This document shows, in pieces, positions 1 to 64,000 of a DNA stretch of 64,000 bases (the stretch's first letter is position 1; the number at the start of each line of letters is the position of its first letter). The stretch is from Dictyostelium firmibasis. Taxonomy: Eukaryota; Evosea; Eumycetozoa; Dictyosteliales; Dictyosteliaceae. Made by a program: the position numbers and the translations under genes. The notes beneath the pieces were generated by a model. The model was given only the letters and a program-made list of their open reading frames with translations. It was not told the origin of the DNA and searched no databases. The stretch spans positions 4,920,001-4,984,000 of the forward strand of contig CM069766.1 in assembly GCA_036169595.1 (NCBI GenBank), in the 5' to 3' direction.

Positions 1-2868
<2,868 letters not shown>

Positions 2869-3163
2869 TAATATTTCAACTATGCTACAATCTGTCAAAA
2901 ATAAAAAAATAAAAAAAAAAAAAAATGAAAAAAAATAAAAAAAAATAAAAAAAAAAAAAATAAAAAAAAAACAAAAAAAAAATAAAAAAATTAATTTTAA
3001 TTAAAATATGAGATTTTTATTTTTAAAAAACACAAATTTTAATTTTTTCGATTTAAATTTTTTATTTTTTAATTAAATTATGCCGTTTCGCGCGCAGATC
3101 GTTTATTTTTGCTGAACAAACAAACGCACCCAAGAAACCATAAAAATACTTTATTTCGGAGGG

Positions 3164-3212
3164 CAACACCAACACCAACAACAACAACAACAACAACAGC
3201 AACAGCAACAGC

Positions 3213-3268
<56 letters not shown>

Positions 3269-4560
3269 ATATCAATAATCTTATTAGTGATCAAAACTAT
3301 GATGAATATAATGAAGAGGATGAAGAATATAATGAAGAGAATGAAAATCAATTCGATGAGGAAGTTATCAAAAATAATAGCAACAATAATAACAATAATA
3401 ACAATATTAATAATCTCACTCTCCCACACACATTACAATACCAAATTTTATGGATAAATTTAATGATTAGAATATTCAAACATGGAGAATTGTTTATGAA
3501 CCAACTTGAGGCAACCAAAACTGAATTAGATCAAGTCAACAATTATAGCCGTGTTCAATCATCTCAATCGCGATCGTCATCATCACAGTCTTTTGATTTT
3601 AAACAAAACCAATCCTCAATGCTAAAAATTGAAAAGAACAAAGAGGTTAGAAACATCATCAAAAATGAAAAGAAAAGAAATCACACCTCTCTTAGTTTTA
3701 CAGAAGTATTTGGAGGATCCTTTCGCTCATTATGTGACATCCAATTCCCAACACATAAACCAAAATACAAACTTAACCAAAAGGTATCTACATGTTGGAT
3801 TGAAGGTGTTAATGTAAATGCATCAGGGTATTCATCATGGCATGATGGATACATAGTTGGTATCAAATTTTTACTTGGAGTATTCTGTTATGATGTAAAA
3901 TATCCAAAGTACGTATAATATAAACATTTATTATTTTATTTAGAATACTTCTAATACTATAGTTTCTTTCATTTTATTTTATAAATATTAAGAGAATTTA
4001 CTAAAGATAAAAGAGATGAAATAATATACAATATTAAAGAGGACCTAATTGTACTTTTCGATTATAGTTTTGTAGCTTGTCCAAATGCTGATTTATTAAT
4101 GAATCAACATCACCGATTCCTCAAACGCTATGACCTCGTGGTAGCACATTACGATGGATTTTTCTTTGCTGGTATCATTCAAAGTGTTTTTGGCAACAGA
4201 GTCCACAGAAAATATCTAGTAAAATTTTTTGATTTCAATCACTATCATGGTTTCATCAAAATCAACACTGATACCAAAAAAACCTTTATTAGACCAATTC
4301 TAGATGAATCACATCTGTCACTACAAATGAAATACAACCATTTACATATTGATGACAAATTTTCTCAAAACCAATATCAAAATCAATATCAAAAAAATAA
4401 TTATAATCAAAACCAAAACAATCCAAATGATGACCAGGTTCAAGATGATGAACAGGATATCTACGAAGATGAAGATGAGGATGAAGATGAAGAAGAAGAC
4501 GAAGAAGATGAAACAGAGATAGATTGGGATGAGGAATTATTTGATCAAGTTTATTGGTAA
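3164..4560 (+). pseudogene. RAG1-like transposase C-terminus, copy A2
   Basis: Only the part after the catalytic core remains: the Thr/Asn-rich linker, the first Tudor-like stretch (about 3760-3908), and the second Tudor-like stretch plus acidic tail (4099-4560). The Asp, zinc and Glu motifs are all missing, so it cannot code for a transposase. The reading frame itself is open across both exons, which fits a recent origin. Confidence 0.7.
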
Positions 4561-4856
4561 TAATATTTCAACTATGCTACAATCTGTCAAAAATAAAAAA
4601 TAAAAAAATAAAAAAAATGAAAAAAAATAAAAAAAAATAAAAAAAAAAAAATAAAAAAAAAAACAAAAAAAAAAATAAAAAAATTAATTTTAATTAAAAT
4701 ATGAGATTTTTATTTTTAAAAAACACAAATTTTAATTTTTTCGATTTAAATTTTTTATTTTTTAATTAAATTATGCCGTTTCGCGCGCAGATCGATTATT
4801 TTTGCTGAACAAACAAACACACCCAAGACACCATAAAAATACTTTATTTCGGAGGG
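3164..4856 (+). mobile_element. RL-A copy A2, 5'-truncated
   Basis: This second RL-A copy begins inside the CAA tract and runs to the CGGAGGG terminus at 4856. It is nearly identical to 1480-3163. It holds the end of exon 3 (to 3908), the last intron (3909-3992), the last exon (3993-4560) and the A-rich tail. The right end lies in a DIRS recombinase reading frame, so this copy entered a DIRS element. Copy A1 sits directly upstream in the same orientation. Confidence 0.75.
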
Positions 4857-5581
4857 ACACTCTGAACAAAGAAGAACTGTTTCATCTGGTGACTCGGTAT
4901 TCATTCTCCGTGATGGTAATCCAGTTTCAGTCGAATATATAAATTCGATAGTTTTATCAATACTTTCAAAATCAGGTATTGATATTACAAAGTTCAAATC
5001 TCACTCTACTCGTTCCGCTATGGCTTCTCTCTTGTTGTCAAGTAATGTTCCATTCCATGTGGTCAAGAAACTAGGTCGTTGGAAATCAAATGATACAGTT
5101 GATAACTTTTATGACAAGAAAATCATTGGTGAAAAATCTGGTGGTTTCTTAAATAATGTAGTCCAACTTTCATAAATTTAAATATATATATGATAATATA
5201 AATTAAAAATTTAATAATTAAATTATATTTTATATTAAATATATATATTTAAATTGGTCCCACCCGCCCTCCCTTAGTCGGAATTCCATATAAATCAAAT
5301 TGTTTTCAATATTTAGTGCCACTATTTATACTGTTTTTACTTTCTGAAAAATTTCTCTAAACTCAAAAAAATAGGTGCGTGACACGTGGCAACTTTTTTC
5401 AAACTCGAAATTTTTCATTTTTTCAATAATTTTTTCGAGCTAAAAAACCTCCAGAAAATTCATTTGAATTTCTCAGAAAATTATCTTAAATATTTGGGAA
5501 TAATCAAATAAATAAATGTATTCATAAATTTAAATATATATATTTAATATAAAATATAATTTAATTATTAAATTTTTAATT
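4857..5581 (+). mobile_element. DIRS-I fragment: recombinase end and right terminal repeat
   Basis: This is a fossil piece of a DIRS-1-type tyrosine-recombinase retroelement, subfamily I. Parts are the C-terminal part of the recombinase (to 5175), the internal complementary region (about 5176-5253) and the right terminal repeat (to 5581). The left edge is the RL-A copy A2 insertion and the right edge abuts bacterial DNA. It is an incomplete remnant. Near identity to the whole copies at 12268 and 44097 suggests a young insertion. Confidence 0.85.
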
Positions 5582-5730
5582 AATGCCTTTTCTTCTACGA
5601 CAAGCTGATCATTGTCCCTACAGTTACAGCTGGTTACTATCACACTGACGAATAAGATAATGGATAGGACCGTTATTTTTGATAATCTTAGGCACATCTT
5701 GAATACATTAAATAATACGAATGAACGCAT
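5582..5730 (-). pseudogene. Lipoprotein gene, 3' part cut off by DIRS
   Basis: The first 49 or so codons of a bacterial lipoprotein are present. The start is at 5730, followed by a basic stretch, a hydrophobic segment and a lipobox-like VTSC with the Cys expected to be lipidated. The frame then runs into the DIRS right terminus at 5581, so the remaining codons are DIRS sequence. The rest of the gene is not seen in the window. No family can be assigned from the leader alone. Confidence 0.6.
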
Positions 5731-5757
5731 GTTAAAGGGCTATAAATTTCTACGCCC

Positions 5758-6428
5758 CTACGCACTCCGCATAAAATTATAACCCAACTCTAGCTGCAAG
5801 CTCCAATTAGCTATTGACGCTTCTGATTTAATTAGATTAATCATTTCCTTATGATAACTCAGACCTACCATTAAGCCAAATTGAAATTCATAATCAATAA
5901 CCGTGCCTATACTACATTGAAGTCTATTTATGTTGATGCGATCTTCCTCTAATTCCTCCAACTTAATTCCATACTCAAACTCCTCTTCTACTTTCCTTAA
6001 CTGTTGTAATATGTTCTTTTCCTGTTGATCATAAAAAAGGGTACTTCCCGCAACCACATAACCAAACCGAGCACCTAAAAACCAACATAACTGCCGATCC
6101 CTTCCTGGATATATTCTTAGATGAATCGGAACCTGGATGGCATGGATTTTTACACATGCATGATCCCCATAATCCATCGCTATATGCTTTAAGAAATAAG
6201 AATTTCCAAAATACAGCAATCCGCATTGTAATCCGCATTTACCCATCAATGGCCACTCAACAAATGCACCTATTTTTTGGGATCCTAGCCCAATCCCATC
6301 CTGAATTCCTAACTTAAATTGACGCATTTCATGGTAGGTCCCATGACCAGGTACACTTGCATAAGACAGATGAGCAATGTCAATGAATACCATACTGCTA
6401 GTATAAAAAATATTTTTTTACTCATCAT
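5758..6428 (-). pseudogene. Outer-membrane beta-barrel protein, frame-shifted near its start
   Basis: The 211-codon frame (6393 to 5758) is rich in alternating hydrophobic and aromatic strands and ends in an aromatic-rich strand (ELGYNFMRSA), like Bacteroidetes porin-like barrels. Its first Met is probably not the true start. Upstream at 6428 begins a typical signal peptide (MMSKKIFFILAV, then a hydrophobic run) in another frame, and the two frames meet near 6370. This suggests one indel between the export signal and the mature barrel. It lies just downstream of the dCMP deaminase on the same strand. The exact family is not recognised. Confidence 0.6.
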
Positions 6429-6458
6429 GTACCTAAGATTATATCTATAAAATATAGC

Positions 6459-6854
6459 CTAATTGCCCGATAATCTTACTGGCGGCATATGATCATATAC
6501 CACCCGCTTAATCCCTACTGAAAAGATGATGCGGGCACAAGGCAAACAAGGAGACAAGGTAATATAGATTGTGGCACCTACTAAATCAGATTGGTTACGC
6601 AAGGCATATAAAATGGCATTTTGCTCAGCATGTATCGCTAATGAACAACCACCTTTCGCATCCCTAGGGCACCCTACCCCTGGCCATACTTCATCACAAT
6701 TATAAGTACCTGCAGGAGGGCCATTATAACCAATAGAAACGACCCGCGTATCCTTCGTTAGAACAGCGCCCACTTGCAATTTAACACAATGTGATCGTTT
6801 GGCTAGTTGCGATGCTAGCTGCATAAAAATATCATCAAATTCAGGTCTCTGCAT
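6459..6854 (-). CDS. dCMP deaminase (cytidine/deoxycytidylate deaminase family)
   Basis: A 131-residue protein with the family's zinc site: HAEQNA (His and catalytic Glu, about residue 75) and SPCLPCAR (two Cys ligands, about residues 102-105). An inserted Cys-rich loop (NCDEVWPGVGC) is typical of bacterial dCMP deaminases. The enzyme would convert dCMP to dUMP for thymidylate synthesis in the cytosol. The length is close to the short end of the family and no break is seen. It is bacterial in style, with no introns or AT-rich codon bias, and is flanked by other bacterial genes. Expression in an amoeba nucleus is not implied. Confidence 0.9.
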   Translation of the reverse strand: MQRPEFDDIFMQLASQLAKRSHCVKLQVGAVLTKDTRVVSIGYNGPPAGTYNCDEVWPGVGCPRDAKGGCSLAIHAEQNAILYALRNQSDLVGATIYITLSPCLPCARIIFSVGIKRVVYDHMPPVRLSGN

Positions 6855-7056
6855 AGCTTAGGGAGTTTATATCATCATTAGAATAGCACATACCAACTGT
6901 AAAGATAGTAACACCTGGCATGCACATAGAATGATCCGTATTTATTTTAATTACTTAGCGCAGGCATTTACCTATCGTTATGATGTTTACTGATTGTCCC
7001 CTACTTATAGCGAACCTTGCCAAGTGGCTCACCTTGACCATGATCACTTCCTATAG
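6855..7056. other. Bacterial intergenic stretch
   Basis: No open gene was found between the deaminase start and the Sel1-like frame. The sequence is of bacterial composition. It may hold promoters, but none is recognisable with confidence. Confidence 0.4.
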
Positions 7057-7440
7057 CCACCTAAAACTTCCCTTGGAACCCAACCCCTCCAAGCAGAGTT
7101 AACATGGCATCAGAGAGTCGATTATTTTGTCTCAGAAAATGATCAAACAGCTAAAGAATGCTTTCAAGAAGCTGCACAAAACGGCTGCTTTAAAGCACAA
7201 TTCCAGTTAGTCATGATGCAGGCTGATGAAGAAACAGCAACATTGACCTTAATTGCTGCCAAAAATGGACATCCTAAAGCGCAACATATGATTGGCATGA
7301 TGCATTACGATGGACACATACTACCCAGATTGCTTACCGCAGCAGAGCATTGGCTGACCAAAGTAGAAAAAAAAACCATGCTGAACGCATTACCTATTGG
7401 AGATTATGCGGATTCACGGAGAGGCTTCCCAAAACTATGA
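7057..7440 (+). pseudogene. Sel1/TPR-like repeat protein fragment
   Basis: The frame is open from 7057 to a stop at 7440, and the first Met (7213) is well inside it. It encodes Ala- and Gly-spaced helical repeats of the Sel1 type (KECFQEAAQNGCFKAQFQL, then TLIAAKNGHPKAQHMIGMM). The last repeat breaks down and no start or ribosome site is evident upstream, so I read it as a remnant of a longer gene. Sel1 proteins are common in amoeba symbionts and are often host-interaction factors. Confidence 0.6.
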
Positions 7441-7590
7441 CTTAACCAACCGGGGTGGAAACCTACCACTACCCCAACGCAATCAGGCCGCATGCTATCG
7501 AAAAAATTTAGCATCTAAGAAGTATATTAGGGATTATTTCCCATTTCCCAGTGGGTAACCTCGGCGATGGGATAATAACCGCTATAAATT
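7441..7590. other. Short bacterial intergenic region
   Basis: The region between two converging frames contains a G/C-rich stretch and no recognisable gene. A terminator would be expected here, but no clear hairpin with a T-run was found. Confidence 0.35.
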
Positions 7591-8450
7591 TTATTGCGTT
7601 TTTAAGGATCCCTCCAGTGCCTTTAACCATTCCATCACTTCTTTATTTCCTTTTTTAGTAGCCATCCTTAAACAAGCAGTATAGTCTTGTTGCATGATAT
7701 CTAGCTTAGGGTGATTGAGTAACAACGTAATGATCTCTGGATGGTCTTTCTCTATGGCTCTACACAACACAGTTTTTCCGTACTTCCCTTTTTCTCGATT
7801 TACCTTGATGGTTGGATGGTCTAATAATAAAGCGACTATTTCTTTATTTCCTGCATGGATGGCCATATCTAAGGGCGTATAACCATGCCAATTAACCCAA
7901 TTTACATCAATATCTTTTTGTTTTAATAATAGGGCGACAATGGCTGGACTTTTATTTTCAATCGCTATATGCAAAGGCATCATCCCATCAAGATCTTCAA
8001 TTGGATTCACCTTAATTTCCGTATTATGTAAGAGCAATGCTACCATCACTTCATCATTAATCCTCACCGCTTGATGTAAAGGAGCATAGGTATAGCAAGT
8101 CTTATTGACATCAATATTCGGCTGCTTTAAGAGTAAAGCAACCATTTCTCGGCTCTTAGATCGAATCGCTGACAATAACAACGTACACTTATCCTGATCT
8201 TCCTGATTAACATCAATTCCAGGATAGGTTAATAACATATAGCCAATATTTCCGTATTACCAATTCTAGCAGCCATATGCAAAGGTGCCTCAAGGCCAAG
8301 AAACACTTCTTTCTTAGGCCGCTTTAGATCATAGTAGCAAATGGCAGCTAAACTCATCGTTACACCCACTCCCAATCCTATACATAGACCTAAAAAAAGG
8401 CAGCCCATCTTTTTTAACTCGTTTAAAAACTTAGGTAATCTTTTCGCCAT
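7591..8450 (-). pseudogene. Membrane-anchored ankyrin-repeat protein with one frame change
   Basis: The frame starts at 8450 with a basic N-terminus and a Gly/Leu-rich membrane segment (about residues 16-36), then a first ankyrin helix pair (APLHMAARIGNTEILA). Near 8240 the frame changes, and a 215-codon frame continues with about six more ankyrin repeats of roughly 37 residues (for example TPLDMAIHAGNKEIVALLLDHP). In symbionts of this kind such proteins are thought to reach the amoeba cytosol. The single frame change marks decay or a sequencing error. Substrate and partners are unknown. Confidence 0.8.
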
Positions 8451-11400
8451 ATAAAACTCAATTTATATTATCATATATATATTTAAATTTATGAATACAT
8501 TTATTTATTTGATTATTCCCAAATATATAAGATAATTTTCAGAGAAATTCAAATGAATTTTCTGGAGGTTTTTTAGCTCGAAAAAATTATTGAAAAAATG
8601 AAAAATTTCGAGTTTGAAAAAAGTTGCCACGTGTCACGCACCTATTTTTTTGAGTTTTGCGAAATTTTGAAGAAAGTAAAAACAGTATAAATAGTGGCAC
8701 TAAATATTGAAAACAATTTGATTTATTTTATTTGGGAATTCCTCCTATATATATTTAAGATACACACATAATTTATACAAATAATTAAAAAAAAAAAAAA
8801 ATTCTTTTATTAATACTTTTTCTCTATCTCTATAAAAATAATTTTAGATATCAATAAAATAATGTCTACCACCGATAATAATAACCACGCTAGTAGCTCT
8901 ACCGAAAATAATTCTATTTCTTATGAAACTAGAATGAAATCGCTTGAGGATCAAATCTCCAATCTCTCATTAGCTTTTACAAGATATATGAAAGAGCCAA
9001 TCAGAGAGTCGTACCGTAACTCTGATAATCAACGTTCTAATGATGAATCTGAAACTGAGAATGAACAAGGTTATGATGAATCTATCGATCCAGTCGATGT
9101 TCCAACTGATTATCAACTATCAGAGTCATTACTTGCTAATAACACTACTGGAAGTAGTAGTTCGAATAACAAGTCCAGTAGTGGGAGTAATGGCCGATCC
9201 AACAACTTCAATGGATCCCAAAGTAATGCTGCATCAGGTAGCAGCAATACAAAGTCTGGAAACGGTACCAATTATCGTTTTCAGAAGAACAAGAAGTAAA
9301 CCTACCGGTAGGTGGACGTCTCGTCCACTTCAAACAAGTTTGGAAAGAATTGGGTCTTCTAAACTTTTGTCAAGAAGTAGTAAACGGATTAAAGGTTCCA
9401 CTACTTTCAAAATTCAAACCGATGCTGAACCCAATTCCGATTTCAATTCCAGAGGGTCCGAAATCAGATTGTATCACAAACGAAGTACAAGATTTATTAA
9501 AAGACAATGCAATAGAACAAGTACTTCCAAACCGTCACTCCCAACTCGTTTTTTACTCCAACGTGTTTACGGTTCCAAAAGCTGGAACGAATTTACATCG
9601 TCCAGTATTAGATCTAAAGAGGTTAAACCTTTTTATAAAAAATCAATCATTCAAGATGGAAGGTCTAAAGAATCTGTCTTCAATGGTAAAGCAAGGTTAC
9701 TACATGGTAAAACTCGATATCAAGAAAGCTTATCTCCATGTATTAGTCGACGAAAGTTATCGAGATTTATTCCGATTCGTTTGGAATGGAACTCATTACA
9801 GATGGAAATGTTATTGATTGAGTTGGCTCGAGAACACTCTTTTCTAGATTTAACTTGAATCTAGAAAAGAGTGTTCTCGAGCCAACTCAATCAATAACAT
9901 TTCTAGGATTACAAATCGATTCAATATCAATGAAGTTACTTGTTCCAAAAGAAAAGAAGAAGAGTATCATCAAAGATATCAGGAACTTTCTAAAACTCGA
10001 AACTTGTACTCTAAGAAAGTTAGCTGGTTTAAAAGGAAAACTGATTGCATTGAAAGATGCAGTAATACCATTCCGTACACTCGCCAAACAAACAAGTTTC
10101 ATTTGTCAAAGTCTGAAACTAGCAAATGGAAATTGGGATCAATCATTTCCAATTTCTCAAGATGTCAAGAAAGAAATTTCAAATTGGTTAACTCTCTTAA
10201 ACCAATGGAATGGAAAAGAAATAAGTCTGTTTCCAAGTTACGATTATGTTCTAACAACAGATGCTTCAGAATCAGGTGCAGGTGCAACTTTAATGAAAAT
10301 CAACAAAGTCATCAAAACTTGGTCGTTCCAGTGGTCAGAAGTCCAATCAAACATGTCATCGAACCGTCGAGAAATGCTTGCTCTACTAATGGCATTTCAG
10401 AATCTATGTCGGAAGTTGAACAACTGCAATCTAAAGATTCAAACCGACAACACAACAACTCTCTCGTATGTCAATCGCCAAGGTGGTCAGATTCAAGATA
10501 TATCGACTCTCTTCGAACAGCTCTGGAAACAATGTCTCAAGAAGAAAATCAATCTGATCGGGGAACACATTCCAGGATTCTTCAATGTCAAAGCCGATCA
10601 CCTCAGTCGTCTATCAGAGATTAATCACAAATCATCCAAGACGATCAAGAGTTACAACTGGCAACTCAAGAAAGAAGTATTCAATCGAATTCAACTCCAA
10701 TTCAGTCAAATTCAAATGGATCTGTTTGCTTCACACTTCAACCATCAAACAATCAATTACTCAACCATGAAAATGAATGCTCTACAACTCGATTGGAGTC
10801 AATGGAATCAATGTCTAGCGTTCCCACCTCCAATACTTTTGCCTTCTGTGATGGAGAAGATGAACTTATTGAGTTCGAAGATGGTTTCTATAATACTGAT
10901 CTTCCCGATTTGGAGGTCAGCAACTTGGTATCCGATGATTCAAGCTCAAGTTCCTCGTCATCATCGCCATCTGTTTTCTCAAGTACTGGGTACGTTTCAA
11001 GAAGTATTGACAAAAGAATCGATAGAGTCAATACCAATTCAAATTCAACAACGATGGAAACTGGGGATTATTCGACTTTCCAATCTCATGTAAAGTCAAT
11101 AATTAAAACAAGTAAATCGAGTACTTCGAATTTGTTTATGAACTCTTGGCAACCTTCAACCTTAAAGGTCTATGATTCAAACTACTCAAAGTTCCATTTC
11201 TTTTGTATTTTGAATCGTTTGGATCCATCAAAGATTACTCTGGTAGTTTTTATGGACTATTTAACCTATTTATATTATCATATATATATTTATATTATGA
11301 ATACATTTATTTATTTGATTATTCCCAAATATTTAAGATAATTTTTAAATTTTTAAAAATTTCGCGCAAAGTGTGGTGTGGGGTGTGTTAAAATTTCCCG

Positions 11401-12491
11401 CGCAAATAAGTGCGCCAAAAAGTGGGGGAAAAATAAAAATTTTTTTTTTTTTTTTTTTTTTTTTGTTGAAATTTTTACAGACGAATGCATTTCATTATAA
11501 ATACCACACAGAAACTTTTACAATTTGATTTATTTTATTTGGGAATTCCTCCTATATGTTTAAGATACATTCACACAATTTTTATACAAATAATTAATTT
11601 ATAACAATATTTTTATATATTTTAATTTAATATTATACTAACTCATACAATATTTTAAATTAAATAAAAAAATGAACACCACTGTTAATAATAACTCTAA
11701 TGATCAAAGCTATGGCAGTTCCTCTACAGATAATAATACAAATTTAATGGATATTAGAATGAAATCAATTGAAGATCAAATAAACAAATTAACATTAACA
11801 TTTAGTAGATACGTTAAAGAACCAATAACATCTAACAATAATATAAGTAAAAATCAAGAGAATAATAACAATTCAGATAAAGAGAATGAAGATAATGATG
11901 ATGATTCAAATAATGATGTCGATATACCAACTGAATATCAATTATCTGATTCATTGTTTAATGAATATAAACATTTATTAAACAATCAAGGTTTACTGGT
12001 TGAAGAACAATGTATCCTCAAAAAGAACGATATTTCTGATTTTAATAAAACTTTTTGCTTTCCATCAAATTTTCAAGTTAATGTTGCTCCATTCGGTACT
12101 CCAGATGGTATTACTGCCTCATCTCATCTCAAGAATAATGATTCTGATCTATTCATTGTCGAAAAAAGAATCAATGATATATTGAAACCTATCCTCTTGA
12201 TATCAAACATGTTATCATCTACTGATAATTCTGAAGTCGATACTGAACTATTAAGTTATTTAGCTGATTTATATTATCATATATATATTTAAATTTATGA
12301 ATACATTTATTTATTTGATTATTCCCAAATATTTAAGATAATTTTCTGAGAAATTCAAATGAATTTTCTGGAGGTTTTTTAGCTCGAAAAAATTATTGAA
12401 AAAATGAAAAATTTCGAGTTTGAAAAAAGTTGCCACGTGTCACGCACCTATTTTTTTGAGTTTTGCGAAATTTTTCAGAAAGTAAAAACAG

Positions 12492-12499
12492 TATAAATA
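12492..12499 (+). promoter_or_regulatory. TATA box in DIRS-I left terminal repeat
   Basis: TATAAATA lies about 180 bases before the ORF1 start, and an oligo(A) run lies between them. Dictyostelium promoters typically pair a TATA box with a downstream oligo(dT)/(dA) run. The same box recurs in the left repeat of copy h (44312-44319). Confidence 0.5.
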
Positions 12500-12679
12500 G
12501 TGGCACTAAATATTGAAAACAATTTGATTTATTTTATTTGGGAATTCCTCCTATATATATTTAAGATACACACACATAATTTATACAAATAATTAAAAAA
12601 AAAAAAAAAAAAAATTCTTTTATTAATTTAATACTTTTTCTCTATCTCTATAAAAATAATTTTAGATATCAATAAAATA

Positions 12680-13681
12680 ATGTCTACCACCGATAATAAT
12701 AACCACGCTAGTAGCTCTACCGAAAATAATTCTAATTCTTATGAAACTAGAATGAAATCACTTGAGGATCAAATCTCCAATCTCTCATTAGCTTTTACAA
12801 GATATATGAAAGAGCCAATCAGAGAGTCGTACGGTAACTCTGATAATCAACGTTCTAATGATGAATCTGAAACTGAGAATGAACAAGGTGATGATGAATC
12901 TATCGATCCAGTCGATGTTCCAACTGATTATCAACTATCAGAGTCATTGCTTGCTAACTACAAGCATTTAATCAATAATCAAGGTTTGTTAGTTGAAGAA
13001 AAATGTATCCTTAAGAAGAACGAAATCGCTGATGTTAACAAGATCTTTTGCTTTCCATCTAACTTCCAAGTGAATGTAGCTCCATTCGGTACTCCAGAAG
13101 GTATATCTGCTTCATCGAATCTCAAGAACAATGATACCGACTTGTACATTGTGGAAAAGAGAATCAATGATATTTTGAAACCAATACTTTTACTTTCAAG
13201 TATGATATCATCCGATAAAGCTGATATCGATACCGAACTCTTAGGTTACTTAGCTGACTCGTCTATTCAATTAGTTGTTAGTGCTCAAGCAACATTAGCT
13301 CGTGTTCGTCGTAACAACATCTCAAAAGAAATCTACGGTTCCGAAGTGGTTCAACCAATCAAGATCAAAGACACTCCAAAGATGTTTGATGATACCGAAT
13401 CTGAACGTGTAAGAAAGTTAGCAAAGTCAATTAGAAAGAACAATGAAGCCAAACAATCATTGTTAAAAGTTAACAATCAATCAAAGTCAAACTTTAAGAA
13501 ATCAACCAACACAGGTGGTAATAACACTACTGGAAGTAGTAGTTCGAATAACAAGTCCAGTAGTGGGAGTAATGGCCGATCCAACAACTTCAATGGGTCC
13601 CAAAGTAATGCTGCATCAGGTAGCAGCAATACCAAGTCTGGAAACGGTACCAATTATCGTTTTCAGAAGAACAAGAAGTAA
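12680..13681 (+). CDS. DIRS-I ORF1, gag-like protein (copy d)
   Basis: This 333-residue frame opens with MSTTDNNN, a Ser/Asn-rich and then acidic N-terminus, a conserved middle (ESLLANYKHLINNQGLLVEE) and a Gly/Ser/Asn-rich basic tail ending in QKNKK. It is the first frame of the element and precedes the polymerase frame, the position of the gag-like ORF1 of DIRS-1. The same protein is coded at 44498-45499 and on the minus strand at 44035-43034. Confidence 0.8.
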   Translation: MSTTDNNNHASSSTENNSNSYETRMKSLEDQISNLSLAFTRYMKEPIRESYGNSDNQRSNDESETENEQGDDESIDPVDVPTDYQLSESLLANYKHLINNQGLLVEEKCILKKNEIADVNKIFCFPSNFQVNVAPFGTPEGISASSNLKNNDTDLYIVEKRINDILKPILLLSSMISSDKADIDTELLGYLADSSIQLVVSAQATLARVRRNNISKEIYGSEVVQPIKIKDTPKMFDDTESERVRKLAKSIRKNNEAKQSLLKVNNQSKSNFKKSTNTGGNNTTGSSSSNNKSSSGSNGRSNNFNGSQSNAASGSSNTKSGNGTNYRFQKNKK

Positions 13682-16601
13682 ACTTACCAGTAGGTGGACG
13701 TCTCGTCCACTTCAAACAAGTTTGGAAAGAATTGGGTCTTCCAAACTTTTGTCAAGAAGTAGTAAACGGATTAAAGGTTCCACTACTTTCAAACTTCAAA
13801 CCGATGCTGAACCCAATTCCGATTTCAATTCCAGAGGGTCCGAAATCAGATTGCATCACAAACGAAGTACAAGATTTATTAAAAGACAACGCAATAGAAC
13901 AGGTACTTCCAAACCGTCACTCCCAACTCGTTTTTTACTCCAACGTGTTTACGGTTCCAAAAGCTGGAACGAATTTACATCGTCCAGTACTAGATCTAAA
14001 AAGGTTAAACCTTTTTATCAAAAATCAATCATTCAAGATGGAAGGTCTAAAGAATCTGTCTTCAATGGTAAAACAAGGTTACTACATGGTAAAACTCGAT
14101 ATCAAGAAAGCTTATCTCCATGTTTTAGTCGACGAAAGTTATCGAGACTTATTCCGATTCGTTTGGAAAGGAACTCATTACAGATGGAGAACAATGCCAT
14201 TCGGGTTATCGTCAGCTCCTCGAATCTTTACAATGTTAATGAGACCAGTACTCCGAATGCTAAGAGATATCAACATTTCCGTAATCGCCTACTTAGACGA
14301 TCTTCTAATCGTTGGTTCAACCAAGGAAGAATGTTTAAACAACCTCAACAAAACAATGAATCTGTTAGTCAAACTCGGATTCAAGTTAAATCTAGAAAAG
14401 AGTGTTCTCGAGCCAACTCAATCAATAACGTTTCTAGGATTACAAATCGATTCAATATCAATGAAGTTACTTGTTCCAAAAGAAAAGAAGAAGAGTATCA
14501 TCAAAGATATCAGGAACTTTCTAAAACTCGAAACTTGTACTCTAAGAAAGTTAGCTGGTTTAAAAGGAAAACTGATTGCATTGAAAGATGCAGTAATACC
14601 ATTCCGCTTGTACACTCGTCAAACAAACAAGTTTCATTGTCAAAGTCTGAAACTAGCAAATGGAAATTGGGATCAATCATTTCCAATTTCTCAAGATGTC
14701 AAGAAAGAAATTTCAAATTGGTTAACTCTCTTAAACCAATGGAATGGAAAAGAAATAAGTCTGTTTCCAAGTTACGATTATGTTCTAACAACAGATGCTT
14801 CAGAATCAGGTGCAGGTGCAACTTTAATGAAAGACAACAAACTCATCAAAACTTGGTCGTTCCAGTGGTCAGAAGTCCAATCAAACATGTCATCGAACCG
14901 TCGAGAAATGCTCGCTCTACTAATGGCATTTCAAACTCTATGTCGGAAGTTGAACAACTGCAATCTAAAAGTTCAAACCGACAACACAACAACTCTCTCG
15001 TATGTCAATCGCCAAGGTGGTCAGATTCAAGATCTATCGATTCTCTTCGAACAGCTCTGGAAACAATGTCTCAAGAAGAAAATCAATCTGATCGGGGAAC
15101 ACATTCCAGGATTCTTCAATGTCAAAGCAGATCACCTCAGTCGTCTATCAGAGATGAATCACAAATCATCCAAGCCGATCAAGAGTTACAACTGGCAACT
15201 CAAGAAAGAAGTGTTCAATCGAATTCAACTTCAATTCGGTCAAATTCAAATGGATCTGTTTGCTTCACACTTCAACCATCAAACAATCAATTACTCAACC
15301 ATGAAAATGAATGCTCTACAACTCGATTGGAGTCAGTGGAATCAATGTCTAGCGTTCCCACCTCCAATACTTTTGCCTTCTGTGATGGAGAAGATGAACT
15401 TATTGAGTTCGAAGATGGTTTCTATAATACTGATCTTCCCGATTTGGAGATCAGCAACTTGGTATCCGATGATTCAAGCTCAAGTTCCTCGTCATCATCG
15501 CCATCTGTTTCCTCAAGTACTGGGTACGTTTCAAGAAGTATTGACAAAAGAATCGATAGAGTCAATACCAATTCAAATTCAACAACGATGGAAACTGGGG
15601 ATTATTCGACTTTCCAATCTCATGTAAAGTCAATAATTAAAACAAGTAAATCGAGTACTTCGAATTTGTTTATGAACTCTTGGCAACCATCAACCTTAAA
15701 GGTCTATGATTCAAACTACTCAAAGTTCCATTTCTTTTGTATTTTAAATCGTTTGGATCCATCAAAGATTACTCTGGTAGTTTTTATGGACTATTTGACC
15801 TATTTATTCAAGCTACAACCTCCGTTGGCTTATTCAACAATTAACAGTCATCGTTCAATGCTTAATCAGTTGCTCATTCTTAGAAATCAATCTGAAATAG
15901 TTAATGATCCATTCATATCAAGAATAATGACTGGTATTCACAAGTTACGTCCGAGTAACTCAAAGTATAACGAAATCTGGAATGCAAATCAAGTTTTCAA
16001 ATACTTATCTACAATCAACGTTTATCCAAAGTTTACATACTCTGTTCTTCTACATAAGACTTTTGTGCTTTGTAAAATGTTTGGTTTAGCAAGATCATCT
16101 GACTTGGTCAAATGGTCTTACAAGAATTTAATAATCACTGAACACTCAATTAAAGCTCCTGTTATCAATGCAAAAGAACAAAGGAATACAAAGAATGCTG
16201 ATATTTCAATTCTAGAATTAACTTCGTTAGATGAATCCAATGCAAGTATTTGTCCAGTTCTCCATCTTTCAAGATACCTCAAACACTCTGAGCAAAGAAG
16301 AACTGCTTCATCTGGTGATTCGGTATTCATTCTCCGTGATGGTAATCCAATTTCAGTCGAATATATAAACTCTATAGTTTTATCAATACTCTCAAAATCA
16401 GGTATTGATATTACAAAGTTCAAATCTCACTCTACTCGTTCCGCTATGGCTTCTCTCTTGTTGTCCAGTAATGTTCCATTCCATGTGGTCAAGAAACTCG
16501 GTCGTTGGAAATCAAATGATACAGTTGATAACTTTTATGACAAGAAAATCATTGGTGAAAAATCTGGTGGTTTCTTAAATAATGTAGTCCAACTTTCATA
16601 A
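13515..16601 (+). CDS. DIRS-I tyrosine recombinase frame (copy d)
   Basis: This long frame overlaps the polymerase frame. Its recognisable domain is the last roughly 330 residues: LAYSTINSHRSML (SAM-like core-binding part), a catalytic Arg region (KMFGLARSSDL), then SHSTRSAMASLL (HxxR) and GRWKSNDTVDNFYDK (final Trp and Tyr nucleophile). DIRS elements use this enzyme instead of a DDE integrase. The N-terminal two-thirds mostly mirrors the overlapping frame, and the true start may lie far downstream. Confidence 0.8.
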   Translation: MVITLLEVVVRITSPVVGVMADPTTSMGPKVMLHQVAAIPSLETVPIIVFRRTRSKLTSRWTSRPLQTSLERIGSSKLLSRSSKRIKGSTTFKLQTDAEPNSDFNSRGSEIRLHHKRSTRFIKRQRNRTGTSKPSLPTRFLLQRVYGSKSWNEFTSSSTRSKKVKPFYQKSIIQDGRSKESVFNGKTRLLHGKTRYQESLSPCFSRRKLSRLIPIRLERNSLQMENNAIRVIVSSSNLYNVNETSTPNAKRYQHFRNRLLRRSSNRWFNQGRMFKQPQQNNESVSQTRIQVKSRKECSRANSINNVSRITNRFNINEVTCSKRKEEEYHQRYQELSKTRNLYSKKVSWFKRKTDCIERCSNTIPLVHSSNKQVSLSKSETSKWKLGSIISNFSRCQERNFKLVNSLKPMEWKRNKSVSKLRLCSNNRCFRIRCRCNFNERQQTHQNLVVPVVRSPIKHVIEPSRNARSTNGISNSMSEVEQLQSKSSNRQHNNSLVCQSPRWSDSRSIDSLRTALETMSQEENQSDRGTHSRILQCQSRSPQSSIRDESQIIQADQELQLATQERSVQSNSTSIRSNSNGSVCFTLQPSNNQLLNHENECSTTRLESVESMSSVPTSNTFAFCDGEDELIEFEDGFYNTDLPDLEISNLVSDDSSSSSSSSSPSVSSSTGYVSRSIDKRIDRVNTNSNSTTMETGDYSTFQSHVKSIIKTSKSSTSNLFMNSWQPSTLKVYDSNYSKFHFFCILNRLDPSKITLVVFMDYLTYLFKLQPPLAYSTINSHRSMLNQLLILRNQSEIVNDPFISRIMTGIHKLRPSNSKYNEIWNANQVFKYLSTINVYPKFTYSVLLHKTFVLCKMFGLARSSDLVKWSYKNLIITEHSIKAPVINAKEQRNTKNADISILELTSLDESNASICPVLHLSRYLKHSEQRRTASSGDSVFILRDGNPISVEYINSIVLSILSKSGIDITKFKSHSTRSAMASLLLSSNVPFHVVKKLGRWKSNDTVDNFYDKKIIGEKSGGFLNNVVQLS
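13732..15627 (+). CDS. DIRS-I RT / RNase H / methyltransferase-like frame (copy d)
   Basis: This is the polymerase frame of the element. The reverse transcriptase core shows LDIKKAYLH and AYLDDLL (the YxDD active site). The RNase H start is LTTDASESGAGATL. The DIRS-type methyltransferase-like module shows IQMDLFASH and LAFPPPILLP. The recombinase frame overlaps it, as known for DIRS-1. Confidence 0.85.
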   Translation: MGLPNFCQEVVNGLKVPLLSNFKPMLNPIPISIPEGPKSDCITNEVQDLLKDNAIEQVLPNRHSQLVFYSNVFTVPKAGTNLHRPVLDLKRLNLFIKNQSFKMEGLKNLSSMVKQGYYMVKLDIKKAYLHVLVDESYRDLFRFVWKGTHYRWRTMPFGLSSAPRIFTMLMRPVLRMLRDINISVIAYLDDLLIVGSTKEECLNNLNKTMNLLVKLGFKLNLEKSVLEPTQSITFLGLQIDSISMKLLVPKEKKKSIIKDIRNFLKLETCTLRKLAGLKGKLIALKDAVIPFRLYTRQTNKFHCQSLKLANGNWDQSFPISQDVKKEISNWLTLLNQWNGKEISLFPSYDYVLTTDASESGAGATLMKDNKLIKTWSFQWSEVQSNMSSNRREMLALLMAFQTLCRKLNNCNLKVQTDNTTTLSYVNRQGGQIQDLSILFEQLWKQCLKKKINLIGEHIPGFFNVKADHLSRLSEMNHKSSKPIKSYNWQLKKEVFNRIQLQFGQIQMDLFASHFNHQTINYSTMKMNALQLDWSQWNQCLAFPPPILLPSVMEKMNLLSSKMVSIILIFPIWRSATWYPMIQAQVPRHHRHLFPQVLGTFQEVLTKESIESIPIQIQQRWKLGIIRLSNLM

Positions 16602-16682
16602 ATTTAAATATATATATGATAATATAAATTAAAAATTTAAATAATTAAATTATATTTTATATTAAATATATATATTTAAATT
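16602..16682 (+). repeat. DIRS internal complementary region (copy d)
   Basis: Directly after the recombinase stop, the sequence is the reverse complement of the outermost left terminus followed by that of the outermost right terminus. This is the internal complementary region used by DIRS elements to rebuild circular DNA. The corresponding regions lie at about 20387-20465, 24177-24250, 28257-28335, 48420-48500 and, inverted, 36672-36757. Confidence 0.8.
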
Positions 16683-17477
16683 GGTCCCAACCCGCCCTCC
16701 CTTAGTCGGAATTCCATATAAATCAAATTGTTTTCAATATTTAGTGCCACTATTTATACTGTTTTTACTTTCTGAAAAATTTCGCAAAACTCAAAAAAAT
16801 AGGTGCGTGACACGTGGCAACTTTTTTCAAACTCGAAATTTTTCATTTTTTCAATAATTTTTTCGAGCTAAAAAACCTCCAGAAAATTCATTTGAATTTC
16901 TCAGAAAATTATCTTAAATATTTGGGAATAATCAAATAAATAAATGTATTCATAAATTTAAATATATATATTTAATATAAAATATAATTTAATTATTTAA
17001 ATTTTTAATTCTACTATTCTTTTAACTATTAATGCACAAGCATCATTAAGTCGTGTTCGTCGTAACAACATATCAAAAGAAATATATGGATCTGAAGTCG
17101 TTCAACCAATCAAGATAAAGGATACTCCAAAATTATTTGATGAAACTGAAACTGAACGTATAAGAAAGTTATCAAAGGTAATCAGAAAGAATAATGAAAC
17201 AAAACAATCATTATCAAAAAGTAGTTATCAATCAAAATCAAGATTTAAGAAATCATTTAATAATAACAACAATAATAACAATAATAACAACTCAAGTGGT
17301 AATAACACTAATGGAAACAGTAGTAATAGTAAATCCAATAGTGGGAGTAATGGCCGATCCAACAACTTCAATGGATCCCAAAGTACTGTTGCAGCAGGTA
17401 GCAACAATACCAAGTCTGGAAACGGTTCCAACAACAACTACCGTTTTCCGAAGAACAAGAAGTAAACTTACCGGTAG

Positions 17478-19406
17478 GTGGACGTCCACTTCAAACAGGT
17501 TTGGAAAGAATTGGGTCTTCCAAACTTTTGTCAAGAAGTAGTGAATGGTCTAAAGATTCATCTACTTCCAAACTTCAAACCGATGCTGAACCCAATTCCG
17601 ATCTCGATGTCAGATGGTCCGAAAACGGATTGCATCACAAACGAAGTACAAGAATTGCTACTAGACGATGCTATAGAGCAAGTACTTCCAAACCGTTATT
17701 CAAAACTCGTTTTTTACTCCAACGTGTTTACGGTTCCAAAAGCTGGAACGAATTTATTTCGTCCAGTACTAGATTTAAAAAGATTAAACAAGTTCATCAG
17801 CAATCAATCATTCAAGATGGAAGGAATAAAGAATCTCTCATCAATGTTGAAACAAGGTTATTACATGGTAAAACTAGATATCAAGAAAGCCTATCTTCAT
17901 ATCTTAGTGGACGAAAGATTCAGAGACCTATTTCGGTTCGTTTGGAAAGGAATTCATTATCGTTGGAAAACGATGCCATTCGGATTATCAACAGCTCCTC
18001 GAGTCTTCACAATGTTAATGAGACCAGTACTCCAAAGATTAAGAGAAATCAATGTATCAGTAATCGCTTACTTGGACGATCTTCTAATTGTTGGTTCAAC
18101 AAAAGAAGAATGTACTCTCAACCTCAACAAAACAATGGACCTTTTGTTAAAACTGGGATTCAAATTAAATCTAGAAAAGAGTGTTTTACGACCAACTCAA
18201 ACAATAACATTTCTCGGCTTAGAAATCGATTCAATATCAATGAAATTGCTTGTCCCGGAGAAAAAGAAAAAGAGTGTCATCAAAGAAATAAGAAACTTTC
18301 TAAAACTGGATTCATGTTCTCTAAGAAAGTTAGCTGGTTTAAAAGGAAAGCTTATTGCATTGAAAGATGCAGTAATACCATTCCGTCTATACACTCGACA
18401 AACAAACAAGTTCCATTGTCAAAGTTTAATTATCGCAAATGGAAATTGGGATCAATCATTTACAATCCCTCAAGAAGTAAAGATAGAAATATCAAATTGG
18501 TTAAAACTCTTAAGCCAATGGAATGGAAAAGAAATAAGTCTTTTTCCAAGTTACGATTATGTGTTAACAACAGATGCATCAGAATCAGGTGCAGGTGCAA
18601 CTCTAAAGAAAGGAAACAAGCTCATACAAACTTGGTCTTTCCAATGGTCAACCGATCAATCAAACATGTCATCGAATCGTCGAGAAATGCTTGCACTATT
18701 AATGGCATTTCAAAAACTTTGTCGAAAGTTAAAGAGCTGCAATCTAAAAGTTCAAACCGACAACACAACAACTCTATCGTATATCAACCGTCAAGGTGGT
18801 CAAATCCAGAACCTATCGATTCTCTTCGAACAACTTTGGAAACAATGTCTCAAGAAGAAAATCAATCTGATCGGGGAACACATTCCAGGATTCTTCAATG
18901 TCAAAGCCGATCACCTCAGTCGTCTATCAGAGATGAATCACAAATTATCCAAGCCGATCAAGAGTTACAACTGGCAACTCAAAAAAGAAGTGTTCAATCG
19001 AATTCAACTCCAATTCGGTCAAATTCAAATGGATCTGTTTGCATCTCATCTGAATCATCAAACAATCAACTACTCAACAATGAAAATGAATGCCCTTCAA
19101 CTCGATTGGAGTCAATGGAACCAATGTCTCGCCTTTCCACCTCCAATACTTTTGCCTTCTGTGATGGAGAAGATGAACTTATTGAGTTCGAAGATGGTTT
19201 CTATAATACTGATCTTTCCAATATGGAGGTCAGCAACTTGGTATCCAATGATTCAAGCTCAAGTTCCTCGTCATCATCGCCATCTGTTTCCTCAAGTACT
19301 GGGTACATTCCAGGAAGTATTGACCAAAGAATCAATTCAGTCAATACCAATTCAAATTCAACAACGTTGGAAGTTGGGGATTATTCAACTTTCCAATCTT
19401 ATGTAA
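17478..19406 (+). CDS. DIRS-II RT / RNase H / methyltransferase-like frame (copy c)
   Basis: The same module order as in subfamily I (LDIKKAYLH, AYLDDLL, LTTDASESGAGA, IQMDLFASH), with many substitutions across the frame. This copy belongs to the younger outer layer around copy d. It defines the second DIRS lineage in the window. Confidence 0.8.
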   Translation: MDVHFKQVWKELGLPNFCQEVVNGLKIHLLPNFKPMLNPIPISMSDGPKTDCITNEVQELLLDDAIEQVLPNRYSKLVFYSNVFTVPKAGTNLFRPVLDLKRLNKFISNQSFKMEGIKNLSSMLKQGYYMVKLDIKKAYLHILVDERFRDLFRFVWKGIHYRWKTMPFGLSTAPRVFTMLMRPVLQRLREINVSVIAYLDDLLIVGSTKEECTLNLNKTMDLLLKLGFKLNLEKSVLRPTQTITFLGLEIDSISMKLLVPEKKKKSVIKEIRNFLKLDSCSLRKLAGLKGKLIALKDAVIPFRLYTRQTNKFHCQSLIIANGNWDQSFTIPQEVKIEISNWLKLLSQWNGKEISLFPSYDYVLTTDASESGAGATLKKGNKLIQTWSFQWSTDQSNMSSNRREMLALLMAFQKLCRKLKSCNLKVQTDNTTTLSYINRQGGQIQNLSILFEQLWKQCLKKKINLIGEHIPGFFNVKADHLSRLSEMNHKLSKPIKSYNWQLKKEVFNRIQLQFGQIQMDLFASHLNHQTINYSTMKMNALQLDWSQWNQCLAFPPPILLPSVMEKMNLLSSKMVSIILIFPIWRSATWYPMIQAQVPRHHRHLFPQVLGTFQEVLTKESIQSIPIQIQQRWKLGIIQLSNLM

Positions 19407-20386
19407 AATCTATAATTGGAACTCAAAAGTCAAGTACATCTACCTTGTTTATGAACTCTTGGCAACCTTCTACACTCAAGGTTTATGATTCAAATTATTC
19501 AAAATTTTTCAATTTCTGTTCGAAAAACAATCTCAAACCTTCAAACATAACATTGGTAGTTTTCATGGATTATCTTACATATCTATTCAAGTTACAACCT
19601 CCATTAGCATATTCAACAATCAACAGCCATCGTTCAATGTTAAATCAATTATTAGTTCTAAAGAATCAATCTGAAATTGTTAATGACCCATTCATTACAA
19701 GAATTATGACTGGTATCCATAAATTGCGTCCAACAAGCACAAAATATAATGAAATTTGGGATGCAAATCAAGTGTTCAAATACTTATCAACAATTAAATT
19801 GTATCCAAAGTTTACATACATATCTCTTTTACACAAAACAATTGTATTATGTAAAATGTTTAGTTTAGCAAGATCATCAGATTTAATTAAATGGTCTTTC
19901 AACGATTTATACATTGATGAACACTATATCAAAGGACCAGTTATTAATGCAAAAGAACAAAGAAATTCAAAGAATAATACTGCTAATATTTCAATAATTG
20001 AATTAACGTCATTAGATGACTCTAATTCAAGTGTTTGTCCAGTACTTCATCTTAGAAGATATCTCAAAAGTGCTGAACCTAAAAGAACTACAAAATCTGG
20101 TAGCTCTGTTTTTATTTTATCAAATGGTGATCCAATATCAATAGATAATATTAATTCTATTGTCAAATCATACCTCTCTAAATCAGGTATTGACATTACA
20201 AAGTTCAAATCTCACTCTACTCGTTCCGCTATGGCTTCTCTGTTATTGTCTAACAATGTACCATTTCATGTCGTCAAGAAGATGGGTCGTTGGAAATCAA
20301 ATGAAACAATAGATACCTTCTATGATAAAAGAATTATTGGTGAAAAATCTGGTGGTTTCTTAAATACTGTAGTCAAACTTTCATAA
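17501..20386 (+). CDS. DIRS-II tyrosine recombinase frame (copy c)
   Basis: The C-terminal third has the recombinase signature (SHSTRSAMASLL, GRWKSNETIDTFYDK) and ends in VVKLS, where subfamily I ends in VVQLS. It overlaps the polymerase frame as usual for DIRS. Confidence 0.75.
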   Translation: MERIGSSKLLSRSSEWSKDSSTSKLQTDAEPNSDLDVRWSENGLHHKRSTRIATRRCYRASTSKPLFKTRFLLQRVYGSKSWNEFISSSTRFKKIKQVHQQSIIQDGRNKESLINVETRLLHGKTRYQESLSSYLSGRKIQRPISVRLERNSLSLENDAIRIINSSSSLHNVNETSTPKIKRNQCISNRLLGRSSNCWFNKRRMYSQPQQNNGPFVKTGIQIKSRKECFTTNSNNNISRLRNRFNINEIACPGEKEKECHQRNKKLSKTGFMFSKKVSWFKRKAYCIERCSNTIPSIHSTNKQVPLSKFNYRKWKLGSIIYNPSRSKDRNIKLVKTLKPMEWKRNKSFSKLRLCVNNRCIRIRCRCNSKERKQAHTNLVFPMVNRSIKHVIESSRNACTINGISKTLSKVKELQSKSSNRQHNNSIVYQPSRWSNPEPIDSLRTTLETMSQEENQSDRGTHSRILQCQSRSPQSSIRDESQIIQADQELQLATQKRSVQSNSTPIRSNSNGSVCISSESSNNQLLNNENECPSTRLESMEPMSRLSTSNTFAFCDGEDELIEFEDGFYNTDLSNMEVSNLVSNDSSSSSSSSSPSVSSSTGYIPGSIDQRINSVNTNSNSTTLEVGDYSTFQSYVKSIIGTQKSSTSTLFMNSWQPSTLKVYDSNYSKFFNFCSKNNLKPSNITLVVFMDYLTYLFKLQPPLAYSTINSHRSMLNQLLVLKNQSEIVNDPFITRIMTGIHKLRPTSTKYNEIWDANQVFKYLSTIKLYPKFTYISLLHKTIVLCKMFSLARSSDLIKWSFNDLYIDEHYIKGPVINAKEQRNSKNNTANISIIELTSLDDSNSSVCPVLHLRRYLKSAEPKRTTKSGSSVFILSNGDPISIDNINSIVKSYLSKSGIDITKFKSHSTRSAMASLLLSNNVPFHVVKKMGRWKSNETIDTFYDKRIIGEKSGGFLNTVVKLS

Positions 20387-21219
20387 TATAAATATATATA
20401 TGATAATATAAATTAAAAATTTAATTCATTAAATTATATTTTATATTAAATATATATATTTATATTAGCCCCAACCCACCCTCCCTAGTCGGAATTCAAT
20501 AAATCAAATTGTAAAAGTTTCTGTGTGGTATTTATAATGAAATGCATTCGTCTGTAAAAATTTCAACAAAAAAAAAAAAAAAAATTTTATTTTTCCCCCA
20601 CTTTTTGGCGCACTTATTTGCGCGGGAAATTTTAACACACCCCACACCACACTTTGCGCGAAATTTTTAAAAATTTAAAAATTATCTTAAATATTTGGGA
20701 ATAATCAAATAAATAAATGTATTCATAATATAAATATATATATTTAATATAAAATATAATTTAATGAATTAAATTTTTAAATAAATTTAAATATATATAT
20801 GATAATATAAATTTAAATATATATATGATAATATAAATTAAAAATTTAAATAATTAAATTATATTTTATATTAAATATATATATTTAAATTGGTCCAAGC
20901 CCGCCCTCCCTTAGTCGGAATTCCATATAAATCAAATTGTTTTCAATATTTAGTGCCACTATTTATACTGTTTTTACTTTCTGAAAAATTTCTCAAAACT
21001 CAAAAAAATAGGTGCATGACACGTGGCAACTTTTTTCAAACTCGAAATTTTTCATTTTTTCAATAATTTTTTCGAGCTAAAAAACCTCCAGAAAATTCAT
21101 TTGAATTTCTCTGAAAATTATCTTAAATATTTGGGAATAATCAAATAAATAAATGTATTCGTAAATTTAAATATATATATTTAATATAAAATATAATTTA
21201 ATTATTTAAATTTTTAATT

Positions 21220-24200
21220 ATCAAAAAGTAGTTATCAATCAAAATCAACTTACCGGTAGGTGGACGTCTTGTCCACTTCAAACAAGTTTGGAAAGAATTG
21301 GGTCTTCCAAACTTTTGTCAAGAAATAGTAAATGGTCTAAAGATTCCTCTACTTCCAAACTTCAAACCGATGCTGAACCCAATTCCGATCTCGATGTCAG
21401 ATGGTCCGAAAACGGATTGCATCACAAACGAAGTACAAGAATTGCTACTAGACGATGCTATAGAGCAAGTAATTCCAAACCGTTATTCAAAACTCGTTTT
21501 TTACTCCAACGTGTTTACGGTTCCAAAAGCTGGAACGAATTTACTTCGTCCAGTACTAGATTTAAAAAGATTAAACAAGTTCATCAGCAATCAATCATTC
21601 AAGATGGAAGGAATAAAGAATCTCTCATCAATGTTGAAACAAGGTTATTACATGGTAAAACTCGATATCAAGAAAGCCTATCTTCATATCTTAGTGGACG
21701 AAAGATTCAGAGACCTATTTCGGTTCGTTTGGAAAGGAATTCATTATCGTTGGAAAACGATGCCATTCGGATTATCAACAGCTCCTCGAGTCTTCACAAT
21801 GTTAATGAGACCAGTACTCCAAAGATTAAGAGAAATCAATGTATCAGTAATCGCTTACTTGGACGATCTTCTAATTGTTGGTTCAACAAAAGAAGAATGT
21901 ACTCTCAACCTCAACAAAACAATGGACCTTTTGTTAAAACTGGGATTCAAATTAAATCTAGAAAAGAGTGTTTTACGACCAACTCAAACAATAACATTTC
22001 TCGGGTTAGAAATCGACTCAATATCAATGAAATTGCTTGTCCCGGAGAAAAAGAAAAAGAGTGTCATCAAAGAAATAAGAAACTTTCTAAAACTGGATTC
22101 ATGTTCTCTAAGAAAGTTAGCTGGTTTAAAAGGAAAGCTTATTGCATTGAAAGATGCAGTAATACCATTCCGTCTATACACTCGACAAACAAACAAGTTC
22201 CATTGTCAAAGTTTAATTATCGCAAATAGAAATTGGGATCAATCATTTACAATCCTTCAAGAAGTAAAGATAGAAATATCAAATTGGTTAAAACTCTTAA
22301 ACCAATGGAATGGGAAAGAAATAAGTCTTTTTTCAAGTTACGATTATGTGTTAACAACAGATGCATCAGAATCAGGTGCAGGTGCAACTCTAAAGAAAGG
22401 AAACAAGCTCATACAAACTTGGTCTTTCCAATGGTCAACCGATCAATCAAACATGTCATCGAATCGTCGAGAAATGCTTGCACAATTAATGGCATTTCAA
22501 AAACTATGTCGAAAGTTAAAGAGCTGCAATCTAAAAGTTCAAACCGACAACACAACAACTCAATCGTATATCAACCGTCAAGGTGGTCAAATCCAGAACC
22601 TATCGATTCTCTTCGAACAACTTTGGAAACAATGTCTCAAGAAGAAAATCAATCTGATCGGGGAACACATTCCAGGATTCTTCAATGTCAAAGCCGATCA
22701 CCTCAGTCGTCTATCAGAGATGAATCACAAATTATCCAAGCCGATCAAGAGTTACAACTGGCAACTCAAAAAAGAAATGTTCAATCGAATTCAACTTCAA
22801 TTCGGTCAAATTCAAATGGATCTGTTTGCATCTCATCTGAATCATCAAACAATCAACTACTCAACAATGAAAATGAATGCCCTTCTACTCGATTGGAGTC
22901 AATGGAACCAATGTCTCGCCTTTCCGCCTCCAATACTTTTGCCTTCTGTGATGGAGAAGATGAACTTATTGAGTTCGAAGATGGTTTCTATAATACTGAT
23001 CTTTCCAATATGGAGGTCAGCAACTTGGTATCCAATGATTCAAGCTCAAGTTCCTCGTCATCATCGCCATCTGTTTCCCCAAGTACTGGGTACATTCCAA
23101 TAAGTATTAACCAAAGAATCAATTCAGTCAATACCAATTCAAATCCAACAACGTTGGAAGTTGGGGATTATTTTAACTTTCCAATCTTATGTAAAATCTA
23201 TAATTGGAACTCAAAAGTCAAGTACATCTACCTTGTTTATGAACTCTTGGCAACCTTCTACACTCAAGGTTTATGATTCAAATTATTCAAAATTTTTCAA
23301 TTTCAGTTCGAAAAACAATCTCAAACCTTCAAACATAACATTGGTAGTTTTCATGGATTATCTTACATATCTATTCAAGTTACAACCTCCATTAGCATAT
23401 TCAACAATCAACAGCCATCGTTCAATGTTAAATCAATTATTAGTTCTAAAGAATCAATCTGAAATTGTTAATGACCCATTCATTACAAGAATTATGACTG
23501 GTATCCATAAATTGCGTCCAACAAACACAAAATATAACGAAATTTGGGATGCAAATCAAGTGTTCAAATACTTATCAACAATTAAATTGTATCCAAAGTT
23601 TACATACATATCTCTTTTACACAAAACAATTGTATTATGTAAAATGTTTAGTTTAGCAAGATCATCAGATTTAATTAAATGGTCTTTCAACGATTTACAC
23701 ATTGATGAACACTATATCAAAGGACCAGTTATAAATGCAAAAGAACAAAGAAATTCAAAGAATAATACTGCTAATATTTCAGTAATTGAATTAACGTCAT
23801 TAGATGACTCTAATTCAAGTGTTTGTCCAGTACTTCATCTTAGAAGATATCTTAAAAGTGCTGAACCTAAAAGAACTACAAAATCTTGTAACTCTGTTTT
23901 TATTTTATCAAATGGTGATCCAATATCAATAGATAATATTAATTCTATTGTCAAATCATACCTCTCTAAATCAGGTATTGATATTACAAAGTTCAAATCT
24001 CACTCTACTCGTTCCGCTATGGCCTCTCTGTTATTGTCTAACAATGTACCATTCCACGTCGTCAAGAAGATGGGTCGTTGGAAATCAAATGAAACAATAG
24101 ATACCTTCTATGATAAAAGAATTATTGGTGAAAAATCTGGTGGTTTCTTAAATACTGTAGTCAAACTTTCATAATATAAATATATATATGATAATATAAA

Positions 24201-24575
24201 TTAAAAATTTAATTCATTAAATTATATTTTATATTAAATATATATATTTATATTAGCCCCAACCCACCCTCCCTAGTCGGAATTCAATAAATCAAATTGT
24301 AAAAGTTTCTGTGTGGTATTTATAATGAAATGCATTCGTCTGTAAAAATTTCAACAAAAAAAAAAAAAAAAAAAAAATTTTTATTTTTCCCCCACTTTTT
24401 GGCGCACTTATTTGCGCGGGAAATTTTAACACACCCCACACCCACTTTGCGCGAAATTTAAAAATTTAAAAATTATCTTTAATATTTGGGAATAATCAAA
24501 TAAATAAATGTATTCATAATATATATATATATATATTTAATATAAAATATAATTTAATGAATTAAATTTTTAATT
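21220..24575 (+). mobile_element. DIRS-II copy e, partial
   Basis: This is a fossil DIRS-II remnant. It starts in the ORF1 region right at the end of DIRS-I copy b, which had inserted there. Parts are RT/RNase H/methyltransferase (about 21298-23103), the recombinase (to 24174), the internal complementary region and the right terminal repeat (to 24575). It is broken, with about three breaks. The right end sits inside a Skipper-like protease region, so copy e landed in that element. It is about as close to copy c as recent copies are. Confidence 0.8.
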
Positions 24576-26606
24576 TAACGAAAATAAAAAACCTTTAATT
24601 ACAATGGGTGCTAATTCATCCATTGGTAATAAAGATATAATGATTCCTATTGTAAAAGGTATTATGATAGAGAATAGAAATAACATGAACAAACCACGTT
24701 TGATACTTGATCCAAAGAAGGTAAATGAAACCATAAAAGTGATCTTGGATACAGGTAGTAATATCAGTTTAATTAATAGAAAATTATTAACTGAGGAGAT
24801 GAAATCAATGATTCACAACAGTAAAGATATTGTTGAATTCCCACTACTTGGTATTAAAGAATCAAATGTGCAAGATGTTAATATACAGTTAGGAGATGAC
24901 GTATATAAATTTATTGTAACTGATGTCGAAGTAGTTGATGTTTTAATTGGTAATGATATTTTAAAAGAATCAATCATTGATCAACAAAAACAATTACTCA
25001 TCCTTAACAATAGAAGGTATAGAATAACATACCAAAAATCAAAAGAGTATAAGTGTAATTTGAATACCGAAGAGGAAGAATACATTAACTCTAAATTCGA
25101 AGAAGATGAAGACATAAAAGATAAAGTAATAGAATTGTGGATGAACTGAGGCAATCAGCATCTCTTTGCAGATTTTGACCTTGTTCTCACAGTCCTTATT
25201 AAATTTCTCCTCTACTGTTTTACCATTGTAGTGAGGTGGACTGTAGATATTAATAAAGTTGTACACTCTATCAAGGTTCTTATCAGTCTCAAATGAACTG
25301 TTAATCTTTTGGGAGTTAGTGACGGCTTCAACCAGATCCATGATAATGACTGGGAGGTCACTCGCTCTCTCGGCCTCTTTGTGTGCCTTGTGCACTCTTC
25401 TTAGTATACTTTTCAACTCTTCACCCTCCACCTCTTTGTCGTAGCAATCTAGGTGTGGTGCGGTTTTGTCATTGGCACAACCATTTCTCAAAAATTCGCT
25501 AAGATTAGGCTTTATATTAAATAATGGGCAGAAATCTACAAATCTTTGATATTGTATCTCTCCATTGGCTGCGGTTTTAACACTTTCAACCGTCTTACTA
25601 TCCATTATTCTTCTGGAGTTATCCTTAAACTTCTCCATTTCATTAGCCTTCTCCGCCAATTTTCTCTCGAGGTCTTTCACCATCTTGGCTAGTTGACTAA
25701 CAGTGATAGCATCTGATGCTTCACTATCCGAATGAGTTTGGAATAACTCCGGATTCTCTACTATTCGAGAGTTATCAACTATTTTTGTAGGTGATGTTGT
25801 TGTTGTTGTTGTTGTGTTCTTTGAATTATTTGCTTTTTTTGACATATTTTTTATAATAGTAAAATTAATTTAAAGACTAAAATTATTAATTAATATTTTA
25901 TCTTAATTATTTTATTATTATTTTTTTTTTCAAAAGAATTAACATTTTATAACAACACTATACAACAATTAATAGGCTATCACATTTAAAGAATTTTTAT
26001 TCATTGAGCAGATATATCCTTACATATTTATTTTTATTTTCTTTTTTTCAAAAAAATAAAAATAAATACATAGTCTCTTGCATCAATCTTTTTATTTTTC
26101 TTAATGCTGCACTATTGATATCACCAACTACCTATTATTCATCTTTTGTGAATATAGATATTGATGTATCTTTCCCTCTTTATAACTTTTTATCTCTCTT
26201 GTCAGAAAAAAAAAAAAATAAAAAAGTGTTGGGGTTTCCCCTCGTTTACCCATTCTAACTATATAACTACTAACGCTGTACCTGTATGTCCACTAACTAA
26301 CTCTATATTATAATCATACAATCTACATCCTAATTTCTATCTAATTTTATTTATATAATTAAAACAAATAAATATAAAAATTCTTACAATAAAGGTAAAG
26401 TTTCAGTGTGGGAAAAAACTAGCGTAATGATTTATTTTAAAAAATTATAAAAACATCTTCGACTTTTTCGAAGAGAAAAAATAACAAAATTTCGACAATT
26501 GTAAAAATTTAATTTAATTTTTACGAACTTCGTCTTGAGAACATAATTTCATTATTTTGTGTCTTGAGTTACTATTTCTTTTAATAAAACTAGTTAAACT
26601 CTAACA
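24576..26606. mobile_element. Skipper-like Ty3/gypsy fossil, rearranged pieces
   Basis: These are LTR-retroelement remnants: a protease region (24600-25140, plus strand, with the aspartic protease motif DTGSN), a gag start with leader (25848 down to about 25141, minus strand) and one LTR (26227-26606, plus strand). All match the more complete element at 51062-54812. It is broken, with at least two rearrangements. High identity to the other copy suggests modest age. Confidence 0.75.
26227..26606 (+). repeat. LTR of the Skipper-like element
   Basis: A 380-base LTR beginning TGTTGGGG and ending TCTAACA, with the short inverted ends expected of an LTR. It is almost identical to 51062-51443. The DIRS-II piece 26607 onward follows directly, so this retroelement lies inside or against DIRS. 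Confidence 0.8.
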
Positions 26607-28579
26607 GCTGCAATCTAAAAGTTCAAACCGACAACACAACAACTCTATCTTATATCAACCGTCAAGGTGGTCAAATCCAGAACCTATCAATTCTCTTCGA
26701 ACAACTTTGGAAACAATGTCTCAAGAAGAAAATCAATCTGATCGGGGAACACATTCCAGGATTCTTCAATGTCAAAGCCGATCACCTCAGTCGTCTATCA
26801 GAGATGAATCACAAATTATCCAAGCCGATCAAGAGTTACAACTGGCAACTCAAGAAAGAAGTCTTCAATCGAATTCAACTCCAATTCGGTCAAATTCAAA
26901 TGGATCTGTTTGCATCTCATCTGAATCATCAAACAATCAACTACTCAACAATGAAAATGAATGCCCTTCAACTCGATTGGAGTCAATGGAACCAATGTCT
27001 CGCCTTTCCGCCTCCAATACTTTTGCCTTCTGTGATGGAGAAGATGAACTTATTGAGTTCGAAGATGGTTTCTATAATACTGATCTTTCCAATATGGAGG
27101 TCAGCAACTTGGTATCCAATGATTCAAGCTCAAGTTCCTCGTCATCATCGCCATCTGTTTCCTCAAGTACTGGGTACATTCCAAGAAGTATTGACCAAAG
27201 AATCAATTCAGTCAATACCAATTCAAATCCAAGAACGTTGGAAGTTGGGGATTATTCAACTTTCCAATCTTATGTAAAATCTATAATTGGAACTCAAAAG
27301 TCAGGTACATCTACCTTGTTTATGAACTCTTGGCAACCTTCTACACTCAAGGTTTATGATTCAAATTATTCAAAATTTTTCAATTTCTGTTCGAAAAACG
27401 ATCTCAAACCTTCAAACATAACATTGGTAGTTTTCATGGATTATCTTACATATTTATTCAAGTTACAACCTCCATTAGCATATTCAACAATCAACAGCCA
27501 TCGTTCAATGTTAAATCAATTATTAGTTCTAAAGAATCAATCTGAAATTGTTAATGACCCATTCATTACAAGAATTATGACTGGTATCCATAAATTGCGT
27601 CCAACAAACACAAAATATAATGAAATTTGGGATGCAAATCAAGTGTTTAAATACTTATCAACAATTAAATTGTATCCAAAGTTTACATACATATCTCTTT
27701 TACACAAAACAATTGTATTATGTAAAATGTTTAGTTTAGCAAGATCATCAGATTTAATTAAATGGTCTTTCAACGATTTATACATTGATGAACACTATAT
27801 CAAAGGACCAGTTATTAATGCAAAAGAACAAAGAAATTCAAAGAATAATACTGCTAATATTTCAGTAATTGAATTAACGTCATTAGATGACTCTAATTCA
27901 AGTGTTTGTCCAGTACTTCATCTTAGAAGATATCTTAAAAGTACTGAACCTAAAAGAACTACAAAATCTGGTAGCTCTGTTTTTATTTTATCAAATGGTG
28001 ATCCAATATCAATAGATAATATTAATTCTATTGTCAAATCATACCTCTCTAAATCAGGTATCGACATTACAAAGTTCAAATCTCACTCTACTCGTTCCGC
28101 TATGGCCTCTCTGTTATTGTCTAACAATGTACCATTCCACGTCGTCAAGAAGATGGGTCGTTGGAAATCAAATGAAACAATAGATACCTTCTATGATAAA
28201 AGAATTATTGGTGAAAAATCTGGTGGTTTCTTAAATACTGTAGTCAAACTTTCATAATATAAATATATATATGATAATATAAATTAAAAATTTAATTCAT
28301 TAAATTATATTTTATATTAAATATATATATTTATATTAGCCCCAACCCACCCTCCCTAGTCGGAATTCAATAAATCAAATTGTAAAAGTTTCTGTGTGGT
28401 ATTTATAATGAAATGCATTCGTCTGTAAAAATTTCAACAAAAAAAAAAAAAAAAAATTTTTATTTTTCCCCCACTTTTGGCGCACTTATTTGCGCGGGAA
28501 ATTTTAACACACCCCACACCACACTTGGCGCGAAATTTTTAAAAATTTAAAAATTATCTTAAATATTTGGGAATAATCA

Positions 28580-28617
28580 CACTGCAAATTATCTTCTCCC
28601 CCTGCCGTGGGTTTTTA
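28580..28617 (+). repeat. RL-B left terminal inverted repeat
   Basis: It starts CACTGCA and contains a CCCCCTGCCGTG block and GGGTTTTT. It pairs with the inverted right end at about 33255-33292 with roughly 31 matches in 38. The flanking DIRS repeat defines the outer edge to within one base. Confidence 0.75.
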
Positions 28618-28954
28618 CAAGTGTTAAGTGGGGTCTCATAAAAATTTAATATGTAAAAATTAACTTTGAAAAAAAAAAAAAGTTTCTCATATAAAAATTG
28701 TGGGAAGATTTCGACATATACCACCTGAAATCTTCGCAACCTGCCGTCTCCTAAAAATTCAAATAAAAGTGTATTTTTCAACCGATTCAGTCCGTGTAAA
28801 GATTTATCACAAACTGAATCGGTTAATAATTAATTTTTATTTATATTTTTTTTTAAAATTTTAATTTTTTTTTTTTTTTTTTGTTGGTTATTTTTTTTTT
28901 TTTTTTTTTTTTTGTGATTTTTTTTTTTTTTGTAATATTATTGTTATTATTTTA
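28618..28954 (+). other. RL-B 5' untranslated/promoter region
   Basis: No gene was found. The stretch holds an inverted pair around ACTGAATCGG (about 28785 and 28816) that could form a hairpin, followed by long T-runs typical of Dictyostelium transcription starts. Confidence 0.45.
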
Positions 28955-33008
<4,054 letters not shown>

Positions 33009-33254
33009 CTAATTTAATTAACACCTCTAAAAAATAATAAATAAATAAAACGGGCACAAAATATATATTATAAAGTAACAAATAAAGTAAACAAATAAAA
33101 TTATCAAATAGGTAATAAATATATATTATAATGTAGTTTATTTGAGGTGAATGATATGAAAAATAAAATTTTGAAAAAAAAAATTGAAATAATTTAAAAA
33201 AAAAAAAAAAATTTGCGCAGCTACCCCCACCCACACTTTCAAAAATTACTTCAG
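33009..33254 (+). other. RL-B 3' untranslated region
   Basis: AT-rich, with A-runs and no gene. The TTTATTTGAGGTGAATGAT core (about 33138) is shared with a fragment at 59450-59640. Confidence 0.55.
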
Positions 33255-33292
33255 AAAAACACACAGCAGGGGGTAGAAGAAATGTTGTAGTG
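33255..33292 (-). repeat. RL-B right terminal inverted repeat
   Basis: It reads outward on the minus strand as CACTACAAC, then CTTCTACCCCCTGCTGTG and a GTTTTT run. The DIRS terminal repeat resumes directly after 33292. Confidence 0.75.
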
Positions 33293-33368
33293 AAATAAAT
33301 AAATGTATTCATAATATAAATATATATATTTAATATAAAATATAATTTAATGAATTAAATTTTTAATT

Positions 33369-33580
33369 TATTATTTTTTTATACCACTTGTGTGAAAATA
33401 ATTGTTTCACATTAATTTTCTATTCACATTAAATAATATAATTAAAAACCTATAAACTATTAATATTATATAAACTTATAAACTATAATTCCTATAAATA
33501 ACAATTATTTAATTGATATAAAGTTAACTCAAATGGATAGTAACAATTATCGATATAATGTTGAAGAAATTTTAGATAAA
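33369..33580 (+). pseudogene. Harbinger-like transposase gene start (5' region plus about 15 codons)
   Basis: This piece matches the inverse of 39052-39262, the upstream region and first codons (MDSNNYRYNVEEILDK, start 33535) of the chromodomain transposase. It abuts a DIRS-II terminus on the left and chlamydia-like DNA on the right. The chlamydia-like DNA therefore interrupts a Harbinger-like copy, or was joined to it by end joining. Confidence 0.8.
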
Positions 33581-33603
33581 AGGGTGCCAATTATTTGGCA
33601 CCC
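33579..33603 (-). terminator. Intrinsic terminator
   Basis: On the minus strand a 10-bp stem (AGGGTGCCAA, a short loop, TTGGCACCCT) is followed by a short T-run. It overlaps the end of the 33591-34110 gene. Part of the T-run comes from the junction with amoeba DNA. Confidence 0.65.
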
Positions 33604-34110
33604 TCTATTTCTACTGGGACCGAATCTACCTCTCGAAGAGATCGAAGAAGATTCAAAAACAGGGGATTTAGTATCGACTCTTTTGAAATATTCCGAGCGC
33701 CTTTAGAAAAACCATCACTCAATGGACTAAAGATAAGAAAAGAGAATTTTCCATGTTTCTCTTTCTCAATCTGACAGAAAAGAGAATGATTTTTCCCGCC
33801 ACCAACGAACAAGCATTTTTTTGATTTATCGAGCTGTGTGGAAATCTCTTTTTCAAATGTTTCGATAGAAGCTGCTTCAAGGTCTATCATACTGCTGAAC
33901 AGACAATCTATCTCTTTCCAATTTTGATCTTCTACATCAGCCTTCTCTTTGATATAGGATCGAATAGCATTACGGTAGGGCAGGGAACCATCAGCCATCT
34001 TCTTAAAGAGGCTGTTTTTTGATAAATGAATCGCCTAAAAGGGCGGTAATTTGATCGCGAGAATAGAGAGATATCGTATCGCTTGGCTTGAGGGGATTAC
34101 TTGAGACCAT
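33591..34110 (-). pseudogene. Unknown chlamydia-like cytosolic protein, one frame change
   Basis: The likely start is at 34110 (MVSSNPLKPSDTISLYSRDQ), running to about 34005, where the frame changes. A second frame (33998-33591) continues with KKMADGSLPYRNAIRSYIKEKAD and ends in VEIEGAK. The combined length would be about 172 residues, charged, with no membrane segment. I do not recognise the family. A terminator follows directly. Confidence 0.5.
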
Positions 34111-34210
34111 ACATGCTACTCTCTTTTATATTAAATTTCCCTCATTATAAATTATTGACCCCTATTTTTCGATACACTTAAAAACTATTTTAAAATAATT
34201 AGAAATAAGA

Positions 34211-34253
34211 AAGGCCCTTTTCTTACGACTATTGTTCGTAAAAAAAGAGCCTT
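34211..34253 (-). terminator. Intrinsic terminator after the porin gene
   Basis: AAGGCTCTTTTTTTACGA pairs with TCGTAAGAAAAGGGCCTT with only two mismatches over 18 positions, around a short loop. It lies just downstream of the porin stop on the minus strand. It could also serve the gene on the other side. Confidence 0.6.
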
Positions 34254-34275
34254 AAATCCTAGGTTCTAGAGAGAT

Positions 34276-35570
34276 CTAGAACGCAAAGAGAGCGCTCAAG
34301 AAGAATTCGCTGGAATGGTATTTTCCGCCAATTTTCTTCGATGCATGGGAGATGTTCTGATAGTATGCATTCAACGTGAGGTTGTCAGTCAATGCATAGA
34401 AGCCGTCCATTTTATACCCTTTGTAGTTTGCGTACCCACCATCATTCTTATTATCTTTGCCCTTCTTTTTTTTACGAAGATATAATGATTGCTTACGAGG
34501 AGTGTCCCTTCCCATCATAGAGATATCTCTTTCAGAGATCGCTTGAGCTCCAACGTAATGGTATGCAATATCCACTGCATAGTCGCCTTTTTTAGCAAAG
34601 CTTCCTAGCTGGCAACCTAAATAGAACGCATTTGCTGCTTTATGGTGCACATATGTATTCTTTTTAGTGTCATGATTTCGCAATAGAGCTCCATACAGCT
34701 GTGTCTTTACAGGAAGGAGATCTTCACTGACATTATATACTGCAGTAAGTTGAGAGTTGATAAAGCGCGTGCCAATTGCATGCCCCTTACCGTATCGATT
34801 GCGGCCCTTTTTATCCCAATTGATAAGAGAGTATTTCACATCAAGGCCTAGATCGGCGATGTTTAAAAAGCTCGCTTCTCCAACAAATCCGTAGTGATTT
34901 ACCGATGAATCGACCACAAACGCGCCAAGTTGACCTTGGAAATCGGAAATACCTTCGATATTTGCAGAGTACTTTGCAAGGATACCATCAAAGATACTGT
35001 TAAATTGCATTTTTGAATCGAAATTGTCATAGAGTCTCTGTCTACCAATTTCAACATCAAAGCGAGTTGTTCCCTGCTCCCAGACATTATAGCCCATGAA
35101 TGCTTTGCGAAGTGCTAATTTATTGGTACTTCCACTGCCATTCATGAAGTCGCGATTATGAAGCTCTTTACGCTTAAAAGAAACTTCAGAGAGGCCGCCT
35201 GAATTTGCCATCTGAAGACGTACAACACCAAAGGTGCGGTCGACTTCATACTTAAAAGTCAAATTCGCTTCGATGTTAAATTCACTATCGTCTCTTTCCC
35301 TTTATCTGCATCGGTTGGTTTTTTACAGGTCGAAGAGCCTCGTCGATTTTTTTTCCTCGATCGAGTATGAATATTGGCCCATTCTGTGCGAACATCGCCA
35401 CTTATTCTCAGATCACCACTCTTTTCTTTCAGCTTCTCAGCGCTTTTTGATTCGATATAGTCCGATACAGCTTGAAAGTCGCGATTACCGGCAGTCGTTC
35501 CCTCAGCTACAGAGAGCGATTCAAAGCTCCCAAAGTGCATGGAAGCAGAAACTTCAACAGTTTCATTCAT
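34276..35570 (-). pseudogene. Chlamydia-type outer-membrane porin, one frame change
   Basis: The start at 35570 has GGAG 7 bases before ATG. The N-terminal frame gives a helical stretch, then SGDLRISGDVRTEWANIH, a strand opening typical of porins of environmental chlamydiae. Near 35290 the frame changes. The 328-codon barrel follows (NLTFKYEVDRTFGVVRLQ, repeated amphipathic strands) and ends in FFLSALFAF with the terminal Phe needed for outer-membrane insertion. No signal peptide is evident at the chosen start, so a longer upstream start is possible. The lone frame change suggests a decayed copy or a sequencing error. Confidence 0.65.
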
Positions 35571-35748
35571 TTTCTCCAATTAGAGTTATACAGTTTGTTT
35601 GGCTCGTCTTTTACTGCCAATAATCAATTGAAGTAAAGAACCTAATTCTCACTCTTGATTAAACTTTTGGCTACATTTATAATTTTTTACTCTATTTTTG
35701 TACATAAAAAGGGCTTATACAGTCGATAAAACGCTCTTTTATCAACTT

Positions 35749-36342
35749 TCAGGTTTTATATTGCGATCTATCGACATAAATTCCCCATGTCTTCGATCGA
35801 TCACTTCCATTAAACCACCTCTTCCAGTGTGGAATTGGCCGCCCTTGAGTTCCAAGAAATGAGACAGCCCAAAATTCAATTTGGCATGTGACGGGGGAGA
35901 CTAAAAAGGCAAAGTAGTCCTTCACCCAATTAGTTTCGGCTACAATAACCGGCTCTGGAAAGAGCGCCTGCTTTGATCGTAAAAATGAGATTGCAGCCCT
36001 TAATAGACCCTCTGACTGCTCACCACCCCTCTCAAAAAGATGGGAAAGAGCAGAAATAAACAGGCGCCTCATTTCAGATGAGGAGAAAACAGGGAGTGCC
36101 ATTTTTCGCCGAACAGCTGAAATGGCATCTAGGATGCGCTCTTTTGAAACCATAAGCCCCATCTCTTTAGAAACAGATTGAAGACCCTCTTCTATAATTC
36201 TTAAAGCCATTTGATCCGATTGATAGGGGAAATTTTCGTAGATTTTTTGCTCAAACAGACCCGATTGAAAGATATTTGCCCCATATTTCTTAAGTTCTGG
36301 ATCCTTGCGGCACGCCTCCTTGACTGCATTTGCAAAATCAAA
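35749..36342 (-). pseudogene. 3' part of large chlamydia-like protein gene, cut by DIRS
   Basis: The frame is open from the DIRS junction at 36342 (DFANAVKEACRKDPELKKYG) to the stop at 35749, with no start of its own at the left. The product is helical and charged with a Trp-rich end (FWAVSFLGTQGRPIPHWKRW). The 5' part of the same gene is at 49186-51061. The junction bases on the two sides, with the four-base AATT shared with the DIRS ends counted once, keep the frame. Function unknown. Confidence 0.7.
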
Positions 36343-37658
36343 AATTAAAAATTTAAATAATTAAATTATATTTTATATTAAATATATATATTTAAATTTA
36401 TGAATATATTTATTTATTTGAAATTCCCAAATATTTAAGATAATTTTCAGAGAAATTCAAGAGAATTTTCTGGAGATATTTTAGCTCGAAAAAATTATTG
36501 AAAAAATGAAAAATTTCGAGTTTGAAAAAAGTTGCCACGTGTCACGCACCTATTTTTTTGAGTTTTGAGAAATTTTTCAGAAAGTAAAAACAGTATAAAT
36601 AGTGGCACTAAATATTGAAAACAATTTGATTTATATGGAATTCCGACTAAGGGAGGGCGGGTTGGGACCAATTTAAATATATATATTTAATATAAAATAT
36701 AATTTAATTATTTAAATTTTTAATTTATATTATCATATATATATTTAAATTTATGAAAGTTGGACTACATTATTTAAGAAACCACCAGATTTTTCACCAA
36801 TGATTTTCTTGTCATAAAAGTTATCAACTGTATCATTTGATTTCCAACGACCGAGTTTCTTGACCACATGGAATGGAACATTACTGGACAACAAGAGAGA
36901 AGCCATAGCGGAACGAGTAGAGTGAGATTTGAACTTTGTAATATCAATACCTGATTTTGAGAGTATTGATAAAACTATAGAGTTTATATATTCGACTGAA
37001 ACTGGACTACCATCACGGAGAATGAATACTGAATCACCAGAAGAAGCAGTTCTTCTTTGCTCAGAGTGTTTGAGGTATCTTGAAAGATGGAGAACTGGAC
37101 AAATACTTGCATTGGATTCATCTAATGAAGTTAATTCTAGAATTGAAATATCAGCATTCTTTGTATTCCTTTGTTCTTTTGCATTGATAACAGGAGCTTT
37201 AATTGAGTGTTCAGTGATTATTAAATTCTTGTAAGACCATTTGATCAAGTCAGATGATCTTGCTAAACCAAACATTTTACAAAGAACAAAAGTCTTATGT
37301 AGAAGAACAGAGTATGTAAACTTTGGATAAACGTTGATTGTAGATAAGTATTTGAAAACTTGATTTGCATTCCAGATTTCATTATACTTTGAGTTACTCG
37401 GACGTAACTTGTGAATACCAGTCATTATTCTTGATATGAACGGATCATTAACGATTTCAGATTGATTTCTAAGAATGAGCAACTGATTGAGGTGTTTACA
37501 GTAAATTGTAGAAATCAAATTCAAAAATTAAGTACGGTGTACTTTCACAGATTTAAATTTAATTTTTGTAAAACATATCAAATTTTCGACGAAAACTCTT
37601 TTAAATTAAAATAAACTTTAAAAGGAATAAAAAAATAATATAATTTTAAAAAATATAT

Positions 37659-39097
37659 TCATTTATTGTTTCTTAAATTAAAATTGATTTGTTCAATATG
37701 GAATATCATTATTAAACAGTACGAAAGGAAGTTTGGTTGATGAATTCCTCTTTGTTTTACTATTCCCCATCTATTCTTCATATCTGCAAACTTGTTCTCT
37801 ACCAATGACCGTTTACCAGCTTGGAAATGATGGAATCTTGATTCCACAACTTTTCTTTCTTGATTGGAAAGTATTTCGTCACCTTTACCAAGAAGATTTT
37901 TGATTCTCTTTGGTGTATAAAACAAGGTACCGTTGTAAGCAGGGTCTGCAAGTACTGAAAACTCTTCTCCGTTTTTTATAAAAGAGTAAATTAGATCATT
38001 AAGACCAGTTAACATTGACATACCTGAATCATTATTATGACCTTTACCAATGATCGCAGAATCGATTGTACCATTTTCATCGACAAGTATTTGAATTGTA
38101 AAAGAGTGATACTTTAAGTCGCCTCTGTACCATTCGAATTGATATGGATGCACTCGATTGATTCTAAAATCGGTACAATCGACATAATGTAAACAGTTTA
38201 AGTTCATTAACTCCAACGAGATGGTATAAAGACATGGTATCATAAGTGGAATAAGTGCACGTACAGCTCTTGAAATAGTAGCACTACTAATACTAAAGAT
38301 TCTCTTTAACAATGAGGTCGAATTTGGTCCTTTCTAAATTATTTGACAAAAATATTTAATATTCTAATATAATAGTAATCTAAAACTTATTTTTAATATG
38401 TACAGACCTTCAAAAAAAACAATACTAACAACACTTTCAATCTTGAATCTAACAAACATTTAAACGCTTTGACTGAGTTTCTACACAATCTAACAATTTC
38501 ATCAACGAGATCTATTGGTAAACCTAATTCATTGTAAACATCTACTTGATTGTAATGAGTTGGATATAAATCTTTAAATATTCTAACAGTTTTACGAGAT
38601 TGGTTTTTATTTAATGGAGTTGGAACAAATGTATCGTTTCTATATCTCTTTTTAATTGTTCTTTCCAATCTATTACTATTAATATAGTTATGTCTAATAA
38701 TTTTCTTTTGTTGAACATCATTATTTTCATTCAGTTGATTCAAAATCCTGAATGGATCATTGTTGAATATGTTTGTATTCGAGTTAAGTTTTTTAATTAT
38801 AATACTCTTTATTAAGTTGATTTTGGAAATTGTTGCTATAATCATCTTTATTACTACAATAGTTTCCACATCATCGTTATCGAATTGATTTGTATTTAAA
38901 AAATCTTTTACAATTGTTTCAAATCGATTTCGTTCGAATGTTTCTAACATGTTTTTATTAAAACCATCATCTAAAATTTCCCAAGTAGATTCATTAAAAC
39001 TATATCCTTCCCATTTTATAAAGTATTCTATCGAACCATCTATAATTCTTTTATCTAAAATTTCTTCAACATTATATCGATAATTGTTACTATCCAT
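37659..39097 (-). CDS. Harbinger-like DDE transposase with N-terminal chromodomain
   Basis: Two exons (39097-38408 and 38333-37659) join in frame to 454 codons plus a stop, with a GT-AG intron of 74 bases. Residues 7-60 form a chromodomain (YNVEEILDKRIIDGSIEYFIKWEGYSFNES...W) with the aromatic residues that cage methyl-lysine. The C-terminal part is a HARBI1-type nuclease: Asp in VDCTDF, Asp in LADPAYNG, Glu in VENKFADMKNRW. No break is seen. It would excise and insert the element in the nucleus, probably together with the divergent Myb-like protein. The chromodomain could guide insertion to H3K9-methylated DIRS chromatin (inference). Confidence 0.8.
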
Positions 39098-39616
39098 TTG
39101 AGTTAACTTTATATCAATTAAATAATTGTTATTTATAGGAATTATAGTTTATAAGTTTATATAATATTTATAGTTTATAGGTTTTTAATTATATTATTTA
39201 ATGTGAATAGAAAATTAATGTGAAACAATTATTTTCACGCAAGTGGTATAAAAAAATAATAAATTTAATTAAATTTAATTACTTTTTAACACTAACCCAC
39301 ACGTGGTAAAAATTATTGAAAATAAATTGAAAAAAATAAATAATTTAATTTAATTTAATTATTTACCCCTAATGTGGTTAAATTATATCGATAATTTACA
39401 ACAATTGACACGTGGCAATATTATTAATAAAATAAATTAATAAAAACACCCACATTTTTAATTTTAATTTTTATTTTTTATTATTTTTTATTTTTTATTT
39501 TTTAATATCTTTAATTTTTTAATTAGAAAACTACAATAAGTTACACAAAACAATTTAATTATTAAAAACAAAAACAAACATATATATTAAGTAATAACAT
39601 TCTTTTATTAAACACC
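39098..39616. promoter_or_regulatory. Divergent promoter region of the Harbinger-like element
   Basis: About 520 bases of T/A-rich sequence separate the two start codons. It includes a CACACGTGGTAA stretch (about 39299-39310) and long oligo(T) runs. It probably holds both promoters, but no single box can be assigned. Confidence 0.45.
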
Positions 39617-40692
39617 ATGGGTATGAATTACTAAAATAAAAATAATATAGTTTACAAATTGTTTTATTAACAAAATGTGTTTTAATAGATTTTAGAAATC
39701 TAAAAAAATATAAATTAGATAAATCAAACAATAACAATATTAATAAAAATAATATTAGTAATAACTATGAATCAACAGAATCAACAGAATCTAGTAGTGA
39801 AAATGAAGAATATAGTGATGATATTGCATTGTCAAACAATGAAAATGATGATTACAGTGATAATGATACTTTTAATGATAATGATAATAGGTTTGAAGAT
39901 ACTGATATCGAAAGTCAACAACAATCACTTGATTCTAGCGAGTCAGATAATGATTTAGATGACTCGGATTCCAGAGATATAGACTCAAACTCAAATGTTT
40001 GGAATTGGGAAACAACACATACATTCTTGACATTTTATTTAAAGAATTTAAGAAACCCGAATATCAATTCATTATCAAACAAAAGTGTAATGCAATTAAC
40101 CGTTTCCGACTATAATAAAAAGTATAAAACCAATCTCAGTGTCAAACAAGCTTTGTCGTACTTATCAAATCTCAGAGGCGTTAATTCAAAATTGAAAAAA
40201 CCATTCACTCGTCCAAAGAGATTCACAAGTCATCACATCAATAAATATGGTTCCAAACATAATTTCAGTTTATATCTTGATACTTGTGAAAACTATTTTA
40301 ACAAATCTTCTAAATTGTTGGAATTAATAGAGAAAGAATTAAGAAGTTCTCAAGTAATTGGTGATACCGAATCAAGATTAAATTCTTCCCAAATCTCTGA
40401 TGATATTGCTTCTCAACAACAGAATAGAACAAATGTAAGAAGAGATCGTTATTCAACTTTAACAAATATCTTTCAAGATGAAAAATCATTCAGAGGGAAA
40501 GTATGCTCCAGACTTGAAAAACAAGAACAGATCGAAAGAGAAAAGTTAGATCATCAAATTAAACAAGATAGTGTTAATAACTCTTTAAACTCTAGATTAA
40601 TAACACAACTAGAAAGATCAAGTAACCAATTAGAAGTGTTGTCTGAAATATTGATTCAACTATTAAAAAATAAAACCAATCCCAATAAATAA
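39617..40692 (+). CDS. Myb/SANT-like DNA-binding protein of the Harbinger-like element
   Basis: Best model: a 4-base first exon ATGG (39617-39620), a GT-AG intron (39621-39688) and an exon 39689-40692, giving 335 residues beginning MDFRNLKKYKLDK. After a Ser/Asp/Asn-rich acidic region (to about residue 100) comes a tri-helical Trp-bearing segment (NVWNWETTHTFLTFYLKNLR ... VKQALSYLSNLR) like the Myb/SANT-like partner proteins of Harbinger transposons. A charged coiled-coil-like C-terminus follows (QEQIEREKLDHQIKQD). The partner normally binds element ends and brings the transposase to DNA. The tiny first exon is inferred, and a start further in is possible. Confidence 0.6.
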
Positions 40693-43600
40693 AAATTAAA
40701 TCTTTTCATTTATAAATTATAAAAAAAGTATTCATTTTTTAAGGCTTATGTTTTTTACAAAAATTAAATTTAAATCTGTGAAAGTATACACATCTTAAGT
40801 TTTGAAATTGTAATTTAATATTTAAATTTAAGTAAGTGAAAACACCTCATTAAGCATTGAATGATGACTGTTAATTGTTGAATAAGCCAACGGAGGTTGT
40901 AGCTTGAATAAATAGGTCAAATAGTCCAAAAAAACTACCAGAGTAATCTTTGATGGATCCAAACGATTTAAAATACAAAAGAAATGGAACTTTGAGTAGT
41001 TTGAATCATAGACCTTTAAGGTTGATGGCTGCCAAGAGTTCATAAACAAATTCGAAGTACTCGATTTACTTGTTTTAATTATTGACTTTACATGAGATTG
41101 GAAAGTCGAATAATCCCCAGTTTCCATCGTTGCTGAATTTGAATTGGTATTGACTCTATCGATTCTTTTGTCAATACTTCTTGAAACGTACCCAGTACTT
41201 GAGGAAACAGATGGCGATGATGACGAGGAACTTGAGCTTGAATCATCGGATACCAAGTTGCTGATCTCCATATCGGGAAGATCAGTATTATAGAAACCAT
41301 CTTCGAACTCAATAAGTTCATCTTCTCCATCACAGAAGGCAAAAGTATTGGAGGTGGGAACGCCAGACATTGATTCCACTGACTCCAATCGAGTTGTAGA
41401 GCATTCATTTTCATTGTTGAGTAATTGATTGTTTGATGGTTGAAGTGTGAAGCAAACAGATCCATTTGAATTTGACCGAATTGAAGTTGAATTCGATTGA
41501 ACACTTCTTTCTTGAGTTGCCAGTTGTAACTCTTGATCGTCTTGGATGATTTGTGATTCATCTCTGATAGACGACTGAGGTGATCGGCTTTGACATTGAA
41601 GAATCCTGGAATGTGTTCCCCGATCAGATTGATTTTCTTCTTGAGACATTGTTTCCAGAGTTGTTCGAAGAGAATCGATAGATCTTGAATCTGACCACCT
41701 TGGCGATTGACATACGAGAGAGTCGTTGTGTTGTCGGTTTGAATCTTTAGATTGCAGTTGTTCAACTTCCGACACAGAGTTTGAAATGCCATTAGTAGAG
41801 CGAGCATTTCTCGACGGTTCGATGACATGTTTGATTGGACTTCTGACCACTGGAACGACCAAGTTTTGATGAGTTTGTTGTCTTTCATTAAAGTTGCACC
41901 TGCACCTGATTCTGATGCATCTGTTGTTAGAACATAATCGTAACTTGGAAACAGACTTATTTCTTTTCCATTCCATTGGTTTAAGAGAGTTAACCAATTT
42001 GAAATTTCTTTCTTGACATCTTGAGAAATTGGAAATGATTGATCCCAATTTCCATTTGCTAGTTTCAGACTTTGACAATGAAACTTGTTTGTTTGACGAG
42101 TGTACAAACGGAATGGTATTACTGCATCTTTCAATGCAATAAGTTTTCCTTTTAAACCAGCTAACTTTCTTAGAGTACAAGTTTCGAGTTTTAGAAAGTT
42201 CCTGATATCTTTGATGATACTCTTCTTCTTTTCTTTTGGAACAAGTAGCTTCATTGATATTGAATCGATTTGTAATCCTAGAAACGTTATTGATTGAGTT
42301 GGCTCGAGAACACTCTTTTCTAGATTTAACTTGAATCCGAGTTTGACTAACAGATTCATTGTTTGGTTGAGGTTGTTTAAACATTCTTCTTTTGTTGAAC
42401 CAACGATTAGAAGATCGTCTAAGTAGGCGATTACGGAAATGTTGATATCTCTTAGCATTCGAAGTACTGGTCTCATTAACATTGTAAAGATTCGAGGAGC
42501 TGACGATAACCCGAATGGCATTGTTCTCCATCTGTAATGAGTTCCTTTCCAAACGAATCGGAATAAATCTCGATAACTTTCGTCGACTAAAACATGGAGA
42601 TAAGCTTTCTTGATATCGAGTTTTACCATGTAGTAACCTTGTTTTACCATTGAAGACAGATTCTTTAGACCTTCCATCTTGAATGATTGATTTTTGATAA
42701 AAAGGTTTAACCTCTTTAGATCTAGTACTGGACGATGTAAATTCGTTCCAGCTTTTGGAACCGTAAACACGTTGGAGTAAAAAACGAGTTGGGAGTGACG
42801 GTTTGGAAGTACCTGTTCTATTGCATTGTCCTTTAATAAATCTTGTACTTCGTTTGTGATGCAATCTGATTTCGGACCCTCTGGAATTGAAATCGGAATT
42901 GGGTTCAGCATCGGTTTGAAGTTTGAAAGTAGTGGAACCTTTAATCCGTTTACTACTTCTTGACAAAAGTTTGGAAGACCCAATTCTTTCCAAACTTGTT
43001 TGAAGTGGACGAGACGTCCACCTACTGGTAAGTTTACTTCTTGTTCTTCTGAAAACGATAATTGGTACCGTTTCCAGACTTGGTATTGCTGCTACCTGAT
43101 GCAGCATTACTTTGGGATCCATTGAAGTTATTGGATCGGCCATTACTCCCACTACTGGACTTGTTATTCGAACTACTACTTCCAGTAGTGTTATTACCAC
43201 CTGTGTTGGTTGATTTCTTAAAGTTTGACTTTGATTGATTGTTAACTTTTAACAATGATTGTTTGGCTTCATTGTTCTTTCTGATTGACTTTGCTAACTT
43301 TCTTACACGTTCAGATTCGGTATCATCAAACATCTTTGGAGTGTCTTTGATCTTGATTGGTTGAACCACTTCAGAACCGTAGATTTCTTTTGAGATGTTG
43401 TTACGACGAACACGAGCTAATGTTGCTTGAGCACTAACAACTAATTGGATGGACGAGTCAGCTAAGTAACCTAAGAGTTCGGTATTGATATCAGTTTTAT
43501 CGGATGATATCATACTTGAAAGTAAAAGTATTGGTTTCAATATATCATTGATTCTCTTTTCGACAATGTACAAGTCAGTATCATTGTTCTTGAGATTCGA

Positions 43601-44497
43601 TGAAGCAGATATACCTTCTGGAGTACCGAATGGAGCTACATTCACTTGGAAGTTAGATGGAAAGCAAAAGATTTTGTTAACATCAGCGATTTCGTTCTTC
43701 TTAAGGATACATTTTTCTTCAACCAACAAACCTTGATTATTGATTAAATGTTTGTAGTTAGCAAGCAATGATTCTGATAGTTGATAATCAGTTGGAACAT
43801 CGACTGGATCGATAGATTCATCATCACCTTGTTCATTCTCAGTTTCAGATTCATCATTAGAACGTTGATTATCAGAGTTACCGTACGACTCTCTGATTGG
43901 CTCTTTCATATATCTGGTAAAAGCTAATGAGAGATTGGAGATTTGATCCTCAAGTGATTTCATTCTAGTTTCATAAGAATTAGAATTATTTTCGGTAGAG
44001 CTACTAGCGTGGTTATTATTATCGGTGGTAGACATTATTTTATTGATATCTAAAATTATTTTTATAGAGATAGAGAAAAAGTATTAAATTTATATTATCA
44101 TATATATATTTAAATTTATGAATACATTTATTTATTTGAAATTCCCAAATATTTAAGATAATTTTCAGAGAAATTAAAGAGATTTTCTGGAGATATTTTA
44201 GCTCGAAAAAATTATTGAAAAAATGAAAAATTTCGAGTTTGAAAAAAGTTGCCACGTGTCACGCACCTATTTTTTTGAGTTTTGAGAAATTTTGAAGAAA
44301 GTAAAAAACAGTATAAATAGTGGCACTAAACATTGAAAACAATTTGATTTATTTTATTTGGGAATTCCTCCTATATATATTTAAGATACACACACATAAT
44401 TTATACAAATAATTAAAAAAAAAAAAAAAAAATTCTTTTATTAATTTAATACTTTTTATCTATCTCTATAAAAATAATTTTAGATATCAATAAAATA

Positions 44498-45499
44498 ATG
44501 TCTACCACCGATAATAATAACCACGCTAGCAGCTCTACCGAAAATAATTCTAATTCTTATGAAACTAGAATGAAATCACTTGAGGATCAAATCTCCAATC
44601 TCTCATTAGCTTTTACCAGATATATGAAAGAGCCAATCAGAGAGTCATACCGTAACTCTGATAATCAACGTTCTAATGATGAATCTGAAACTGAGAATGA
44701 ACAAGGTGATGATGAATCTATCGATCCAGTCGATGTTCCAACTGATTATCAACTATCAGAGTCATTACTTGCTAACTACAAACATTTAATCAATAATCAA
44801 GGTTTGTTAGTTGAAGAAAAATGTATCCTTAAGAAGAACGAAATCGCTGATGTTAACAAGATCTTTTGCTTTCCATCTAACTTCCAAGTGAATGTAGCTC
44901 CATTCGGTACTCCAGAAGGTATATCTGCTTCATCGAATCTCAAGAATAATGATACCGACTTGTACATTGTGGAAAAGAGAATCAATGATATTTTGAAACC
45001 AATACTTTTACTTTCAAGTATGATATCATCCGATAAAACTGATATCGATACCGAACTCTTAGGTTACTTAGCTGACTCGTCAATTCAATTAGTTGTTAGT
45101 GCTCAAGCAACATTAGCTCGTGTTCGTCGTAACAACATCTCAAAAGAAATCTACGGTTCCGAAGTGGTTCAACCAATCAAGATCAAAGACACTCCAAAGA
45201 TGTTTGATGATACCGAATCTGAACGTGTAAGAAAGTTAGCAAAGTCAATCAGAAAGAACAATGAAGCCAAACAATCATTGTTAAAAGTTAACAATCAATC
45301 AAAGTCAAACTTTAAGAAATCAACCAATACAGGTGGTAATAACACTACTGGAAGTAGTAGTTCGAATAACAAGTCCAGTAGTGGGAGTAATGGCCGATCC
45401 AATAACTTCAATGGATCCCAAAGTAATGCTGCATCAGGTAGCAGCAATACCAAGTCTGGAAACGGTACCAATTATCGTTTTCAGAAGAACAAGAAGTAA
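44498..45499 (+). CDS. DIRS-I ORF1, gag-like protein (copy h)
   Basis: 333 residues, nearly identical to the copy d protein: Ser/Asn-rich start, acidic stretch, conserved core, and a basic Gly/Ser/Asn-rich tail. An oligo(A) run and a TATA box precede it in the left repeat. Confidence 0.8.
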   Translation: MSTTDNNNHASSSTENNSNSYETRMKSLEDQISNLSLAFTRYMKEPIRESYRNSDNQRSNDESETENEQGDDESIDPVDVPTDYQLSESLLANYKHLINNQGLLVEEKCILKKNEIADVNKIFCFPSNFQVNVAPFGTPEGISASSNLKNNDTDLYIVEKRINDILKPILLLSSMISSDKTDIDTELLGYLADSSIQLVVSAQATLARVRRNNISKEIYGSEVVQPIKIKDTPKMFDDTESERVRKLAKSIRKNNEAKQSLLKVNNQSKSNFKKSTNTGGNNTTGSSSSNNKSSSGSNGRSNNFNGSQSNAASGSSNTKSGNGTNYRFQKNKK

Positions 45500-48419
45500 A
45501 CTTACCAGTAGGTGGACGTCTCGTCCACTTCAAACAAGTTTGGAAAGAATTGGGTCTTCCAAACTTTTGTCAAGAAGTAGTAAACGGATTAAAGGTTCCG
45601 CTACTTCCAAACTTCAAACCGATGCTGAACCCAATTCCGATTTCAATTCCAGAGGGTCCGAAATCAGATTGTATCACAAACGAAGTACAAGATTTATTAA
45701 AAGACAATGCAATAGAACAAGTACTTCCAAACCGTCACTCCCAACTCGTTTTTTACTCCAACGTGTTTACGGTTCCAAAAGCTGGAACGAATTTACATCG
45801 TCCAGTACTAGATCTAAAAAGGTTAAACCTTTTTATCAAAAATCAATCATTCAAGATGGAAGGTCTAAAGAATCTGTCTTCAATGGTAAAGCAAGGTTAC
45901 TACATGGTAAAACTCGATATCAAGAAAGCTTATCTCCATGTATTAGTCGACGAAAGTTATCGAGATTTATTCCGATTCGTTTGGAATGGAACTCATTACA
46001 GATGGAGAACAATGCCATTCGGGTTATCGTCAGCTCCTCGAATCTTTACAATGTTAATGAGACCAGTACTCCGAATGCTAAGAGATATCAACATTTCCGT
46101 AATCGCCTACTTAGACGATCTTCTAATCGTTGGTTCAACAAAGGAAGAATGTTTAAACAACCTCAACCAAACAATGAATCTGTTAGTCAAACTCGGATTC
46201 AAGTTAAATCTAGAAAAGAGTGTCCTCGAGCCAACTCAATCAATAACGTTTCTAGGATTACAAATCGATTCAATATCAATGAAGTTACTTGTTCCAAAAG
46301 AAAAGAAGAAGAGTATCATCAAAGATATCAGGAACTTTCTAAAACTCGAAACTTGTACTCTAAGAAAGTTAGCTGGTTTAAAAGGAAAACTGATTGCATT
46401 GAAAGATGCAGTAATACCATTCCGCTTGTACACTCGTCAAACAAACAAGTTTCATTGTCAAAGTCTGAAACTAGCAAATGGAAATTGGGATCAATCATTT
46501 CCAATTTCTCAAGATGTCAAGAAAGAAATTTCAAATTGGTTAACTCTCTTAAACCAATGGAATGGAAAAGAAATAAGTCTGTTTCCAAGTTACGATTATG
46601 TTCTAACAACAGATGCATCAGAATCAGGTGCAGGTGCAACTTTAATGAAAGACAACAAACTCATCAAAACTTGGTCGTTCCAGTGGTCAGAAGTCCAATC
46701 AAACATGTCATCGAACCGTCGAGAAATGCTTGCTCTACTAATGGCATTTCAAACTCTATGTCGGAAGTTGAACAACTGCAATCTAAAGATTCAAACCGAC
46801 AACACAACAACTCTCTCGTATGTCAATCGCCAAGGTGGTCAGATTCAAGATCTATCGATTCTCTTCGAACAACTTTGGAAACAATGTCTCAAGAAGAAAA
46901 TCAATCTGATCGGGGAACACATTCCAGGATTCTTCAATGTCAAAGCCGATCACCTCAGTCGTCTATCAGAGGTGAATCACAAATCATCCAAGAAGATCAA
47001 GAGTTACAACTGGCAACTCAAGAAAGAAGTGTTCAATCGAATTCAACTTCAATTCGGTCAAATTCAAATGGATCTATTTGCTTCACACTTCAACCATCAA
47101 ACAATCAATTACTCAACCATGAAAACGAATGCTCTACAACTCGATTGGAGTCAGTGGAATCAATGTCTGGCGTTCCCTCCTCCAATACTTTTGCCTTCTG
47201 TGATGGAGAAGATGAACTTATTGAGTTCGAAGATGGTTTCTATAATACTGATCTTCCCGATTTGGAGATCAGCAACTTGGTATCCGATGATTCAAGCTCA
47301 AGTTCCTCGTCATCATCGCCATCTGTTTCCTCAAATACTGGGTACGTTTCAAGAAGTATTGACAAAAGAATCGATAGAGTCAATACCAATTCAAATTCAG
47401 CAACGATGGAAACTGGGGATTATTCGACTTTCCAATCTCATGTAAAGTCAATACTTAAAACAAGTAAATCGAGTACTTCGAATTTGTTTATGAACTCTTG
47501 GCAGCCATCAACCTTAAAGGTCTATGATTCAAACTACTCAAAGTTCCACTTCTTTTGTATTTTAAATCGTTTGGACCCATCAAAGATTACTCTGGTAGTT
47601 TTTATGGACTATTTGACCTATTTATTCAAGTTACAACCTCCGTTGGCTTATTCAACAATAAACAGTCATCGTTCAATGCTTAATCAGTTGCTCATTCTTA
47701 GAAATCAATCTGAAATAGTTAATGATCCATTCATATCAAGAATAATGACTGGTATTCACAAGTTACGTCCGAGTAACTCAAAGTATAATGAAATCTGGAA
47801 TGCAAATCAAGTTTTCAAATACTTATCTACAATCAACGTTTATCCAAAGTTTACATACTCTGTTCTTCTACATAAGACTTTTGTTCTTTGTAAAATGTTT
47901 GGTTTAGCAAGATCATCTGATTTGGTCAAATGGTCTTACAAGAATTTAATAATCACTGAACACTCAATTAAAGCTCCTGTTATCAATGCAAAAGAACAAA
48001 GGAATACAAAGAATGCTGATATATCAATTCTAGAATTAACTTCATTAGATGAATCAAATGCAAGTATTTGTCCAGTTCTCCATCTTTCAAGATACCTCAA
48101 ACACTCTGAACAAAGAAGAACTGTTTCATCTGGTGACTCGGTATTCATTCTCCGTGATGGTAATCCAGTTTCAGTCGAATATATAAACTCTATAGTTTTA
48201 TCAATACTTTCAAAATCAGGTATTGATATTACAAAGTTCAAATCTCACTCTACTCGTTCCGCTATGGCTTCTCTCTTGTTATCCAGCAATGTTCCATTCC
48301 ATGTGGTCAAGAAACTCGGTCGTTGGAAATCAAATGATACAGTTGATAACTTTTATGACAAGAAAATCATTGGTGAAAAATCTGGTGGTTTCTTAAATAA
48401 TGTAGTCCAACTTTCATAA
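45333..48419 (+). CDS. DIRS-I tyrosine recombinase frame (copy h)
   Basis: The C-terminal third carries HSTR, GRWKS and the FYDK Tyr. The upstream part overlaps the polymerase frame and the real start is uncertain. Confidence 0.75.
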   Translation: MVITLLEVVVRITSPVVGVMADPITSMDPKVMLHQVAAIPSLETVPIIVFRRTRSKLTSRWTSRPLQTSLERIGSSKLLSRSSKRIKGSATSKLQTDAEPNSDFNSRGSEIRLYHKRSTRFIKRQCNRTSTSKPSLPTRFLLQRVYGSKSWNEFTSSSTRSKKVKPFYQKSIIQDGRSKESVFNGKARLLHGKTRYQESLSPCISRRKLSRFIPIRLEWNSLQMENNAIRVIVSSSNLYNVNETSTPNAKRYQHFRNRLLRRSSNRWFNKGRMFKQPQPNNESVSQTRIQVKSRKECPRANSINNVSRITNRFNINEVTCSKRKEEEYHQRYQELSKTRNLYSKKVSWFKRKTDCIERCSNTIPLVHSSNKQVSLSKSETSKWKLGSIISNFSRCQERNFKLVNSLKPMEWKRNKSVSKLRLCSNNRCIRIRCRCNFNERQQTHQNLVVPVVRSPIKHVIEPSRNACSTNGISNSMSEVEQLQSKDSNRQHNNSLVCQSPRWSDSRSIDSLRTTLETMSQEENQSDRGTHSRILQCQSRSPQSSIRGESQIIQEDQELQLATQERSVQSNSTSIRSNSNGSICFTLQPSNNQLLNHENECSTTRLESVESMSGVPSSNTFAFCDGEDELIEFEDGFYNTDLPDLEISNLVSDDSSSSSSSSSPSVSSNTGYVSRSIDKRIDRVNTNSNSATMETGDYSTFQSHVKSILKTSKSSTSNLFMNSWQPSTLKVYDSNYSKFHFFCILNRLDPSKITLVVFMDYLTYLFKLQPPLAYSTINSHRSMLNQLLILRNQSEIVNDPFISRIMTGIHKLRPSNSKYNEIWNANQVFKYLSTINVYPKFTYSVLLHKTFVLCKMFGLARSSDLVKWSYKNLIITEHSIKAPVINAKEQRNTKNADISILELTSLDESNASICPVLHLSRYLKHSEQRRTVSSGDSVFILRDGNPVSVEYINSIVLSILSKSGIDITKFKSHSTRSAMASLLLSSNVPFHVVKKLGRWKSNDTVDNFYDKKIIGEKSGGFLNNVVQLS
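45550..47445 (+). CDS. DIRS-I RT / RNase H / methyltransferase-like frame (copy h)
   Basis: Same length and modules as in copy d: YxDD (AYLDDLL), an RNase H opening with DASESGAGA, and the PPPILLP methyltransferase-like motif. The frame overlaps the recombinase frame, as the family does. Confidence 0.8.
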   Translation: MGLPNFCQEVVNGLKVPLLPNFKPMLNPIPISIPEGPKSDCITNEVQDLLKDNAIEQVLPNRHSQLVFYSNVFTVPKAGTNLHRPVLDLKRLNLFIKNQSFKMEGLKNLSSMVKQGYYMVKLDIKKAYLHVLVDESYRDLFRFVWNGTHYRWRTMPFGLSSAPRIFTMLMRPVLRMLRDINISVIAYLDDLLIVGSTKEECLNNLNQTMNLLVKLGFKLNLEKSVLEPTQSITFLGLQIDSISMKLLVPKEKKKSIIKDIRNFLKLETCTLRKLAGLKGKLIALKDAVIPFRLYTRQTNKFHCQSLKLANGNWDQSFPISQDVKKEISNWLTLLNQWNGKEISLFPSYDYVLTTDASESGAGATLMKDNKLIKTWSFQWSEVQSNMSSNRREMLALLMAFQTLCRKLNNCNLKIQTDNTTTLSYVNRQGGQIQDLSILFEQLWKQCLKKKINLIGEHIPGFFNVKADHLSRLSEVNHKSSKKIKSYNWQLKKEVFNRIQLQFGQIQMDLFASHFNHQTINYSTMKTNALQLDWSQWNQCLAFPPPILLPSVMEKMNLLSSKMVSIILIFPIWRSATWYPMIQAQVPRHHRHLFPQILGTFQEVLTKESIESIPIQIQQRWKLGIIRLSNLM

Positions 48420-49185
48420 ATTTAAATATATATATGATAATATAAATTAAAAATTTAAATAATTAAATTATATTTTATATTAAATATATATATTTAAATT
48501 GGTCCCAACCCGCCCTCCCTTAGTCGGAATTCCATATAAATCAAATTGTTTTCAATGTTTAGTGCCACTATTTATACTGTTTTTTACTTTCTTCAAAATT
48601 TCTCAAAACTCAAAAAAATAGGTGCGTGACACGTGGCAACTTTTTTCAAACTCGAAATTTTTCATTTTTTCAATAATTTTTTCGAGCTAAAATATCTCCA
48701 GAAAATCTCTTTAATTTCTCTGAAAATTATCTTAAATATTTGGGAATTTCAAATAAATAAATGTATTCATAAATTTAAATATATATATTTAATATAAAAT
48801 ATAATTTAATTATTTAAATTTTTAATTAATAAAAGAATTTTTTTTTTTTTTTTTTTTAATTATTTGTATAAATTATGTGTGTGTATCTTAAATATATATA
48901 GGAGGAATTCCCAAATAAAATAAATCAAATTGTTTTCAATATTTAGTGCCACTATTTATACTGTTTTTACTTTCTTCAAAATTTCTCAAAACTCAAAAAA
49001 ATAGGTGCGTGACACGTGGCAACTTTTTTCAAACTCGAAATTTTTCATTTTTTCAATAATTTTTTCGAGCTAAAATATCTCCAGAAAATTCTCTTAAATT
49101 TCTCTGAAAATTATCTTAAATATTTGGGAATTTCAAATAAATAAATATATTCATAAATTTAAATATATATATGATAATATAAATT

Positions 49186-51061
49186 CGACAAAAAGGGGCA
49201 ATCTCCAACTCAAAGATCTCTTTAGCTCTCTTTTGCATCTCTATTGGAAAGATATGGACAATGTCCATTATAGCTCTTTGAAGAACTTCAGGGGTGATAA
49301 GTGTGCTCTTTAATATCTCATGTGCTGGATCTCGAACTGTATTGTAGATCCAAGAGTAGCTATATGTTTCAGAGGTCCACCCCTCATAAAAAAGTGATTT
49401 AAATGGGAGAACGCGGAAGGCGTGAGTCGGTGAATGCATAAAGAGAGAACCATTTAACTCATCTCCCAGTTTTGGAAAAAAGGCCCCTTTTTTTGCCTGT
49501 TATAGCTTAGCCGTGTCGTATCAATAAAGAATGCGAAGAGTTCAGTCTCATTCTCTACCCATCGAAAGACTACTTCAAGCGGCTTTTCCAGTTTAAAATA
49601 GGAGGAGACAAGGCTGTCCATAGAGCCACCTGAAGTAAATACCCACGGCTTTTTTTCCAATCGATGGAGATTATCGAGTATATTTTTTACAGGAGCCAGG
49701 CCATGAGCCACCTGTGTTCTATTGAGGACCGACTCCTGAAAATAGGGCGAACGAATATGGGTAATAAGATGCGTTATAATGAGGCGAAATTCACTCTCAA
49801 TATCTTTTATATAGGGATCAAATGCTAAATCCTGCTCTGTTAATGAGAAGAAAGAGCCAAGTGCATCGATATACTCATCTAAAGAGGAGATGGAATTCCA
49901 CAAGGAGGTTTCTTCTTCCATGCTTATAGATAAGGCGAAACCCAGCTGGAGAATCATCATATGGTCCAACATCGTGAAGATCTGGATCATACACCTCCTG
50001 AAAATACTCTTTTAAGAGAGCGTCATACTTATCTATTAAAAATTGATGTAGACCGGCAATTTTTTTTGCCTTGGCACTCATCATATCAACCAGCTTTTTG
50101 AAGATGGTGCTGCTCGGCCTTTCGAAATCGATACTCCATCGTCATCCAAGCCAGATCCTGTTCAGATGTAGCTTGTCGAGATCTCTGCTCTAAAAAGATG
50201 ATCTCTGAATTCATCGCATCAAATTTTTCGCGAATCTTTTCAATCTCTCTATTTGTCTGTTGCGCATTATTATAGAGAATCTGCCCAATACCGCCCTCAT
50301 CATCCCAGTTGATGCCAAGACTTGCATAAAAATTCCATCGACAGAGATCAAACTTCACCTCGGCATATGAGGCGATAGTAAACTCCCACGATTTTAAAAG
50401 AGCGCACTCCCCTTTCATTTTAAGGTGCCGTTTTGCATCGGAAGCACTCCCTTTTTTTTGCGCCTCTTTAGGAATGAGTTTTTGAAAAAGAAGCTCTATG
50501 ATCTCATCATAGGAGAGCAAAGCCGCTTCAGCATCTACAGAATTTACTATAGTTTTGATAATCTGCTCTTGAGAAAAATTGAGCCCTATTTCATTGAGAG
50601 AGATATAAAGAAGAGGAGAAAGGGCGATTGAATCGCCCTTTTTTGAGAGATTAAAGCCTATTTTTTTCTTTAATTCACCTCCTCCCCAACTAGAGCTCAT
50701 AGGAGCTGTATATTCCGATCCTTGAACTGTCTTTCGGAGCATTCCCATCGAAAGAAGAGCTTCGATATCTTTTAAAAACTGAAGAGGATCCTCCTCTTGA
50801 ATAAGAATAGCAGGAGCTGTGCCAAAACAGGATCCCAAGCTCTGACGAACTTTTGTTAAAAGAGAGATGACAACTGCAATTTTTGTGTCTAAGTCGGTAA
50901 TCTGTTGCTCTTTTGCTATCTCTAAAGTATCTCGAATGATCTCCTCAGCACGCCTATTAGCGTAGGGCTTTGTAATCCGTTTAATGATCTCCTTAGCCTC
51001 TTTTGACTCCTTAAGAAAAGAGAGAGATCGCCTGAGGTGCTCAACTCGATCAATCGACTCC
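49186..51061 (-). pseudogene. 5' part of large chlamydia-like protein gene, at least three frame changes
   Basis: The frame enters from the LTR border at 51061 without a start (QESIDRVEHLRRSLSFLKESKEAKEII) and runs to 50086. The reading then passes through frames near 50080-49900, 49990-49454 and 49439-49186, so I count three frame changes, several near homopolymers. The product is a long helical cytosolic-type protein with coiled-coil stretches (NREIEKIREKFDAMNSEI) and GSCFGTAPAI. It continues at 36342-35749 on the other side of the DIRS insertion. It resembles large conserved chlamydial proteins of unknown function; I cannot name it. Confidence 0.65.
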
Positions 51062-51443
51062 TGTTGGGGTTTCCCCTCGTTTACTTATTCTAACTATATA
51101 ACTACTAACGCTGTAACTGTATGTCCACTAACTAACTCTATATTATAATCATACAATCTACATCCTAATTTCTATCTAATTTTATTTATATAATTAAAAC
51201 AAATAAATATAAAAATTCTTACAATAAAGGTAAAGTTTCAGTGTGGGAAAAAACTAGCGTAATGATTTATTTTAAAAAATTATAAAAACATCTTCGACTT
51301 TTTCGAAGAGAAAAAAAATAACAAAATTTCGACAATTGTAAAAATTTAATTTAATTTTTACGAACTTCGTCTTGAGAACATTATTTCATTATTTTGTGTC
51401 TTGAGTTACTATTTCTTTTAATAAAACTAGTTAAACTCTAACA
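51062..51443 (+). repeat. 5' LTR of the Skipper-like element
   Basis: 382 bases, starting TGTTGGGG and ending TCTAACA. The left border is the chlamydia-like gene. The LTR is nearly identical to 26227-26606. Confidence 0.85.
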
Positions 51444-51955
51444 CCTTCCCCTCCCCTCTGAAGGAGATTATGGGCTTTAGAATCTACTTGGTGGTTTACT
51501 TTTTCTACCACTCTTTGTGACTTTACTTTTAACAACTTCCGATTCTCCTCCTTTATTATTAACTCTTTTCCTTCCAGCTTTGGATTTATTGAAATTCTCT
51601 GGAATCTCTGGAGCTCTTGGAGAAATACGCCAACAACTACATGTGATGTCTTACCAGTCTATTCTGCCCTCTGTATGAGTCATTGGCACAACCAGCATTA
51701 AGAAAAATAAAAAGATTGATGCAAGAGACTATGTATTTATTTTTATTTTTTTGAAAAAAAGAAAATAAAAATAAATATGTAAGGATATATCTGCTCAATG
51801 AATAAAAATTCTTTAAATGTGATAGCCTATTAATTGTTGTATAGTGTTGTTATAAAATGTTAATTCTTTGAAAAAAAAAATAATAATAAAATAATTAAGA
51901 TAAAATATTAATTAATAATTTTAGTCTTTAAATTAATTTTACTATTATAAAAAAT

Positions 51956-52993
51956 ATGTCAAAAAAAGCAAATAATTCAAAGAACACAACAACAACAACA
52001 ACATCACCTACAAAAATAGTTGATAACTCTCGAATAGTAGAGAATCCGGAGTTATTCCAAACTCATTCGGATAGTGAAGCATCAGATGCTATCACTGTTA
52101 GTCAACTAGCCAAGATGGTGAAAGACCTCGAGAGAAAATTGGCGGAGAAGGCTAATGAAATGGAGAAGTTTAAAGATAACTCCAGAAGAATAATGGATAG
52201 TAAGACTGTTGAAAGTGTTAAAACCGCAGCTAATGGAGAGATACAATATCAAAGATTTGTAGATTTCTGCCCATTATTTAATATAAAGCCTAATCTTAGC
52301 GAATTTTTGAGAAATGGTTGTGCCAATGACAAAACCGCACCACACCTAGATTGCTACGACAAAGAGGTGGAGGGTGAGGAGTTGAAAAGTATATTAAGAA
52401 GAGTGCACAAGGCACACAAAGAGGCCGAGAGAGCGAGTGACCTCCCAGTCATTATCATGGATCTGGTTGAAGCCGTCACTAACTCCCAAAAGATTAACAG
52501 TTCATTTGAGACTGATAAGAACCTTGATAGAGTGTACAACTTTATTAATATCTACAGTCCACCTCACTACAATGGTAAAACAGTAGAGGAGAAATTTAAT
52601 AAGGACTGTGAGAACAAGGTCAAAATCTGCAAAGAGATGCTGATTGCTTCAGTTCATCCACAATTCGCCTCTGAAGTTAGAGCACTAATCTCCAATGAAA
52701 AGTGTATCGACGCTTCGCGTAGCAAAATATCTGACTTCATTTTCAATAATGAAATAAGATTAAAAAGCTTTACTGGTAAGAGACAACGTGAAGAAAATAT
52801 CACAAGTCCAGGTAATACAAGGCTACAAAGCCCAAAACCAATCCAACCAGCCGAGAGAAAGGCGATGCTAGAAGGCATTAGAAAAAAGGTAGTGGTTGTG
52901 GTCCAAATGTTAATCTTACAACAATTAATGACAACATATTGTTGTTTAGAAGTAATAATAATGTATGTCTCAATTGTGGAAGAAATCATTTAG
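51956..52993 (+). CDS. Skipper-like gag region
   Basis: The frame begins MSKKANNSKNTTTTTTSP, has a coiled-coil-like segment (AKMVKDLERKLAEKANEMEK) and a helical capsid-like region. A nucleocapsid-type zinc-knuckle region lies at its end. The same start is found inverted at 25848. It belongs to a broken fossil element. Confidence 0.7.
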   Translation: MSKKANNSKNTTTTTTSPTKIVDNSRIVENPELFQTHSDSEASDAITVSQLAKMVKDLERKLAEKANEMEKFKDNSRRIMDSKTVESVKTAANGEIQYQRFVDFCPLFNIKPNLSEFLRNGCANDKTAPHLDCYDKEVEGEELKSILRRVHKAHKEAERASDLPVIIMDLVEAVTNSQKINSSFETDKNLDRVYNFINIYSPPHYNGKTVEEKFNKDCENKVKICKEMLIASVHPQFASEVRALISNEKCIDASRSKISDFIFNNEIRLKSFTGKRQREENITSPGNTRLQSPKPIQPAERKAMLEGIRKKVVVVVQMLILQQLMTTYCCLEVIIMYVSIVEEII

Positions 52994-53346
52994 TTAAAGA
53001 ATGTAGAGCTCAGTCGAGTAATGAAAAGGTTCAAATCGACAAGAGTCAAAGTCCATTCAAAAGAATGACCAAATGATGCCATGCCGATGATGGTGTAGAA
53101 AATAATAATAATAAAATAAATAAAAAATATTTTTTTCCAAACTATCATCACATAGAAGATCATGATCAATTAGATGATCATGACTCATTAAAAAAACTTG
53201 AAGACATTTATTTTAATTTAAAACATTCAAACAATGAAAGTGAGAATGATGATCCTAATAAAGGACAGAATAAAATAAAGAAGTTCCTTCAAAAAGTATA
53301 TGAGGTTAAACTAAAACACAATGAAGAGATTGAAATTCCTTCAAAG

Positions 53347-54812
53347 GTGAAGATAAAGAAACCCATAAAAATAATAAATAAAGAAATTGATAATAAAATT
53401 AAAGATAATAATAAAAATTATATTGTTAATTTATTTAATCAATTAAAAGAAACTAATTTCAACTTTGATTCCATAAAGAGAAAAGGGGAAGAAAAGGTTA
53501 AAGAAATTTATGAAATTAGATTTAACGAAAATAAAAAACCTTTAATTACAATGGTTGCTAATTCATCCATTGGTAATAAAGATATAATGATTCCTATTGT
53601 AAAAGGTATTATGATAGAGAACAAAAATAACATGAACAAACCACGTTTGATATTAGATCCAAAGAAGGTAAATGAAACCATAAAAGTGATCTTGGATACA
53701 GGTAGTAATATCAGTTTAATTAATAGAAAATTATTAACTGAGGAGATGAAATCAATGATTCACAACAGTAAAGATATTGTTGAATTTCCACTACTTGGTA
53801 TTAAAGAATCAAATGTGCAAGATGTTAATATACAGTTAGGAGATGACGTATATAAATTTATTGTAACTGATGTCGAAGTAGTTGATGTTTTAATTGGTAA
53901 TGATATTTTAAAAGAATCAATCATTGATCAACAAAAACAATTACTCATCCTTAACAATAGAAGGTATAGAATAACATACCAAAAATCAAAAGAGTATAAG
54001 TGTAATTTGAATACCGAAGAGGAAGAATACATTAACTCTAAATTCGAAGAAGATGAAGACATAAAAGATAAAGTAATAGAAATTGTCGAAAATCTTCCAT
54101 CAACAATTTGTGATATATTAGTAAAAACAAATCCTTCTGAGGAAGAGATTGAAATAATAACTAATTTTATCAGCGAAGAGTTTGAAGATGTGATAGTTGA
54201 GAAACTTCCAGAAATTTCTGATCAATTAAAGAAATCTAGAAGGAATAAAATTATTCACAATATTCTGATTAAAACAGGTATGGAAATAAAACCAGCAAAA
54301 AAGTTGATTTATTACACATCAGATGATCAGAAAAAGGTAGTAGAAGAGATGATTGAGAAATTTTTAGATCTAGGTATTATAACAAGATCAAAATCCAATT
54401 ATTCTTCTCCAATTATCCTCATCAGAGAGGAGAATAAATGGCGAATAGTTCATGATTATCGTAATTTAAATGAAGTAACAGTAAGAGATGAACATCCATT
54501 TACACCAGCAGATAATTTAATCAGTCAATGTAAAGATTCTAAATTGTTTTCTAAATTTGACATGATTATGGGATTCTTCCAAGTGATGTTAAATCCAAAA
54601 CATCAACAATATACGGCGTTTACAACCCACATTGGAAAATTCGAGTATCTTAGAATGCCGATGGGATTGGTAAATTCGCCTTCAACATTTGCTAGGCTTA
54701 TGGTTGAAACCTTTGGAAAAATTAAGAATCTACTACAATACTTTGATGATTTATTAATCCATACAAAGGAGAATTATAAAAAACATTTTATTGAAATAAT
54801 TAGAATGTTATT
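53347..54812 (+). CDS. Skipper-like pol region: protease and N-terminal reverse transcriptase
   Basis: Aspartic protease motif DTGSNISLI, then the reverse transcriptase fingers/palm (WRIVHDYRNLNEVT, FSKFDMIMGFFQV, YFDDLLIHT with the FxDD form). The sequence passes at about 54812 into DIRS-II recombinase sequence, so this is a remnant. Confidence 0.8.
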
Positions 54813-55386
54813 ATCTACTCGTTCCGCTATGGCCTCTCTGTTATTGTCTAACAATGTACCATTTCATGTCGTCAAGAAAATGGGTCGTTGGAAATCAAAT
54901 GAAACAATAGATACCTTTTATGATAAAAGAATTATTGGTGAAAAATCTGGTGGTTTCTTAAATACTGTAGTCAAACTTTCATAATATAAATATATATATG
55001 ATAATATAAATTAAAAATTTAATTCATTAAATTATATTTTATATTAAATATATATATTTATATTATCCCCAACCCACCCTCCCTAGTCGGAATTCAATAA
55101 ATCAAATTGTAAAAGTTTATGTGTGGTATTTATAATGAAATGCATTCGTCTGTAAAAATTTCAACAAAAAAAAAAAAAAAAAAAAAATTTTTATTTTTCC
55201 CCCACTTTTTGGCGCACTTATTTGCGCGGGAAATTTTAACACACCCCACACCACACTTTGCGCGAAATTTTTAAAAATTTAAAAATTATCTTAAATATTT
55301 GGGAATAATCAAATAAATAAATGTATTCATAATATAAATATATATATTTAATATAAAATATAATTTAATGAATTAAATTTTTAATT
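54813..55386 (+). mobile_element. DIRS-II fragment i: recombinase end and right terminal repeat
   Basis: The last part of a DIRS-II recombinase (to 54984), the internal complementary region and the right terminal repeat (to 55386). An incomplete fossil adjoining the Skipper-like element on the left and a DIRS-I piece on the right. Confidence 0.8.
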
Positions 55387-55733
55387 TATATGGAATTCCG
55401 ACTAAGGGAGGGCGGGCTGGGACCAATTTAAATATATATATTTAATATAAAATATAATTTAATTATTTAAATTTTTAATTTATATTATCATATATATATT
55501 TAAATTTATGAAAGTTGGACTACATTATTTAAGAAACCACCAGATTTTTCACCAATGATTTTCTTGTCATAAAAGTTATCAACTGTATCATTTGATTTCC
55601 AACGACCGAGTTTCTTGACCACATGGAATGGAACATTGCTGGACAACAAGAGAGAAGCCATAGCGGAACGAGTAGATTTGAACTTTGTAATATCAATACC
55701 TGATTTTGAGAGTATTGATAAAACTATAGAGTT
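55387..55733 (-). mobile_element. DIRS-I fragment j
   Basis: Minus-strand remnant holding the inner part of the right terminal repeat, the internal complementary region and the recombinase C-terminus (from about 55511). The left border is a DIRS-II terminus and the right border is the RL-A terminus at 55734. Incomplete fossil. Confidence 0.8.
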
Positions 55734-56029
55734 CCCTCCGAAATAAAGTATTTTTATGGTGTCTTGGGTGTGTTTGTTTGTTCAGCAAAAATAATCGATC
55801 TGCGCGCGAAACGGCATAATTTAATTAAAAAATAAAAAATTTAAATCGAAAAAATTAAAATTTGTGTTTTTTAAAAATAAAAATCTCATATTTTAATTAA
55901 AATTAATTTTTTTATTTTTTTTTTTGTTTTTTTTTTTATTTTTTTTTTTTTATTTTTTTTTATTTTTTTTCATTTTTTTTTTTTTTTTATTTTTTATTTT
56001 TGGCAGATTGTAGCATAGTTGAAATATTA
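55734..56029 (-). other. RL-A 3' untranslated region and terminus (A3)
   Basis: A/T-run-rich tail ending in the conserved roughly 100-base terminal block (TTCAGCAAAAATAATCGATC, then the GGTGTCTTGGG region to CCCTCCG). No gene was found. The block is the same in A1, A2 and the nested element. Confidence 0.7.
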
Positions 56030-59390
<3,361 letters not shown>

Positions 59391-59449
59391 TTAGTATATA
59401 TGCATATAGTTATAATAAAACAAAAAACATCGTGAAACTATATATTATA

Positions 59450-59640
59450 ATTGATTATTGTAAAAAATAAACAAACACAAAATAAAATTAACAAATAAAA
59501 TAAACAAATAAGTAATAAATAATGTAAAGTATGTTTTATTTGAGGTGAATGATTTGAAAATAAAATTTTTAAAAAAAAAAATTGAAAAATTGAAAAAGAA
59601 AAATTTATTTGTTCAGCTTCCCACACTTCCAAAAATATAC
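59450..59640 (+). mobile_element. RL-B-like 3' tail fragment inside A3
   Basis: This stretch resembles the RL-B 3' region (about 33070-33245): AACAAATAAA repeats, then TTTATTTGAGGTGAATGAT, TAAAATTTT and an A-run, then CAGCT and CCCACACTT. It is in the opposite orientation to the A3 gene and lies between two gene pieces. No CACT terminus is visible, so it is either a truncated insertion or a relic of shared ancestry. Confidence 0.5.
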
Positions 59641-59736
59641 ATACTTGAACTAGAACGATCTTCGATTAATTTCTTTTCCTCACTTATTCGAGCAAGACAT
59701 TCAATATCCTTGCACCTCCTACAATTTATTTTATCA
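59641..59736 (-). pseudogene. Small exon piece of the A3 transposase gene
   Basis: On the minus strand a short open stretch reads GDKINCRRCKDIECLARISEEKKLIEDRSSSS. The CRRC pair and what follows align with CPGCNKAANL of RL-B, which comes right after the last finger. It sits exactly between the nested element (59737) and the RL-B-like fragment, so it is a stranded piece of the A3 gene. Confidence 0.5.
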
Positions 59737-59744
59737 CCCTCCGG

Positions 59745-60520
59745 TTTTTAGTATTGATAAGTTCATATTAAAATGACCAATAATCTGGTGCATTCGATTT
59801 TATTTGTTATATAACCCGGGAAAAAATTAATTTAAAAATAAAAATAAAAATAATTAAAATTTAAATTAAAAAAATATTTTTTTTATTTTTTTATTTTTTT
59901 AGATCTTGCGGAGTTTTGAAAAGCCTTATCAACACTCCAAAATAACCATGTCATAACAGAACAACAGGCCCTTTCATTATGATAAGGTATCTTCTTGGGT
60001 TATATGAGTGTTTTAGATGTTTTTAATCAATAACTATGAAAAAAAAGTAATAATGTCATTTTAAATGGTGATTTTTTTTTTTTTTTTTTTTTTTTTATGA
60101 GTAAAAATTTTTTTTTTTTTTTTTTTATATGTAAATTTTTATTATGTATTAATAATTATTCAAAAAAAAATTAAATAATAAAATATAAAAAAAAATAAAT
60201 ATAAATAGGAAATTGTAAATGGTAAATATTTTTTTTTTTTTACAAAAATTTCACTCGCATATTCACAAACGGCTTCTTTCATTTGGCAACTGAGAACATA
60301 TGTAAATTTTTTGATTTCCATAACTCCACTTCAAGATTTCATACATCCCACCTACCACACTCTCAAATTTTTTTGAAATAAATTTTTGCTGCTCGTCAGG
60401 AATATTTTTTTTTATTTTTTATTTTTTTTTATTTTTTTTTTCATTTTTTTTGAAACTATACAAATAATAACAATATATATAATAACAAGATTATATTTTA
60501 CAGGTGCATTAGTTCATTTT
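59745..60520 (+). other. Non-coding 5' part of the nested element
   Basis: Mostly T- and A-runs with two short blocks of mixed sequence (about 59906-60040 and 60247-60400). I see no gene. Confidence 0.5.
60085..60236. repeat. RL-A 5' block, inverted relative to 63846-63996
   Basis: About 150 bases, from ATGAGTAAAAATTT to GGTAAATATT, are repeated in inverse orientation at 63846-63996 with small differences. This is the 5' untranslated region of the RL-A family in two elements of opposite orientation, not a terminal repeat of a larger element. Confidence 0.7.
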
Positions 60521-60521
60521 A

Positions 60522-60651
60522 AAATACATTTATATTAATGTATATACAACTTGTAGATTGACCTATTTTAAAATTTTAAAATAAACAATATTGTATATAA
60601 ATTTTAAAATAGGTCAATCTACAAGTTATATACATTAATATAAATGTATTT
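60522..60651. repeat. Long hairpin with arms of about 53 bases
   Basis: Arm 60522-60575 pairs with 60599-60651 over its full length, except for a two-base indel, around a 23-base loop. The inner arm holds CTTGTAGATTGACCTATTTT. It lies inside the nested RL-A relative. It could be a relic of a smaller foldback element or a structural signal. Confidence 0.8.
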
Positions 60652-60799
60652 CTTTTTTTTAAAAAAATTCATACCTACTTAATTTTTAATATATATTCTA
60701 TTTCTTCATATATAGATGACCATCTGTATCCATAATGGTTGCAGGCCAATATAATCTTACTAAAATTTTTGGTAAACAGATGAAGACATTCTTAAAGTA

Positions 60800-61435
60800 G
60801 TACCAGTGTTAGATGAAGAAGAAGGTGTATTTCGTGGTGATGAAGAATAGGTAGTATTAGTAGCAGTGGCAGTTGTAGTAGTGGTATTGGATGATGAAGC
60901 AGGTGTATTAGATGATTGTGATGAAGAAGTAGGTGTATTAGATGATTGTTATGAAGAAGCAGGTGTATTAGATTGTGGTGATGAAGAAGAGGTAGTAGCA
61001 GTAGCAGTAGCAGTAGCAGTAGCAGTAGCAGTAGCAGTAGCAGTAGCAGTAGCAGTAGCAGTAGCAGTAGCAGTAGCAGTAGCAGTAGCAGTAGCAGTAG
61101 CAGTAGCAGTAGCAGTAGCAGTAGCAGTAGCAGTAGCAGTGGTAGGGTAGTGGTGATATTGGATGATCTTGATAAAGAGGCAGGTGTATTCAATGGTGGT
61201 GATGATGAAGAGGTAGTAGAAGTAGTATTGGTATTATTTAAAGAGAGTTTGTTATTGTGATGAAGAAGCAGGAGTATTGGATGATCATGATGAAGAAGCA
61301 GGAGTATTAGATGGTGGATCAAGAGGTAGTAGCGGTGGTGAAGCAGGAGTAGTGATGATCTTGATGAAGAAGCAGGATTATTGGAAGGTGATGGATGAAG
61401 AGGTAGTAGTAGTAGAAGTGTATTGGTATTATTTA
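60800..61435 (+). repeat. Minisatellite with (GTAGCA)n core
   Basis: Degenerate repeats of GATGAAGAAGCAGGTGTATT and similar flank a near-perfect hexamer tract (about 60985-61141). Open frames through it give only Val-Ala, Leu or Ser runs, so I do not call a gene. Confidence 0.7.
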
Positions 61436-61547
61436 AATCAAATAGATTTCTGAATTCAATATTTGACGATCCAAAAACGTATTAATGGGTGATGCATCAT
61501 CATCATTATCATATGAATAATTGTGATCTTCACTAACCATTTACAAA

Positions 61548-61743
61548 TTGATCATCAATTTTCTCAAAACCAATATCAAAATCAAAGTCAAAATAATAAT
61601 AATCAAAACTAAAAACAATCCAGATGATAACCAGGATGTCTACGAAGACGAAGACGATGAAACAGAGATAGAGATTGGAATGAGGAACTATTTGATCAAA
61701 TAGTTCCTCAACCCAATCTTCCATCTCTGTTTCATCGTCTTTA
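61548..61743 (+). pseudogene. Diverged remnant of the RL-A last exon, ending in a palindrome
   Basis: AATTTTCTCAAAACCAATAT and the following Asn/Gln/Asp codons match the acidic end of the RL-A transposase, with loss of frame. At 61651-61743 the sequence turns into an inverted duplicate of itself centred near 61696 (TTTGATCAAA), giving arms of about 45 bases. Confidence 0.6.
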
Positions 61744-62038
61744 TTGTATCAATATTTCAAATATAATACCATTTGTCAAAAAAAATAAAAAAATAAAAAA
61801 ATAAAAAAAAATAAAAAAAATAAAAAATAAAAAAAAATAAAAAAAAATAAAAAAAAATAAAAAAATTAATTTTAATTAAAATATGAGATTTTTATTTTTA
61901 AAAAACACAAATTTTAATTTTTTCGATTTAAATTTTATATTTTTTAATTAAATTATGCCGTTTCGCGTGCAGATCGATTATTTTTGCTGAACAAACCAAT
62001 GCACCAAAGACACCATAAAAATACTTTATTTCGGAGGG

Positions 62039-63472
<1,434 letters not shown>

Positions 63473-64000
63473 ATTTGAATATATTTTTATGAATCTTGTA
63501 GAAATCTTTCATCTTGGACTACTTCCTATTTTGTATAATATTGAGATTAATAGAAATTGTAGATCGTATATTAATTTAAAATTTAAAAAATAAAAAAAAA
63601 TAAAAAAAAAAAAAATAAAAAAACAATTTCGAATTTTTACGATCTACAATTTCTATTTATATTTTTTTTTTTTTATTTTCTCATTTAATTTTTTTTTTTT
63701 AATATTTTTTAATATTTAAGGTCTTAAATACAAAATCAATTTATATTTTTTTTTTTATTTTTTTATATTTTTATCTATTTATTATTTTTTTTTTTAAAAT
63801 ATAAAAAAAATTTACATGCAAAAAAAAAAAAAAAAAATTATTATAATATTTACCATTTACAATTTCCTATTTATATTATATTTTTTTATATTTTATTATT
63901 TAATTTTTTTTTGAATAATTATTAATACATAATAAAAATTTACATATAAAAAAAAAAAAAAAATTTTTACTCATAAAAAAAAAAAAAAAAAAAAAAAAAT
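63473..64000 (-). other. Upstream region of the A3 gene
   Basis: AT-rich with long A/T runs. It contains a perfect 20-base inverted pair (63549-63568 with 63638-63657, AATAGAAATTGTAGATCGTA) that could form a hairpin near the transcription start, and the RL-A 5' block (63846-63996). No further gene was found before the window ends. Confidence 0.6.

Follow-up and report, generated by a model that had tools for sequence, protein, structure and literature searches.

Wolbachia inserts in arthropod genomes and organelle-derived numts are nuclear integrants. PMC3798261 names both under nuclear integrants of endosymbiont DNA. Like them, the locus reported here consists of multi-gene fragments in host chromosomes which are decaying and interrupted by host elements; it differs in that the donor is a chlamydia, the host a social amoeba, and the location DIRS-1 clusters on several contigs. 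The second closely related system is DIRS-1 itself, a retrotransposon of a class that amplifies through RNA copies, whose circular intermediates are believed to be integrated by the tyrosine recombinase (PMC5633606) and whose clusters act as centromeres in D. discoideum (PMC12324515). The elements described here share with D. discoideum DIRS-1 the inverted terminal repeats, the internal circle-junction repeat, insertion into DIRS-1, the reverse transcriptase/RNase H/methylase ORF and the tyrosine recombinase, whereas here one of the targets is bacterial and its unoccupied form has been sequenced at another place in this genome. Paraburkholderia, Amoebophilus and Chlamydiae are common guests of D. 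discoideum (PMC11114107), and transfer from symbiont to nucleus is a known kind of event; what is unusual in the present case is its location and the very clear order of events. Our search of the available open-access papers found no report of chlamydial DNA in chromosomes of D. firmibasis or of Dictyostelium, and the available text of PMC12324515, which deals with D. firmibasis and chlamydia, does not describe bacterial DNA in the amoeba chromosomes.

The window, by which we mean the whole stretch of 64,000 bases that was analysed, is C2:4920001-4984000 of a 31,455,843-base, 12-contig assembly (contigs are referred to as C1, C2 and so on) and sits within a DIRS-1 cluster of chromosome 2. The assembly of D. 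firmibasis TNS-C-14 was reported as 31.5 Mbp in 12 contigs, with DIRS1 at 4.5-4.8 Mbp of chromosome 1 and as large insertions at the ends of chromosomes 2, 3, 4 and 5; the main text of that report, in the part available, mentions neither chlamydiae nor contamination (PMC11193728). We consider it very probable that the locus as a whole is explained by a chlamydial integrant which lay in a DIRS-1 cluster, was copied, was interrupted by an LTR retroelement and was then hit by DIRS-1.

The chlamydial stretch and its donor

As read from the alignments, bases 33592-36342 and 49186-51062 of the window are a single stretch of chlamydial DNA, in which a conserved gene of ~980 aa is followed by a porin gene. 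The GC content of these parts is 0.40-0.41, against 0.30 for the window. The features of the stretch and its edges are:

33592..36342, minus strand: left chlamydial part, with the 3' part of the conserved gene, a porin pseudogene and a fragment of orfX
36342-35749, minus strand: 3' part of the conserved ~980-aa gene
about 35579-34276, minus strand: porin pseudogene, 91% identical to P0001
about 34034-33592, minus strand: fragment of a third gene ("orfX"); 391 bp of the C1 copy are absent near 34055
33583..33596, no strand: scar at the left edge, where GGTGCCAATTATTT precedes GGCACCC, beside a repeated transposon end
49186..51062, minus strand: right chlamydial part, holding the conserved gene's upstream portion, which is frameshifted and lacks 12 bp
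51063..54814 (far end putative), plus strand: LTR retroelement whose first bases are TGTTGGGGTTTCC, inserted at one and the same base in the C2 and C5 copies

The difference near 34055 was considered as an insertion in C5 and C1 and rejected, as base-level comparison found 391 bp to be missing in C2; the region absent from C2 holds a DIRS-1 of C5's own. The scar at 33583-33596 reads like fold-back filler (GGTGCC...GGCACC), of a kind that end repair by template copying might produce. None of seven pieces taken from the two flanks had a Pfam hit at E 0.1, and the window contained neither a tRNA nor an Rfam family at gathering score.

A comparison with chlamydial genomes, proposed in the original prediction as a check on the continuity of the gene, was run with a 303-aa piece, which matches 177 of 232 Chlamydiota genomes (E <= 0.01), many of the weaker matches being partial (only the last ~70 residues or so) and uninformative on the joint. 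All 20 best-scoring matches span the residue at the DIRS-1 site in one piece, none of them showing the non-adjacent halves that the original prediction had named as counter-evidence, and the open frames at these loci measure 978-1025 aa in 18 cases, the other two being one with a TAA and one of 633 aa. Among relatives of the intact ~980-aa protein, 119 of the 120 listed (278 found) match the 303-aa piece and all 119 cross the joint. NCBIfam has no family for an intact 980-aa relative (in L136), and a scan of genome contigs with a 289-aa piece confirmed no relatives among 48 candidate stretches.

The closest match of the porin ORF is P0001, at 91% identity, the next one standing at 63%; the C5-copy porin aligns to P0001 in a single frame over 427 residues (89% identical). 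P0001 is located on a contig of 1,543,817 bp, which perhaps belongs to a sequenced chlamydial symbiont of Dictyostelium. In a tree of 54 rows the C1 copy's ThrS fragment groups within the Chlamydiota clade (support 100/99), in which some rows are labelled with other phylum names, and its neighbour is Chlamydiales bacterium 38-26 (99/87). The bacterial donor is thus indicated by sequence and by phylogeny, and on these comparisons the donor phylum of the ~980-aa gene, the porin and thrS is Chlamydiota. Gene order agrees in part: the ~980-aa gene lies within 2 kb of thrS and runs away from it at 12 of 24 thrS loci (L032-L055), the porin following it in three of those 12 (L034, L042 and L044), and it was not found beside thrS at the other 12; at four of the 24 loci a porin is present with no match to the first piece of the gene. 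The window keeps the order of gene, then porin, and thrS stands beside the gene in C1 and C3.

The upstream limit of the gene had been placed at 51061 and has to be given up. In C2 and C5 the chlamydial DNA is cut after 51062 by the LTR retroelement, which reads TGTTGGGG... and carries a reverse transcriptase ORF at 53347-54984; in C1 and C3, where this site (51063) is empty, it runs on for a few more gene codons and then into thrS. Past this point C1 and C3 read WGGEE (WGCEQ in P0141, an ortholog of 1006 aa), and because the thrS start is reached at once thereafter, a deletion between gene and thrS is likely in these two copies.

The joint in the gene and the empty site on C5

The insert that separates the two chlamydial parts is composed as follows:

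36343..49185, no strand: composite insert in the chlamydial gene, 12,843 bp
36343..36346, no strand: AATT exchange core, left copy
36343..37488, minus strand: primary DIRS-1 (B), first part, colinear with the C5 element 4145480-4150188
37489..40848, minus strand: DDE transposon nested in B, with ends GAGGTGTTTAC and ACACCTC and a 3-bp duplication, ATT
40852..44090, minus strand: primary DIRS-1 (B), middle part
about 44091..48827, plus strand: second DIRS-1 (A), nested in B in opposite orientation, exchange at AATT
48828..49185, minus strand: primary DIRS-1 (B), last part, with terminal repeat
49182..49185, no strand: AATT exchange core, right copy

The coordinates 36343..49185 given in the original prediction proved exact when the junction bases were set against the C5 copy. 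The left junction reads AAAATCAAA-AATT-AAAAATTT with the core at 36343-36346, and the right junction reads ATATA-AATT-CGACAAAAAG with the core at 49182-49185, the right flank starting immediately after. At the same site the C5 copy reads AAAATCAAA-AATT-CGACAAAAAG, without this insert: in the alignment C5 4152652 is the counterpart of window 36342 and C5 4152657 that of window 49186, with AATT in between. The C5 stretch is ~99% identical to that of C2, with mismatches at 0/472 and 3/922 aligned bases in two parts of the ~980-aa gene, 9/1708 in the porin part and 4/464 in orfX. The empty site on C5 is decisive evidence for insertion into continuous chlamydial DNA.

It had also been predicted that the frame is kept at the joint if AATT is counted once (CGA ATT TTT GAT), and this is what the C5 copy and the ortholog bear out. 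An open frame of 303 aa on C5 (L003:892-1800, minus strand) spans the insertion site (...APFCRIFDFANAV...) and reads CRIFDFANAV through the joint, and P0141 is continuous across it: its residues 722-809 align to the right half and its residues 810-1004 to the left, so that the break falls between 809 and 810. The description "in frame" is correct for the joint and not for the gene overall, which was already frameshifted, two of the frameshifts being common to C5. The insert does interrupt the gene, and what had been called a DIRS cluster is one DIRS-1 with two nested insertions.

The primary DIRS-1 (B) measures about 4.74 kb and is colinear with the full element at C5 4145480-4150188. The DDE transposon within it has ORFs with DDE_Tnp_4 and chromodomain matches and a 3-bp target duplication, and we take it to be of the PIF/Harbinger type, for which a DDE_Tnp_4 transposase and a 3-bp target duplication are characteristic. 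In the second DIRS-1 (A) the ORF at 45333-48419 encodes a tyrosine recombinase domain (PF00589, E 9.7e-10), the ORF at 45550-47445 matches RVT_1 (E 1.8e-27), RT_RNaseH (E 2.1e-10) and Dam (E 1.8e-10), and a 333-aa ORF at 44498-45496, in the putative GAG position, has no Pfam match at E 0.001; inverted terminal repeats are present in DIRS-1. It should be noted that the assembly may be wrong in the interior of this 12.8-kb repeat.

The internal repeat of DIRS-1 has the sequence of the circle junction, GATAATAT-AAATT-AAAAATTT, and exact matches to the joined ends occur at window positions 16618, 20827, 36706, 48436 and 55461 and once in a further fetched stretch (L030). Three insertions have sequenced empty sites, with exchange cores AAATT in the ~980-aa gene, AAA in orfX (insertion in C5, empty site in C1) and AATT for DIRS-1 in DIRS-1; read base by base, all three are exchanges at a common core with no gain or loss. 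For the insertions in the gene and in orfX the lengths of the two junctions sum to target plus circle, which is a length check only. Within the fetched stretches AA precedes the non-internal left ends of DIRS-1 in 8/8 cases (18 exact matches, 10 of them internal), and AAA follows 11 of the 13 non-internal right ends (29 exact matches, less 15 internal and 1 abutting another DIRS-1 end), GAA following the remaining two, which represent one common junction. Such an AAATT exchange between target and circle junction would be as expected of a tyrosine recombinase.

Since that exchange is reversible in principle, DIRS-1 might have inserted before the C2 and C5 copies separated and then been lost from C5 by exact excision. 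We regard this as very unlikely: DIRS-1 is a retrotransposon, amplified via RNA copies (PMC5633606), the element would have had to leave without a trace, and the chlamydial orthologs are uninterrupted regardless. The reading we prefer remains an insertion into the C2 copy.

Copies and other bacterial DNA in the DIRS-1 clusters

The right flank (49200-51080) has six matching places on C1, C2, C3 and C5, and the left flank (33583-36342) has five on C1, C2 and C5; all copies, as well as a chlamydia-like piece on C6, lie in or near DIRS-1 clusters. The copies on C1, C2, C3 and C5 differ by 0 to 1.7% of aligned bases, in addition to private indels and frameshifts. On several contigs the bacterial DNA is, as assembled, contiguous with host elements on both sides, and host mobile elements are found within it at sites for which empty counterparts exist. 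C1 and C3 have in common a DIRS-1 junction at window 49675 which differs from that of C2.

These observations weigh against a misjoining of reads from a chlamydial symbiont or contaminant to DIRS-1 repeats during assembly, which is slightly less probable still than excision. The surroundings of the stretch are highly repetitive, and chlamydiae can be present in Dictyostelium isolates (PMC12324515; PMC11114107), but an artefact would leave unexplained that the copies differ, that host elements sit at the identical base in pairs of copies (C2/C5 and C1/C3), and that the two insertion ends meet at a single target site, intact on C5; moreover, PMC11193728 states that bacterial contigs were removed and that coverage by gDNA did not vary along the genome.

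The clusters contain further bacterial DNA: those of C1 hold dusB, sycD/lcrH-like and thrS pieces and those of C5 recB and aas/lplT-like pieces, the names dusB, sycD/lcrH, recB and aas/lplT being taken from family models and only thrS having a tree. The segment C5:4138600-4145479 (L012-L013) carries the recB-like and aas/lplT-like DNA by family models, with a putative recC-like frame between the two. Positions 34932-38168 of C6 are 96% identical to a portion of the C5 DNA that holds the aas/lplT-like piece; DIRS-1 copies were listed on C1, C2, C3, C4, C5, C6, C7 and C11 (40 scored of 100 candidates), and the nearest listed copy on C6 is ~37 kb from the aas/lplT-related piece. A SecA-like bacterial ORF lies inside a DIRS-1 cluster at C1:4604745-4606370 (L027), with no lengthy second copy found in the assembly. 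Eight of the 13 non-internal right ends of DIRS-1 abut bacterial DNA, in stretches that were chosen around bacterial DNA, so that sampling may explain this count.

Within the window, 5600-8455 (GC 0.39) is a second bacterial segment. It has a dCMP deaminase-like ORF, ankyrin repeats and a third ORF with a weak outer-membrane-barrel match just below the Pfam cut-off. The deaminase is 93% identical to EukProt entry P0192 and 86% to the next match; among the 120 matches listed (of 6297) five are named by organism, and 5/5 are Bacteroidota, as we take Cyclobacteriaceae and Pedobacter among them to be. The segment is thus Bacteroidota-like by its dCMP deaminase, and an origin from Amoebophilus would be a guess. 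No other copy of it was found in the assembly. A DIRS-1 right end adjoins it near 8464, and the best match being P0192 raises the possibility that another eukaryote data set holds similar bacterial DNA.

Order of events and meaning

Around residues 565-567 and 708-722 of P0141, C2 and C5 have the same frame changes, and one near residues 499-502 occurs in C2 only. The C5 copy alone has ~117 extra bases within the chlamydial gene, at C5:4153729-4153845; 12 bp are missing there from C2, and C3 has neither change. Private substitutions, polarised by majority rule and few in number, comprise 24 GC>AT and 14 AT>GC in 3563 columns (Fisher p 0.004 against site numbers), a bias in keeping with decay in an AT-rich host.

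Because the base of LTR insertion is common to C2 and C5 and the DIRS-1 is missing from C5, we infer that the LTR retroelement, a host event, inserted before these copies separated and DIRS-1 after. The ~980-aa gene was probably broken before DIRS-1 landed, and since C2 and C5 share the LTR insertion and two frameshifts, the DNA would by then already have been a nuclear pseudogene. The central claim of the original prediction, that the amoeba genome contained the bacterial DNA before the retroelement arrived, is accordingly upheld by the uninterrupted C5 copy, the LTR site common to C2 and C5 and the uninterrupted chlamydial orthologs. Least probable of all is a functional gene of bacterial origin, acquired in the distant past and recently broken by DIRS-1. 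The long single-frame match of the C5 porin to P0001 might point to this, but we give it little weight because of the two earlier frameshifts shared by C2 and C5; against it also stand the GC content, well above that of the window, and the pieces of other bacterial genes that came along.

On the preferred reading, that of a copied integrant later hit by DIRS-1, DNA of a chlamydia-like endosymbiont would have reached the amoeba nucleus in the form of a genomic fragment with several genes, come to rest in a DIRS-1 cluster and decayed there, presumably without function. By copying or rearrangement the fragment would then have spread among DIRS-1 clusters on several chromosomes, with the LTR retroelement interrupting it before the C2 and C5 copies separated. 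A circular DIRS-1 intermediate would next have entered the C2 copy through an exchange at AAATT catalysed by the tyrosine recombinase, with both flanks kept whole and in register, and the second DIRS-1 and the DDE transposon would have followed into that DIRS-1.

A broader and more tentative proposal, which we hold at somewhat short of even, is that the DIRS-1 clusters, centromeres in the genus, act as a sink for symbiont DNA, having received it from at least two unrelated donors (a chlamydia, and a member of the Bacteroidota, perhaps Amoebophilus-like), and that this DNA has been copied between the clusters of different chromosomes and is now part of centromeric chromatin.

The locus is a documented case of chlamydial DNA having moved into a social amoeba's nuclear genome. 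It carries an internal record of events, in that four copies of a single bacterial gene have element insertions, some common and some private, and its sequenced empty sites provide a base-level test of DIRS-1 integration. Because Dictyostelium is tractable and its chlamydial symbionts have been sequenced, the timing of the transfer, the route of entry and the spread between clusters are testable.
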